Position numbers and translations under genes: made by a program | Assembly (NCBI GenBank): GCA_009829735.1 | Contig: CM020619.1 | Coordinates: forward strand, 20,093,816-20,157,815 | DNA: 64,000 nucleotides | Source of the DNA: Pyropia yezoensis | Taxonomy: Eukaryota > Rhodophyta > Bangiophyceae > Bangiales > Bangiaceae | Reading direction: 5' to 3' | Shown: piece by piece, positions 1-64,000 of the stretch | Layout: each line of letters starts with the position of its first letter | Position numbering within the stretch: the first letter of the stretch is position 1 | The notes under the pieces: generated by a model | Database searches by the model: none | What the model saw: the letters and a program-made list of their open reading frames with translations, nothing else | What the model was told of the DNA's origin: nothing

Positions 1-2
1 TG

Positions 3-1871
3 GCCGAGTACGCGGCGGCGGGAGGGGGGGAGGGGGGCGCCTGGCGGGGAGGCGGGGGGGGGGTGGGCGGGGGGGCAGACGGCATGAGCCTCGCCGCGTT
101 GGCGCTTAAGGACCACCTACGACCGCCGCCGGCTGGCCGCGACTGGCAACGTGGCGGCGGCGGCGGCGGTGGCGGTGGTGGCGGCGGCGGCGGCGGGGGC
201 GGCGGTTGGGCGCCCCCCCCCCCCTGTCTGGCGGGGGAGGAGCTGGAGCGCCGCGTCGGCCACGCCCACGAGATGACCGTCCTCGCGGCGGTGGAGGAGG
301 CGGTGGGCGGTGCGGCGGGCGCGTCGATGAACGCCGTCCTGGCAGGCCTCATCGCCGAGTGGGCCGCCACCCGCTCCGGGGTGCTGTCGCTGGCCGCGAC
401 GGGCGCCGCGGGCGGGGGGGTGGTGGCCATCCGGGGGGCGGCGGCGGGGGGGCTGACTGCCGCCTCCCCCGCCCGTGCTGGCTCGGTGGGCGTGGGGGGC
501 GGGGGGTCCCCCGCGGGGGCGCCAAGCCCGTTCCGCACCCCTCGACGCCGGACCGACGGCGGGGGTGGCGGTGGTGGTGGTGAGGCGACCGGGGGGGGTG
601 CTGCGAGCGGGTGGGGGGCCCCCCTGGCGTCGGTCGGCGCGGGGCGGGGCGCCGCGGCCGACGGCGGGCGGGAGGGTGGGGTGGAGCTGGCCGCCGAGGC
701 GGCCATCCGCCGCACGCTCCGTGGCGGCCGCACGGCGGTGGCGACGGACCTTGCCGCCGCGGCCGCGGACGCGGGCATGCGCACTGTCTTTGCGGCCCTC
801 GCGGCGGTGACGGGGGAGGAGCCCTCCGCCGCCGCCGCCGCCGCTGCCGCCACCACCGGTGGGGGCTGCCGCCCGACCGCCCCGTCAGCCGCCGCAGCGG
901 CGGCCGCGGCGGCCGCAGCGGCGGCGGCGGCGGGGCCCGCGGCTGTCCGCGACGCGCGCATCGTGGCAGGCGGCCGCGCCTTCCTCGCCGCCCAGTTCCT
1001 GGACGCCAAGCTGCGGCGGGATATCGGCGCGGCGCCCGCGGCGGCGCGCCGCGGCGGCGCACCGGGTGTCCGCGCGGACGTGTGTGCGTATGTGCGGCTG
1101 GTGGTGGGTACCGCGTCGCCCGCGGTGATGTCAGCAGCAGCGGCGGATGGGGGCGGCGGCGGCGGCGGTGGCGTGGCTGCCCCGCCCCACCGGCCGCTGC
1201 CGCCGGCGCTGGCGGCGGGTCCGCTGGTGGACGGCGCCCTCCCCCTGTGGGCGGTCGTCTTTTACGCCCTCCGCGCGGGCGCGACGGCCGTCGCGGCCGA
1301 CGCGGTCGCCGACGCGGTGGGCGGCGCGGGCCTCGGCGCGGCGGGCCCCGCGGCGGGCCACTTTGTCGCCGCCCTCCGTGCGGCGGGCGGCCCCGGCAGC
1401 GGGGAGCTGGCGGCGCTCCTGGATGACTACGCGGCGGTGGTGGCACCGTCGGGGGACCCGTACATGCGCGCCGCCTGGGCGGTCGCGGCGCGGGTGGACG
1501 TGGTGGGCGGCGGCGGCGGCGGCGGCGCGCCGCCGACGCTGGCCCTCCCCGATGAGGACTATGCGCTGCTCTTTTATTCCGTCGAGGACTACCTGTGGAT
1601 GCGCCTGGCGTGCGTGCGGGTGGGCGGGGTGGACGCGGCAGTGGGCGCGGTGGCGGCGCCCGCGGCGCTGCGCCTCGACGCGGTGGCGGCCGAGATGGCC
1701 GCCGCCGGTGCGGCGCACTTTGACCCGCGCGGCGACGCGCCTGCCGCCTACGCGGCGGTGCTGGTGCTCGTCGGCTCCCTCCCGCCGGCGGTGGACCACC
1801 TGGCGGGCAGCGGCCGCACCCGCGACGCGGTGCACTTGGCGGTGGCGGGCGCCTACCACGGGCTCATCGAC

Positions 1872-1905
<34 letters not shown>

Positions 1906-2966
1906 TGGCGGGGGTTGGCGCCGCGGGCGCCGCCGCGCGGCCGCTGACGACCAGCGGCGGCTACGCGGGCCTCATGACGTCCTACGCGGCGGGGCTGCCG
2001 TCGCCCGCGTCGGCCGCCCTCTACCTGTGCACCATCCCAGACGCGGCGACGCGGACGGCCCGCCTGGCGGCGCTGCTGGCCTCCTCCCCCGCCGCCGCGG
2101 CGGCGCTGCTGGCCACCCCGGCGGCGGTCCGCGGCCGCGGCCGCGGCGGCGGTGGGGCGGGGGCCCCCCCGTCGACCGCCTCGTGCGCGCTGGCGGCGGT
2201 GGAGCCGCGCGGCGCCGCCGGCGTCGACGCGGTCGTTGCCGCGGCGGTGGCGGCCGCCGCCGCCCGCGGCGACGCGGCGGCGGCCGCGTCGCTGGCCGAG
2301 GCGGGCCCGACGCCCGCCGACGCCGGGGCGCACCACCTGGCGCGGCTGGCGGGGGTGGCCCTCCGGCGGGGGGCCCCCGGCCGCGCCGCCGCCACCGCCG
2401 CCGCCGCCGCCTACACCCGCCGGTGGCCGCCGTCTGCGCCGCCCCCGCGGGCGGCGGCGTCGTCCGTGGCGGTGGCCGCCCGGGCGTCCCGGTCGGTCGC
2501 GGCGCTGCTGTGCTGGGCCCGGGCGGTGGACGCGGCCGCGCCGGTGGGGGCGGGCGGCGGCGGGGACGTTGCCGCCGCGCTCGACGCGGTGTGGGCGGCG
2601 GGGGTGCTGCCGTTGGCGGTGGCCCCCGCGGGCGGCGGCGGGGCGGGGGGGGGGGGCGCCGACGGGGCCGCCGGTGGGGGGGGGGGCGGCGGCGGCGGCG
2701 GAGGGGGCGCCGGCGCCGACGCGGTGGCGGCCGCCGCCGAGCGGGTGCGCGTTGGCTGGTGGGCGCCCGAGCTGGTCTCCCGCCTCGGGGAGGTGCTCGT
2801 CGCGTGCGCGGGGTGGCTGGGCGAGTGGGGCGCCTCGGCGGGGGGGGGGCGCCGCCGCACCGCCCGCGACGCGGGGGCGACGCTGGGGCAGTTTGCGGCG
2901 CTGGCGGGGGTGGAGGGGGGGGGGGTGGCGGGCGCCTTCCTGTCCCTCGAGGTGCTCCTTGGGTGA
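3..2966 (+). CDS. NUP93: Nup93/Nic96-family nucleoporin, 5'-truncated by window edge
   Basis: Scaffold nucleoporin of the inner ring of the nuclear pore complex; in other eukaryotes it anchors Nup205/188, Nup155 and the Nup62 channel complex. The frame is already open at base 3, so the gene starts left of the window; 987 codons remain before the TGA at 2964-2966. Recognition rests on collinear motifs of the C-terminal alpha-solenoid: GDPYMRAAWAVAARVDV near residue 485 (animal Nup93 has a DPYKRA...GRCDV segment here), EDYLWMRLACV near 529 (EDYLWLKL in animals), a YAGLMTSYAAGLPSPASAA segment matching the helix around RLLMLYTRKF, and the terminus FLSLEVLLG (QMEVLMN in animals). The protein is swollen by Gly/Ala homopolymer insertions, so it exceeds the usual ~820-870 residues. 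No intron is needed in the visible part. Downstream it converges on the repeat-protein gene. Confidence 0.85.
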
Positions 2967-3694
2967 CAGGGACGCGGGGCTGTCGGGGCGGGTTGGGGGG
3001 GGGGAAGGGGTTGGCGTGCAGTCGGCGCCTCTGTGTTTGCCGCGTGTCCCGCCAAGACAAACGGGACGGAGCGTGTGGGGTGGGGGGTGGGCCGCCCAGC
3101 GCTGGCCTGGTGGCTGGCCTTGTGGCATTCTGCCGGGTGTGGACGGCGCGGGGGGGGGGGGGTGATGGTGGGTGGCGGGTGGGCGGCGCACGGGTGGCGG
3201 CGGGCTTGTGTGGCCCCCGCCGCCGCCGCCGTTGCGCTCGGCACCCATCATACATACATAGAGGGCGCGGCGGTCTCCCCCCCCGCGTTGGCCACACAAA
3301 AATCATCCCCGTCGACAGCTATCGCGTACGTGTGCGCCCCCTGCAGCCGCCTGGCAGCCGTGCGGTCCTCTCTCGACTCCCATGCTCTCCTTGCATCCTG
3401 TTGTGGGTGCGTGACGGGCCTCTCGAAGAGCCGTGCGCGCTCACCGCCGCAGCCTGTGGCGACCCTGCTTCTCCTGTATCCCTTCCCCGTCACGTCGTCT
3501 GTATGGTACGGTCCTGTACAGCACTGTGTGATTTTTACGGGAGGGCACAGGAGGGTGCATTGGCCGCGACGGCGCGCGGCAACCCGGCCGGCCAATCTAC
3601 TTTCAAGCCACAACCCCCTCCTTCCTCACGCACGACTCCTATATCCTACTGCACACGCGACACACGATCGCGGGTGGCAGGCTGCCGCCCCCCT

Positions 3695-3727
<33 letters not shown>

Positions 3728-3735
3728 AGCCCACC
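2967..3735. other. Convergent intergenic region with poly(C)30
   Basis: This 769-bp spacer separates the stop codons of two convergent genes. It holds a short CATA repeat at about 3248-3260 and an uninterrupted run of 30 C at 3696-3725, only 10 bases beyond the stop codon of the minus-strand gene; its transcript would therefore carry a G30 tract in the 3' UTR. I see no gene here. Confidence 0.6.
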
Positions 3736-5808
3736 TCAGTGCGAGCCCCCCGGCGCCAGCTTGCACGTTACCCGCGCCTGCTCCACCAGCAGCGTCGCGT
3801 ACAGGGCGCCGCCGGTAGCCTGCACCGCCACCGGCGCCGGGCGCCCACCGTCGGCGGTGGCGGCTATGTTCAGCTCCCCGAGCGTGCACCGCAGGCCATT
3901 CCACACCGCCACCACCGCGCCGCCCACCACCTCCACCGTCGCCCGGCCGAGGCCACACGTTGCCGGCGGGGGGGGAGGGACGCCGTGGCCCGACGGCTTC
4001 TCCGGCGCCGGCTCCCCGTGCGCAGGCGCGCCGTGAGCGGGCTCCCCATGCGGGGGCGCACCGTGAGCGGGCTCCTTCTTGTGCGCTGGCTCCCCGTGCG
4101 CCGGCTCCCCGTGCGCGGGCGCACCGTGAGCGGGCTCCTTCTTGTGCGCCGGCTCCCCGTGCGCCGGTGTGCCGTGCGCGGGCTCCTTCTTGTGCGCCGG
4201 CCCCCCGTGGGCGGGCGCACCGTGCGCCGGCTCCTTGTGCGCCGGCTCCCCGTGGGCGGGCGCGCCATGCGCCGGCTCCCCGTGCGCAGGCGCTCCGTGC
4301 GCCGGCTCCCCGTGGGCGGGCGTGCCGTGCGCTGGCTCCTTGTGCGCCGGCTCCCCGTGGGCAGGCGCGCCATGCGCCGGCTCCCCGTGGGCGGGCGCAC
4401 CGTGCGCCGGCTCCTTGTGCGCGGGCTCCCCGTGCGCGGGCGCGCCGTGAGCAGGCTCCTTGTGCGCCGGCTCCCCGTGGGCGGGCGCGCCATGCGCCGG
4501 CTCGCCGTGCGCAGGTGCGCCGTGCGCAGGCTCCCCGTGGGCGGGCGCGCCGTGCGCTGGCTCCTTGTTCGACGGCTCACCGTGGGCGGGCGTCCCATCG
4601 TGGCCCGGCATGGCCGCGGGCAGCGGCACAAACGGCGTCAGCTGCACCGGCGCGTGTGCCGGCGCCCTACGCGCGGGCGCCTCACCGTGGGCGGGCGTAC
4701 CGTGGGCAGGCGCCCCGTGAGCGGGCGCTTCGTGCTCAGGAGTGCCGTGGGCGGGCGCCTCGTGCGACGGCGCCCCGTGCGCGGGCGCCTCATGCGCCGG
4801 CGCGCCATGCGCGGGCGCCTCGTGCGATAGCGGCCCGTGGGCGGGTGCCTCACCATGGGCAGGCGTGCCGTGCGCAGGCGCACCGTGGGTAGGCGCCCCG
4901 TGAGCGGGCGCTTCGTGCTCAGGCGTGCCGTGGGCGGGCCCCTCGTGCGACGGCGCCCCGTGCGCGGGTGCCTCATACGCCGGCGCGCCGTGGCCGGGTG
5001 CCTCGTACGCCGGCGTGCCGTGGGCGGGCGCCTCGTGCGCCGGCACACCGTGCGCGGGCGCCTCACGGTGGGCGGGCGCTCCGTGAGCTGGCGCCTCATG
5101 CGCCGGAGCGCCTTGGGCGGGCGCGTCCTTGTGACCCGGCACCCCGTGGGCGGGCGCCCCGCCAGAGACTGGCATCCACGGCGCCGGCTCCCCGTGCGGC
5201 GGCGCACCGTGCGACGGCTCCCTGTGGGCGGGCGCCGCGTGGTGACCCGGCGCTCCGGTCGCCGGCTCCCCGTGTACCGGCGCCCCGTGGGCGGGCGCCG
5301 CCTCCCCGCCGTGGTCGGGCGCGGGCTCTCCACCATGGACAGGCACGGGCGCCGGCTCCCCGCCGTGGACAGGCGCCGGCTCTCCACCGTGGACGGGCGC
5401 CGGCTCTCCACCGTGGACAGGAGCGGGGTCCCTGCCGTCGGCCGGCGCGGGCTCTCCGCCGTGGACGGGCGCCGGCTCGCCGCCGTGGACCGGCGCCGGC
5501 TCCCCAGCATGAACGGGGGCCGGTTCCCCGCCGTGGACGGGCGCGGGCTCCCCGCCGTGTACGGGCGCGGGCTCTCCGCCGTGGACGGGCGCCGGCTCCC
5601 CGCCGTGGGCAGGCGCGGGCTCCCCACCATGGACAGGCGCCGGCGGCGCGTGCTCGGGCGCCCCCCCATGGACGGGGGGCACCCCGCCGGCGGGCGCGCC
5701 CGGCGGCGAACAGGGCGCCGCCGGCACAGGCACGTGCTGCACCACCGCCGCAGAGGCGGAGGAGGCCAGCGCCAGCGCCGCCACGACGGCCACGGTGGTG
5801 GTCTTCAT
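3736..5808 (-). CDS. Secreted His/Pro/Ala-rich tandem-repeat protein
   Basis: Predicted 690-residue extracellular protein. I chose the ATG at 5806-5808 because it opens a textbook signal peptide (MKTTTVAVVAALALASSASA); the frame is open 61 codons further upstream, but that stretch is Ser/Pro-rich and not signal-like. The mature protein is almost entirely a low-complexity repeat: first units of the type PAPVHGGE, then mixed AHGAPAHE/AHGTPAHE/APSHE units, then AHGEPAHGAP and AHKEP units. His falls every 3-5 residues, so metal or pH-dependent binding is conceivable but is inference. The last ~75 residues are non-repetitive (CGLGRATVEVV... and VTCKLAPGGSH) with three Cys, possibly a small anchoring domain. 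No homologue is recognised; a cell-wall or cuticle role is a guess. A poly(C)30 tract follows the stop. Confidence 0.7.
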   Translation of the reverse strand: MKTTTVAVVAALALASSASAAVVQHVPVPAAPCSPPGAPAGGVPPVHGGAPEHAPPAPVHGGEPAPAHGGEPAPVHGGEPAPVHGGEPAPVHGGEPAPVHAGEPAPVHGGEPAPVHGGEPAPADGRDPAPVHGGEPAPVHGGEPAPVHGGEPAPVPVHGGEPAPDHGGEAAPAHGAPVHGEPATGAPGHHAAPAHREPSHGAPPHGEPAPWMPVSGGAPAHGVPGHKDAPAQGAPAHEAPAHGAPAHREAPAHGVPAHEAPAHGTPAYEAPGHGAPAYEAPAHGAPSHEGPAHGTPEHEAPAHGAPTHGAPAHGTPAHGEAPAHGPLSHEAPAHGAPAHEAPAHGAPSHEAPAHGTPEHEAPAHGAPAHGTPAHGEAPARRAPAHAPVQLTPFVPLPAAMPGHDGTPAHGEPSNKEPAHGAPAHGEPAHGAPAHGEPAHGAPAHGEPAHKEPAHGAPAHGEPAHKEPAHGAPAHGEPAHGAPAHGEPAHKEPAHGTPAHGEPAHGAPAHGEPAHGAPAHGEPAHKEPAHGAPAHGGPAHKKEPAHGTPAHGEPAHKKEPAHGAPAHGEPAHGEPAHKKEPAHGAPPHGEPAHGAPAHGEPAPEKPSGHGVPPPPPATCGLGRATVEVVGGAVVAVWNGLRCTLGELNIAATADGGRPAPVAVQATGGALYATLLVEQARVTCKLAPGGSH

Positions 5809-8457
5809 CTTGGCGGCGTACCGGGCGCGAGGGGTGCGCGCGAAGGAGCTCGGAGGGGGGGGAGAGGAAGGAAGAGAGCAGCCGCTGGTGGGCGGGGGCG
5901 GCAACCTCGACGGCCGATGCCGGCTGGGGCAAACGGCGTCGGCTGGGGGGCGGAAGGCAGAGGAAAGGGAGCGGGCAGCCACGGAGAGCACTTTTGGGGG
6001 AGAGAGTGGGCGGGGAAGCTGGCTTTGTCGCTGCGGGACAGGCTGGTGGCGGCGGGTGCTGGGGAGTCTTGTACCCTACGGCGCGGCCGGCGGGTCGGCC
6101 GGCGGGTGCTGCCGACGCTGCCGCCGCCGCCGCCGCCGCCTTGCGTCCGCTGCCGCCCCGAGTCGGCGGCGTGGCCGGCCAGGCGCGCAGCAGCCAACGC
6201 GCACCCGGCGCGCGAGCGCGTGGCGGCAGAGGGGGAGGCGGCTGGCCACGGCGACGCGCCGTCCCCTCCCCCCCCCCCCCCCCGCCCCCCCCCCTGCCAC
6301 CCTCATTCTACACGAGGTGGGCCCGCCCGGCATACAAGTCGTCGCGGGGGGGTGTACGCGGCCGCGGCCGCGCGTCGAGGAGGCCGGCGGGGGAGGGGGG
6401 TATGGGTGCCCCAGGGGGGGGGGTACGCGTACCGTACACGGAGCCCAGCCCGATGCGTCCCTTGCGAGGGGTGACGCACCCGTCCTTCCCTGCCCCGACT
6501 GTCGGGCACCCCCCCCCCCCCTGTCGTCCCCTGCTCTCTCACCGCGACGCCGCCGACGCCGGGGCGTTTTGCGTAGCGGCGGCGGCCACCGCCGGCGTGA
6601 CGGCGGGCCCGATCATCGGCCCAGCATGGGAGGACGCTGAGCTGCACAACCGGCCGCCGCGGGAGCGTGGCAGAGCGGGTGAGGGGGGAGAGCGGGGGGG
6701 CGGGGTGGCGGGGGGACGGACGGAGGGAACGGCAGCCGCCAAGGGACACGCGCGGCCAACGACGCAACCACGATCGGGGCTCTTCCCTGAAGGGGGGGGG
6801 GGGGGGGATTGCCGACGCTCCTCGCCCCTAAGGGCGCCACCCCCGAAGGGCGGGCGCTGGTTGTGTGGCGGGTGTGGCGGCGCACGCGCGGGCCCCTGTT
6901 TGACCTCTCACGCCCCCCCCTCGCCCTTCCCCTTTGCCCAGCACCGCCTGGGGGCAACCAGTCCGGGGCGGGTGGCCCGATACCAGCCTGCACCCCCCCC
7001 CCCCTCCCCCCACAGACGGCGGCAGCCAGCCCCACCCCCGTCGCCTTCCCCGCCGGCGTGGCCACCAGCATCCCAATGCTGTGGGTGGCAGCGTGCCAAC
7101 GCTGTGGGGCGGCGCGCCAGCGCTACGGCGGGGGGAGTTACGCGCGCTGCCTACATTTCTATCTTCGACGAGCGCCCGCACCGACCGCAGCCGCCCTCCC
7201 TCTGACAGCCGCCAGCCCCGTCCCAGCCCCCCCCAAAAGAGGCCCGCCTGGCGGCATCCTCCGGCAGGTGACCATCCCGTCCTCCCCGTGTCCCGGCGAG
7301 CGCCGGCCTGCCCTGCCACTGCGCCTGCTGGCTCGCCTGCCGCCGCCCCCGGCTGTGGAAGACAGCACATCCTCTACGACAGCGCCGCGCGGCCGCCGCC
7401 GACGTGGCCTTGACGTTGACGTTGGCGGCGGGACACAGCCGCCCCCGTCAGTGGTGGGCAACCGGGGCAGGTCCCCTTCCCAAAGGGAACGCCCATCGTC
7501 GGCAGGATATGCTGTTTCACGGTGCAGCCTCGCGGGGTCTGCGGCGTACCGCAGTTGGTTGTTGTCATCGCCACAGTCCCTCCCGTCCGCCCCCCCCCCC
7601 CACCCCACCACCGCGTCGCGTCGGGCGGCAGACCCAGGCCATGGCCAGCCCACGACCCCACACGGATGCATGCCTGCACAGAAACACCGCCACCCCCGTG
7701 GGTGGAGACGGGGAGCGCACGGGGCGGCACCGACGACGGCGGCCGTCGTCCACCGGTTGGGTGTGTGGGTGTGAGCATCGGCGAGGATGTGGAGAAAAAC
7801 GCAGTATACCCCACGAGACAGACACGGGCGACCCGACATCCCGACGTGGGATGGCGAGTTCCAATGTCAAGTCTGCCGGGCCAAGAGCGCCCGGAACTCA
7901 GGTGCACGGCCGGGTGCTCTTATACGCCCCCCGCCGCACGCGTGTACGCAGCACGCTGCGGCGGGCGCACTCGGCACGCCCACAGACGCAAAATCAATCT
8001 CGCCCCGTCGCGTGGCACGAGAGTGTGGCTCAGTAGGTGCCCTTCCCCTGCCAGCGTATTCACAGTGGGGACACCAGGGCGGGGACGTGCGTGGCAGGCG
8101 GCACTGGGGGTGGAGGGGCGGGGGCAGGGGGAAGGGAGGGCGTCGTGAACTTCTGCGGCGCACCCCACACAGCAGCGCCGCCTCGCGGCGTGCAGACGCG
8201 TCAGGAGGTGTGCGGCAGGGACGGCGGGAGCGTAGGCTGCGGCTGGAAAAGCGGCGGGGCCTGGCAGGTCGCGACATTCCATCTTGGTACTTCTGAACTA
8301 TGTGCCTCACAGGTGGTGGTTCAACTAATTGAGCTGCACAGACTTGCGCAATCTCTATTCATTACGCAGAACTCTACCGACCGGATTCTACACGTGGACT
8401 GGGCTTGACCGGAGCGGCAGGGCCGGTTGCACGAGCCTTCCGATCTGCTCGTGCCGG
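5809..8457. other. GC-rich intergenic sequence, no recognisable gene
   Basis: Contains many C/G runs (for example 6265-6294) and several long open frames on both strands. None has a recognisable domain, and their composition mirrors the base composition. The first few hundred bases should hold the promoter of the minus-strand repeat-protein gene; no clear TATA element is seen. Confidence 0.5.
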
Positions 8458-8996
8458 CGCAGCACTGTTTATCGCCTGTCAAAAGTTTCTTGCTTTTTGG
8501 GGAAATTCTCGAGCAAAATCCTGCATAAAACCTGCATCGACCCCCCCTCACGGCATCATAGACACCGCTTTTACTCCCGTTTCTTGCTTTCTGCCCATGA
8601 CAGCTCGGGCGATTGGTGGTCGCCACCTCCCTTGGTATGACCGGAAGCGCTCGGGGCAGGAAAGCACTCTCGTGAAGCGCAAAGAAGCGACCGACCATCG
8701 CTACGCTTGGGAGCAATGTTTAAACAAACGCGATTAAAAATCGCGCAATCTCTCGCCCTGGTCAAGCAAAAACCTGCGCGACGACAGCTTTCGAGGGTCT
8801 GCAAGGAAAAATCTCTCCGCCTTGCTCGACATCTACAACGTGAATTCTGACCAATGGAACGCTCCGTCCAGCAAACAGCAGCGCCATCGCTGTTGTCATT
8901 GGCTGACAGAATACCGACAGCGGCCGTCGTGTCGGTCATCCTGGAGGAGATTTTTTGGCCTCAGCCCATCCCCTCGATCAGAAAAGCAAAGTTCTG
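8458..8996 (+). mobile_element. Non-autonomous inverted-repeat DNA element, copy 1 (right end missing)
   Basis: About 540 bp aligns throughout with 42906-43440, in the same orientation and with high identity (shared segments include CAGCTCGGGCGATTGGTGG and CTCTCGTGAAGCGCAAAGAA). It starts with a 24-base end, CGCAGCACTG...CCTGTCA (8458-8481), equivalent to the terminal inverted repeat of the complete copy at 42.9 kb. Homology stops at about 8996, where an unrelated 22-base inverted repeat begins, so the right end has been lost or replaced. It contains no coding region. Confidence 0.7.
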
Positions 8997-8997
8997 C

Positions 8998-9573
8998 CAA
9001 GTGCCCATGTGTGCGCCGCACCCCCATGTTGGCGCGCGTACCACACGCCAAGGCGGGGGACTCTCACTGCGCGGGCAACGGGCGCAGGGGGCTTCTTGCT
9101 GGTGCTGGATAGTGTCGCCGACGTGACCCCGTGCACCCCTCCAGTGGTGCGCGCACGTGGGGGGGCCCTCAAGGTTGCGCGCGAAGTGCGCGCGCAAAAC
9201 ACGCCCCTCCCGTGCTCCATTTGTCGAAAAAGCGACACCAAGAAGTGTGCTCGTTTTTTCGTTTCGTACAAGAGGCCGACAGTCAAATTGCACCAATAAC
9301 TGATCCGAACGGACGTCGCTGGACTCGACGCACGAAAATCTGCTTGCTGTGTGATACTACAGACACGCGTTTGCACGGGTCGTGCCGGTCGCAGAGGGTC
9401 ATCGCGGCAGGGACCCGATCGTTAAAAGGTCATGTTTTTTCATCGAGGTCTCATCGCGGCTCATCGCGTCCTTTCGAAATACCTCAAGGCCTGTGGATGA
9501 GGCCGCGTTTAGGGAGATGGCGGCCTCATTGCCGGTCGCAGAGGGTCATCGAGGCGCCCACATGGGCACTTGG
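8998..9573. repeat. Segment bounded by 22-bp inverted repeat
   Basis: GCCAAGTGCCCATGTGTGCGCC (8998-9019) recurs inverted at 9552-9573 with one mismatch. It lies exactly where homology of the 8.46-kb element ends. Inside, TGCCGGTCGCAGAGGGTCATCG occurs twice in direct orientation (9383-9404 and 9530-9551). This may be a small nested inverted-repeat element; no target duplication was identified. Confidence 0.45.
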
Positions 9574-10680
9574 CGCGCGCCCTGGCACTTGATGGAGGGC
9601 GCCCTCTCGGTCGCACGTGCATGGTCGTGCTCGATGTTTTGCTGGGTGTGCTGCTGGTGTTGTTTTGTCTTTGCGCGTGCTTCCGAGAGTGTGATCTGTC
9701 ACGCACACGTTGGGTGCGGCTGTCTACGCTGGACGAGGTCATGATCATATGCGTGGATTGCTACCGGGTGCGTCTCTTTGTGTACGCTTGCGCTCTTTAT
9801 TATTTTATGAGCTCTGCGTGTGTGTGTGTGACCTTGCTTGTGGTAGCCATCTTGGTGGGGTGTGATCCTTGGTGTCTCTTGGCCGTGCGTGATCGTTCTT
9901 TTTGTGTCGGTCTTGGCCATGTGCGGGGGATCCGTGTGTCATTCCTGAGTGCGTGTGAGGCGTCATCACGGCCATGATCTGGGCGTGCTGTTGCGTTGAT
10001 TTTGATGCTGTTGTTTTGGCGCATTAGGCTTCCACTCTTTGCGCAAGCGGGGCGGAGCATTTTACTGACCTGGTACGTTGTCCGGTGGGTTGTGCTCTTT
10101 TTTGGTACTTACGACGTCTGTGTTTCACTCTTGTGTGCTTGTAGCCGCCGCAGGCATGTTTGGTTGCTTTGATTGTCATCGTGGGTGTGAGCGATCACGC
10201 TCACGCTCTGGGCACACTGGCATGATCTTCGTCGTGTGCATTCTCGCCTGTTCTTTGATGTATTCTTCATGTACCGTATCTTGTCTTCTAATGCTTTGCA
10301 TTTCCGTGCTTGTAGCTGTCATCTGCGTGCTAGAGGGTAGGGTGGTGGGTACTGCGAGGGATGCTGGTAAACAGTAGCTCGACGTGCACCATGGAGCACC
10401 GCGGCAGCTACCCGCCGGCCACTGCGACGTCGAAGTCTCACAAGAAGTAGATTTTCAGCTGGCCTCGGCGGGAGATTCCGAGATTTTCCTGCATCGCGGC
10501 GATGGGGTGCCCCGTCGCGCGACGCGACCCCATCCTGGAAACCCATCCATCAACATCACGGACCCCCCACCACGGGGTCGGGAGGCCACATCGCGAGCAC
10601 GTCGTAAATGCATCGCGGCGGGCACGCGATGCAAAAACATGACCTTCTGACGATGACCTGCTGACGATATCAAGCCTTGG
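9574..10680. other. GT-rich, lower-GC region without recognisable gene
   Basis: Base composition shifts to T/G-rich on the plus strand, which produces hydrophobic open frames (for example 9570-9977) that look like by-products. AAGGTCATGTTTTTTCATCG near 9427 recurs inverted near 10625-10646 (GATGCAAAAACATGACCTT), suggesting decayed mobile DNA about 1.2 kb long. I see no conserved coding signature. Confidence 0.4.
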
Positions 10681-12630
10681 TGGTGGAAAAACCATGTCCT
10701 GCGACGTCCTCGCGCGGTGCCGACCCGGACGAGAGCGGACCAACCACCGCGGCGCCCACTCTCACCAGCACCCCCTCCAGCGGCTCCCTCACCGCCAACG
10801 GCCGCTGTCAGCCACCCCTCCTTCATGGGTGTTTACCATAACTGCTCTCCCCCGCCGGGGAACAGGCTGTCGTCCGTGCGATCCGCTCTGCCGCCGCGAG
10901 AGCGGGGCCACAGAGGCCGGGCGCACCTGGTCGCCAGCGACGGCCGCGCTGCTGGCTGCCCACAATCCACCACACCCCGTTGGCTGTCGCGGATCACCTG
11001 CCTCTCGCAGCTGGGACTACAGACCCCGTTCTTCCTCACCAGACCCCCCATTCTGCGGGTCCTCGTGACCCAACAGGGGCAAGACCACCAGGGGAGGGTG
11101 GGGGTCCCAGCTGTGCACCCGTCTCCCGCCAGCAGACTTTCTTGTACCCGGTGGGCACTGTCAATCCGACAGTCCGACAGATCCCAACGGCAGAAGGCCC
11201 CCGTTCAGATGCAGGAGACAAAAGTGGGGGGGCGGGACGGTCATGAAATGACCTCTCTGGGCCCCCCCCCATACCCATCTTGATGGGCAGGAGACAGACT
11301 GACAAATCGTGTCGTCTCCCAATCCGCCACCACGCCAGCGCTCACGTGCGCGCGCGACCCAGAGGTGCACCTTCGACCGCCCGTCGTGGCGGTGCTTGCG
11401 ATCTGTGTGCACGACCTGGGTGCGCTCCCGACCCCCCCCCCCCTCTCCTCAGCGCACACCTCCCAGCACGACCCTCGTCACGGTCGTTCTTGGGCGTGCG
11501 GTGGAGAGAGAGGGTGTCGTGCCAGGACCACGCAGCCGCCAGACCTGCGCGTCTGCCACCGCCGACGCCCACGCGCCCCACCGCGCGAGTCGCGGCGGGG
11601 TGCCTCTGTGGGGGCGCCAGAGGGTGGGGGCGGCGGGCGGGGGCCCCCTCCACGGCCCCCCTCTGCATGAGGCCACGGCAGGGGTGCGCGGGCGGGCTGG
11701 GTGCCCCGTCCCCTTTCCCGAGCAAGAAAAGGGGAGAGAAGGGACTCTGAATGCACAGATGTGGGTGCAGGGTGCCAGAGCGTCGGGGTCCGCACGTGGC
11801 CCGTCGGTGGCACTCGGCCCGCCGAGGCGGCGGGTGCCCATCACATCCAATGGGGGGGCCGGGTCAGCGGGCCGCCCGCCCTCCCCCCTTGGCCACCAGC
11901 CTGGCGGCGTGTGCGTGGTCCCAGCGACCCAAACCAGTCCGCCCTGCCCTTTCTCCGGCTCCTCGCTCTTGCTGTTTCTCCCCAATCGCCCTCCCCCCCG
12001 GGCGGCCGTGGAAGCCACGGACCGAGGCGGGGCAGTGGCACGATGAGGGGTCGGTGTGGGCGGTGCCGGGGCGGCTGTGGGTGTGGGTGCTGCGAGGAGG
12101 GGGGTGGAGACTGTTGTAGGTCGGCTGGTGGGCGAGCACCATCTGTTGCCAGAGGCGGACCAGAGGGGGGCAACAGACGGGGTCCGACCGTCCAGGGCCG
12201 CCGCCCGTGCGGTGCGGGGGGCGAGGGCTTCCAGGGGGGGGGGGGGGGGGGGCGTGTGTACCTGGTGCCGCCGGCTGCCGCGGTCGCTGCTCCTCCGCCA
12301 AACGCACCACCGAGGGAGCCTCCCCCCCCCCCGGCCACTCCCCGCCCCGTATGCTGTGCGGCTGGGCAATAAGGCAGGGCCGCGATACATCCCGCACGGT
12401 GCCCCTGTTTGCCTCCTACCTCCACCCCCTTCCCCACCTCCTCGTCGTTCCCCCCCCCCCCCCCCCCACCACCCCCCCCCCCCCTCCATATTCTTCCCTC
12501 CTCGTCTTTCTAGCATCGATCCATTTCCCCGCCGGCCACTCGGATGTGCCGCCACGGGTCTAGTGCCAACGCCACCACCGCTGCCAGACGCCGCCGCAGA
12601 CCGGGGCCCCTCAACGGAGGGGAGGCAAGG
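10681..12630. other. GC-rich intergenic sequence upstream of the binding-protein-like gene
   Basis: No recognisable gene. It has long poly(C)/poly(G) runs (12233-12252, 12451-12486). The pyrimidine-rich tract at 12430-12515 directly precedes the next gene and may belong to its promoter or 5' UTR. Confidence 0.4.
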
Positions 12631-15600
12631 ATGACCCGTCGCTGCCTACCGGGCCGGCACAGCCGGCAACCTCTGCAGCCCGTGCGGAGGTTACCAGCGG
12701 CGGGGGCGGTGGCGGTGGCGGCGGCGGCAACGGCAGCAGCGGTGGTGGTCGTCGCGGCAGCAGCCGGCCGGCCCGTCGCAGGGCAGCCCGTGGGCACCCC
12801 CCCCCCCGCAGCCCCCCCCCCACCCCCCTTGCGCCCCCCCGCCCGTTTGTGGACACCCCCTGCGACCACCCCGCGACGGTCTGCGACGGGAGCGTGGACC
12901 TCTTCCCGTCGAAGATTGGCGCCATCACCCACGCGACGGGCATCCGCAACGTAACCTACACCCCCACCTACGTGGACGTGACGCTCGACGGGGGCGACAG
13001 CGGCGACGACGGCTCCCCCTCCCCCGCCCGCGCCTACCGCCTCCTGCGCTGCGGCTGTGACGCGGCGGCGGTGGCCGACGCGTCACGCACCACTCTCCGC
13101 ATCCCCCCGCGGGGGGTGTACGTTGGCCCTCGCCTGGCGGTGGAGCAGCTGGTGACGGGCCTCCGCGGCATTGACCGGCTGTCCGGGGTGGCCGACGCGG
13201 CGGCGCACCCGCCGGGGCCCGTGCGGTCGAGGTGGCGGGCGGGGCTGCTGACGTCACTCGCGGCGGTGTCGTCGCCGCCAACGGCACCGCCCGGGGACGG
13301 CGGCGGCGGCGGCGGCGGCGGCCTCAACTACTCGCTCCTCGCGGACCTATCCCCCCCCCCCCTGGCCATCCTCCCCGCATCTGCCGCGGCGGACGTCCCC
13401 CCCGCCCCCTTTGGCGACGCCATTGGCGTGCCGCTGGCGGTGCTCCTCACCGGCGAGGCCGGGGAGGCGTCCCCCCTGGGCGCCGCCGAGTACATCAAGC
13501 TGTGGGGCCTGGTGGTGGACAAGCCCGCCGCCGCCACCGCCGCGTTCGCCACCATCAAGGCCGGCTACGCGGCAGCGTCGGCGGCGGCGGCCGCCGCCCC
13601 AACCGTCCCGTCGGTGCTGCTCGGCGCGCCTGACGGGGTGGCCGACCGGTGGCGGCTGGGCCGCCCGGGCTCCGCGTCGGGCCGCCGCCTGGGCGCCCTC
13701 TGTGCCGACGCGGGGGTGGCACGCCAGTGGCTCGACGGGCAGGGGGGTGGGGGAGGTGGCGGCGGCAGCGGCAGCGTCCCGCCGGCAGTGGCGGCAGCCG
13801 CCAATGGTACCGCGCCGGTGGCGGCGGTCGCCGCCGCCGCCGGTGCCGCGTCTGTCTGGATTGACGCGCTTGACGCGGCGGCCGCCCGCCCCGCGGCGAC
13901 CGCCGACGACGTGCTGGTGGCGGCGGGGGGCGGGGTCCCCGCCGGCGCGGGGGGGGGCGCGCCCGTCAAAGCCACCGACGCGGCGGTTGCAGACCGGGCG
14001 GCGGCGCGGCGGCGGGGCGCCGCGCGCCTGGCAGCCGTGGACGCGCTGCCGTGCGGCCGCGTCTACGTCCTGGCCCTGCGGGGGGGGGCGGCGGCGGCCG
14101 ACGCGGCGGCCGCCGCCCGCCCCGACCGGCTGCTCGCCGACGTGGTGCGGGCGGCGCACGCCGGCCGCGGGGGGCCGCTGCCGGGCCTGCCCGGCGCCGG
14201 ATTTTTCTTTTACAAGCGCCTCCCCGCGTGGCAGCCCCCGCGCTTGGCCGTGGACGCCCCCGCCGCCGCCGCGTGCCCGTCGGTGCGGCTGCCAGAGCAG
14301 CCGCCGACGGGGATGGTGTACGGGACGGTGAACCTGGCAGTCGCGGGGACTGACCGGTGGGCGATGGAGGCGGCGGCCAGCCGGGGGGGCCTCCTCCGCG
14401 CGATTGGCGAGCGGGTGAGGGGGGGGGAGGGGGGGGGGGGGGAGGGGGCGTTCACCGAGATGTGGTTCCCCCGGTCGGCACCTACGGATGGTGGTGGTGG
14501 TGGTGATGGCGGCGGCGGCGGCGGCGATGGTGGTGCCCCTCCAACGCGGGTGGCATTCCGGGTGGCCCTCCCCGCCGACACGCCCATGGCGGAGCAAGCC
14601 ACCATTGGCACCGACGTTGCGGACATTGTGCGCGACCGGATGGGCGCCCCCATCGGTGGCGGCGGTGGCGGTGAAGGCGCGCCAATGGCTGTCACCGTCA
14701 CCGCCGCCGAGGTGAATGGCACGGCGGCGGTGGACCTTGCCGCCGCCGCCGCCGCCGACGGGGACGCCCCCACCAACGTCGACGGAAGCCTCTCCACGAT
14801 CGCGGTTCTGGGGATTGTGGCGGGCGCCGCCACCGTGGCGGCCGCCGTAATTGCCGCCGTGGCGGGGTCGTACAAGGCGGGGGTGCGGGCGGGCAAGGGC
14901 GCCGCGGCGCCGCCGGTGGGAGACCACGGGGAGCGGGAGTGGCACCATGGCGACCCGCCGCCCGTGCTCCCCCCCCCCACCGCCACGCGGTCGCCGGTGG
15001 CGCCAGAGCCGGTGCTGACGCCACGACCACTAGCGTCGCGGTCGGACGCGGCGGGGGGCGACGTGCTCGACACGGTGCTCCTCACCGACGAGCTACCGTC
15101 GGGGGAGCTAGGGGGGATGACCGCACGTAGCGGCGGCTGCGGCCGAGGTGGTGGCGGTGGCGGTGGCGGCGGGGAGTTTGGCTGGGGCGTGTCGCCGCCA
15201 CGGCCGCCGGGCGAGACGCCCGCCGAGGCCACCCGCCGCCGCGCTGTGGCAGCGGCAGCCGCGGCAGCCGGCGGCGGCGGCGCCGTCGGGCACGCCTTGA
15301 CACGGCCGCGGGCGGTGGGGTCCCCCCCCTGGAGGACGGCCGCCGCCGCGGCTACCAACGGTGCCGGCAGCGGCGGGCACGGCAACGGCGGCAGCGATGG
15401 CGGCAGCGGCAGCAGAGGCGACGACGACGGCGGGAGCGGCAGCAGAGGCGACGACGACGGCCGGAGCGGCAGCGGCGGCGACGGCGACGCCTACCCCCCG
15501 GCCATGGCGCCGCCGCCCTACGTCCCCGCGGATGCGCCTCGCGGTCACGTGCCGTTTATGGCGGCGCCGCGGGGCGTCGGGGGCGGCGGCGTCGGGGGCG

Positions 15601-16424
15601 GCGGCGGCGGCCGTCGCCGCCGCGGCCAGCAGGGGGGTGGGGACCCCGTGCTGGGCCTCCCCTCCCGGGGGGGGGCGCACAGCGGCGGCGGCAGCGGCAG
15701 CGACGGTGGCAGCGGCGGCGGCGGCACGCGCAGCGGCAGCGGCGGCACGCACCGCAGCCCCTACAGCGGCGGCAGCAGCGGCCACAGCGGCGGGCGGCCG
15801 CCGACGCCGCCGCCACCGCCGTCACCACCCCCCCGGCGACACTGGTCGGGGGCGCTGGTGGCGGCGGCGGCGGCGGGGGTCACCCCCGCGCCCCTGCAGC
15901 CCCCCCCCCCACCCCTCACTGGGGGAGACGGCGCCGCCGCGTCGCCGCTGCCGCCCCAGACGCCGCCGCCACCGCCGCCGCCGCCTCCGCTGTCGCTGCC
16001 GCTGTCTCCGCCGGCGGCGGTGCAGTCAGACAGCCCCCCGCACATGGCGGCCACCGCCCGACGGCGGCGGTCGCCCCGCAAGCCCCTGTTTGTTACCCTC
16101 GATGAGGAGGACCTGGCCGGGGGGGCGCCCCCGCCGCTGTCCCCGCTGGGACGGCCCCGCGTCGGCAGTGGTGGCGGCGGCGGCGGCGGCGGCGGTGGTG
16201 GTGGTGGTGGCGGTGGTGGTGGCGGCCGAGACGGCAAGGGCAGCGGCCGGGACAACAGCGGTGGCAGCGGCGACAGTGCCGCGTCGGCCGCGTCGGCCGA
16301 CCCGCCGTTGGCGGTCGCGTCGGCGGCGGTGGCGGCGGCGGTGGCGGCGGCGGCGGCGGCGCCCCGCCGGCTATCGGGGTGGCCCCGGGGGCGGCGGACG
16401 GGGGGCGCAGAGGAGGTGTGGTGA
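12631..16424 (+). CDS. Type I membrane protein with substrate-binding-protein-like ectodomain (frame break in poly(C))
   Basis: Predicted plasma-membrane receptor-like protein. From 12849 an uninterrupted frame of about 1190 codons runs to TGA 16422-16424. Its first ~480 residues match the layout of bacterial COG0614-type ABC-transporter substrate-binding proteins (iron-chelate/cobalamin class): DLFPSKIG, a RLLRCGC motif, RIPPRGVYVGPRLAVEQL, GIDRLSGVAD, AEYIKLWGLVVDK (about 13485), and RLLADVVRAAHAG followed by FFFYKRLP (to about 14225). A transmembrane helix follows (VLGIVAGAATVAAAVIAAVA, about 14800-14860), then a long Gly/Ser/Pro-rich tail. That frame has no ATG. In another frame, ATG 12631 opens Arg-rich sequence plus an Ala/Val-rich signal segment ending about 12780; the frames meet across poly(C) tracts at 12797-12842, so a homopolymer length error or real indel is likely. 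Ligand unknown; chelated iron is a family-based guess. Confidence 0.65.
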
Positions 16425-16523
16425 AGTGGGGCGGGAAGGGGGTTGGGAGAGCGGGGAGTTGAGGCTGGGGGGGGCGGGAGCGCGCAGCGTGCGTGACCCC
16501 CCCGGCCGGCCCCGCACCAGGGG

Positions 16524-16529
16524 AATAAA
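16524..16529 (+). promoter_or_regulatory. Candidate polyadenylation signal AATAAA
   Basis: AATAAA lies about 100 bases past the stop codon of the binding-protein-like gene. It is the canonical hexamer, but its use in this lineage is assumed. Confidence 0.3.
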
Positions 16530-16767
16530 CTGACTGGCGCCGCGTACGCGCGCCGATAAAACTCGGGAAGGGATCTGTCTGTTGGGAGGGGGCGGGCGCA
16601 CCCGTCGATGGCCGGTGGACCATGGCGGCGGCGGCGGGGGGGACCCACCGCGGTCCGACCCGCGTGTGGGTAGAGCGGAGGGCAATCAGCGGCAGTGGCA
16701 GCGGCGGGAGCGGCAGACGCGGGGCGGCCGCCCATCTGCCCTCACGCTCGCGCAGCCGGTAGGTGGC

Positions 16768-16862
16768 GGGTGACCAGCGTCGCCAGTAGCTGGGCGACCA
16801 GCGCCGCCAGGGCTGGGTGACCAGCGCCGCCAGTGGCCGGGTGACCAGCGCCGCCGCCGGCC
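16768..16862. repeat. 24-bp tandem repeat, four units
   Basis: Units start at 16768, 16792, 16815 and 16839; the core is GGGTGACCAGCGCCGCCAG with a variable tail. Confidence 0.6.
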
Positions 16863-18803
16863 AGCTTCCAGCGGCTGAGGCACGCGCCGGCGTCGGCACG
16901 GCACCAGTCTCCCTCGCAGCCAGCGCGGCCGACAGCCGACGACGGCCGAGACAGCATGGAGCACATCGGGGTCTGGCAAGGACCCCGCGCAGGAGGCGTC
17001 CTGCAGTCGGGAAAGAGCGAAGCGTGGGGGCTCATCCCGCTTGGACGAGAAGAGCTTCGATCGGCTTCGGCACCGCTCTCCCGCTCGTCCCCCCTTCGTA
17101 GCGCGGACAAGTATCCTGCCATGACAATTCTTCTGGCCCGGACGGCAACAACGCGTTGGTATTTTGTGCTGTGCGTTTTTTTACGATTGCGTCCTTGTGC
17201 GCACGTCCACCAACTTGGTCAAATGAAGCCGAACGGGCCTGGTCGTCTCGTCTTGTTTTCCCAGTCCCGCAGTCCCGCGTGCTCACGTGAGTCAGAAAGA
17301 GAGCTTGCGGGGCGCGTATCGTGGCCTTCCTTGCCTGCGCAGACAGCTCATCCGTCATCTGTCGGGCAACTTGAATTCACAAGCCAATTGGCACGCCGAC
17401 ACGCAAACAAACTGAGCTTTCATTGGCCCCACCGATGCATGCGACTGCCGAGCAAGTCTGATGAGAGGGCGCTGACCCCTTGATGGGTGGTTGAGCGGCG
17501 GGGGGGGCCTGGCAAGCCGTTGGTGCCGCCCGCACGTCATCCACCACCGTTTCTTTTCCGTGCACGGGCCCGTTTGGCCGGGCCGAGTCGTCTCCGCAGC
17601 CCAATCTCCGTCTGTCACTCCATCATGGGCACGGTGCTCCCCGCGGGATTGGCCCCCCACGACAGCCCCCTCCTGGTTGTCGATCCGCCACTCCTCCGCC
17701 GAGCCTGTGGAGTCACTCGGATGACACTGGCCTGGGTAAATACGAATAAGAAAAAAAACAAGAGGAAAACAGCAGGTGTCGGGGCCGAGAGGGAGTTGGT
17801 ATGTAAGAAGGTGACACGTCCCTCCGAGCACACCGAGATTGGGCCTGCGTGAGATATGTCATATATCTGGTCGGGCCACTTCGCCACTCCCCGCCCCCGT
17901 GCCCCCCTGCTGTGGCCCATGCTGTGGGCTCTCGCACCGACCAATCTGTGCGCAGCGGGCCAACAGGCCAGCCAGTGAGGCACCCCTCCCAGCGCGTGCC
18001 TCGAGAGCAGGGGCTTCCCCTCGACGGGCCGCTCCGCCTTGGCCTGCGAGGGAGAGACGGCCCACCCCCTTGGACGCCCCCCTCCTCCCCGCGAGTTGCA
18101 GGTGTGACCGCGACAGCGACTCTGCCCTCCCCCACTTGTTGCGTTGACTCACCAGCCGGCTCTCCTCCGCCCCCTTGGCGCCCCTCCTCCCAAGCCCTGA
18201 ACCTCCGCACCTCGCAGGGAGGGGCCCAGCTGGCTTGCGCACCTCGTACGGCCGCCAGACGCGGGAACGGTCTGTGCCTTGGTCGTTCTGTAGCTGTCCC
18301 ACCACCGCGCAGCGGCCGCCCCACCTGTCCCACTCTCCCCCCCTTGCCCCCCCTCCAAGAGCGCGGCGGGGCGGGCTGGTTGGACGCCTTGCCCTCCATA
18401 TCGCCCCCCCTCTCTTCGCAGTCCACCGACCCCCCCTGCCCTCTTTGTCCCCTTTGCGAGCGCTGCCCTCCCCCCTACCCTGCGAGGTGCACGCTCGGTG
18501 CGCGTCTCGTCCTCTTTCTTTGCGTGACACCCTCGGCTGCCTGCGCGCGCGGGTCACGGCCCGGGTGTGTTCCTGGCCCGCGTTGGCCGGTGCTAGAGAC
18601 GCGGCGGCCTCGTCAGGCGCGGACTGTGGGCGGCGTGCACGGGGGTTGGCCCGGTTGACCTCGTAGCGAGATTGGCGCGTCCCCCTCCCCCCCCCGCCCC
18701 CGTCTTTTTCTTGTGTTGTGCTCTACCACGACCCTTCCCGGTCCGTCCCCCCCCCGTTTCCCATCTTGCCCTGGGTTGCCCCCCTGGAGGCGCGTTGTCC
18801 ATC

Positions 18804-19658
18804 ATGGATACTGTCCTGGTGGCCACCTCGGCCAACCCGCGGGTGTTGCCAAGCGGGGGATCCTCCTCGTCTCCCCTCTCTCCTTCGCCTGCCCCCTCCC
18901 CGTCAGGGTCTGGGATAGGCTCCCCCGCCGCTTCTTCGTTGGCGCCAACGGGCGGAGCGGCACCCCCTGGGGACCCCTTTTGTGGCGCCATCACCATCCT
19001 CTCCCTTGTTGCGACGGTCCTTCGTGATGGCCTTCGCTCCGTTCCCCGCGCGGCCGCGGTGCTGGACCTGCTCGCCAGCGCTGTGGGACGACGGGGTGCC
19101 ACGGATGGGCGCATCCGCCGGCTGCCGCTTCGAGTGTTAACGCTGGTAGACCTGGCCACGGCGGCCGCGGACAACCGGCTGGTGCGGGTGGGCAGCGGAG
19201 GCCTCGGCTCGTCTGCTGGCCACTGCTGTGCATTGCGGGCGGCAGCAGTGGCATCGGGTGGCGGTGGGCCTGGCGACAGGCCAGGTGGGGCAGCCGTCGG
19301 TGGGAATGGCGTCAGAGGAGGCGACTGGGGGGTTGGCGACGCGGGTGGAACGCTGTGCGTGGTGATTGGGCGAGCGTCGGCCGCGACAGCGTGTGGGGAC
19401 GGTGGTAGTGGCTGCGGAGGGGCATCGTGCTGGACGGCTGGCCCCGCGCTGGCGGACGGTCCCTCCGCGCCCGGCGAGCAGCTGCTGGTGGAGGTGGTGC
19501 CGTATGACCAAGACGCGTGCGCCATCTGTCTGGGCGAGTACACCCACTCGATGGCGGTTGTACAACTGCCGTGTCGCCACATCTTTCATCGGCCATGCAT
19601 ATCCGCGTGGCTGCTACGGCAAAACGTTTGTCCGTGCTGCAAGCGCGAGGCCTGCTGA
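18804..19658 (+). CDS. RING-H2 zinc-finger protein, putative E3 ubiquitin ligase
   Basis: 284 residues. The ATG at 18804 (context CATCATGG) is the first in frame; upstream codons lie in Pro-rich leader sequence. The C-terminal 46 residues form a complete RING-H2 (C3H2C3) finger: CAIC at 239-242, CRH at 257-259, H at 262, C at 265, C at 276 and 279, with spacing C-x2-C-x14-C-x-H-x2-H-x2-C-x10-C-x2-C. Such fingers recruit E2 enzymes and transfer ubiquitin. The conserved Trp between the sixth and seventh metal ligands (ISAWLL) is present, as expected for E2 binding. The N-terminal ~235 residues are Ser/Gly/Ala-rich, with a hydrophobic but not clearly membrane-spanning segment (AITILSLVATVL) near 57-68; the substrate is unknown. 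Single exon. Confidence 0.8.
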   Translation: MDTVLVATSANPRVLPSGGSSSSPLSPSPAPSPSGSGIGSPAASSLAPTGGAAPPGDPFCGAITILSLVATVLRDGLRSVPRAAAVLDLLASAVGRRGATDGRIRRLPLRVLTLVDLATAAADNRLVRVGSGGLGSSAGHCCALRAAAVASGGGGPGDRPGGAAVGGNGVRGGDWGVGDAGGTLCVVIGRASAATACGDGGSGCGGASCWTAGPALADGPSAPGEQLLVEVVPYDQDACAICLGEYTHSMAVVQLPCRHIFHRPCISAWLLRQNVCPCCKREAC

Positions 19659-22600
19659 CTTGGGGTTGGGCAGGGGGGTGGGTGGGGAAGGTTGTTTGAG
19701 CCGACAGGGTGCAGGGTGGAATGAGAGTGGGCTGCTCACTTTTTGCAAGACGCTTCCGGGCGGGAGGATGACGTCGTAAGGAGGCCAGTCGGGCGACTTC
19801 TTCCATGCTTCTCTTTGTGTCTCACGTGGGACATCGGGGCGGGGAGGGGGGAGGGCGGCCCTTAACCTGGCGGGCTGCACCGCAGCTGTAGCCTTGTGCG
19901 CCGCTATTCTTGGTACCGAAGGCCCGCCGGCGGGCCCCAACCTCCAGGTCGAAGGAGACTGCATGTCCTTTGCGTTCGCGTCGTGCGCTCTGGGCGGAGG
20001 AAAATGACCAGTTCGTCTGTCTGTTCCTGTTTCCCCTGGGCGGTGATGCGATTCCATCGAGTTGACTGTCTTCGCGCCCGGTCCACGTGTCCTGATCGGG
20101 GCTGAAGCATCTGCTTTGCGTACGAGCAGTCCCCTGGAATAGCCCGCCGCGCCTGCTACGGCATGTACAGCGGGAGGTCATGGCGGGCGGCCTCGGCAGT
20201 GCCCCAGCGCCACACCGAGCTCTGAAGTGAACTATCCCGCCCAGCTTCTTGCGCACTCCCATTCCCTCCTCTTCCCTCCCGGCGTCCCGTCGCCGTCCGC
20301 TGCTGTGAGATATCCCCCGGTATGTAAACACATATCATGAAGAGGTTTGTTAAGGGCATGAGCATGGTCGACCTGGTTTGATGGGTAGGCACGCGTAAGG
20401 TGCTCTCAGAGCGGCCTCCACTTGGCAGCAGACCCCACCCCGCGGATGCCTCCGCCGACAAGGGCCACGTTTGGCCACGCCCGCCGGTCCAGCCCATCCG
20501 CCCACCCGCCCGCCCGCGCACCAACCCGGCCGCGGCGCTGGCGACCCGGCTCGACGGCCCGCCACCGACCGTGGCGGGCGTCGCGGCGAGTCGGTACGTG
20601 CCCCAGCGGGTGGTACACGCACATGTCCCAGACGGCGTGAAGGAATCGGGCGCCACACTTTCCTCCACTATCCTGGTGAATAGCTTGGTGAATTGAGGCC
20701 GCCCAATCAGATCGCTCCAAAGAACCAGGCCACAGAGAGCACCAGCGGCGGTCGGCCCGGACAACGACCGGACACCAGACACAGAATCGCGCCACAGACA
20801 CGTCTGATGACCCAGACAAGACCACCGACACGCGCAGGAACCACGTGGCAATGTGCCAGATCGGCTCCGGCCCCGAACGTGCTCGCCACTCACGGGACAG
20901 GTACAGCCAGGCAGATATGGCCGATTTCTGAAGAATGATGAGATTCATAAGGGGGTTCACAGCAGGTCACCGCAGCATTCCACCGAAGTACCGATGTTTC
21001 CCCCCTTCCCATTGGCTGCCGCTAAATCGCGGCAGCAGGTATCGCATACGTCTCATCCGATTCGGCGCTCCTCGTCGGACCCCTCCACTGCACTGCCTCA
21101 AAATCTGTAGCGATCTAAAAAACGTCCGAGATGCGGTCCCAGACTCTGAGAAGGGATTGGGACTCGTCAGCGGAACAAAAAAAGACTCCTATCCTCTCCG
21201 CGAGACCCAGAGCGTTTGAGACTTCCCGGCCACCAGTCTTTTTCTCTCTCTGGACAGACGGGATATCTTTTCCTCTCTTCTACTGCTGCAATTCCCCATT
21301 CCTCTTGCTCAGGACGACCGATTCCGCCGCGCGCGCCTCACATTTCGGGACACCTATCCGAGGCGTGCAGGAGTTGCACGGCGGTGATCGCGTACCCATG
21401 CCGCAAGACCCGCCCTCCGACGCCGTCACGTCGTTCGCCATCGACTTAGACCGTAGTGCATGCTCCTCCCCCTAGCCCCGTCCGCCCCCGCCCACCTCCA
21501 CCTCCACTACCACCATCAACTCGTCCTCCCTGTCGCCGGCCGCCACGGCAGCCGCCGTCGCAGTCGCCGACCGCCACGCCCTGTCCGTGGCGGTCTCCCA
21601 CCGCTCAGTGTTTGAGCGGTGGGCGCCCGCGCAGGCGTGCCCGAGCGTTGACCGCTCCAGCCTCCACCGGCCGCCGCTGACGCCCGCGCCCACCGTCGCC
21701 GGGCGGAGGGGGGAGCTGGGGGGGTCGGCGGTGGGCCGCGCGGCGATCGCCCTCGGCGCTGCTGCCAATGCTGACCAGTTGGCCCTTCACGGTGCGCCGT
21801 CTTCACTTCGGCGGGCGGTGGAAATGGCCTGCTGGCGAGTGCGTGCGGTGGCCACCATGATTGTTGTCGCGTGGGCGGCGGTGGTGCACGTGGCGTGGGA
21901 TCGGGCGTCTGAGGGGGCGGGAGGGACGTCTTTGCCTATCGAGCCCTTCCCCGCTCGCTGGGGCTCTCTGGGTCTTATTTGATGTCTGACTCGTTTCGAC
22001 CTGCCCCCCCCTGCTGTCCATTTCTTCTCTGTGTCCTTTACATGCGTTCCCTGGTCCCTTTGCCTCTATAGCCCCTCACTTCTTTACGCGCCAGCAGGGC
22101 GGGCTGCCAGCATCCCGATGGACATTATGAACTAAGGGGCTGGGTGCCTGTTTCGTGCTCGTGAGTGTGGGGGGGGGGGGCATCGGTATGAAGTGAGCGG
22201 TCGAGAACTTAGTGGGGGTGACCGATTGGTAGGCAGTGAAGTGGTCAATACCACTGTACGGCACAAGAGCTGAATGCGATGTGGGGGACTCTTTTTTGAC
22301 GCTCATCCCTTTACTGGCTGCTTGCCATGATTATTCCTTTCCATCCTGCTTCTTCTGCCTGCTGTCTGCCGCCTGTCTTCCACCACTCTGTCCACCATCT
22401 TCTCACCACCCTCTCCCCCCTTCCTAGTAGATCACTTCGGCCCCTTCTTCCCGTGGAGGCGGGTTGGGCGGTGCGGAGTCAGTGCACTGAGCACTGGGAT
22501 TTAGACATGTAAAAAAAAGTGGTGTCTGTCCATCAATGACCAATCCCGGACAACAGCCCTGGAGGCTTCAGAACACTCTTCTCAAGATCTCTTTTTCTCT

Positions 22601-22911
22601 CCGCTCCCTCATATCCTTTAGTGGGGTATCTTTGACGGCTGGTGGCAAGACGTTTTCAAGTCCTCTCTCCACGGATATCTCATCTGTCACTTTGGCGCTT
22701 TTCAGGAAGTGCCGTGTCTCCGATCGACTTTCCAGGGCTGTGCTCGAGTGACGGATCCCCCCCACAACGGGAATTAACTGGCACAGTACTCTGTGGTGGC
22801 CTCCTGGGAGCACGTGACAACAGCCCGTACCTGCTGCGAACCCGTCCGTGCAACTGTAGGCTACTTTGTACTGGCCAATCAGCGCCCTAGAACCGGCCTC
22901 ATTTCGCGGGA
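19659..22911. other. Intergenic region, mostly without recognisable genes
   Basis: Contains one weak candidate reading frame (21398-21982, listed separately). The minus-strand segment at about 20880-20990 resembles 33980-34050 at both DNA and peptide level. The rest shows no domain or RNA gene that I can identify. Confidence 0.45.
21398..21982 (+). pseudogene. Hypothetical reading frame with one internal TAG
   Basis: From ATG 21398 the frame runs to TGA 21980-21982, broken only by TAG at 21473-21475. The TAG lies at the end of CTCCTCCCCCTAG, which also resembles a splice acceptor, so a short intron, a pseudogene or a chance frame are all possible. The post-stop part (~168 residues) is Ala/Ser/Pro-rich with one hydrophobic stretch (AVATMIVVAWAAVVHVAW). 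No family recognised. Confidence 0.25.
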
Positions 22912-22916
22912 CCTGG

Positions 22917-23279
22917 TGTAGCAATATGGTTGGCCGTATTGTAACCCTAATACTAGGGGGGCTACTTCTAACCCTTAACTTTCAATTTGATAGTTCGTAC
23001 TGGTCCCGGTATCTATAAGTTACGTATGACCAGAGGGACTTGCATCTTGGGGTGGAGGGTAGTTAGTAGTGTCTCCGAGGGTTTATAACGAGGGGGCCGG
23101 CGGCGAATCCACCGCCAGCCAAGGTAGAACAACAAACCCCTCCCATTTGGGCTCCCATCTTGGTCCCGTGGCTTGCGCTCCAAGGACAGCAACCTTGGCC
23201 TCCCGGTGACGTTGGTGCCGATCCCCCTTGGTGAGTGTTCCCTGAGAGTGGACGTGCGACGGATTCCTATTGTGCTACA
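22917..23279 (+). repeat. Element 1 5' LTR
   Basis: 363 bp, TGTAGCAATATGG...TTGTGCTACA. A TATA-like TTTATAA lies at 23082-23088, about 200 bases from the LTR end, and is the best promoter candidate for the gag-pol transcript. Confidence 0.93.
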
Positions 23280-23300
23280 TTGGTGGAGCAGCAGGGGACG
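23280..23300 (+). promoter_or_regulatory. Element 1 primer-binding site
   Basis: TTGGTGGAGCAGCAGGGGAC starts directly after the LTR; TGG pairs with the CCA end of a tRNA. The same site, with minor changes, follows the LTRs of elements 2 and 3 (GGTGGAG(C/T)AGCA), so all three seem to use the same primer tRNA, which I cannot identify. Confidence 0.7.
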
Positions 23301-23504
23301 GGTTTCCGTCACCCTTGTGGTGACGCCGTTTTCGGCCCTGGCACACGGATAGGGATCCGGTCCTTTTCTTGTACTCGTGGTGTTGCGACCTGATCGATTG
23401 TGTTGAGCTTTTACCTGTGACTGTGATCTACTGTTACTCCCCCCAATCGACCCCCTCGCTCTCTTATTCGTGGTGATTGTTACGTCAGTTGACTGATTGT
23501 GACT

Positions 23505-25688
23505 ATGTCTACCCAAGAGACGGGGAACGTTCAAGATGACGGATCGGCGTCGACGCCGACCCCGGAGGTGACTACGGGAACCGGGATCGGGAACCCGATC
23601 GACAACATTGAGACGCCAATGCTTTCCGGTGCCGGATCGACGTTTGGCACGGCTCGGACGGCAGGAGGCGGGGGCCCGCCTCAACTGTCACCGACCGACC
23701 TCACTCCGCCGCCTCCTTCACCAGGGGATTCCCTGATGGCATCATTGGCCCGCATCGAGGCCCGGTTTTCCGGGCTCGACGCCCGTCAAGATCGGACGGA
23801 GGACGCAATGGCAGTGTTGATGTCAACACGCCACACGACGGGACCCCGTCGTGTTCCTCCCACACCGGTACGGTTCGAACCGGCCGGACTACTTTCGGAG
23901 TCCACCAGGGTTAACCCCGGTGTTGCTACTCCCGGACAACCCCCGGACACAATGGGGTATGGATCCGACTCGTCGGCAGAGTTGGAACGGAGTCACACGG
24001 AGCGATACGCTCGGAGCACCCGAAGCGGACTCCGCGGACACGACCCGGCGGATACTTACGCCGGGGGGGAGTCGGTTATTGGGGGAGGGGGTACCCACTC
24101 ACAGTATCCCCACGACGAAGGAGGCCAGGCAACTCGGGCTCCCGAGGCGCCGACGCCTGAAGTACAATCTTCAGTGGTGGAAGCTATGACCGCGCAGGTA
24201 ACTGCGAGCCTACTGAAGCGGATGGAGTCCGATGAGCTCGCTCATGAACTGGCTAAGCGACTGGATATCCAGGACGCTGACACGGAGATCGTCAACGAGG
24301 TCTTCCGGTCGGTTCTTACTCCGGAACGTTATCGTTTGGAGGACCGCTCTACCACCGTATCGGAATCGATGCGTAATACGTCGCATCGAGCGATTCGCTC
24401 TATGCAGACCCTTATGAAGGGAGTCCCTATGTTCGGGGGCCCCAACGGACGTCCGTTGGCAGTCATTGGCTTCTTGACTAGCTTCAAGGCAGCCGCGGAC
24501 AAGGCGCTCGTCAACGAGGGGCTGGCCCTGGAGATCCTCCCGTTCTTTGTTGATGAACGGGTGCGAGGCATTCTTCGCCAGGCATCCCCGATGCCGGGAA
24601 TGAGGGTCGCGGCCACCCCCATGGATTACCGTGGGATATTGAAGGAGCTGCTGAGCAGTTACCTCAGTGAGGACAAGTGCGAGGACCACTATCGGGCCCT
24701 TCGCACTGCCACCGCCCAGTCCTGGGAGGATGAGGAGATGTTTGGACGCCGGATCCAAGAGCTCGACTACGAGCTGGGGAAGCTCCTCGGTGAAGGGGAG
24801 CTACGGGCCATCCTGTTCGCAGGAGTATCCATCTACGTGCGGATATCCGCACGGGGCGCCAACACGGCACGGACGAACTTCAGTCGACTGATGCATATTT
24901 GCAAGTCCCTAGGGGACGCCTACCGGGTTCTACACCCGGAGTGTGCCTTGGCCCTGAATCCCAAGGGTGAGGGAGGCAAGCCCAGTCTTACCCCGGTACC
25001 GAGGCAAGAGAAGATGGAACGTAAGGCCGCACCAGTACTGGTGGCGACCGAACATACCCCTTCGGGTGAGGATGAGCCTCTAGTCGACCAACAGGGCCAC
25101 CTGTTGCTACCGGCGACGCCGGTGATTGATGAACATGGTACGGTAGCGTACATCGCCCCGGCTGGAACCCAGTTCCAGGTCAACGAAGGAGCGGGACGTC
25201 GCGTCCCGTACGTACGGACTACGGGGTACTCCCCGGTGACGGGTAACCCTCACCAACCCTTGCCAACATGGGCGGTGCGCACGGAGGCACCTCCGCAGAT
25301 TGCGGGCCGACCCAACCGGTTGGGGGAGTCCATGTTCCGGTTGACCCAAGGACCCAAGGCCTACCAGGGAGCAGGCACTCGGACTCCCGAGGGAGGCAAC
25401 CGCAGCTACGGGGCTACCCCGATGCGAACTCAGGGGGGGACCGGCACGTCCGGATGTATGTTGTGTGCTGATCCCCAACACTGGGTGTCTTCCTGCCCAC
25501 TCATCCCCGAGGAGTCTCGGCGGGCAGCGGCGCAACGCAAGGCATCCACAGGGGGGCATCTCGCCAGAGCACCCGGACCCGCACCGGGTAGGCAGCCAGC
25601 CCCAGGCGGAGTACTGGCCGTCGAGGAGGCACCTCCTCAGCCGGATGTCCCGGCGGACAGCACTCTACCAAGGGCGGGAAACGAGTAA
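23505..25688 (+). CDS. gag: Element 1 Gag polyprotein
   Basis: 727 residues from ATG 23505 (an upstream in-frame GTG adds only two codons). The first ~210 residues are Ser/Thr/Pro/Gly-rich and probably disordered. The capsid-like helical core follows (about residues 300-480; includes MFGGPNGRPLAVIGFLTSFK and AQSWEDEEMFGRRIQELDYE). Near residue 651 is one retroviral zinc knuckle, CMLCADPQHWVSSC (C-x2-C-x4-H-x4-C), for nucleic-acid binding. The frame is intact. The pol ATG lies 8 bases downstream in another frame, so pol probably depends on reinitiation rather than a fused ORF. Confidence 0.9.
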   Translation: MSTQETGNVQDDGSASTPTPEVTTGTGIGNPIDNIETPMLSGAGSTFGTARTAGGGGPPQLSPTDLTPPPPSPGDSLMASLARIEARFSGLDARQDRTEDAMAVLMSTRHTTGPRRVPPTPVRFEPAGLLSESTRVNPGVATPGQPPDTMGYGSDSSAELERSHTERYARSTRSGLRGHDPADTYAGGESVIGGGGTHSQYPHDEGGQATRAPEAPTPEVQSSVVEAMTAQVTASLLKRMESDELAHELAKRLDIQDADTEIVNEVFRSVLTPERYRLEDRSTTVSESMRNTSHRAIRSMQTLMKGVPMFGGPNGRPLAVIGFLTSFKAAADKALVNEGLALEILPFFVDERVRGILRQASPMPGMRVAATPMDYRGILKELLSSYLSEDKCEDHYRALRTATAQSWEDEEMFGRRIQELDYELGKLLGEGELRAILFAGVSIYVRISARGANTARTNFSRLMHICKSLGDAYRVLHPECALALNPKGEGGKPSLTPVPRQEKMERKAAPVLVATEHTPSGEDEPLVDQQGHLLLPATPVIDEHGTVAYIAPAGTQFQVNEGAGRRVPYVRTTGYSPVTGNPHQPLPTWAVRTEAPPQIAGRPNRLGESMFRLTQGPKAYQGAGTRTPEGGNRSYGATPMRTQGGTGTSGCMLCADPQHWVSSCPLIPEESRRAAAQRKASTGGHLARAPGPAPGRQPAPGGVLAVEEAPPQPDVPADSTLPRAGNE

Positions 25689-25696
25689 GAGGAAGG

Positions 25697-28600
25697 ATGA
25701 CCGGGGGGCGCTGGGGTAACCCAAGCAAGCCACCCCGGAGTACCGCGGGGAAGGCCCCACGGAGAGCGCGGTTGAGCCGACGCCGCATCAACCCCCGGGT
25801 ACACCTTCCGGCCCCGACGACACGGCGTCAGGGGATTGATGACCAACCTCCAAGGTTGGGGGGAGAGGACGGGATGCCCCGTCACGTTGAACCAGACAAG
25901 GGCCCTGTTCAGGATGCCCGAGCTACACCGGATATCGGTGTAGGCCACGTACTGTTCACCTTGGAGAACTTCAAGGTATCAGCTACACTGGGGGTTGACC
26001 CCCAGTCGACACGATCGTACTACCCGGTACTGGATACAGGGGCTGGACCCAACCTTATCCGGAAGGACACCCTCCCGGACAAGTGGCTTCCGCGAGTCAG
26101 AGTGACTCGGGGACCCACCATCAAGGACGCGAATGGTCGTCTCATTCGTACGACCGCAGCGATGTCGCTGCGGGTTACCATCGGGGAACTGACTACGGAA
26201 GTTGACTTCCTGGTATGTGAGACCCTATCGGTGCCCTGCATACTGGGATGCACCTTCAGCAACGTTCACGTTGATGCAATCCGGCCAGGCCGGAGGACCG
26301 TCGAGCTTCAAGAAGCCGACGGGACGAAGCGAGGACATACGGCTATCGTCAGGGACCTGACGCTACAAGGGAGCCACGTTAACGTGGCTGAGGTGTACGC
26401 AAGCGTCGAGCCGAAGACACTTCGGTTGGCCAAGCGAACCCGCTTTGAGCCGGTGTCGGAGACAGTCCTCCCAGTTAACTGTGACCTCGCAGGCATCTGC
26501 AGAGTCCAGTCCAACCTGCGGACGTACAAGCGCCATGGGTTGACCATGGCCAACGGTCTCATAGACCTCCCAGCAGGAGGGTCGTCCCTCCTAGTGATGG
26601 CGAACTATCGCCGTAAGGCAGTCACCCTCCCGGAGGGAACTATCCTCGGGATTGCCGAGCTCTACGAAGGAGATATCCTTACCCCTGACAAGGAAGGTCA
26701 AGTGGAACCACTTGAGGTGCTGGCGGTCGCCGAGACCACCGAGCGACAGCAACCCGATGACGGGAAGCCTAGTCGACCATCACTACCGGCGGATATTCCG
26801 CCGAAGGACCAAGAAGCATTGAAGGCCCTGGCCGAGGCTGACCTCGACCACCTTCCCCCTTCGGTAGCCGAAGGGGTACGACGGATGCTAAGAAAGCATG
26901 ACGTCATGTGGACAGGCGGGGCCTTGGGTACCATTGGGGCAACCCAACATCGTATTGACCTGGTACCAGGCGCACGCCCCGCCCGGTCACAACCGCACCG
27001 AGCGGGACCTATGCAACGAGAGATCGTTGATGGAGAAGTGAAGAGGATGAGCGAAGCGAAGGTGATACGACCTTCGATGTCGGAATGGGGTGCCCCAGTC
27101 GTTATCGTACCAAAGAAGGATCAAACCCCTCGGTTTTGCATCGACTATCGACGCCTCAACTTGGTTACCAAGAAGGACTCATACCCTTTACCAAGGATGG
27201 ATGAATGCATCGACTCCCTGGGGGAAGCTACGGTGTTTACCACCATCGACTGCAATGCCGGATACTGGCAGATCCCGGTGGCGGACGAGGATATCCCCAA
27301 GACGGCATTCGTCTGTCACAGTGGAGTGTACGAGTTCCTAAGGATGCCCTTCGGATTGTCCAACGCCCCCGCTACATTCCAGCGGGCTATCGACATTATA
27401 CTGTCGGGGGTGAAGTGGCGTAACTGCCTAGTGTACCTCGATGACGTCATCGTCTTCTCGCGTAACATGGATGACCATGTGCAACATGTTGACGAGGTAC
27501 TCACCCTCTTGAGGAACGCCGGGGTAACCCTGCGTCTGAAGAAGTGCGCCTTCTTCCAACAGACGGTCGAGTATCTGGGCCACCAGATAACCCCTGGTAA
27601 ACTAGGGGTACTAGAAGCCAATACCCGGGCACTCCGGGATGCCCGGTTCCCTAACACCCAGACGCAGCTCAAGAGCTTCCTGGGAATGTGCAATGTATAC
27701 CGACGGTTCGTCAAGGACTTCGCTCGGATAGCTAAACCGTTAACGGTTCTTACGAGCAGTACCTTACCCAAGGTACTCCAACCCCCTTCGCCTAGCGGAG
27801 AGGAGGCATTCGAGTCGCTGAAGCGAGCCCTACTATCCCCACCCGTCCTTGCGTTACCGCATAGACGGGGGACCTTCGTCATCGATGTCGATGCGTGTGA
27901 TACACAAGTGGGATGCACCCTGTTACAGGGAGAGACGTTGATCGGTACCGATAACGTTATCCCGGACCTACGTCCGGTAGGGTACTTCAGCCGGACACTC
28001 AACCCGGCTGAACGTAACTATAGTGCCACCGAGCGTGAATGCCTCGGAGTTATATGGGCAGTGCAACTGCTCCGTCCATACCTGGAGGGCTCCAGGTTCA
28101 TCGTGAGGTCCGACCACGAACCCCTACGATGGCTCCTCAACCTTGGTGAAAAGGATTCCGATAGCCACGGGAGGCTAGCCCGATGGAGGCTGAAGATGGC
28201 CGAGCACGACTACCGTACCGTGTATAAGGCTGGGTCAACCCACCATCTCGGAGACGCATTGTCTCGACTCGACACCCCGAGCGGGGATACCCGCCCGGTG
28301 GACGAAGACATCCCGGTGGTACCGGTCTGCATGGTCGGTAACGCTACCCAAGGTATGGTTGACCATACCATGGCGCACCGAGCATGCCCACTGACCCTCG
28401 CGGACTTCCGCGAGGCACAAGCCAATGACGACGACTGTAGACGCCATCGCGCTAACCTCCTGGCCGGTACGGCCGGCATCTTCTCCGAGAATGAAGACGG
28501 ACTCATATACCGGCGGGCACCCGCCGATGGACGACATCAAGTCGTGGTTCCCGTGTCCTTACGGCAAGCCATCATGGAACGAGAACACGAGAACCCCACA

Positions 28601-29326
28601 GCCGGACACCCGGGGGGTTCACGTATGTTCGCAGCAATGCGAAGGTTCTTCTACTGGCCAGCAATGGCCGTCGACGTGGTCGACCACGTAAGGGGATGCC
28701 ACCCCTGTGCACGTAACCGCATGAGTCTACATAGGCAGGCGTCTGCCATGAAGCTATTCCCACCTGATGGGCCCAACGAGCAAGTCGCTATCGACATACT
28801 CGGGCCACTTCCGGTAACGGAAGAAGGGAACAGGTACATCCTGGTCATGTCGGACCGCTTCACCAAGCTGTCACGAGCGGCAGCCATCCCGAATGATACG
28901 GCATACACGATCATGAACGCAGTGGTTGACCACTGGATCAGTGCATACGGAGTCATGAAGCAACTCCTCTCCGACAACGGAGCAAACCTTACGTCGGCAT
29001 TCTGCACTAAGGTCCTGGGCATGTTCGGCATCGAACCACGTCGGGCATCCGACTACCACCCGCAAACCAACGGACAGGTGGAGCGGTTCAACCGCACCAT
29101 CGTGAAGATGCTACAGTGCTACGTGGCCGAGCACACGAACACTTGGGACAGGCTTCTGTCCGTACTCACCCTGGCATATAATGCCAGGCCACATCGGAGC
29201 ACAAACATCGCTCCGCTGGAGTGGGTCATGCCCTTAGGCGTCGGTAACCTGACGCTGCCGCCAGGCAGGTGCACTCGGTATGATACACCGAAAGGCCGAC
29301 CGGCCGAACGCATCCACCTAGCTTAG
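25697..29326 (+). CDS. pol: Element 1 Pol polyprotein (protease, RT, RNase H, integrase core)
   Basis: 1209 codons to TAG 29324-29326. Aspartic protease: DTGAGPNLIRKD from residue 113. Reverse transcriptase: FCIDYRRLN, DCNAGYWQIP, FGLSNAPATFQRAID and the catalytic VYLDDVIVFS (residue ~579). RNase H: VIDVDACDTQVGC (~730) and ERECLGVIWAVQLLRPYLEG. Integrase: the HHCC zinc module (HENPTAGHPGG...CHPCARN, to ~1005) and D,D,E core with AIDILGPLP (~1031), LLSDNGANLTS (~1092) and PQTNGQVERFNR (E ~1131). All catalytic residues are present. The GPY/F and chromodomain parts that normally complete the integrase lie in frame directly behind the TAG. Confidence 0.93.
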   Translation: MTGGRWGNPSKPPRSTAGKAPRRARLSRRRINPRVHLPAPTTRRQGIDDQPPRLGGEDGMPRHVEPDKGPVQDARATPDIGVGHVLFTLENFKVSATLGVDPQSTRSYYPVLDTGAGPNLIRKDTLPDKWLPRVRVTRGPTIKDANGRLIRTTAAMSLRVTIGELTTEVDFLVCETLSVPCILGCTFSNVHVDAIRPGRRTVELQEADGTKRGHTAIVRDLTLQGSHVNVAEVYASVEPKTLRLAKRTRFEPVSETVLPVNCDLAGICRVQSNLRTYKRHGLTMANGLIDLPAGGSSLLVMANYRRKAVTLPEGTILGIAELYEGDILTPDKEGQVEPLEVLAVAETTERQQPDDGKPSRPSLPADIPPKDQEALKALAEADLDHLPPSVAEGVRRMLRKHDVMWTGGALGTIGATQHRIDLVPGARPARSQPHRAGPMQREIVDGEVKRMSEAKVIRPSMSEWGAPVVIVPKKDQTPRFCIDYRRLNLVTKKDSYPLPRMDECIDSLGEATVFTTIDCNAGYWQIPVADEDIPKTAFVCHSGVYEFLRMPFGLSNAPATFQRAIDIILSGVKWRNCLVYLDDVIVFSRNMDDHVQHVDEVLTLLRNAGVTLRLKKCAFFQQTVEYLGHQITPGKLGVLEANTRALRDARFPNTQTQLKSFLGMCNVYRRFVKDFARIAKPLTVLTSSTLPKVLQPPSPSGEEAFESLKRALLSPPVLALPHRRGTFVIDVDACDTQVGCTLLQGETLIGTDNVIPDLRPVGYFSRTLNPAERNYSATERECLGVIWAVQLLRPYLEGSRFIVRSDHEPLRWLLNLGEKDSDSHGRLARWRLKMAEHDYRTVYKAGSTHHLGDALSRLDTPSGDTRPVDEDIPVVPVCMVGNATQGMVDHTMAHRACPLTLADFREAQANDDDCRRHRANLLAGTAGIFSENEDGLIYRRAPADGRHQVVVPVSLRQAIMEREHENPTAGHPGGSRMFAAMRRFFYWPAMAVDVVDHVRGCHPCARNRMSLHRQASAMKLFPPDGPNEQVAIDILGPLPVTEEGNRYILVMSDRFTKLSRAAAIPNDTAYTIMNAVVDHWISAYGVMKQLLSDNGANLTSAFCTKVLGMFGIEPRRASDYHPQTNGQVERFNRTIVKMLQCYVAEHTNTWDRLLSVLTLAYNARPHRSTNIAPLEWVMPLGVGNLTLPPGRCTRYDTPKGRPAERIHLA

Positions 29327-29863
29327 TTGGCCAAGCTATCGTGGATGATTCCTAAGCTCAAGGGTGCCCTTGACAGGACACAACTTCGATACAAGAAGAA
29401 CTTCGACGCCCGACTACGGGTGCGCAACGCAACCCTGGTAACAGGGGACTGGGTCTATATCAGACACCAGAAGTTCCGAGGGAACAAGCTTATGCAACCG
29501 GTCAAGGGACCGTACCAGATCTTACACAGAGATGATCACTCTGTCATCCTGCACTCCGATACGGAGATACAACGCATCAACCTCAATGATGTGACACCTG
29601 CTCCGAAGCCGGAACAGCCTCAGCCGGTACCGGCTGGGTTGCTACATGAAGCTCTTACAACCCACCGGTCAGATGACCCGGTGGGACCGGATGGGATTCC
29701 ACACCAAGTAGAGAGCGTGGTCGGACACACCGACCCGGACCTACCAGGACCCTGGTACGTCAAGGTTATGTGGGTCGGATGCGACGCACCCACCTGGGAA
29801 CAGGCGGCGAATATACCCCGCCAACTCCTCATGCCTTACATGAGGCGACGACGCCTACTGTAA
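29327..29863 (+). CDS. Element 1 integrase C-terminus: GPY/F module and chromodomain, behind in-frame TAG
   Basis: 178 in-frame codons continue directly after the pol TAG and end in TAA 29861-29863. The first third contains the integrase GPY/F motif (KLMQPVKGPYQIL). The last 60 residues resemble a chromodomain (HQVESVVGHTD, then GPWYVKVMWVGCDAPTWEQA), a histone-reading module that targets chromoviral integrases to chromatin. There is no ATG at the start, so expression would require stop-codon readthrough, an internal start, or an ancestor without the stop. Element 2 encodes the same region and also has a stop within three codons of this position. Confidence 0.75.
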   Translation: MAKLSWMIPKLKGALDRTQLRYKKNFDARLRVRNATLVTGDWVYIRHQKFRGNKLMQPVKGPYQILHRDDHSVILHSDTEIQRINLNDVTPAPKPEQPQPVPAGLLHEALTTHRSDDPVGPDGIPHQVESVVGHTDPDLPGPWYVKVMWVGCDAPTWEQAANIPRQLLMPYMRRRRLL

Positions 29864-29940
29864 CAACCCAACCGACACCGACTTCGGCTGTTTGGGGGTG
29901 AGGCTTATACCTACTAAGTAGGGTGTCACATGGTTACGGC

Positions 29941-30060
29941 AGACTTAGGCTTCTAAGTCAAAGCAGACTTAGGTTTCAAAGTCAAATCAGACTTAGGTTT
30001 CTAAGTCAAGTCAGACTTAGGTTTCTAAGTCCAACCAAGCTTAGGTAACTAAGTAAACCA
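29941..30060 (+). repeat. 24-bp tandem repeat behind pol of element 1
   Basis: Five units start at 29941, 29965, 29989, 30013 and 30037, of the type AGACTTAGGTTTCTAAGTCA. Each contains the dyad ACTTAG...CTAAGT and can form a small hairpin. A degenerate version lies at 52120-52180 in element 2, so it belongs to the element; it sits between the ends of gag-pol and of the antisense frame. Confidence 0.7.
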
Positions 30061-30364
30061 GAACCTTAATAAGTTGACTTAAAGGTAAAGGCTAACTCCG
30101 ATAATATCGAAGTAACTAGGGGGCCTACACGGGAGGAGGACCTCCCCAAGCCAAGGCACAAAGTGAGGGAGGATGACCTCCCCAAGCAGGAACCAACCGG
30201 AAGAAGTTGGACGGGAGGCAAGGCACCACTGAGCCGGAAGGGGTACTCCCCAGGGCAGCAAACAGCGGCAAGCAATGCCCCCGTAGGGGATGAGTTTATA
30301 CTCACTACGACCCGGCTACCAGAAGGGTCACCGGGTCCCTCTCCCTCACAAACAGTAGCACTCC

Positions 30365-32827
30365 TCAGTGGGTAGACCCACTGCCCGAGGGAGGCCACTC
30401 ACGCGTAAGCGCGTAGACCTCCGTGCTCCACCGGTCGGCAATATCACGACGGTCAATCACCCGAGTTACCTCGGTGCATAGCTGGACGAGGGTGCTGCGG
30501 CCAGCCTCCACGTCCTCCAGAGCTTTCTGGAGGCGGTCAAGCACGCCACCAAAGCAACGCGCTGACCCAACCAGCGCAGCACCTGGGGGGATATCCCCCC
30601 AGCTAACAGAGAGACCCCCCCGCATTGCGCGGGTAACAAGGGCGTCAACGCCCTCATACCAGAGACGGGGACCCCCGTCAGGCATGACAGGGGCGGGAGG
30701 TGACACTGGCGCAGCCAGAGGAGCCACAGGAGCCGACACGGCTACCACCGGAGCCGGTGGCACCTGATACGAGGCCCGGTAGGACCCTACCGAAGGGGCT
30801 CCACCGTAACCACGGCGGTACTCCGCCCGACGACGGGACACCTCACGCTCCCCACCCGCAGAGCCCCACTCTCGGGGACGACGGCCAACCGCCGCCGGTA
30901 TCGGGTTACCGAACCACGGGGCAAGGACCTGAAGAGGGTCATGGATAACCATGGGAATACCCAGGTCAGCAACAGCCTCGGTGGACGCCCATCCATGGCA
31001 ACTGGGCTCACCCGGATGAGTACGCCGGATACGCAACGAGTGACGAGGCAAGGGGGTAGCCCCAGCCTGCGGGTCCCGGTACGGGGGAAGGGCCAACACC
31101 CCAGCCCAGTTCACGGCATCGTGAACAGCCAGCAGGGCCTCGAACTCCCGGGCCAACCCGGTCTTGGCGGCTATCATGTCCACGCCCAATTGCGCGATGT
31201 GCCGACGGACACCCGTCGGAAGATGAAACAGACGACCCTGCCGGCGGACGGACAGCAAGAAGGAGGAAGCCTGCCCGAGGGTAACCTCAAGGGTGAAGGT
31301 ACCCTGCAACGGGTGGACCGGTCGGGAGGACAACACACTCCCGAAGTATCGGAGACAGGAACCGGTGTCAAACCGGAAAGCAGGGGCGGGTTCCCACCCC
31401 TCCTGCCATAGCGGCGGGCGCACGGGAGTGTATACAGGCGCACGACCGTTGCCGGTCTGCAACGCACACGTTATATCCGTGCGGAACGCATCCGCCATGA
31501 CACCATGGTTACGTCGCCAGCTTGACGCCGACTTCAACCCCGCCATAGGCGGGTAGGGAGCCGTCAACGACAGATACGGGGCTACCCCCGGGTGATAGTC
31601 AAAGTCGGGATACCGACCGGTACTGCCCACCGTCTCCCCAAACGCAACCGGCTCCGCCGCCGACGCAATCCCCCGAGCACTAGCCGGGTAGTCAATCTCC
31701 CGCGGCAACGCGGGGGCAATCAGGTCGCATACCCCGAAGTTGGGGTCGAGGTAGACCTCACCCCGTCCCACCCGAGTGCGCCAGAGCTGCGCATGCCGGT
31801 CGTCCGGCTGACTCAGGATCCAATGGTGTTCCACTCGCACCGCGTTCGGCTGGTTGACCAGCCGCACCAACTCCTGCTCCCAACTCGGGTCCACCTTGAC
31901 ACGCCGGGAGGACTCTCCACGGGGATGGGGCAGGTGGAAGTCCACCCGCATCCGCCCATCGGATTCCATTGCCTCTTGCACAGACAGGCCTCGAACCCGA
32001 GCCACCAAGTCGGACATCGACATGGCGGGTTGACCCGCCGCCACGGCGACGCCGCCACCCAACGGGGCAACCCGGGCAGGACCAGGAAGAATCGGGGGCG
32101 CCGGGGGACGCACCACCGGCAGAGGGGCCGGCGCCGGAGGCGCGCGCGGCCGAGGAGGAAGAAGAAGGGCGGGCGCCCGCCCGGAGTAGCTCCCGGTGTC
32201 AACGGCCATGGGGGAAGCAGCGTCTTGACCGTTCGACGCCCGCGGCACCGCAGGTAGGGTACCGGCGCCTCCCCCACCCGTCGACGTCGCCCCCGCCTCG
32301 GAAGGGGGAGGCACTTGGACAGCCTCAGGAGCCTGAGCACCAGCCGTGCGGGCACCCGCACCGTCTTAACCGGCCACCCCGGGGGTCGCGCCACCACCAC
32401 CACCACCCGCGTCAACATCGGGGTCGCGTTAAGGATGCACCGTCCGGACCCCCGGACCACCTTGCCCAGCCGGAGTCGGCTGCGGATCGCCACTTCCGCC
32501 GCACGGCGGACCATCTTGGGGTAGCTGCGGCGAGCCGGCACCGGCACCAGGCTCCATCCGGGCAGCCGGCAGAGAGGGGGTAGAAGCCGCCACGCGCGGT
32601 TGACCGCCGGGTTGACCGCCGGGTTGACCTCCGACCGACGGCACCGTCGTGCCGCTGCACACGGACGACAGTCCTCCGGCCGACAGACGGACGGACACCG
32701 CAGGCTCGTCGTCTTCAGACGAGGTCGCCCCGTAACGCGCAGCGTCAGGACCGACAGGCGCGTCGTCCTCCATCTCCTCCCCGATCAGGAGGTCCTCCTC
32801 CTCCCCAAGCACCTGGGGATAGGACAT
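30365..32827 (-). CDS. Element 1 antisense ORF (aORF), two internal stops
   Basis: A frame of 820 codons opposite to gag-pol runs from ATG 32825-32827 to TGA 30365-30367, broken only by two TAA (about 32429 and 32367); the 649 codons from 32314 onward are open. The N-terminus is acidic (EEEDLLIGEEMEDD), followed by Pro/Ala/Gly-rich sequence and a ~400-residue ordered-looking region starting at MSMSDLVARVRG, with segments such as DPSWEQELVRLVNQPNAVRV, AFRFDTGS and WSTEVYALTREWPPS. I recognise no family. Element 2 encodes the same protein with mostly third-position differences, and at one stop it has CAA instead of TAA. It lies downstream of pol, where land-plant Tat-lineage Gypsy elements carry unrelated antisense genes. 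Confidence 0.7.
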
Positions 32828-32912
32828 GATAACGGGTGGCACCTCCCCCGCGCCCACAAGCCGTCGACGGCTACGATTCGGTACGGTGGGACAACCGGGA
32901 CGAACCAGGGAA

Positions 32913-32937
32913 GCGCGGGCACCCGCGCTTATGACCA
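32913..32937 (-). promoter_or_regulatory. Candidate aORF promoter element in element 1 (palindrome)
   Basis: Minus strand reads GGTCATAAGCGCGGGTGCCCGCGCTT about 90 bases before the aORF ATG. The 16-base palindrome GCGCGGGTGCCCGCGC and the preceding ATAAG are conserved in element 2 (49495-49516), where the box reads TTATAAG. Confidence 0.35.
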
Positions 32938-33395
32938 CAAACGGCCACGAGAAGCGCCGCAGGCACGCGGGTCGACCCGCGCACCACGGGGCTACGAACG
33001 CGCTCCACCCAGGAACCTGGGCGGGACGGGGCCACACCCACACACGGGGTAAGCAAGGGGGGTCACCCCCAACCGCCCCCACTCAACGCGGGCAGCCCCC
33101 GCCCCTACTCACTCGTCCACACGAGAGGGGCCCCCCCACCACCAGGCACCTGGTGGCGGATCCGCTTGCACCACCCCTCGGAAAGGGGGGTCGTGAACAG
33201 AACCCGCATCGGGAATTTAACGGTCCGGAAAACGGATCGTGTGTGTACCACACAAAGGGGGGCACCCCCCTCAGACAACCTCGAAAAGGGGTGTCTGTCG
33301 CGACGGGGCGCAAAGCCCCACCCGACTGGTAAACGGTCACGCGACCCACTTACATTCGGTAACCCGAATGCAACTCGACCCGAGGACGGGCCGAA

Positions 33396-33410
33396 TCTAA
33401 GGGGGGGATA
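33396..33410 (+). other. Element 1 polypurine tract
   Basis: AAGGGGGGGATA abuts the 3' LTR, the expected primer for plus-strand DNA synthesis. Confidence 0.75.
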
Positions 33411-33773
33411 TGTAGCAATATGGTTGGCCGTATTGTAACCCTAATACTAGGGGGGCTACTTCTAACCCTTAACTTTCAATTTGATAGTTCGTACTGGTCC
33501 CGGTATCTATAAGCTACGTATGACCAGAGGGACTTGCATCTTGGGGTGGAGGGTAGTTAGTAGTGTCTCCGAGGGTTTATAACGAGGGGGCCGGCGGCGA
33601 ATCCACCGCCAGCCAAGGTAGAACAACAAACCCCTCCCATTTGGGCTCCCATCTTGGTCCCGTGGCTTGCGCTCCAAGGACAGCAACCTTGGCCTCCCGG
33701 TGACGTTGGTGCCGATCCCCCTTGGTGAGTGTTCCCTGAGAGTGGACGTGCGACGGATTCCTATTGTGCTACA
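33411..33773 (+). repeat. Element 1 3' LTR
   Basis: 363 bp, identical to the 5' LTR except for one base that I could find; followed by the CCTGG duplication. TATA-like TTTATAA at 33576-33582. Confidence 0.93.
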
Positions 33774-34107
33774 CCTGGCCTCGGACCGATCCTGTGAGCC
33801 CCTGACAGCAGTCCTCTGCAAGACTGGGCCGGTCTGTGCAGACGGGAGATTTTTCGGCCGGTCTCACATCAAGGCATCACACGGATGCGACACGGATTTG
33901 CGGTGTTGGATGTGGTTCGGCCAAGGACGCGGGCACCGCCGGAGAATTCTTGTGGCCCAGAATGCGTGCGCACTTGGCGACTGTTCTGGGAGATCCTGCT
34001 GTGAACCCCTTTACGGAACTGATCATTCTTTGGAATTCGGCCATACGTCAGGTGCTCACGCGAGGGCCGCCATCGCCCCTACCTCCATACACTGCCTGGA
34101 GCAGGGT
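33774..34107. other. Flanking sequence right of element 1, repeat-related
   Basis: Unique flank joining 22911 in the pre-insertion sequence. CCTGCTGTGAACCCC plus the following ~40 bases (33990-34050) resemble the minus strand of 20890-20970, and the translations share PAVNP....LIIL..SAI, so both may be remnants of one coding repeat. Confidence 0.35.
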
Positions 34108-34352
34108 GTGGCAAAAACCACTTACACACACGGCACCCAAATTGGGGCGGTGTACAAGGGCTGCCTCCCGTGTCGGGAGAACCGGAAGAAGTGCAAGTCG
34201 CACACACTCTGTCCCTGTTGTGGGGCAAACCCCCCACTGACAAACAAGAGGATGGTGTGTGTGCGACTTGCACTTCTTCCGGTTCCCCCGACACGGGAGG
34301 CAGCCCTTGTACACCGCCCCAACTTGGGTGCCGTGTGTGAAAGTGGTTTTTG
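34108..34352. repeat. Inverted pair of LTR 3'-end fragments (element 3 family)
   Basis: 34108-34258 is the reverse complement of the last ~150 bases of the element 3 family LTR (starting TGTGGCAAAAACCACTTAC). It runs head-on into a direct copy of the LTR end at 34259-34352, finishing GTGGTTTTTGCCAC, which is followed by TTTGGTGGATCAGC, a primer-binding-site-like sequence. The two arms could pair over about 90 bases. Confidence 0.65.
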
Positions 34353-34371
34353 CCACTTTTGGTGGATCAGC

Positions 34372-34593
34372 GGGGGATAAGGGGAGGGACAGCGGGGCTT
34401 GGCCCTGCGTCCCCGTCCCGACCAAGAAACTGTTGGACCACACACCATCCTCTTGTTTGTCAGTGGGGGGTTTGCCCCACAACAGGGACAGAGTGTGTGC
34501 GACTTGCACTTCTTCCGGTTCCCCCGACACGGGAGGCAGCCCTTGTACACCACCCCAACTTGGGTGCCGTGTGTGTAAGTGGTTTTTGCCACA
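34372..34593 (+). repeat. Element 3 5' LTR, truncated
   Basis: Matches the last ~222 bases of the 470-bp LTR at 39608-40077 and ends TTTTTGCCACA. It is followed at 34594 by TTTGGTGGAGCAGCATGGG, the primer-binding site. Confidence 0.8.
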
Positions 34594-34712
34594 TTTGGTG
34601 GAGCAGCATGGGACAGAGGGAAACTTTAACTCCGGGTGCACCCGGGTGTAGGGGGCCCTCTGTCTCAGAGGAACGGTGGACTTGGACCGTGTCATACGGA
34701 TCGTCAGCCAAC

Positions 34713-36658
34713 ATGGCTAGTTCGGACCCCCCGTCGTCCGGGGAGTACACGGGTGACGCACGTACTTCAGTGCCTTTGAATACTGGTGAGACGCAGGTGG
34801 GTTTACCTGGGGTCGCAGAGGGACTGGAGGTCCCACAAGCCAGCAGGACTGGAAGTGCGGGCGGGCAACAGGCCACCCCGACTCAGTCGGGACTTCGCTC
34901 GGGTGACACTTCTGATGTGGGTGGGCCGAAGTCTGGCCACCGTGTGGTACACTCAACGGGAACGTCCCAAGGGGTGAGGAGTGTCCCCGCGGCTTCCACT
35001 CGGGTTGGAGCCAACTTTGGCTTGGAGCCGTCGCCAACTAGGCTTTCGGAGGACGGCGGACCTCCGTTGGTCGGCGATGGGCTCGCGCCCATGCCCCCGG
35101 TTGAGACCCCTGAGGAACGTGGTTACCCCTCAGGAGGACTCCCGGAGGCGGACCGAGACTCAACTGGAGTCGTCAATCCACTCCTCGCGGAAACTGTCCG
35201 TCGGGAGGCGACCAATGTGTTGCGGCAGACTTTGCCGGACCTGGTGGTCACGATGACGAATACTATTCTGAATCAGATTGTGGCGAGTTTGCCAGATGGC
35301 CTCAATGTCCAGACCGGATCGGGGCTTTCGAGCCCGCAGGCGCAGGGGGAATCCCTCCTCACGCCTATCTCGGGTCGCCCCGAACAGGGGGCGACACCTG
35401 TGACTCCCAACGAGGGAGCCACACCATACTCGGTGGGGCGTACGCCCTTCATGGGGGAGTTCCCCCCGGAAACGCCGGCGGCTACACCAAGCGCGCCGCG
35501 CTAGACTATGGGCACTGAGGGTGAACTTGGCCCAGTGCCACAGCGGCTGTTCCCTCAACGTGAGGTGCCACCCAAGATCCAGGTAGCCAACCGGTCTACC
35601 AGAGGATATTTGATTGTGAGACCGACGCCCTCCACAATAGGTCGGTGGCGTATGGTCCTGACCAGGCCCAAGCCATGGGCCGTGCCAAGAAGAATGCCCT
35701 TAACTCTTTTGGGCACAAAGCGGAGTGGGATGGAACTCCCCCCCTCCGTGTCTTTGAGTTCCTACGTCGTTTCACAAAAGCCTGTGACGACAATGCCATA
35801 AGTGAAGGCATGGCATTCTACATGCTACAGGAGTTTACGAAGGGAGACCTGCGGACAGAACTTATGTCCGTCATGCCCAGCTCCTCAAGTGGAGGCGCTG
35901 GTGAGGTGACGTCCTATTTGGAGCTCGCCAACTGGTTGTTGAGAGCCATGGTTGATGAAGCGGCGTTGGCTTCTCAAGTCGAGGAGTTTACGCAAGCCCA
36001 TCAGGAGGAGGCTGAGGACGAGTGGTCCTTTGCGGAGCGGGCTCGTAAGCTCAACAATCTTTGTGGGTTTCTTCGTCCACAAGCTGTGGTGAAAAGTCGG
36101 TTTGTGGAGGGACTTCATTGGTCAGTCCGGATGGAGACCCGGGAGCATAACACTGCCCGGGCGACCCTGGCCGAGTTGGCTAGGTTCGCCTGGCGCAGAG
36201 GCGAGGCCTACAGCAAGTTGCGGGAGGAACAACGCCAGGAGCGTCAAGCCGAGTTGGCCAAGGAACGGGAGGAGGCGCGCCAGGCCAGACAGTTGAGAGA
36301 GGCACGCCGAATCCGCAAGGAGAGGGTGGTAGATGCCGTGGGAACTTCCCAGGGTATCTCTTCGTCTTCCCCAGTTGGGAAGACCCCTCCGGGAACTGAC
36401 AATCGGTGTTGGAACTGCAACTCCGATGGACACTGGGCATATGATTGCCCCAAGTTGAGTAAACGCATTCAACAACTTGTTAGGAATGCGAGTAAGAAGT
36501 CGGCTACGAACGAAGTACGTTCACGCCGCGAGGGTGGGTCTCGACCGGTGGTGGCGGTCGCCACACCCTCGGCGGAGGGGGCGGACACGTCGTCCTCGGA
36601 CTCGTCGTCTTCCCCTTCGTCCTCAGATTCGGACGCCAAGTCGGCGGGAAACGAATGA
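34713..36658 (+). pseudogene. gag: Element 3 gag, frameshifted
   Basis: ATG 34713 opens MASSDPPSSGEYTGDARTS and a Ser/Gly/Pro-rich N-terminal region that stops at TAG 35502. The gag core resumes in another frame from about 35564 (VAYGPDQAQAMGRAKKNAL; FEFLRRFTKACDDNAISEGM; EDEWSFAERARKLNNLCGF) and ends at TGA 36656-36658. It has a Lys/Arg/Glu-rich coiled-coil-like stretch and one zinc knuckle, CWNCNSDGHWAYDC (C-x2-C-x4-H-x4-C). Both a stop and a frameshift between 35502 and 35564 break it. Its TGA overlaps the pol ATG in ATGA (36655-36658), an arrangement suited to termination-reinitiation. Confidence 0.8.
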
Positions 36659-39454
36659 CCGTTGGAGCTGGTCGTCCGAAGCTCACAACGGCAGCCTCGG
36701 CCAAGTGGGTCAAGAGGACGAACCAACCGTGCCGGATACTGCGGCGACCTAAGGGAGTCCGCCCACCTCGGGTAGGACTCCCCAAGAACGTAAACCCACG
36801 TCGGGTCATCGCGGTGCTGACGGGTGAGAACTTTCAGGTGGCTGGACGGGTGCAACTTGCCCCCGGCCGCGCCTGTTGTGCCCGTATCGTACTTGATACC
36901 GGGTCAGGAGCCTCCTTGATACGCAAGTCGCTATTACCAAAGGAGATGAAGCTCCAACGCTGGAGGTCTAAAGCTGATCATCTGATCGATATCAATGGTG
37001 GGGTACTTCCCATCGTTGGTGCCGTGACCCTACCGACTAGGTTGGGGACCCATGAGGTCGACGTGACCTATGGAGTAGTTGAGAATACATCGGTACCCCT
37101 GCTTCTGGGTACCCCCTATGTTGCTACACAAGTGCCTTTGATTTGTGGCCCTGAGTATTGGGTCAGGTTGATGAATGGGGAAACCATCCCCATCCTTGGT
37201 AAGGGAAAGTCTGTGGCTCCTGTGACAGTCTCACAGTCGAAGCCTGTTTGTTCTGTGAGGGAAGGGTTTACTGCTACCCTGCGTTTAGCCCGTAAAGTCA
37301 CGTTGCCCCCCAACTCGGTGGCGCACGTTGACGTTGTAACTGATTATACGGGGAGCGGGTTGGTGTACCCTTACCCCCGTCTTGCTCGCAAGCACCAAGT
37401 GCATGTTGCCCTTGGCACGATGGACTCCAAAGCCGGAGTCCCGTGGAGGATCCAGGTGATGAACCTGAGCTCGTCGCCAAAGTACTTCAAGTCGGGAGCC
37501 AAGTTCGGCTATATCGACCAACACGAGGGACCGGTAGTAGCGGTCACCCTCAACGCGGGCGCAAGTAGCGACCCGAAGTCCGGAAAGGAGAAGCGTCAAG
37601 CCAAGTCGGCCGCCTCTCCTCGGCCCCATGTGAACATGGAGGGTGTCCCACCCAGGTTGAGGGTTCAAGTTGAACGCCTCTTGGACCAATATCACAAGTT
37701 GTGGGATGGTCAATTGGGACTCATGAGAGCCACCCAACACCGGATCGAGTTGAAGCCCGGTGCACCCCCTATACGCCAACAACCGTATAGGGGAGGACCC
37801 CGTTCAAGGGCCCTCGTTAAGGAGCAAGTTGCTCGCGTGGAGGCCCTCGATGTGATCGAGGCCAGTAACGCCGAGTGGGCGAGTCCGGTGGTTATCGTCC
37901 CCAAAGTTGATGGGACCCCCCGGTTCTGTATCGACTACCGTAAGCTCAACGAGAGCACGGTGAAGGACAGTTATCCCCTACCTAGGATGGACGACTGTCT
38001 GGACTCCCTGGGGGAGGCGAAAGTGTTCTCTACCCTGGACTGTAACGCGGGGTACTGGCAAATTCCCATTGCCCCGGAGGACAGGCATAAAACTACCTTT
38101 ACCTGTCACTGTGGTACCTACCAGTGCAAGCGTCTACCGATTGGCCTGTGTAACGCGCCGGCAACTTTCCAGCGCGCTATGGACATGATTCTGGCCGGAG
38201 TACGGTGGCAGATCTGTCTCGTGTACCTAGACGATATCATTGCGTTCTCCCGAAGTCCGGAGGAACACATTGGCCATCTTGGCCAGGTGTTCAAGTTACT
38301 TGCTGACGCCGGTGTGTCACTGAAGGCGAGTAAGTGCCACCCCTTCACTTAAGAGGTGGAATACTTGGGACATGTTGTCCGTCCGGGGCATCTCAGTGTC
38401 AACGAGAAGAACTTGAGGGCCATCCGTAAGGCTCAGTACCCCCGGACCCAGACCCAGATGAGGAGCTTCCTCGGAATGTGTAACGTGTACCGACGTTTCA
38501 CCAAGGGCTTCGCCAAGGTGGCGAAACCGTTGAATGAGTTCGTGAGCTCAACGCTACCGAAGAACCTGCCTTTCCCAAGTCGGGTGGAGCAGGAATCCTT
38601 TGAGACTCTTCGGGACCTTCTGCTGAAGCCTCCTATCCTGGCTATTCCCAGGTTGGGAGGCCACTACATCCTGGATGTGGACGCTAGCTACGAACAACTT
38701 GGTTGTGTGTTGCTTCAGCAGCTGCCGGACAAGGAGTACTTGCCGGTGGGATACTTCAGCAAGGGGCTGAACTCGGCCGAGAAGAACTACGGAGTCACCG
38801 AGTTGGAAGGACTCGCAGTGGTGTGGGCGGTGACGTCACTTCGTCACTACCTAGAGGGTGAGAAGTTCCTCATCCGCTGTGACCACCGCGCGTTGCAGTT
38901 CATCTTTAAGACGGACTGTACGAACACTCGTCTCAACTGGTGGAGGGTGCGACTGGCACCCTTCAACTTTGATATTGAGTACCGACCTGGCAGGCAACAT
39001 GCCCTTGCCGACGGCCTCTCTCGGGTACCTACCGAGGGGCTGGACACTAACCCAGTCGATGAGGACATCCCCATCGTGGGGGTAGTCACGCGCTCGGGTC
39101 AGGCGTTGAACCCCGAGGCGCCAGGGAACAAGAAGTACTTGCCCCTGTCCCTGGACGAGGTGGTGAAGGCCCAGGCCGAGGATCTCTTCTGCAAGTCGCA
39201 GAGGGATACACTGGATACAGTGGCGGAGACGTGGTTCTTTCTGGGAGACGATGGCCTCCTCATGAGGAGGGGGGTATTCCAGGGGACCGAACAACTTGTC
39301 GTCCCCGCATCCCTCAAGGACAGTATCCTTGAGAGGGGCATAACGCTCCCACAGGTGGATACCTGGGGTCTAGTAAACTGTACCAGACCATGAGGACCAG
39401 GTACTACTGGCCGTCCATGGTGGTGGTAAAGTGAGAACCGAAGAGAGCAAGCTG
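36655..39454 (+). pseudogene. pol: Element 3 pol, in-frame stop and truncated integrase
   Basis: Starts at ATG 36655. Protease: LDTGSGASLIRKS near residue 81. RT: FCIDYRKLN, DCNAGYWQIP, LCNAPATFQRAMD and VYLDDIIAFS (~523). TAA at 38350-38352 interrupts the frame between RT palm and connection; the same frame continues at once (VEYLGHVVRPGH) into RNase H (YILDVDASYEQLGC, about 38668; HYLEGEKFLIRCDHRALQ). From about 39340 a frameshift puts the integrase zinc-module remnant in another frame (KLYQTMRTRYYWPSMVV), and homology ends near 39430. The remaining ~150 bases lead to the polypurine tract, so the integrase core is deleted. Confidence 0.85.
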
Positions 39455-39595
39455 CCAAGTGGGCAAGCTTGAGGAGAGGGGCGGTCAACGCGACCGCCTC
39501 CACACCCGCGTTACGTACTCGAGGGGGGACAGCAAGTCGCGCCCCCAACGCCGAGACGTGCGTTTACGCAGGGCCGACCGGGTCGGTCGGAACTC

Positions 39596-39607
39596 AGGAG
39601 GGGGGAG
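39596..39607 (+). other. Element 3 polypurine tract
   Basis: AGGAGGGGGGAG directly precedes the TGTGGCAG start of the 3' LTR. Confidence 0.65.
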
Positions 39608-40077
39608 TGTGGCAGTATTGACCCCCAGGTAGGGGGGCAACACGTGCCATGCAAGGGGCGGCAGGCCACTAGCCTGATCCGTTCCTCCCCTGCATTTAGG
39701 TCCGCAATCCCTAAGTTTGGGATAGTTAGCTTAGTAGTAAATCCAACTTGGATTTGAGGGTTTTCTGCATTTATCGTCTTGAATTTTCGTGTGGCCAGGT
39801 GAACAGGTGCTGGGGTGGGAGATTCTGAAAGGCGAGATTCTGAGGGAACCCTGGGGGGATAAGGGGAGAGATAGCGGGGCTTGGCCCTGCGTCGCCGTCC
39901 CGACAAAGAAACTGTTGGACCACACACCATCCTCTTGTTTGTCAGTGGGGGGTTTGCCCCACAACAGGGACAGAGTGTGTGCTACTTGCACTTCTTCCGG
40001 TTCCCCCGACACGGGAGGCAGCCCTTGTACACCGCCCCAACTCGGGTGCCGTGTGTGTAAGTGGTTTTTGCCTCACA
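39608..40077 (+). repeat. Element 3 3' LTR
   Basis: 470 bp, begins TGTGGCAGTATTGACC; the end GTTTTTGCCTCACA is a mutated form of GCCACA seen at 34593. It is collinear with the partial LTR at 63644-64000. Confidence 0.85.
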
Positions 40078-40443
40078 GGGTTGATATATTTTGCGAAAGC
40101 ATCCATCGTTAGTAAAAACATGCGATAATCATTGAAAACTTTTCTGATAGTTATCGCCCAGGAGCCACGTGGTAGGATGGCAGCAAGGAATTAACCATGT
40201 CGCGCCCAACACGAGCCGCCTGACGAGCTGCGGACACGGCTTTCGGAAAGGGCGTAGAGCCTAAATTGGGCCGCGTGGTACGCAAGCGGCGGAGAACGTG
40301 CCGCGTGGGGCGGCCGCACCCGCCGTGTACAGTACGCCGCGGAGGATGTGAAGTCCTAGTCGGCGTACGTAGCTCCTATCGTCCTCGTGGTGTGGGTCAG
40401 GATCTTAGCTGGGCACGCTGCCGTACTGTATCGCGGCTACGTA
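40078..40443. other. Spacer between element 3 and Tc1/mariner element
   Basis: No gene. GCGATAATCATTGA at 40122-40135 recurs inverted as TCAATAATTATCGC at 42276-42289, flanking the Tc1/mariner copy on both sides; this may be the end of an older host element. Confidence 0.35.
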
Positions 40444-42098
40444 CAGTCGGTACCCAATATTATCCGTACGGCAAAAAACGAGATCCGTACGGATCGATTT
40501 GACAACAGGCCTGTGAGGCACCACCCACACCCGGGCAGCCCTCAACGTACTGGTGAACGGTGTCAGCTGCCCGCGCAAGCCAATGAGGCTGCAGGGCGCG
40601 GGGAAGGTGACGGGCGGGGTGACGGTGATGGGGGTGGGGAAGAAGATGAGCGTGACGTCGGTGAGGGTCGAGGGGGTCGAGGGATTCGAGCGTAAAGGAG
40701 GTCGTTGTCTGTGTTTGTTGTTCCCCCCGAGGACTCCCCGGGTGGCGCCCGCACTCACGCATTATATACCCCCGGGGGGGCACCCAGGGTGCCTCAAAGC
40801 ATGCAATTGCCCGTGCCGCCGGGGGGGCGGCACCAATGGGCTCAAAACAAGGCATAGGCTCTCAGAACAAGTCAAGGTGGGTGTGCGCGCCCGAAGGCGC
40901 CCCACCAGACAGCCCCAAGCGGGGGCGGGGGCGGCGTGCGGCGCTCGTAGCCCCGCGCCGCTGGCCCCACCCGCCGGTCGGCCGAAAAGGCCGCAGAGGC
41001 GTGTAAGCCAGACGCCAGTCTTCGGGTCGAAAATCTCCCGTGGGTCAGCAAATCTTGCCGTTCCCATTGGCTCGTGGGGAGATTGTTCCGGCTGGCCGAT
41101 GAGTCAGAGATGTGGCTTGTCCTGTGGTCCGTTAGTCCTCTGATCCGCGAAGAGAAAATATCCGTCCGGGGATGAGTCAGGGTACTGACGGGTAGCCGAT
41201 CCGCGGCTCTCGTGCTGACCGTCCGCGACCCGTAGAAAGGAGCGGCCCCAGTTCTTATCCCCGAAGCTAGAGTCTTGGGGATTTAGGGGGCATGTCTTTT
41301 CAAGGCCACCCATCGAATCCAGGCCCTGGGCTGGTCAATACTTGGTGCTAGCACCCCCAGCGGCTATCACACCCCCCACACGACAGGGCATCGACTCCAC
41401 AAGAGACTTGGAAAACGAAGCAGGAATGGCGTCCCACCCGTCGCGCAGAGCCATCCAGCCGCGGTGCGCTGTGGCCCACACAAGGCGCTTGGCGTCGTTC
41501 TTGGCAGACAGGAAGGGTTTCTTGGCCGCTATCCTAAAGTGAAAACCCAAGCTCCGGACGGCCCCGCGGACAGCGGAGACTGACACTGGTCCCTTCTCGG
41601 GCCCTCCCGTCGCTTGGGTGCGCGTGTTATTCACCATCTCTTTTAGGGATGCCGCAGAGGAAAACCCGTCGGTGTCAAGCGCCCGCTTGAGGTTACAGAG
41701 CTTACGGTCCGTCAAAACCTTAGGGCGACCGCGCTTGTCCACCCTGGCGCGGGCGGACTCCGTGCGGATGTCCATAGCTGCGTAGGCGATGGTGCTCTTG
41801 GAGCGCCCCAAATCCGTACCGATGGCCCGAAAGGACTTTTTCTGTTGGAGAAGGCCAGTGATGACCGCGCGCTGACCGTCGGACAGAGGGCGACGCGATG
41901 AGCCCGCCATGGTGGCTGCCGACCAGGGCAGGGTACTGGGCGCTGAGCTGTGGGCTCACATACACGGACGGTGCTGTGGCACTTGGGCGCGACCACGCGC
42001 CGAATGGGGCAATCTGGTGCCATAAGCCGCATCGGGCAGCCGGATCTGGCACCTCTAATTGTTTCCAAAAGCGTACGGATAATATTGGGTACCGACTG
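40444..42098 (-). mobile_element. Tc1/mariner element with perfect 27-bp inverted repeats
   Basis: 1655 bp. CAGTCGGTACCCAATATTAT begins the left end at 40444; the 27-base terminal repeat (40444-40470) recurs exactly inverted at 42072-42098, and both ends are flanked by TA (40442-40443 and 42099-42100), the invariant Tc1/mariner target. The only transposase-related frame is on the minus strand (41335-41910), internally deleted. About 860 bp between its stop and the left inverted repeat (40471-41334) show no transposase similarity. Confidence 0.9.
41335..41910 (-). pseudogene. Tc1/mariner transposase with catalytic core deleted
   Basis: 191 codons from ATG 41908-41910, against ~340 in active Tc1-type transposases. 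The N-terminal ~120 residues are the bipartite paired-like DNA-binding region (RRPLSDGQRAVITGLLQQKK; FRAIGTDLGRSKSTI; a GRPK linker; a second helix-turn-helix to RGAVRSLGF). The frame then passes from the start of the catalytic domain (KPFLSAKNDAKRLVWATAH) straight to the typical C-terminus (AIPASFSKSLVESMPCRVGG, then ...GGASTKY), so the DDE residues are missing without loss of frame. Such a protein might still bind the inverted repeats and act as a repressor, but that is speculation. Confidence 0.8.
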
Positions 42099-42100
42099 TA

Positions 42101-42403
42101 CACAGTTCCGAAGACGACGACAGGGTGCGGCACTGCCGCGTGATCAGGCGGTCCGGTCTGGTCTGATGGGCCTCCGAGCCGACACGTGGTGGAGCACGTG
42201 GACGTCTGATAATCACTATCGTTCCGGTTCTCCTGAACGTTATTCTTTTCTGATAATTTAATCGATAATGTTGACTCAATAATTATCGCCTCTCAACCCT
42301 GGCCTGGAGCCGGCCATGAGGAGGACAGGGCGGACAGTTTTTGCTGGCGCATTTCCTTCTTTGAAACTATTTCGCGGAAAATACGGCACCCTACGCCCTG
42401 GGC
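42101..42403. other. AT-richer spacer left of tandem array
   Basis: No gene. It contains the inverted partner of the 40122 motif (42276-42289), and from about 42340 a diverged unit of the following tandem array. Confidence 0.4.
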
Positions 42404-42905
42404 ACCGGTTCTGGGGGGGGCCGGCCGCTCGCTGGCGCGGTTTGGGGCGCCCCCCTCCCCCCCTGGCGCCGGATCGAGGGGGGGGGTTGTGCCGCCACCG
42501 CGCGGGTTTTGGAGGCACATTTGCTCGTTTGGGAAATATTTGGCGGGGCGGGCGGCACCCTTCCCCCCTGGGTCCCCGTACTGGGGGGGGCCGGCCGCTC
42601 GCTGGCGCGGTTTGGGGCGCCCCCCCCCCCCCCTGGCGCCGGATCGAGGGGGGGGGTTGTGCCGCCACCGCGCGGGTTTTGGCGGCACATTTGCTCGTTT
42701 GGGAAATATTTGGCGGGGCGGGCGGCACCCCCCCCCCTGGGCTGCCGTTCTGGGGGGGGCCGGCCACTCGCTGGCGCGGCTTGGGGCGCCCCCCCGCCCC
42801 CCTGGCGCCGGATCGGGGGGGGGTGGTGCCGCCACCGCGCGGGCTTTGGCGGCACATTCGCTCGTTTTGAAGTATTTGGCGGGTCGGGCGGCGCCCCCCC
42901 CCCTG
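42404..42905 (+). repeat. 169-bp tandem array, left part (three units)
   Basis: Units align at CTGGGGGGG starts 42411, 42581 and 42750. Each contains GCCGGCCGCTCGCTGGCGCG, the inverted pair GGCGCC, CCGCCACCGCGCGGGTTTTG and CATTTGCTCGTTT(T/G)G(A/G)A, with G and C homopolymers of variable length. The third unit is cut at 42905 by the element at 42906. Confidence 0.85.
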
Positions 42906-43552
42906 CGCGGCACAGCTTATCGCCTGTCAAACTTTATTTGCGTTTTTGGTAAATTCTCGAGCAAAAACCTGCACAAAACCTGCATTGACCCCCCCTCAAG
43001 GCATCATAGGTACCGCTCTTCCCCCCTCTTCTTGCTTTCTGCCTATAACAGCTCGGGCGATTGGTGGTCACCACCTCCCTTGGTATGACCGGAAGCGCAC
43101 GGGGCAGGAGAGCACTCTCGTGAAGCGCAAAGAAGCGACCGACCATCGCTGCACCTGGGTGCAATGTTTATACAATCGCGTTTAAAAACCGCGCAATCTC
43201 TCGCACTGGTTAAGCAAAAACCTGCGCGACGACAGCTTTCAAGGGTCTGCTTGGAAAAATCTCTCCACCTTGCTCGACATCTACGGCGTCAATTCTGACC
43301 AATGGACCGCTCTATCCAGCAAACAGCAGCGCCACCGCTGTTGTCATTGGTTGACAGAACACCGACAGCGGCCCTCGTGTCGGTCATCCTGGGGGAGATT
43401 CTTTGGCCTCAGCCCAGCCCCTCGGTCAGAAAAGCAAAATCGTTCTCGAGCTGATCATTTTCGTGCACGAGCAGGGCAAGAATTTGCACAACGAAGCAAG
43501 AGATCTGGCCAAAATCGGGCTTATATCGTGACAGGGGATACGCAGTGCTGCG
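42906..43552 (+). mobile_element. Non-autonomous inverted-repeat DNA element, complete copy inserted in tandem array
   Basis: 647 bp with 24-bp imperfect terminal inverted repeats (42906-42929 and 43529-43552; 20 of 24 match; ends CGC.GCAC.G). The array sequence continues on both sides, and CTG is duplicated (42903-42905 and 43553-43555), giving a 3-bp target duplication. No coding capacity, so it is MITE-like. A 3-bp duplication occurs with PIF/Harbinger and CACTA transposases, but the ends do not settle the superfamily. Copy 1 lies at 8458-8996. Confidence 0.75.
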
Positions 43553-44344
43553 CTGGGCAGCCGTTCTGGGGGGGGCCGCCCGCTCGCTGGCGCGGTTTGG
43601 GGCGCCCCCGCCCCCCCCTGGCGCCGGATCGGGGGGGGGGGTGTGCCGCCACCGCGCGGGTTTTGGCGGCACATTTGCTCGTTTGGAAAATATTTGGCGG
43701 GGCGGGCGGCACCCCCCCCCCCTGGGTCCCCGTTCTGGGGGGGGCCGGCCGCTCGCTGGCGCGGTTTGGGGCGCCCCCCTCCCCCCCTGGCGCCGGATTG
43801 GGGGGGGGGTGGTGCCGCCACCGCGCGGGTTTTGGCGGCACATTTGCTCGTTTTGAAGTATTTGGCGGGGCGGGCGGCACCCCCCCCCCTGGGCAGCCGT
43901 TCTGGGGGGGGCCGCCCGCTCGCTGGCGCGGCTTGGGGCGCCCCTTCCCTCCCCCTGGCGCCGGATCGGGGGGGGGGTTGTGCCGCCACCGCGCGGGTTT
44001 TGGCGGCACATTTGCTCGTTTGGGAAATATTTGGCGGGGCGGGCGGCACCCCCCCCCCCTGGGTCCCCGTACTGGGGGGGGCCGGCCGCTCGCTGGCGCG
44101 GTTTGGGGCGCCCCCCCCCCCCCCTGGCGCCGGATCGGGGGGGGGGTGGTGCCGCCACCGCGCGGGTTTTGGCGGCACATTTGCTCGTTTTGAAATATTT
44201 GGCGGGGCGGGCGGCACCCCCCCCCCCTTGGCAGCCGTTCTGGGGGGGGCCGGCCGCTCGCTGGCGCGGTTTGGGGCGCTACCCCGCCCGCCCTGGCGCT
44301 CGATGGGGGGGGGGGTCAGTGCCGGTGCCTCATGGATTTAGGCG
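43553..44344 (+). repeat. 169-bp tandem array, right part (about 4.5 units)
   Basis: Unit starts 43566, 43735, 43902, 44072 and 44240, spacing 167-170. The last unit is diverged (GCTCGATGGGG, GCGCTTTTGCTTGTGC) and fades at about 44345, as is usual at array edges. Open frames through the array are by-products of its composition. Confidence 0.85.
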
Positions 44345-44963
44345 GCGCTTTTGCTTGTGCTTCGAATTATGAAGCGGGTCGTGGTTCATCGCTCGCGGGG
44401 TGCGCGCTTTTTTTTTGATCGGGGCGCCACCGGCCGCCGCTGTGCACGGTGCCTCTAGGGAGGGTGTTACAAATTGGGCCCACGCATGTTCGGACGACCC
44501 GTCTGATATAGTTGTGCGGTGCCATGCCCCCCCACTGGCGGATTAGGGGCAGGGAACTGGGCGTGCGCCTCGTCTTTTCGCGGCGTATTATTCGTTTCCA
44601 AATTACTTAGCGGCGTTATTCGTTGCCCGCCCATCTGGTCGTTCCGGGTGTGGCAGTCCTGGTGGCGCATTGGCGTCCCTCCGATGCGGAGCGGTCGGCA
44701 CCGTCGCCCCGTCGCTCGCGGCCGCCTCCTCCACGCGCCCGATTCCATTATTACGTCACGCTCCGCTCCTCTTCCCTGGTCCCCCCCGTTGCCGCCTTGC
44801 CCGATCCTCCTCGTCCGGCTCCCCTTTGGCTACCGGCTTGCGCCGCCGAGCCGCGCACGCGTGCCCCTGCATCCTGCCGCACCGATGCGGACTTGGCTTC
44901 CCTCGCGCTGATGTGCACGTTTTGATGGCGGCTCCGGCGCCCGGCCCGCTGGGGTTAGTATAG
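44345..44963. other. Spacer between tandem array and KDZ gene
   Basis: About 620 bp, no recognisable gene. The 5' end of the KDZ transposase gene may lie here as an unrecognised exon, since TAG at 44961 just before its frame could be a splice acceptor (AGTATAG). Confidence 0.35.
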
Positions 44964-47900
44964 GAGGACGATGTTGTCGAGGAGGGTGGGTTGCTGGATG
45001 GGCTTGACGATGAGGATCGGCTGCTGGGAGCAGGGGAGCCGGTCTTTCATGCGCCTGTCGTCTTCTCCCTTCCTGGCGTCACGTCTGACGCGCGTGCGTT
45101 CTCGCAGCGTCTCGCTGGGTTGAGATCGGCTGGCCTGGGCGAAGTGGTGTGCGGCATCACGGCGGGGTCGCGCGGCGCCCCGCAACGGGTTGATTTGAGC
45201 GAGCCGTCTGGTTCTGTCGGGCATCACGTGCCGATTGGCGACGCTGGCGCCCACTGCGACAGCGAGGAGGGTCCTCCTGGCGAGCCACGACGGCCAGACC
45301 CGCCTAGACGTCGTCGGCCGCTCATGACAGACGACGCTGCTGACCTAGGCGATGACGCAGGCGGATTGCAGAACGACGATGGTGCTCGGGCTTTGGTGCC
45401 GCGTGCCCCTGTGGTGGCCCTGGCGTCAGCTGCTAGACGTCCTGCTTGTCCTGGCCGCACGCACACCCCTCCGCACTCAATGGAGGTCGCGCTTACGGCG
45501 TGCGTGCGACGGGCCTGCGGGCTCCCGACGAGTACCCCTGTTGGACGCACTGAGTCGCCGTTTCGAGCGACGGTTGTCGTGGACCCGGGCTCGAGGTCCC
45601 GCGCCATTGCCTTGCGGTTTGGTGGCGTCAAGCGTGACAGCGTCCTGTGGGTGTCCAGCCGTGGTGGACTGATGTGTTCGTGCTTCATGGGGACCCAGAA
45701 CGCTTTGTTCTTGTCTGCGTCGTCACGGAGCTCCGATTGTCAACACACCAGCATGCTGCGCTCGTCCATTTCGGACTCTGGGGTCTCAGTGGCCAAGTTT
45801 CGCGAGCGGATGCAGTTGGCGGACATGGCTTCGGACTTCGGTGCCTGCCACCAGTACGGGTCACCCGTCGTGTGGACCGTCCTGTACCAGTCGGTGTTTT
45901 CCCTCGTGACTTTTACGGCTGGTAATGTGGCGTCATGCGTGGCGCCTAGGTGTCGCCGTTTCCGTAGCCGGTGTGGGCATGTGTAGGTAGCGCGCCCGCT
46001 GCAAGCCTCGTACAATTTGCAGGCACCAGACGCTACTGCTGAGACACGGGTGGGACCAGGGGCAACCAAGATGAACGGGGCAGTCGCTGACTCCCCCGCA
46101 CCCTTCCTGGTCTCTGCAGACGAGAACGAAGGCATTGAGAAGGTGCCAGCCGCGACCGAGCGGGACAAGTCAGACGCGGACGAGAACAAGGTTGCAAAAC
46201 GATCCCTTCGCAATCTTCTTTCTTGTGCTGGCGAGCTGGCGGACGGTGCTGTATGGGCGCTGACTGCAGATTGGAATGAGCTCTGTCGCACTCGAGCTGC
46301 TGCGGACGGTGAGCAGCCGTCTGACAACCTCAACCAGATGCGGCAGCTGTTTCTTGCATTCTCTCTGCTTGGGCACGTGCGAGATCCAACGCATCTGCTC
46401 GTCGAGGACCAGTCCAGCAGCTGCGGTCAGAGACGTGACGATCAGCAAGAGGTCATCAAGGAAGCGGCTACCTTGTATACACATCATCCAAGTGCTCCAA
46501 CTATAAGCGTAAGTGACCCTCTCCTGTGTGTGCGGGCGTGCTAGCACTGTGCTCTTCCTATTGATCGATCGAGTATCGTGCCTGGATACCTGGAGGTGTT
46601 CCAACTCTTACTTGTGTGGTGCCTCGTCCCGCTATCACGCTGTTGACTTCTGGTTCCTGCGACATGCAACACGGTCAGGTTGTTGTCGGGCGCTGGATGT
46701 GCGACCGTGATGAGTGTGGCAAGTCTGTGGAGGACGACGGTGCGCGGGACGCTCTCTTCAACCTGCGCCGGAGAAACAGGCAGCGGCACTGGGTCATCTT
46801 CACCCACGCGTTGCTCGACGTGCTTCTCTCCTTCATCATCAATGCGCGCACGACCTACACAGCGGCGACCCGGCACCTCTCCGCCAACGTTCACTGTTTC
46901 TCCTTTCGCCGACAGGACGTTGTCAAGTTCGGGACGGCCATGCTCCGCGTCTTCATTATCCCCGCGGAGACGGGGCGCTGCCCCCTGTGCGGGCCCAGGC
47001 CCGACTTTATCGTCATTGACGGCCAAGCTCTGGGTTGCACCGATCCAGACGGGTTGCATCCAACACGCGACGAAGAAGAGTGCCCTGTGCTGGACATCCA
47101 AGGCGCCAAGCTTTGTATCCTGGAGAACGCAGGGCTGAGGGCGGCTATCGTCAAGGTTCTCCGGAGTGCGACGGCATTGACTGACGCGCAGGAGACGCTC
47201 CTGCGCAATTGGAACCAAAGGATGATGACGCAGGACCGGGCGACGGTGGACGTCGGTGCAGCCTACCTATTCTTCAAGTTCTTCCCCATCGTGGATCAGC
47301 TTCCAATGGCGGGGGCCAGAAGCGTGTCCGGCAACCGACCGGCGCCTGCGCCACAGCCACCGGGCCCTGCAGTAGCAGACGTGGAGTACCAGCCGTCGTC
47401 CTGTCGCAAGCGAACGCACGGCAGCACGAGCAGGACGTTGGACGACGCCCTTCGACTCGATGCGGATGGGGAGCTGAACCTTGGCGGCAAGGGGTTGCGG
47501 GCGACCAAGCCGGTCGAGACTTGGCGCGACCGCACTGGGCTCTGTAGCCCCAACATTCGCGACTCTCCCCGCGACGATGACGGAGCGTGGCTGGCAGTGC
47601 TCCAATGTTTTCAGGCCATGCTGGGGGAGACGGTGTCGGGCATGTTTCACGGACACGACGAGTCTGCCATCCGTCTGGCCGCGCACACGCTGCGGCTAAA
47701 GGGAGCTGGCGCGTGGCGCGAGATCACTGCGCCTTTGGAGGGTATTGGCTTTGTTGCGAGCTTCATGGGGCGTTTCGCATTCATGATCGACGCGGACTCG
47801 CGCTTTCGGATGGCCCTCGGCCAGCTCTTGCTGGAGGCCGTCTCCGTCGAGAAGCCCATCGACGACATGTTCGCCAAGGCAGCCAGCAGCCCGGAGTCTC

Positions 47901-48659
47901 AGGCCAGCGGCTGGGTGAATGCCGAGTATTGCCGGCAGTGGGGTGGCACGCCCACTCCAGGCGACTACCAGCGGTGGCGCGTGCTGCGCTCCAGCAGGAA
48001 CGATGAGGACATTGACGACCCGCTTACCAGTTACGAGCACTTTGCGGGACTGCCACGAGTGCGCCCCGGCATTAAAGATTGCTAAGCTGCCAAGCGGCGT
48101 GTGGGCTACCGTGGCAAGGACCGGCATGCGGCCGACATGGAGGGTGACGCTGACTCATGCAACAAGGCCTTTTCCATCAAGTGTGGTCTGACGCAAGGAG
48201 TCTTCAATATTGTTTGCCCTGACGTTATTACGCTGGGCTTTCGGTGTCTCTTTCGAGCGGAGAGTGTCGGGGAGGCGCTGTCCATTGTGCTGGAGCGGTT
48301 CCCAAAGCTGCCAAAGGTGATATTTTACGACGTCGCTTGCAAGCTGGACAAGAACGCGCTGCGCCGGGTGAGGCCGCTCCTCCGCGCCCACAAGGTCCGC
48401 TGGATCCTTGACAGGCCACACTCAATCACCCACAGCTGCTCCCCGATCTACATGCCCGACGAGAGCCTGGGGGTCACGGCGGGCGTGTCCACGCAGGAAG
48501 CTGAGGTATCGCACTCCGTCGCCGTCGTCAACCAAACCAGCCTGGCGTACATGGCGCCCGTGACCTACATGATGCACAAGATGGTGCAGGTTGCGATGAT
48601 GAACGTGCGCAAGCTCCACCGGCTGTCCCTGGCCAGCACATCTGCTGAGAATGACCACG
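44964..48659 (+). pseudogene. KDZ-superfamily transposase gene, interrupted and 3'-truncated
   Basis: Three open blocks are collinear with KDZ (Kyakuja-Dileera-Zisupton) transposases. Block 1 (44964-45986) carries a SWIM-like finger, CSC...SSDCQH (45672-45753), and a CxH cluster ending CRRFRSRCGH. Block 2 starts about 46023 in the same frame after a TAG; the gap could be a 42-nt intron or a nonsense codon. Block 3 (46679-48659) has WMCDRDECGK, CPLCGPRPDFIVIDGQALGC, then TAA at 48083-48085, and continues in frame with DADSCNKAFSIKCG, CPDVITLGFRC, VIFYDVACKLDKN, WILDRPHSITHSC and TQEAEVSHSVAVVN, the acidic motifs that match the KDZ catalytic region. The C-terminus is cut at 48659 by the element 2 LTR, and the missing part is not beyond its other LTR. 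Confidence 0.7.
46509..46678 (+). other. Probable intron in KDZ transposase gene
   Basis: AGC|GTAAGT at 46506-46514 and GGTCAG|GTT at 46673-46681 are consensus splice sites. Both are phase 0 and join two frames that otherwise do not connect. Length 170 bp. Confidence 0.55.
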
Positions 48660-49021
48660 TGTAGCACAATAGGTATCCGCTGCACGTCGACTCTCAGGTA
48701 ACACTCACCAAAGGGGATCGGCACCAACGTCACCGGGAGGCCAAGGTTGCTGTCCTTGGAGCGCAAGCCACGGGACCAAGATGGGAGCCCAAATGGGGGG
48801 GGTTTGCTGTTCTACCATGGCCGGCGGGGGATTCGCCGCCGGCCCCCTCGTTATAAACCCGCGAAGACACTACTAACTACCCTCCACCCCAAGATGCAAG
48901 TCCCTCTGGTCATACGTAGCTTATAGATACCGTGACCAGTACGGACTCCCAAATTGAAAGTAAAGGGTTACACGTAGCCCCCCTAATAAAGGGTCACAAT
49001 ACGGTCAACCATATTGCTACA
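48660..49021 (-). repeat. Element 2 3' LTR
   Basis: Plus strand reads TGTAGCACAATAGG...CATATTGCTACA. It is followed by TATCCCCCCCTTAG (49022-49035), the complement of the polypurine tract. Confidence 0.9.
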
Positions 49022-49494
49022 TATCCCCCCCTTAGATTCGGCCCGTCCTCGGGTCGAGTTGCATTCGGGTTTCCGAATGTAAGTGGGTCGCGTGATTGTT
49101 TACCAGTCGGGTGGGGCTTTGCGCCCTGTCGCGACAGACACCCCTTTTCGAGGTCGTCTGAGGGGGGTGCCCCCCTTTGTGTGGTACACACACGATCCGT
49201 TTTCCGGACCGTTGAATTCCCGATGCGGGTGTTTGTTCACGACCCCCCTTTCCGGGGGGTGGTGCAAGCGGATCCGCCACCAGGCGTCTGGAGGTAGAGG
49301 GGCCCCTCTTGCGGGTCGATTGAGTGGGGGGCGGGGGCTGCCCGCGTTGCGTGGGGGCGGTTGGGGGTGACCCCCCTTGATTACCCCGTGTGGGGGGGCG
49401 TGGCCCCGATCCAGGTGCCTGGGTGGAGCGTCCTCGTAGCTCGGCTGGCGCGGGTCGTCCCGCGCTGCCGCACCGCTCGTGCTGAGCTGTGTGG

Positions 49495-49516
49495 TTATAA
49501 GCGCGGGTGCCCGCGC
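49495..49516 (+). promoter_or_regulatory. Candidate promoter of the antisense ORF in element 2
   Basis: TTATAAG (49495-49501) leads into the palindrome GCGCGGGTGCCCGCGC (49501-49516), about 107 bases before the ATG at 49608. The palindrome and ATAAG are conserved in element 1, although the surrounding leader has diverged. Confidence 0.4.
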
Positions 49517-49607
49517 TTCCCTGGCTCGTCCGCGAGCGTTCCTTGTACCGGGTCGAGCCGGCTGCGGCTTTTTTGGCACGGGGCGCCCCTGCTACCCCGG
49601 CTCCACC

Positions 49608-51812
49608 ATGTCGGACCCCCAGGTACCCGGGGGCGAGGACGACCTCCTGATTGAGGAGGAGGAGGAGGTGATGCAGGATGACGTTCCCGTCTCTGCCACC
49701 GCTGCCGAGTGCTTCTTGGCGAGCTCGTCGGAGGACGAAGGCGACCGGGTTACCGTCCGTGTAGCCCCGGAAGGCGCGCCGTGCGGGTTGTCGTCCGTGT
49801 GCAGCGGCACGACGGTTCCGTCGGATGGCGGTCAACCGCGTGTAGCGGCTGCCTCTACTCCTACTCCTCCGGCGAACCGGATGGCTCCTGTCGCCGGTGC
49901 CGGCGCGGCTCTACCTCAAGACGGCGCAGCCGGTGTGTCGGACGGTTGTGGCGGCACCCCGGCCGGGACGGCGGGTCAAGACGGTGCGGGTGCCCGCCCG
50001 GTTGGTGGTGTGTCCATGGGGGCGGGTAACGGGTCTACCTTCTCCGTCCCCGTGGTGCCCACGTCGGGCCTGGGTGGCGGCGATGCTCTGACCGCGGTGC
50101 CGCGGGCGACAGTAGGTCAAGACGTGTCTTCCCCGATGGCGGTGGACTCCGGGAGCTACTCCGGGCGGGCGCCCACCCTTCCTCTTCCTCCTCGGCCCCG
50201 TGCGCCTACGGCACCGGCCCATCTGCCGGTGGGGCTTCCCCCGGCGCCCCCGATTCTTCCTGGACCCGCCCGGGTTGCCCCGTTGTGTGGCGGCGTCGCC
50301 TTGGCGGCAGGTCAACCCGCCATGTCGATGTCCGACTTGGTGGCTCGGGTTCGAGGCATGACTGTGCAGGAATCGATCGACTCCGCTGGGCGGATGCGGG
50401 TGGACTTCCAGCAGCCGCGTCTCCCTGGAGAGACCTCCCGGCGCGTCAAGGTGGACCCGAGTTGGGAGCGGGAGTTGGTGCGGCTGGTCAACCAGCCGAA
50501 CGCGGTCCGCGTGGAACATCATTGGATCCTGAGCCAGCCGGACGACCGGCATGCGCAGCTCTGGCGCACCCGGATGGGGCGGGGTGAGGTCTACCTTGAC
50601 TCCGCCTTCGGCATCTGCGACTTGGTTGCCCCCGCGTTTCCGCGGGCGGTTGACTACCCGGCTAGTGCTCGAAGGGTTGCGTCGGCGGCGGCGCCGGTGG
50701 CGTTTTGGGAGACGGTGGGCGACACCGGCCGGTATCCCGGGTTTGAGTACTTCCCGGGCTATCCCCGTATCTGACGTTGACGGCTCCTGACCCGCCCATG
50801 GAGGGGCTGAAGTCGGCGTCGAGCTGGCGACGCAACCATGGTGTCATGGCGGATGCGTTCCGCACCGATATAACCTGTGCGTTGCAGACCGGTAACGGTC
50901 GCGCGCCGGTGTACACTCCCGTGCGCCCGCCTCTGTGGCAGGAGGGGTGGGAGCCCGCCCCTGCTTTCCGGTTTGACACCGGCTCCTTTCTCCGATACTT
51001 CGGTAGTGCGTTGGCCTCCCGGCCTGTCCACCCGCTGCAGGGGACCTTCACTCTGGAGGTTACCCTCGGGCAGGCTTCCTCCTTCTTGCTGTCCGTCCGC
51101 CGGCAGGGGTTCCTGTTTCATCTTCCGACGGGTGTCCGTCGGCATATCGGGCAGGTGGGCGTAGACATGATTTCTGCCAAGACCGGGTTGGCCCGGGAGT
51201 TCGAGGCCCTCCTGGCCGTTCACGATGCCGTGAACTGGGCTGCGGTAATGACCCTTCCCCCGTACCGGGATCCGCATGCTGGGGCTGCCCCCTTGCCTCG
51301 TCACTCGTTGCGCATCCGGCGTACTCAGCCGGGTGAGCCCAGTTGCCGTGGGTCGGCGTCCACCGATGCTGTCCCTGACCTGGGTATTCCCATGGTTATC
51401 CATGACCCTCTTCAGGTCCTCGCCCCGTGGATCGGTTACCCGATACTGGTGGGGGTTGGCCGTCGTCCCCGAGAGTAAGACTCTACGGGTGGGGAGGGTG
51501 AGGTGTCCCGTCGCCGGGCGGAGTCCCGCCAGGTGTACGGTGGAGCCCCTTCAGTGAGGTCCTACCGGGCCTCGTATCAGGCGCCACCGGCTCCGGTGGT
51601 AGCCGTGTCGGCTCCTGTGGCCCCTCTGGCTGCGCCAGTGTCACCTTCCGCCCCTGTCATGCGTGACGGGGGTCCCCGTCGATGGTATGAGGGCGTTGAC
51701 GCCCCTCGTTGCCCGCGAGCTGCGGAAGGGTCCCTCTGTGAGCTGGAAGAGCATGAAGGTGTACGCGTTTACGCGTGAGTGGCCTCCTTCGGGCAGCGGG
51801 TCTACCCACTGA
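49608..51812 (+). pseudogene. Element 2 antisense ORF, frameshifted
   Basis: ATG 49608 has a strong context (CCACCATGT) and opens MSDPQVPGGEDDLLIEEEEE, the counterpart of the element 1 start. It is open to TGA 50772-50774, where a frameshift relative to element 1 occurs (after GRYPGFEYFPG). The frame resumes at about 50777 (PPMEGLKSASSWRRNHGVMA) to TAA 51476-51478, again at 51503-51778, and the homologous end (GSGSTH, TGA) is at 51810-51812. Where element 1 has its second TAA, element 2 has CAA (GTAGQDGAGA). Over DPSWE to WRTR nearly all nucleotide differences from element 1 are third-position and silent. No known domain. Confidence 0.7.
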
Positions 51813-52254
51813 GGAGTGTTGTTGTTGTGAGGAAGAGGGACCCGGTGACCCTTATTGTGGCCGGGTAGTAGTGAGTATAAACTCATCCCCCGCTGGGGCG
51901 TTTGCATGATCCCGATGGCTGCCTGTGGGGAGTACCCCGTCTGCCATAGCCGTGCCTAGCCTTGGTTTTTCTCGCGCCGCCAACCAATCCTGGTTGCTTA
52001 GTACTCATAAAGGTCAACCATCCTCGGTCAGACACTTGCCCCAGGTTTACCTTGGTGTAGGTCTCAGGTTACTTTGATATTTTCGAATTTAATCATCTCC
52101 TTCAAGTATAAACTTGTTAAAGTCAGTCGCGTACTTAGTTTGTCTAAGTCCGCTCCAACTTAGTGGACCTAAGTCTTACCTAATCCATATGACACCCGAC
52201 TTAATAGGTATAAGCCTCACCCCCCAACAGCCGAAGTCGGTGTCGGTTGGGTTG

Positions 52255-55200
52255 TTACAGTAGGCGTCGTCGCCTCATGTAAGGCATGAGAAGTTGGCGG
52301 GGTATATTTGCCGCCTGTTCCCAGGTGGGTGAGTCGTATCCGACACACATCACCTTGACGTACCAGGGTCCTGGTAGGTCTGGGTCGGTGTGTCCGACCA
52401 CGTGGTCTACTTTGTATGGAATTCCATCCGGCCCCACCGGGTCATCTGACCGGTGGGTTGTAAGAGCTTCATGTAGCAACCCAGCCGGTACTGGCTGAGG
52501 CTGTTTCGGCTTCGGAGCAGGTGTCACATCGTTGAGATTGATGCGTTGTATCTCCGTATCGGAGTGGAGGCTTACAGAGTGATCATCTCTGTAGGATCTG
52601 GTACGGTCCATTGACCGGTTGCATAAGCTTGTTCCCTCGGAACCTTTGGTGTCTGATGTTGACCCAGTCACCTGTTACCAGGGTCGCGTTGCATACCTGT
52701 AGTCGGGCGTCGAAGTTCTTCTTGTATCGAAGTTGTGTACGGTCAAGGGCACCCTTGAGCTTAGGGATCATCCACGATAGCTTGGCCAACCAAGCTTAGT
52801 GGATCCGTTCGGCCGGTCGGCCCTTCGGTATGTCATACCGAGTGCACCTGCCCGGTGGCAGCGTCAGATTACCGACGCCCATTGGCATGACCCATTCCAG
52901 TGGAGCAATGTTGGTACTCCGGCGGGGCCTGGCATTGTATGCCAGGGTCAATACGGACAGAAGCCTGTCCCACGTGTTCGTGTGTTCCGCCACATAGCAT
53001 TGGAGCATATTGACGATGGTGCGGTCTAACCGCTCCACCTGCTCGTTGAAGTGCGGGTGTTAGTCGGATGCCCGACGTGGTTCGATACCGAACATGCCCA
53101 TGACCTTAGTGCAGAATGCTGACGTATGGTTTGCTCCGTTGTCGAAGAGGAGTTGCTTCATTACTCCGTAAGCACTGATTCAGTGGTCAACCACTGCGTT
53201 CATGATCGTGTAGGCCGTGTCGTTTGGGATCGCTACTGCTCGTGACAGCTTGGTAAAGCGGTCCGACATGACGAGGATGTACCTTTTCCCTTCTTCCGCT
53301 ACCGGAAGCGGCCCGAGTATGTCGGTAGCGACTTGGTCGTCGGGCTCATCGGGGGGGAACAGTTTCATAGCGGATGCCCGCCTATGAAGACTCATACGAT
53401 TCCGTGCGCCCGGATGGCATCCTCGCACGTGGTCGATTACGTCGACGGCCATTGCTGGCCAGTAGAAGAACCTCCGCATTGCTGCGAACATGCGCGACCC
53501 CCCCGGGTGTCCAGCTGTGGGGTTCTCGTGTTCTCGTTCCATGACGGCTTGTCGGAAGGACACGGGGACCACGACCTGATGCCGTCCATCGGCGGGTGCC
53601 CGCCGGTATATGAGTCCGTCCTCATTTCCGGAGAAGATGCCGGCCGTGCCGGCCAAGAGGTTTTCGCGATGGCGTTTACATTCATCGTCATTGGCCTGTG
53701 CCTCGCGGAAGTCCGCGAGAGTTAATGGGCACGCAAGATGTGCCATGGTATGGTCAACCATACCTTGGGTGGCGTTACCCACCATGCAAACCGGTACGAC
53801 TGGGATGTCCTCGTCCACCTGTCGGGTATCCCCGCTCGGTGTATCGAGTCGCGACAGCGCGTCTCCCAGATGATGGGTAGAGCCGGCCTTATATATGGTC
53901 CGGTAGTCGTGCTCGGCCATCTTCAGCCTCCATCGGGCTAGCCGACCGTGGCTGTCTGGATCCTTGTCACGAAGGTTGAGAAGCCATCGTAAAGGTTCGT
54001 GGTCGGACCTCACGATGAACCTGGATCCTTCCAGGTATGGCCGGAGCAGTTGCACTGCCCATATGACTCCGAGGCACTCGCGCTCGGTGGCACTATAGTT
54101 ACGCTCAGCCGGATTGAGTGTCCGGGTGAAGTACCCCACCGGATGTAGGTCCGGGGTAGCATTATCGGTACCGATCATTGCCTCTCCCTGTAACAGGGTG
54201 CATCCCACTTGGGTATCGCAGGCATCGACGTCGATGACGAAGGTCCCGCGTCTATGCGGCAACGCAAGCACGGGTGGGGCTAGCAGAGCTTGCTTGAGTA
54301 GCTCGAATGCCTCTCCCTCGCTAGGCGAGGGAGGTTGGAGTGCCTTTTGCAAGGCGCTGCTCGTCAGATCCGTTAACGGTTTGGCTATACGAGCGAAGTC
54401 CTTGACGAATCGTCGGTATACGTTGCACATCCCCAGGAAGCTCTTCAGCTGTGTATGGGTGGTTGGGTATCGCGCATTCCGGAGTGCCCGGGTACTTGCT
54501 TCGAGCACTCCCAGTTTACCTGGTGTGATCTGGTGACCCTGATACTCGACGGTCTGCTGAAAGAAGGCGCACTTCTTGAGGCGCAGGGATACCCCGGCGT
54601 TCCGCAAGAGGGTGAGTACCTCGTCCACATGTTGTACATGGTCATCCATGTTACGCGAGATGACGATGACATCGTCCGGGTACACCAGGCAGTTACGCCA
54701 CTTCACTCCCGACAGTGTAATGTTGATGGCGCGCTGGAATGTGGCAGGGGCGTTGGAAAAGCCGAAGGGCATCCTTAGGAACTCGTACACTCCACTGTGA
54801 CAGACGAACGCCGTCTTGGGGATATCCTCTTCTGCAACTGGGATCTTCTAGTACCCGGCATTGCAGTCGATAGTGGTAAACACTGTGGCTTCCCCCAGGG
54901 AGTCGATACACTCGTCCATCCTTGGTAAAGGGTATAAGTCTTTCTTGGTAACCAAGTTGAGGCGTCGATAATCGATGCAGAACCGAGGGGTTTGATCCTT
55001 CTTCGGTACGATAACGATTGGGGCGCCCCACTCCGACATCGAAGGTCGGATCACCTTAGCTTCGCTCATCCTCTTCAATTCTCCATCAACGATCTCTCGT
55101 TGCATAGGCCCCGCGCGATGCGGTTGAGACCGCGCTGGTCGTGCACCTGGTGCCAGGTCTATACGGTGTTGGGTTGCCCCAATGGTGCCCAGAGCCCCGC

Positions 55201-56420
55201 CGGTCCACATGACGTCATGCTTTCTTAGCATCCGTCGTACCCCTTCGGCTACCGGAGGTGGAAGATGGCCGAGGTCAGCCTCGGCCAGTGCCTTCAAGGC
55301 TTCTTGGTCCGTTGGCGGAATGTCCGCCGGGGCTTTTGATGGGTTAGGTTTCCCGTCATCGGGTTCCTGCAGCTCGGTGGTCTCGGTGACCGCCAGTACC
55401 TCAAGTGGTTCCACTTGACCTTCCTTGTCAGCGGAAGGATGTCTCCTTCGTAGAGCTCGGCGATCACGAGGATAGTTCCTTTCGGAAGGGTGACCGCCTT
55501 ACAGCGATAGTTCGCCATCACGAGCAGTGATGACCCCCCCGCTGGGAGGTCTACGATACCGTTGGCCAGGGTCAACCCATGGCGCTTGTAGGTTCGTAGG
55601 TTAGACTGGACTCTGCAGATGCCTGCGAGGTCACAGTTAACCGGGAGGACGGTCTCCGATAACGGCTCAAAGCGGGTCCGCTTGGCCAGCCGCAGTGTCT
55701 GTGGTTCTACGCTTGCGTATACCTCAGCCACGTTAACGTGGCTCCCTTGTAGCGTCAGGTCCCTGACGATAGCTGTCTGTCCTCTCTTCGGCCCGTCGGC
55801 CTCTTGCAGCTCGACGGTCCTCCGGCCCGGCCGGATTGCATCAACGTGAACGTTGATGAAGGTGCACCCCTGTATGCAGGGCACAGATAGAGTCTCACAC
55901 ACCAGGAAGTCGACTTCCGTGGTGAGCTCCCCAATGGTGACCTGCAGCGACATCGCTGCGGTCGTACGAATAAGACGACCATTCGCAACCTTGATCGTGG
56001 GTCCCCGAGTGACCCTGACTCGCGGGAGCCGCTTGTCCGAAAGGGTATCCTTCCGGGTCAGGTTCGGTCCAGCAACTGTGTCCAGTACAGGGTCATACGA
56101 TCGGGTCGACTGGGGATTAACCCCCAGTGTGGCTCATACCTTGAAGTTCTCCAAGGTGAACAGTTCGTGGCCTACACCGATATCCGGCGTAGCTCGGGCA
56201 TCCTGGACAGGGCCCTTGTCTGGTTCAACGTGACGGGGCTTCCCGTCCTCTCCCCCCAACCTTGGAGGTTTGTCATCAATCCCCTGACGCCGTGTCGTCG
56301 GGGCCGGACGGTGTACCCGGGGATTGATGCGGTGTCGGCTCAACCGCGCTCTCCGTGGGGCTCTCCTCGCGGCAGTCCGGGGTGGCATGCCAGGGTTACC
56401 CCAGCGACCCCGTGTCGTCC
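52255..56420 (-). pseudogene. pol: Element 2 pol with integrase C-terminus, multiply broken
   Basis: Collinear with element 1 pol. The protease frame (about 56388-55294) has a stop before the catalytic region and lacks a clean DTGAG motif. A frameshift near 55414 leads into RT (FCIDYRRLN; the stretch DCNAGY is followed by a stop), and YLDD is altered to YPDD in VYPDDVIVIS at about 54685. RNase H and the integrase zinc module follow to 53180. The integrase core is cut by stops near 53180 and 53060. TAA at 52796-52798 precedes the GPY/F region, and a further frameshift near 52620 precedes the chromodomain-like end (GPWYVKVMCVGYDSPTWEQA). The copy cannot supply a working Pol. Confidence 0.85.
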
Positions 56421-56426
56421 TTCCTC

Positions 56427-58604
56427 TTACTCGTTTCCCGTGCTCGGCCAGGTACTGTCTTCCGGGATATGCGGGGGAGGAGGTGCCTTTTCGACTGCCA
56501 GTACTCCTCCCGGAGCTTGCTGCCTACCCGGTGCCGGTGCTCTGGTGGGGTACCCCCCAATGGATGCCTTTTGTGGCGCCGCTGACCGTCGAGACTCCTC
56601 CGGGATGAGCGGGCATGAGGACACCCAGTGTTGGGGGTCTCCGCACAACATACATACGGAAGTGCCGGCCGTCCCGGGCGTCCGCGTCGGGTTGGCTCCA
56701 TAGGTCCGGTTGCCTGCCTCGGGTGCCCGAGTGCCTGCCCCTTGGTAAGCCTTGGGTCCCGGTGCCAACCGGAACATGGACTCCCCCAGCCCGTTGGTTC
56801 AACCAGCGATGTGCGGAGGTGCCTCCGTACGCACCGCCCATGTCGGCAGGGGTTCGTGGGGGTTACCCGTGACCGGGGCATACCCCGAAGTCCGTACATA
56901 CGGGACACGTCGACCCGCTACCTCGTTGACCTGGAACTGGGTCCCAGCCGGGGCGATATACGCTACCGTACCTTGCTCATCAATCACCGGCGTCGCCAAT
57001 TGCAACAGGTGGCCCTCTTGGTCGACTAGAGGTTCATCCTCTCCCGTGGGAGCATAATCGGTCGCCACCAGTACTGGTGCGGCCTTACGCTCCACCTTCT
57101 CGTGCATCAGAACCTGGGTAAGACTGGGTTTGCCTCCCTCACCCTTGGGCTTCGGTGCCCAGGCAAATTTCGGATGAAGCACCCGGTCGGCGTCCCCCAG
57201 GGACTTGCACGTGTGCATCAGTCAACTGATGTTCGTCCGTGCCGTGTTGGCTCCCCGTGCGGATATCCGCACACAGCTGGGTACTCCTGCGAACAGAATG
57301 GCCCGTAGCTCCCCTTCGCGGAGGAGCTTCCCCAGCTCGTAGTCGAGCTCTTGGATCCGGCGTCCGAACATCTCCTCATCCTCCCAGGACTGGGCGGTGG
57401 CGGTGCGGAGGGCCCGATGGTGGTCTTCGCCCTTGTCCTCACTGAAGTAGCTGCTAAGCAGCTCCTTCAGTATGCCACGGTAATCCATGGGGGTAGCTGC
57501 GACCCTCATTTCCGGCATCGGGGATGCCTGGCGGAGGATGCCTCGTGCCCGTTCATCAACAAAGACCTGGAGGATCTCCAGCGCCAGCCCCTCGCTAACA
57601 AGTGCCTTGTCTGCGACTGCCTTGAAGCTACTCAGGAAGCCAATGACTGCCAACGGGCGTCCGTTCGGGCCCCCGAACATAGGGACTCCCTTTATTAGGG
57701 TCTGCACTGAGCGGATCGCTCGGTACGAGGTAGTACGCATCGATTCCGACACGGTAGTGGATCGGTGTTCCAAACGATAACGTTCAGGAGTCAGTACCGA
57801 CCTGAAGCCTTCGTTGACGATCGCCGTGTCCGCGTCCTGGATATCTGGTCGCTTGGCCAGTTGATGAGTGAACTCATCGGAATCCATCCGCTTCAGTAAG
57901 CTCGCAGTAGCCTGCGCTGTCATCGCTTGCACCAGTGACGCTGGAGCTTCCGGCGTCGGCGCCTCTGGTACCCGAGTTGCTTGGCTCCCGTCGTCGAGGG
58001 GGTACTGCGAGACGGTACCGCCTTCCCCCATCGCCGACTCTATTCCGGCGTAAGTATCCGCCGGACCATGTCCGCGGAGCCCGCTCTGGGTGCTCCGAGC
58101 GTAGCGCATCGTATGGCTACGTTCGAACTCGGCTGACGAGTCGGATCCATAACCCGCCGTGTCCGGGGATTGTCCAGGAGTAGCAACACCGGGGTCGACC
58201 CTGGTGGACCCTGAAAGTAGTCCGGTCGGTTTTAACCGTACCGGTGTGGGAGGAACACGACGGGGTACCGTCGTGTGGCGTGTTGACATCAGCACAGCCA
58301 TTGCGTCCTCCGTACGCTCTTGACGGTCGTCGAGCCCGGTGATCCGGGCCTCGATGCGGGCCAATGATGCCATCAGGGAGTTCCCTGCTGATGGTGGCGG
58401 CGAAGTGAGGTCGGCGGAGGACGGTTGAGGCGGTCCGCCGCCCCGGGCCATCCGTGCCGTACCAAACGTTGATCCGGCACCGGAGAGCATCGGCGTCTCA
58501 ATGTTGTCAATCGGGTTACCGATCCCGGTTCCCTGGTTCAGCTCCGGGGTCGGCGTCGACGCTGATCCGTCATCTTGAACGTTCCGCGTCTCTTGGGTAG
58601 ACAT
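56427..58604 (-). pseudogene. gag: Element 2 gag with two nonsense codons
   Basis: ATG 58602-58604 to TAA 56427-56429, 725 codons in a single frame, interrupted only by TGA at about 57222 and 56799. At both places element 1 has CGA, so each is a C-to-T transition at a CpG. The zinc knuckle CMLCGDPQHWVSSC is preserved near the end. Otherwise the protein closely follows element 1 Gag (MSTQETRNVQDDGSASTPTP). Confidence 0.85.
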
Positions 58605-58804
58605 AGTCACAATTAGTCAACCGACGTAACAGTCACCACGAATAAGAGAGCGAGGGGGTAGTTGGGGGAGAGTAACCGTAGATCGCAGTCAAACGCAACC
58701 ACTCAAAACAATCGACCAGATCGCAGCACCACGAGTACAAGAAAAGGACCGGATCCCTATCCGTGTGCCAGGGCCGAAGACGGTGTCACCACAAGGGTGA
58801 CGGA

Positions 58805-58829
58805 AGCCCGTCCCCTGCTACTCCACCAA
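58805..58829 (-). promoter_or_regulatory. Element 2 primer-binding site
   Basis: Minus strand TTGGTGGAGTAGCAGGGGAC directly follows the 5' LTR; one base differs from element 1. Confidence 0.65.
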
Positions 58830-59191
58830 TGTAGCACAATAGGTATCCGCTGCACGTCGACTCTCAGGGAACGCTCACCAAGGGGGATCGGCACCAACGT
58901 CACCGGGAGGCCAAGGTTGCTGTCCTTGGAGCGCAAGCCACGGGACCAAGATGGGAGCCCAAACGGGGGGGGTTTGTTGTTCTACCATGGCCGGCGGGGG
59001 ATTCGCCGCCGGCCCCCTCGTTATAAACCCGCGAAGACACTACTAACTACCCTCCACCCCAAGATGCAAGTCCCTCTGGTCATACGTAACTTATAGATAC
59101 CGTGACCAGTACGGACTCCCAAATTGAAAGTTAAGGGTTAGAAGTAGTCCCCCTATATTAGGGTCACAATACGGTCATCCATATTGCTACA
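58830..59191 (-). repeat. Element 2 5' LTR
   Basis: 362 bp, TGTAGCACAATAGG...CATATTGCTACA on the plus strand; it differs from the left LTR at several sites (for example CAGGGAACGCTCACC versus CAGGTAACACTCACC). Confidence 0.9.
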
Positions 59192-62140
59192 ATATGTTGC
59201 CACGGGATGTCTCCGGTAGGAGCCCCAGGATGTCCATGCTTAAGCTTGCAAAGGGCTCCGCCGCGAGGAACAGGCGTAGCTTAGAAGTCTTCTTTCTCTG
59301 GGACAACCGGTTCCTTGCACAGGAGACACAAGCCTCTAGGTGCTTATGGACGTCACTTGCCATGGCTTCCCAGTTGTGATGTCGTCGCATCGAGGCATAC
59401 ATCCGGTTGATACCAAGATGTCCGGCCTGGGGAGACGAGTGCTCCAGGCGAAGGATGTCAGCTCGTAGACTTCGGGGTACGTAGACTTGAGATGCCCCAT
59501 CGAAGGGTGACACCCGTATCAGGAGTCCATCCGAGGACTCGGAGAAGCGACCATTCCGGTTCATGTCCTTCTGGTGGCGTAGCTCCAGGCACTGAGGATC
59601 CGTCAGTTGTGCCTCCAGCATCCGGTGATTGGTTACCGGTGAATGGTTACCGGTTGATGAGCGTCAGGTGTCTCATACAGGGGAGCATGCCAGCCATGTC
59701 CGACATTCGGGAGGATGAAACAAGGTATTTCCTCCGGAATAGTGCCGGTGTCGGCTGCGGGAGTCTCCAACCGGGACATGGTGTCGGCGCAGTGGTGCTC
59801 CCTCCCTGCTCTGGTGCACACCTTGTACTTGAATTCCGAAAGGCGTAGGCGCCACAGGGCGACCCTTCCTTGGCTGCTGTCCATGCATAGCAGCCACCTT
59901 AGGCAGGCGTGGTCCGTCCGGATAAGGAACTCTTGTCCTTCAAGATAGGGGCGTAACAAGAAGCAAGCCCAGACGACCGCCAAGCACTCGCGCTCCGTTG
60001 TGGAATAGTTCTTCTCGGCTGGAGTCAGGACGCGACTGTCGTAGCCTATCGGGAGGAAGTGCCAATCAGGCTGTTGCTGGAGTAGAGAGCGCCCCACCTG
60101 GACGCCACAGGCATCAGTCCCTAGAACAAACTGGCCCTCCCGCTTGGGTAACGCCATTACTGGAGCCGTGGTCATGCGCTTCTTGAGCTCCTCGAAGGCA
60201 GCAGTCTGCTTCTCGTCGAACACCGGGAGCTGTGCGGGGAGCTTCTTGCTGACGAGCTTGGTCAATGGCCGGCCAATCAGGGCATAGTCCCGTACGAACC
60301 GTCGGTAGACGTTGCACATACTCAGAAAGCTCTTGAGTTCCATCTGGGTCTTAGGTTGCGGGGCATGCCGGAGAGCCTTGATATTCTTTTGGTTGACTTG
60401 GAGCTCCCCCGGACTCAGCATGTGCCCCAGGTACTCCACTTCTGTCTCGAAGAGGTGTCAATGCTTGGCCTTCAGGGTAATTCCAGCTTTGGACAGGAGA
60501 GCCAGGACCTCTCGAAGGTGCTCCAGGTGTTCCGCCGTGGTCTTGGAGAAAACGATAATGTCGTCCAGGTAGACTAAACATGTTCTCCACCTTGGCCTCG
60601 ACAGGATGATGTCGATGGGTCACTGGAAGGTAGCCGGAGCATTGGTGAGACCAAAAGGAAGACGCTTGCACCGGAATAGCCCCATACGGCACGTGAAGGT
60701 GGTCTTATCCTTGTCCTCGTCAGCCAAAGGGATCTGTTAGTAACTGGCATTACAATCCATCGTTGAGAAGAGGGTGGCATCACCAAGGAGGTCGATGCAA
60801 TCGCCCATCCGGGGTATCGGGTATACATCCCTGACTGTCATCTCGTTCAGGCGCCTGTAGTCAACGCAATAACGGAAGTGACCGTCAGGTTTCGGGACGA
60901 CTACCACCGGGAAGGCCCACTTGCCATCAGACGGTTCGATAACATCCATTTTGAGCATCTTCTTAACCGGCTTCTCAATCTCATCCCGGCAATGTGGTCC
61001 AGCCCGGTACGGTTGCAGGTGCTTTGGCTTGGCATCTGGCTTGAGTTGAATCCGGTGTAGGGTGGCATCCATATTGCCCAGCTCTCCAGACCACAGGTGC
61101 CGACTTTCCTGGAGAAGCTTCTCCAGTGCCTCCTTCAGGTCGGGCGGGACATTTTCTTGGTTGACATTCGGCATCCTGGGTGGTGCTTGACCGGGTCTCG
61201 GAATAACGCTGCCGGTCTGCTCTTGTTCTGGAGGTACGTCTAGGGCGGTCAGGTTGGATGCCAGTTATTGTTGCAGGTTCAAGAGGTCCTCTTTGCTCAT
61301 GGCACGAGCAGACCCTCTATATGGCTCTGCCGTTCCAACTCGAGTACCCTTGGCAAGAGTTATCGGCTTCCGGCTCACGTTGACGATTAGCACCGAGAAT
61401 GGGGTGTGCGTCTCCACCTTCTTGTGATGCCCGTGGGCCAAGTATAGCCGGTGCTTCGCCAGAAATTCCTTAAGTCCGTAAATCCGGCATCAACCCGTAG
61501 TCCGGGTGGTCTTTTGAATCTTGATCTCCGAGCGAGGAGGTAGTAGCACCGGCTTGAAGAGAGTCAAGGTAGAGGGTGGGATGCGTTCCTTCTTGTTCTT
61601 GACTACACGAACCTCGGCGTGCAGATGCTCCAGCACCGGTGACACAAACCCATGGTTGAACTGCACCTTTCACTCTCCGGGCAGGGTTCTCTTGACATGC
61701 TGCTTCTGGAAGTTCCAGCCTAGGATGAGGGGGACTGAGAGGGCCTTGACTACTAGAAAGGGAAAAAGCATTGGTTCATTGTTGACAAAGATGGCGACAG
61801 GAAGGCGGCCAAGCGGTCTTAGTGCTTGACCCGAAGCGTCTACAATCCGTGTCTTGGTCGGGGCTCTTCAGGCATGTCGATGCCAGCCCGGAGGTAGCAG
61901 GTTTTCAGTGATGAAGCTTGGTCCGGCTCCGGTGTCAACCACCGGGGTAACAGCTTGGGGGAGGCAATCCCCCACACGCATACGAGCATCGATCTTGAGG
62001 TTTTCCTTACGCAGGACAAGCAAGGTCCCCTTGAACAAACAGGGTGTCCAGGCGGCTACCAGTTGAGCAGGTAACTGCCGTCATTTCTCCCTCCACGCTC
62101 GGGGAAAACGGGTAGAAGTACCGTGCCGTCGGAGATTCGG
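59192..62140 (-). pseudogene. pol: Element 4 pol, broken, integrase truncated
   Basis: Protease motif VVDTGAGPSFI near 61940. RT from about 61174 (YCVDYRRLNEMTVRDVYPIP; DCNASY followed by a stop; YLDDIIVFS near 60560), with several stops. RNase H and connection 60439-59633 (VLGTDACGVQVG; RECLAVVWACFLLRPYLEGQ). The integrase zinc module follows in another frame (HSSPQAGHLGINRMYA...CVSCARN), and the first catalytic Asp lies in SLSMDILGLLP. The frame ends within SRGN at the element 2 LTR (59191), so the rest of the DDE core is absent. Confidence 0.8.
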
Positions 62141-62149
62141 CCAGATACT

Positions 62150-63640
62150 TGGGGAGAGCGCCTGCCCTACTCGTTCCCCGGGTCCGAGGATTCCTTGGAG
62201 GTCTCGGTCTCCAAGTCAAAGGCCGTAGGAGCTTCCTTGGCCAGAGCCTCCGTGATGCTCTGCAAGGTTGCCATCCGGATTGCGTGTACCTGTGCCTTGT
62301 CAATCTTGGAGGGTGCTCGCCTGTCAGCCCAGTTGAGTGCCTTCGCAAACACCAGTCCTTGTCGCTTGAGCTTCTTCTGGAGGTCCTTGGGAATGGTCGG
62401 GCACTGATGGGACACGTGGTCCTCCTTCTGGCACAGGCAACAAGACTGGAACCTCTGGTTCTTGGCCTGCGTGGGGCGACCACGGAAGGTTGCTCCTTGG
62501 AGACAAAGCCGCCCCACTTGTCTCCTGACACCACGGGTGAGGTCTCGCCAACTGCGAGTACCGGTACAGGGCTATCACCTCCCTTGTACTTGTCGGGTCC
62601 GGGACAAACTCGCGACAACGGCTTGGAAGACGACAACATGGGAGCCTGGAGGGCCTTGGCTTGCCGGTACTTGCCCTGGGTGTAGGCCATCAGCTGCTGG
62701 AAGGTATTTTCTTGGTGTTCCTGGTTGTAGTTATGAGCTTCTACTTGAAGGTATTGAGGAAGCCCTTCCGAGAAGATCGTCTTCAGCCTGTCCTCAGGGT
62801 AAACGTTGCCACAGGCCTAGCTCATCTCCCGGACACGGCGGGCGAAGGTCTGTGGAGTCTCTTGTCGCTCCATGGTTGCCCAGTTGAACTTGCCCACTGC
62901 CTTGCGCAGGGAGTCCGCGTCAGGGTACTTGGATAGGAGCCAGTTGAACGCTTCCGGGTAGCTCCCAACGGTACGCCCAACGATGTGTCCGGCTGAGTCT
63001 GGTAAAACCTGTGCGAACCGCTGTTCCGCGTCTCCGTTCATGAAGTTCACCTGGAGGTAGAGTGCCTTGCCCTCTGACACATCGTTGTCGTTGCATGCCT
63101 TGACAAATCAGCGCAGGAAGGCAAAGATAAGCGCCGGCTTCTTCCCGGAAAACTAAGGATGTCCCCCGAAGCTCGGCTGCATGCGCCGGTTCAGGGATGC
63201 CATTTTTTTGGCCATCTTCCGGGTGTAGCCTTGGTGTTGGTTCTCCAGCTGGTAGCTGCCCCAATACGTGACCTTGTTCAGGTTGGCATCCCCCACTTGG
63301 TGTGCAGGGAAGTAAAACGCGTCTAGCCTGCGCCGGGTGGGACCCGGGGATGCGTCCCAGTCGCATCCCTCCTCAGAGCTGGAGGAACTGGTCTCGCTGG
63401 TGCTAGAGGGACGACGACGCCGCCGCCGCCTCCGGCTGCTCCGGGTACCGGGTTGGAGCTCCCCGCCCCATAGGACGCAAGGGGAGAAAGCCCTTGGCCG
63501 GTCCCAGGACTCGAGGTCTCAGGGTGACCCGTAGAACCAGTCACATCGGTGCCTCTGGTACTGCTCACGCCTATTAAAAGAGGTGTATACAACCAGATGC
63601 CATGTGTAGGTCCAGGAGTAAGCACACCAGGGGCTATCCC
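62150..63640 (-). pseudogene. gag: Element 4 gag, broken
   Basis: Capsid-like core at 63080-62817 (MSEGKALYLQVNFMNGDAEQ; FNWLLSKYPDADSLRKAVGK), with in-frame stops before it and after RRVREMS. After a frameshift near 62520 comes a zinc knuckle, CCLCQKEDHVSHQC (C-x2-C-x4-H-x4-C, about 62425), and the end SSDPGNE at 62167. The start is lost at the LTR insertion. Confidence 0.7.
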
Positions 63641-63643
63641 TGG

Positions 63644-64000
63644 TGTGGCAGTATTGACCCCCAAGTAGGGGGGCAGCACGTGCCATGCAAGGGGCGGCTG
63701 GCCACTAGCCTGACCCGTTCCTCCCCCTGCATTTGGGTCCATACTCCCTAAGTTTGGGAAAGTTAGCTTAGTAGTAAATCCAACTTGGATTTGAGGGTTT
63801 TCTGCATTTATCGTCTTGAATCTTTGTGTGGCCCGGTGGGCAGGTGCTGGGGTGGGAGATTCTGAGTGGCGAGATTCTGAGTGGACCCTGGGGGGATAAG
63901 GGGAGGGACAGCGGGGCCTGGCCCTGCTTCCCCGTCCCGACCAACAAAATGTTGGACCACACACCATCTTCTTGTTTGTCAGTGGGGGGATTGCCCCACA
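63644..64000 (+). repeat. LTR of element 3 family, cut by window edge
   Basis: TGTGGCAGTATTGACC start; 357 bases collinear with 39608-39963 at high identity. It is inserted in element 4 gag. No polypurine tract precedes it, so it is a 5' LTR or solo LTR. The five preceding bases are CCTGG, the same as the target duplication of element 1. Confidence 0.8.

Follow-up and report, generated by a model that had tools for sequence, protein, structure and literature searches.

The window, by which we mean the whole stretch of 64,000 nucleotides analyzed, has a G+C content of 64.6% and is rich in long frames. It contains a 10.9-kb Ty3/Gypsy-type LTR retrotransposon (element 1, 22917-33773) of Pyropia yezoensis, a nori-type red alga, which shows the TG...CA LTRs, the target duplication and the order protease-RT-RNaseH-integrase of that class, and an inverted, older copy (element 2). 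The features under study are listed here, with the N and C types of the antisense gene defined further below.

22917..23279, plus strand: 5' LTR of element 1, TGTAGC...GCTACA, with a CCTGG target duplication just before it
23499..25688, plus strand: gag frame, 729 aa, with a CCHC-like knuckle seen by eye
25697..29326, plus strand: pol frame with aspartic protease-like, RT, RNase H and integrase domains (Pfam) and a premature stop at its end
29327..29863, plus strand: remainder of pol, a GPY/chromodomain-like tail of 178 aa, placed by alignment to the C-termini of pol relatives
29939..30062, no strand assigned: array of 24-bp units with the dyad CTTAG-N4-CTAAG, 5.2 copies by TRF
30365..32827, minus strand: antisense gene, an 820-codon frame that is interrupted at codons 133 and 154 in element 1
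30368..30874, minus strand: basic linker and C-terminal part of the antisense gene
30875..32029, minus strand: conserved basic core
32160..32220, minus strand: junction common to the N- and C-module exchanges, at PMAVDxGSYSGR, located by 60-nt sliding identity
32648..32827, minus strand: acidic N-terminus and start of the N-module, residues 1-60 of an intact copy
32828..33410, minus strand: leader from the 3' LTR to the antisense ATG, presumed by its position alone to be the promoter region
33411..33773, plus strand: 3' LTR of element 1, after a purine tract and before CCTGG
48660..59195, minus strand: element 2, LTRs 95.9% identical
49608..51812, plus strand: antisense gene of element 2, type N2C1, frameshifted and damaged

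The family of element 1 is a very abundant, highly amplified Ty3/Gypsy-type element of bangialean red algae. Repeats are reported to make up 48% of the P. yezoensis genome, with LTR retrotransposons predominant (PMC7423979), and the genome that we searched comprises 107.5 Mb in 11 contigs, including three of 43.6, 34.3 and 29.4 Mb. The LTRs of element 1 are 363 bp each and equal at 362 of 363 bases, so that by this single difference the element is young, yet pol and the antisense gene are each interrupted by premature stop codons, and the element may have moved with help from other copies. The premature stop in pol falls at the integrase/tail junction, where 34 of 35 genomic places (duplicates included) have a sense codon. 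No Pfam family reached its cut-off in the gag frame. The preliminary description had called these chromodomain elements; the 178-aa pol tail does align at 27-32% identity with the C-termini of pol relatives, among them several with PF00385, but the Pfam Chromo model did not reach an E value of 1 on this tail, and the assignment of element 1 to the chromoviruses is therefore plausible but weak.

Several other features lie in the window. A different Gypsy element is present at 34372-40072, its pol 40% identical to that of element 1 and its pol frame split at about 38352, and fragments of a further Gypsy element (pol 42-45% identical) adjoin element 2 at 59196-63254. A G+C-rich repeat occupies 42337-44395, its copies spaced about 169 bp apart and 64-95% alike. 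Two other frames are a minus-strand frame of 751 aa at 3736-5991, with PAHGEPAHGAP-like repeats matched by DNA repeats of 15 and 24 bp, and a plus-strand frame of 328 aa at 18672-19658, whose C-terminal end resembles a RING-H2 finger by eye.

The antisense gene of element 1 sits after the pol tail, which ends at 29863, and before the 3' LTR, which starts at 33411, on the strand opposite to gag-pol. An antisense frame of about 800 codons had been described at this position in both elements: the position holds for both, with the gene of element 2 on the plus strand since that element is inverted, and element 1 has 820 codons from ATG to stop, but both copies are broken. The longest open piece in element 1 is 649 aa (30365-32314), and the gene of element 2 has both a frameshift (at about 50753-50759) and a premature stop (at about 51476-51478), with its match showing a gap at 51737-51749. 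Even element 1, with its nearly identical LTRs, lacks an intact antisense gene, as does element 2, and the element may therefore not require one in cis. Other genomic copies are open from the same ATG, with 815 aa in most copies of type N1C1 that we read, 789 aa in most of type N2C1, and 843 aa in the N1C2 copies L029 and L030. Because these copies read as one frame, we rejected as unneeded an intron spanning the two stops in the linker of element 1.

Copies with an intact frame, whose existence the preliminary description had left in question, were found in a survey of the genome with a 233-aa piece of element 2 as the query, in which the best 150 of 2195 first-look candidates were scored. 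In 147 of these 150 matches there is no stop inside the match, and the open frame is at least 789 aa in 104 and shorter than 500 aa in 21, counts that are biased toward well-kept copies since only the best candidates were scored. The gene is also linked to the element. We examined 50 loci picked by the antisense protein, including element 2 as L001. A pol tail was found at 43 of them, always on the opposite strand and 399-548 bp beyond the antisense match; the remaining seven (L003, L004, L012, L014 and L026-L028) have no pol tail within the flank. With its position between pol and the 3' LTR, its orientation opposite to gag-pol and a protein conserved across copies, the gene has the arrangement of an aORF-3R.

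Two groups of loci are arranged in tandem. At G000:C2:9880067-9892399 (L051, L026-L028, L042), four antisense genes follow one another at an exact 3489-bp spacing in an array whose unit is an LTR plus the antisense gene, with pol beside the first unit only; L026-L028 and L042 are units of this one array. Three antisense matches at G000:C1:23857983, 23868736 and 23879489 (L014, L012 and L013) have an exact spacing of 10753 bp, which suggests whole elements in tandem, and at L012 and L014 an antisense-oriented LTR lies beside the gene, where pol would be expected.

Codon analysis of 14 representative copies (91 pairs) demonstrated that this frame evolves as a protein. In the 45 C1-C2 pairs, omega is 0.24-0.33 at a dS of 0.66-0.93, rather than near 1, which bears out the earlier proposal of a real protein under purifying selection. 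Omega is 0.26-0.53 in the 36 C1-C1 pairs and, among the 10 C2-C2 pairs, 0.35-0.63 in seven and 1.08-1.41 in three very close pairs; these 3 of 91 pairs fit neutral decay after insertion. For the two copies in the window, 579 aligned codons give a dS of 0.223, a dN of 0.090 and an omega of 0.40. That proposal had been based on the stretch from DPSWE to WRTR, where about nine codon differences (seven silent, two replacements) had been counted; we count six, of which five are silent and one is a replacement. In all seven pairs subjected to trinucleotide-context-preserving shuffling, there are fewer amino-acid changes than in any of 1000 shuffles, for example 187 observed differences in one pair against a shuffle mean of 284 and a minimum of 253. 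In the three shuffled pairs that compare C1 with C2, third positions change most in each of six base classes (A, C, CpG-C, G, CpG-G and T), and in close shuffled pairs this excess fails for some classes (e.g., G in W1-L002).

The other five frames, analyzed in six pairs, have an omega of 0.90-1.87, apart from one pol-strand frame at 0.43-0.59. This frame shares its third positions with the antisense frame and is interrupted by 12-18 stops. A pol-strand frame as a real gene was rejected on this basis, with each such frame in the six pairs showing either an omega of at least 0.90 or the stops of a shadow frame. The codon pattern is that of a protein-coding gene transmitted via active copies, with neutral decay after insertion, and we conclude that the antisense frame is very probably a real protein-coding gene. 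That it has no protein function, being a chance long frame in G+C-rich DNA or kept by selection on the antisense RNA alone, could draw on the base composition and many long frames of the window and on a pol-strand frame of 369-372 aa that overlaps the N-terminal part in many copies, but the omega values and the context-preserving shuffles contradict a chance frame, which we therefore rejected, and the frame is kept at about 50% protein identity in a second species, so that we give this reading next to no credence.

The encoded protein has distinct acidic and basic parts. In L033, a natural copy with an intact frame, the first 60 residues have a pI of 4.1 and a charge of -12.5, in agreement with the acidic N-terminus described before; Pro, Gly, Ala and Ser make up 63% of residues 61-265; residues 266-650 have a pI of 9.1; and the highest 19-residue hydropathy is 1.37, with no membrane-like segment. 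Two widely different N-terminal types, N1 and N2, have in common MS(Y/D)PQ, DLL near acidic residues, a Ser-acidic cluster and GLSSVCSGT, and the N-terminal end of one protein of Pyropia vietnamensis (P0007) is similar (EDDLLMEEEE). Conserved motifs of the core include VRVEHHW, GVCDL, SWRRNHG, RTDIT, ALQTGNG, RFDTG, FTLEVTLGQ and RRQGRLFHLP. No Pfam model reached its cut-off with the antisense protein (the best, DUF6214, had an E value of 0.014, below its cut-off), there was no match in NCBIfam or PHROGs, and the PDB gave nothing credible (one chain at an E value of 0.1).

Two protein searches, each of which scored only the 8000 candidates sharing most words, identified 13 relatives of the antisense protein. 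Seven are from P. vietnamensis (Bangiales), at 43-53% identity; two are close to copies in the P. yezoensis genome (91 and 95%), and four more are at 52-65%. In a tree of these proteins, the P. vietnamensis rows form one clade and C1 and C2 are sister clades in P. yezoensis, with support of 96/95 for C1 and C2 together and 100/99 for each alone; two further rows have long branches and an unsure placement. As expected for a gene of a eukaryote, no relative was found in the phage, IMG/VR and GTDB collections. A captured host gene is not supported, since no relative outside the antisense family was present among the proteins scored. Pol has 1135 relatives, and the 120 listed, most of them rows without a name, include no P. 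vietnamensis label; an attempt to pair antisense with pol models of that species through locus tags gave no link.

Comparison of copies shows that the antisense gene consists of two modules, of types N1 or N2 and C1 or C2, which are traded between element lineages. Sliding identity between element 1 and L054 is 90-98% to about 32160, then 55-90% to about 30300, and then 90-97% into pol. L055 shows 38-82% identity to element 1 upstream of about 32220, then 82-98% as far as 30300, 56-79% across the array region and at least 95% beyond it; against L013 it is 50-80% upstream of about 32220 (one bin unaligned) and then 82-100%; and against L056 there are no such blocks. By these blocks, the two modules meet at one junction near 32160-32220, with the N-module comprising part of the leader, the acidic end and the linker, and the C-module running from the core to a point some 60 bp beyond the stop codon. 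Such exchange is ordinarily caused by recombination between co-packaged RNAs.

Among 57 rows typed (L001 dropped), 31 are N1C1, 14 are N2C1 and 12 are N1C2, and none is N2C2. Without six re-fetched duplicates, the 51 rows are 28 N1C1, four of which are units of one array, 13 N2C1 and 10 N1C2. Comparison of 37 C1 with 12 C2 rows, with 5 duplicates included, gives a median dS of 0.774 in the core (median dN 0.189) and 0.848 in the C-terminal part (median dN 0.253), against 0.213 at the pol end and 0.343 in the pol tail, which indicates that the C types are older than the pol genes now carrying them. Within the C2 rows the order is reversed, with a median dS of 0.108 in the core and 0.214 at the pol end, so that C2 has moved onto different pol backgrounds.

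Between pol and the 3' end of the antisense gene lies the dyad array, which in element 1 contains four exact dyads and one with a single mismatch. At one mismatch the window contains six dyad matches against 0.46 expected, the sixth at the pol junction. Genome-wide, the extended form ACTTAG-N4-CTAAGT occurs at 1238 sites, compared with 2 for a backward control, and mostly as pairs 24 bp apart among the sites listed; the array is rare outside the element. All of the 44 distinct intergenic regions examined contain dyads, with 1-5 in each and 157 in total, against an average of 0.04 in mononucleotide shuffles. In an older lineage (E2, L002 and L018), the arms are constant and the spacer is changed in sequence and to five bases. 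We looked for co-variation of the array with C type across C1 and C2 copies and did not find it: the array is the same in both, and thus does not follow C type.

With both strands folding and the arms constant while the spacer varies, both a protein site in DNA and an RNA hairpin are possible. The spacer change leans to a hairpin and the constant arms lean to recognition. That the array is an RNA hairpin which ends or processes convergent transcripts, and not a protein site, is a serious alternative that we hold at somewhat below even chances: as RNA, each strand of the array folds better than all 200 shuffles (z of -5.9 and -5.7), partly between units, and the spacer is variable, in sequence as well as in length (four or five bases), while the arms stay, but the arms are nearly invariant and no compensatory pairs were noted, a pattern equally compatible with a site that a protein recognizes.

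Antisense genes in LTR elements are an already known kind, and a review calls their function unknown (PMC7264820). Our element resembles the Retand/Tat-type elements with TRP28 in having an antisense ORF between pol and the 3' LTR and tandem repeats in the same region, and in that recently active copies carry the gene (PMC11963269). It differs from them in that no TRP28 match is found, that it is present in a red alga and that its pol tail is chromodomain-like, Retand being reported from flowering plants only (PMC11963269). None of the 13 family members matches TRP28 (PF04195) at an E value of 1, so the earlier statement that there is no sequence relation to the Tat/Ogre antisense genes holds at the Pfam level. 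Maize Grande (gene23), rice RIRE2 and PvRetro13 also have an antisense gene between pol and the 3' LTR (PMC7264820); we compared them by description, and saw no shared Pfam family. The contrast with land plants drawn in the preliminary description was too sharp, since Boty of Botrytis, a Gypsy element of a fungus, has an antisense gene, brtn (PMC7264820; PMC8365987), a likeness again by description.

The best overall explanation, which we favor with moderate confidence, is that this is an accessory antisense gene with its own promoter whose product is a nuclear regulator of its own element. The gene would be transcribed from its own presumed promoter between the 3' LTR and the ATG, as the genomic RNA of the element has the wrong strand. 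The protein, with its acidic flexible N-terminus and basic core and no membrane segment, would then regulate the expression or chromatin of the element in the nucleus. Such a role seems reasonably probable by analogy: the antisense gene of Grande is described as having its own promoter and a nuclear product (PMC7264820), and an acidic flexible end with a basic core is a layout that suits a nuclear regulator, although it is not proof of one; with no known domain, "nuclear" and "regulator" here draw on layout and analogy. As a conjecture that we hold only loosely, the protein may act at the dyad array, which would be its target; by acting there it might separate the two convergent transcription units or label the element as its own. 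Alternatively, the array might be the end of two convergent transcripts. A viral parallel is one of layout only. HBZ of HTLV-1 is an antisense regulator encoded near the 3' LTR, with acidic and basic parts; the antisense protein gave no bZIP match in the Pfam scans, unlike HBZ. HTLV antisense genes are also mentioned in the paper on Retand (PMC11963269).

A basic core would suit RNA binding as well, and no domain discriminates between these roles, so the product could instead be a particle or host-cytoplasm protein, such as a second structural, RNA-binding or transport protein. We consider this improbable, if the strongest of the competing functions, as there is no membrane-like segment for an envelope role and a protein made from a separate minus-strand RNA would not be co-produced with gag-pol. 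Not far behind it, and a special case of the nuclear regulator, is an anti-silencing factor like VANC, which would recognize the array and free its own family from host silencing. As in the VANDAL transposons, a separate protein accompanies a private tandem motif array in the non-coding DNA of the element, and the protein has conserved and variable parts (PMC5735166). VANDALs are DNA transposons of Arabidopsis in which the motifs change with the protein (PMC5735166), whereas here the array is identical between C1 and C2 copies, and the Pfam scans of the antisense protein gave no family of any kind above cut-off, VANC-type included; we hold this reading to be unlikely. Our element's likeness to VANC and to the plant antisense genes is one of layout, not descent. 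Still less likely is a self-limiting factor for copy number or superinfection, with the N and C types as a means of escape from mutual control comparable to phage immunity types: two old C types and two N types do occur in otherwise similar elements, but selection is overall purifying rather than diversifying, and old types may persist by chance recombination.

Within the preferred reading of a nuclear regulator, a more specific and doubtful proposal is that gene and array form a self-recognition system, in which the basic core, by reading the array, would control or protect its own family and the N and C modules would be effector or specificity types. If true, this would be a counterpart in an LTR retrotransposon, and in a red alga, of VANC anti-silencing or of phage immunity regions. 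Our search of the literature by title and start of abstract found no description of an antisense gene in a red algal LTR element, nor of this protein family, the module exchange or the dyad array. What is new here, beside the known kind of antisense gene, is the exchange of N and C halves, C types older than the neighboring pol, and the dyad array. Proteins of P. vietnamensis filed as hypothetical can now be assigned to a family that a mobile element carries in P. yezoensis. The red algal system offers many intact copies, two separate modules with distinct types and a compact array, and if the protein acts on the array, the role of such antisense genes would be reduced to a simple assay.
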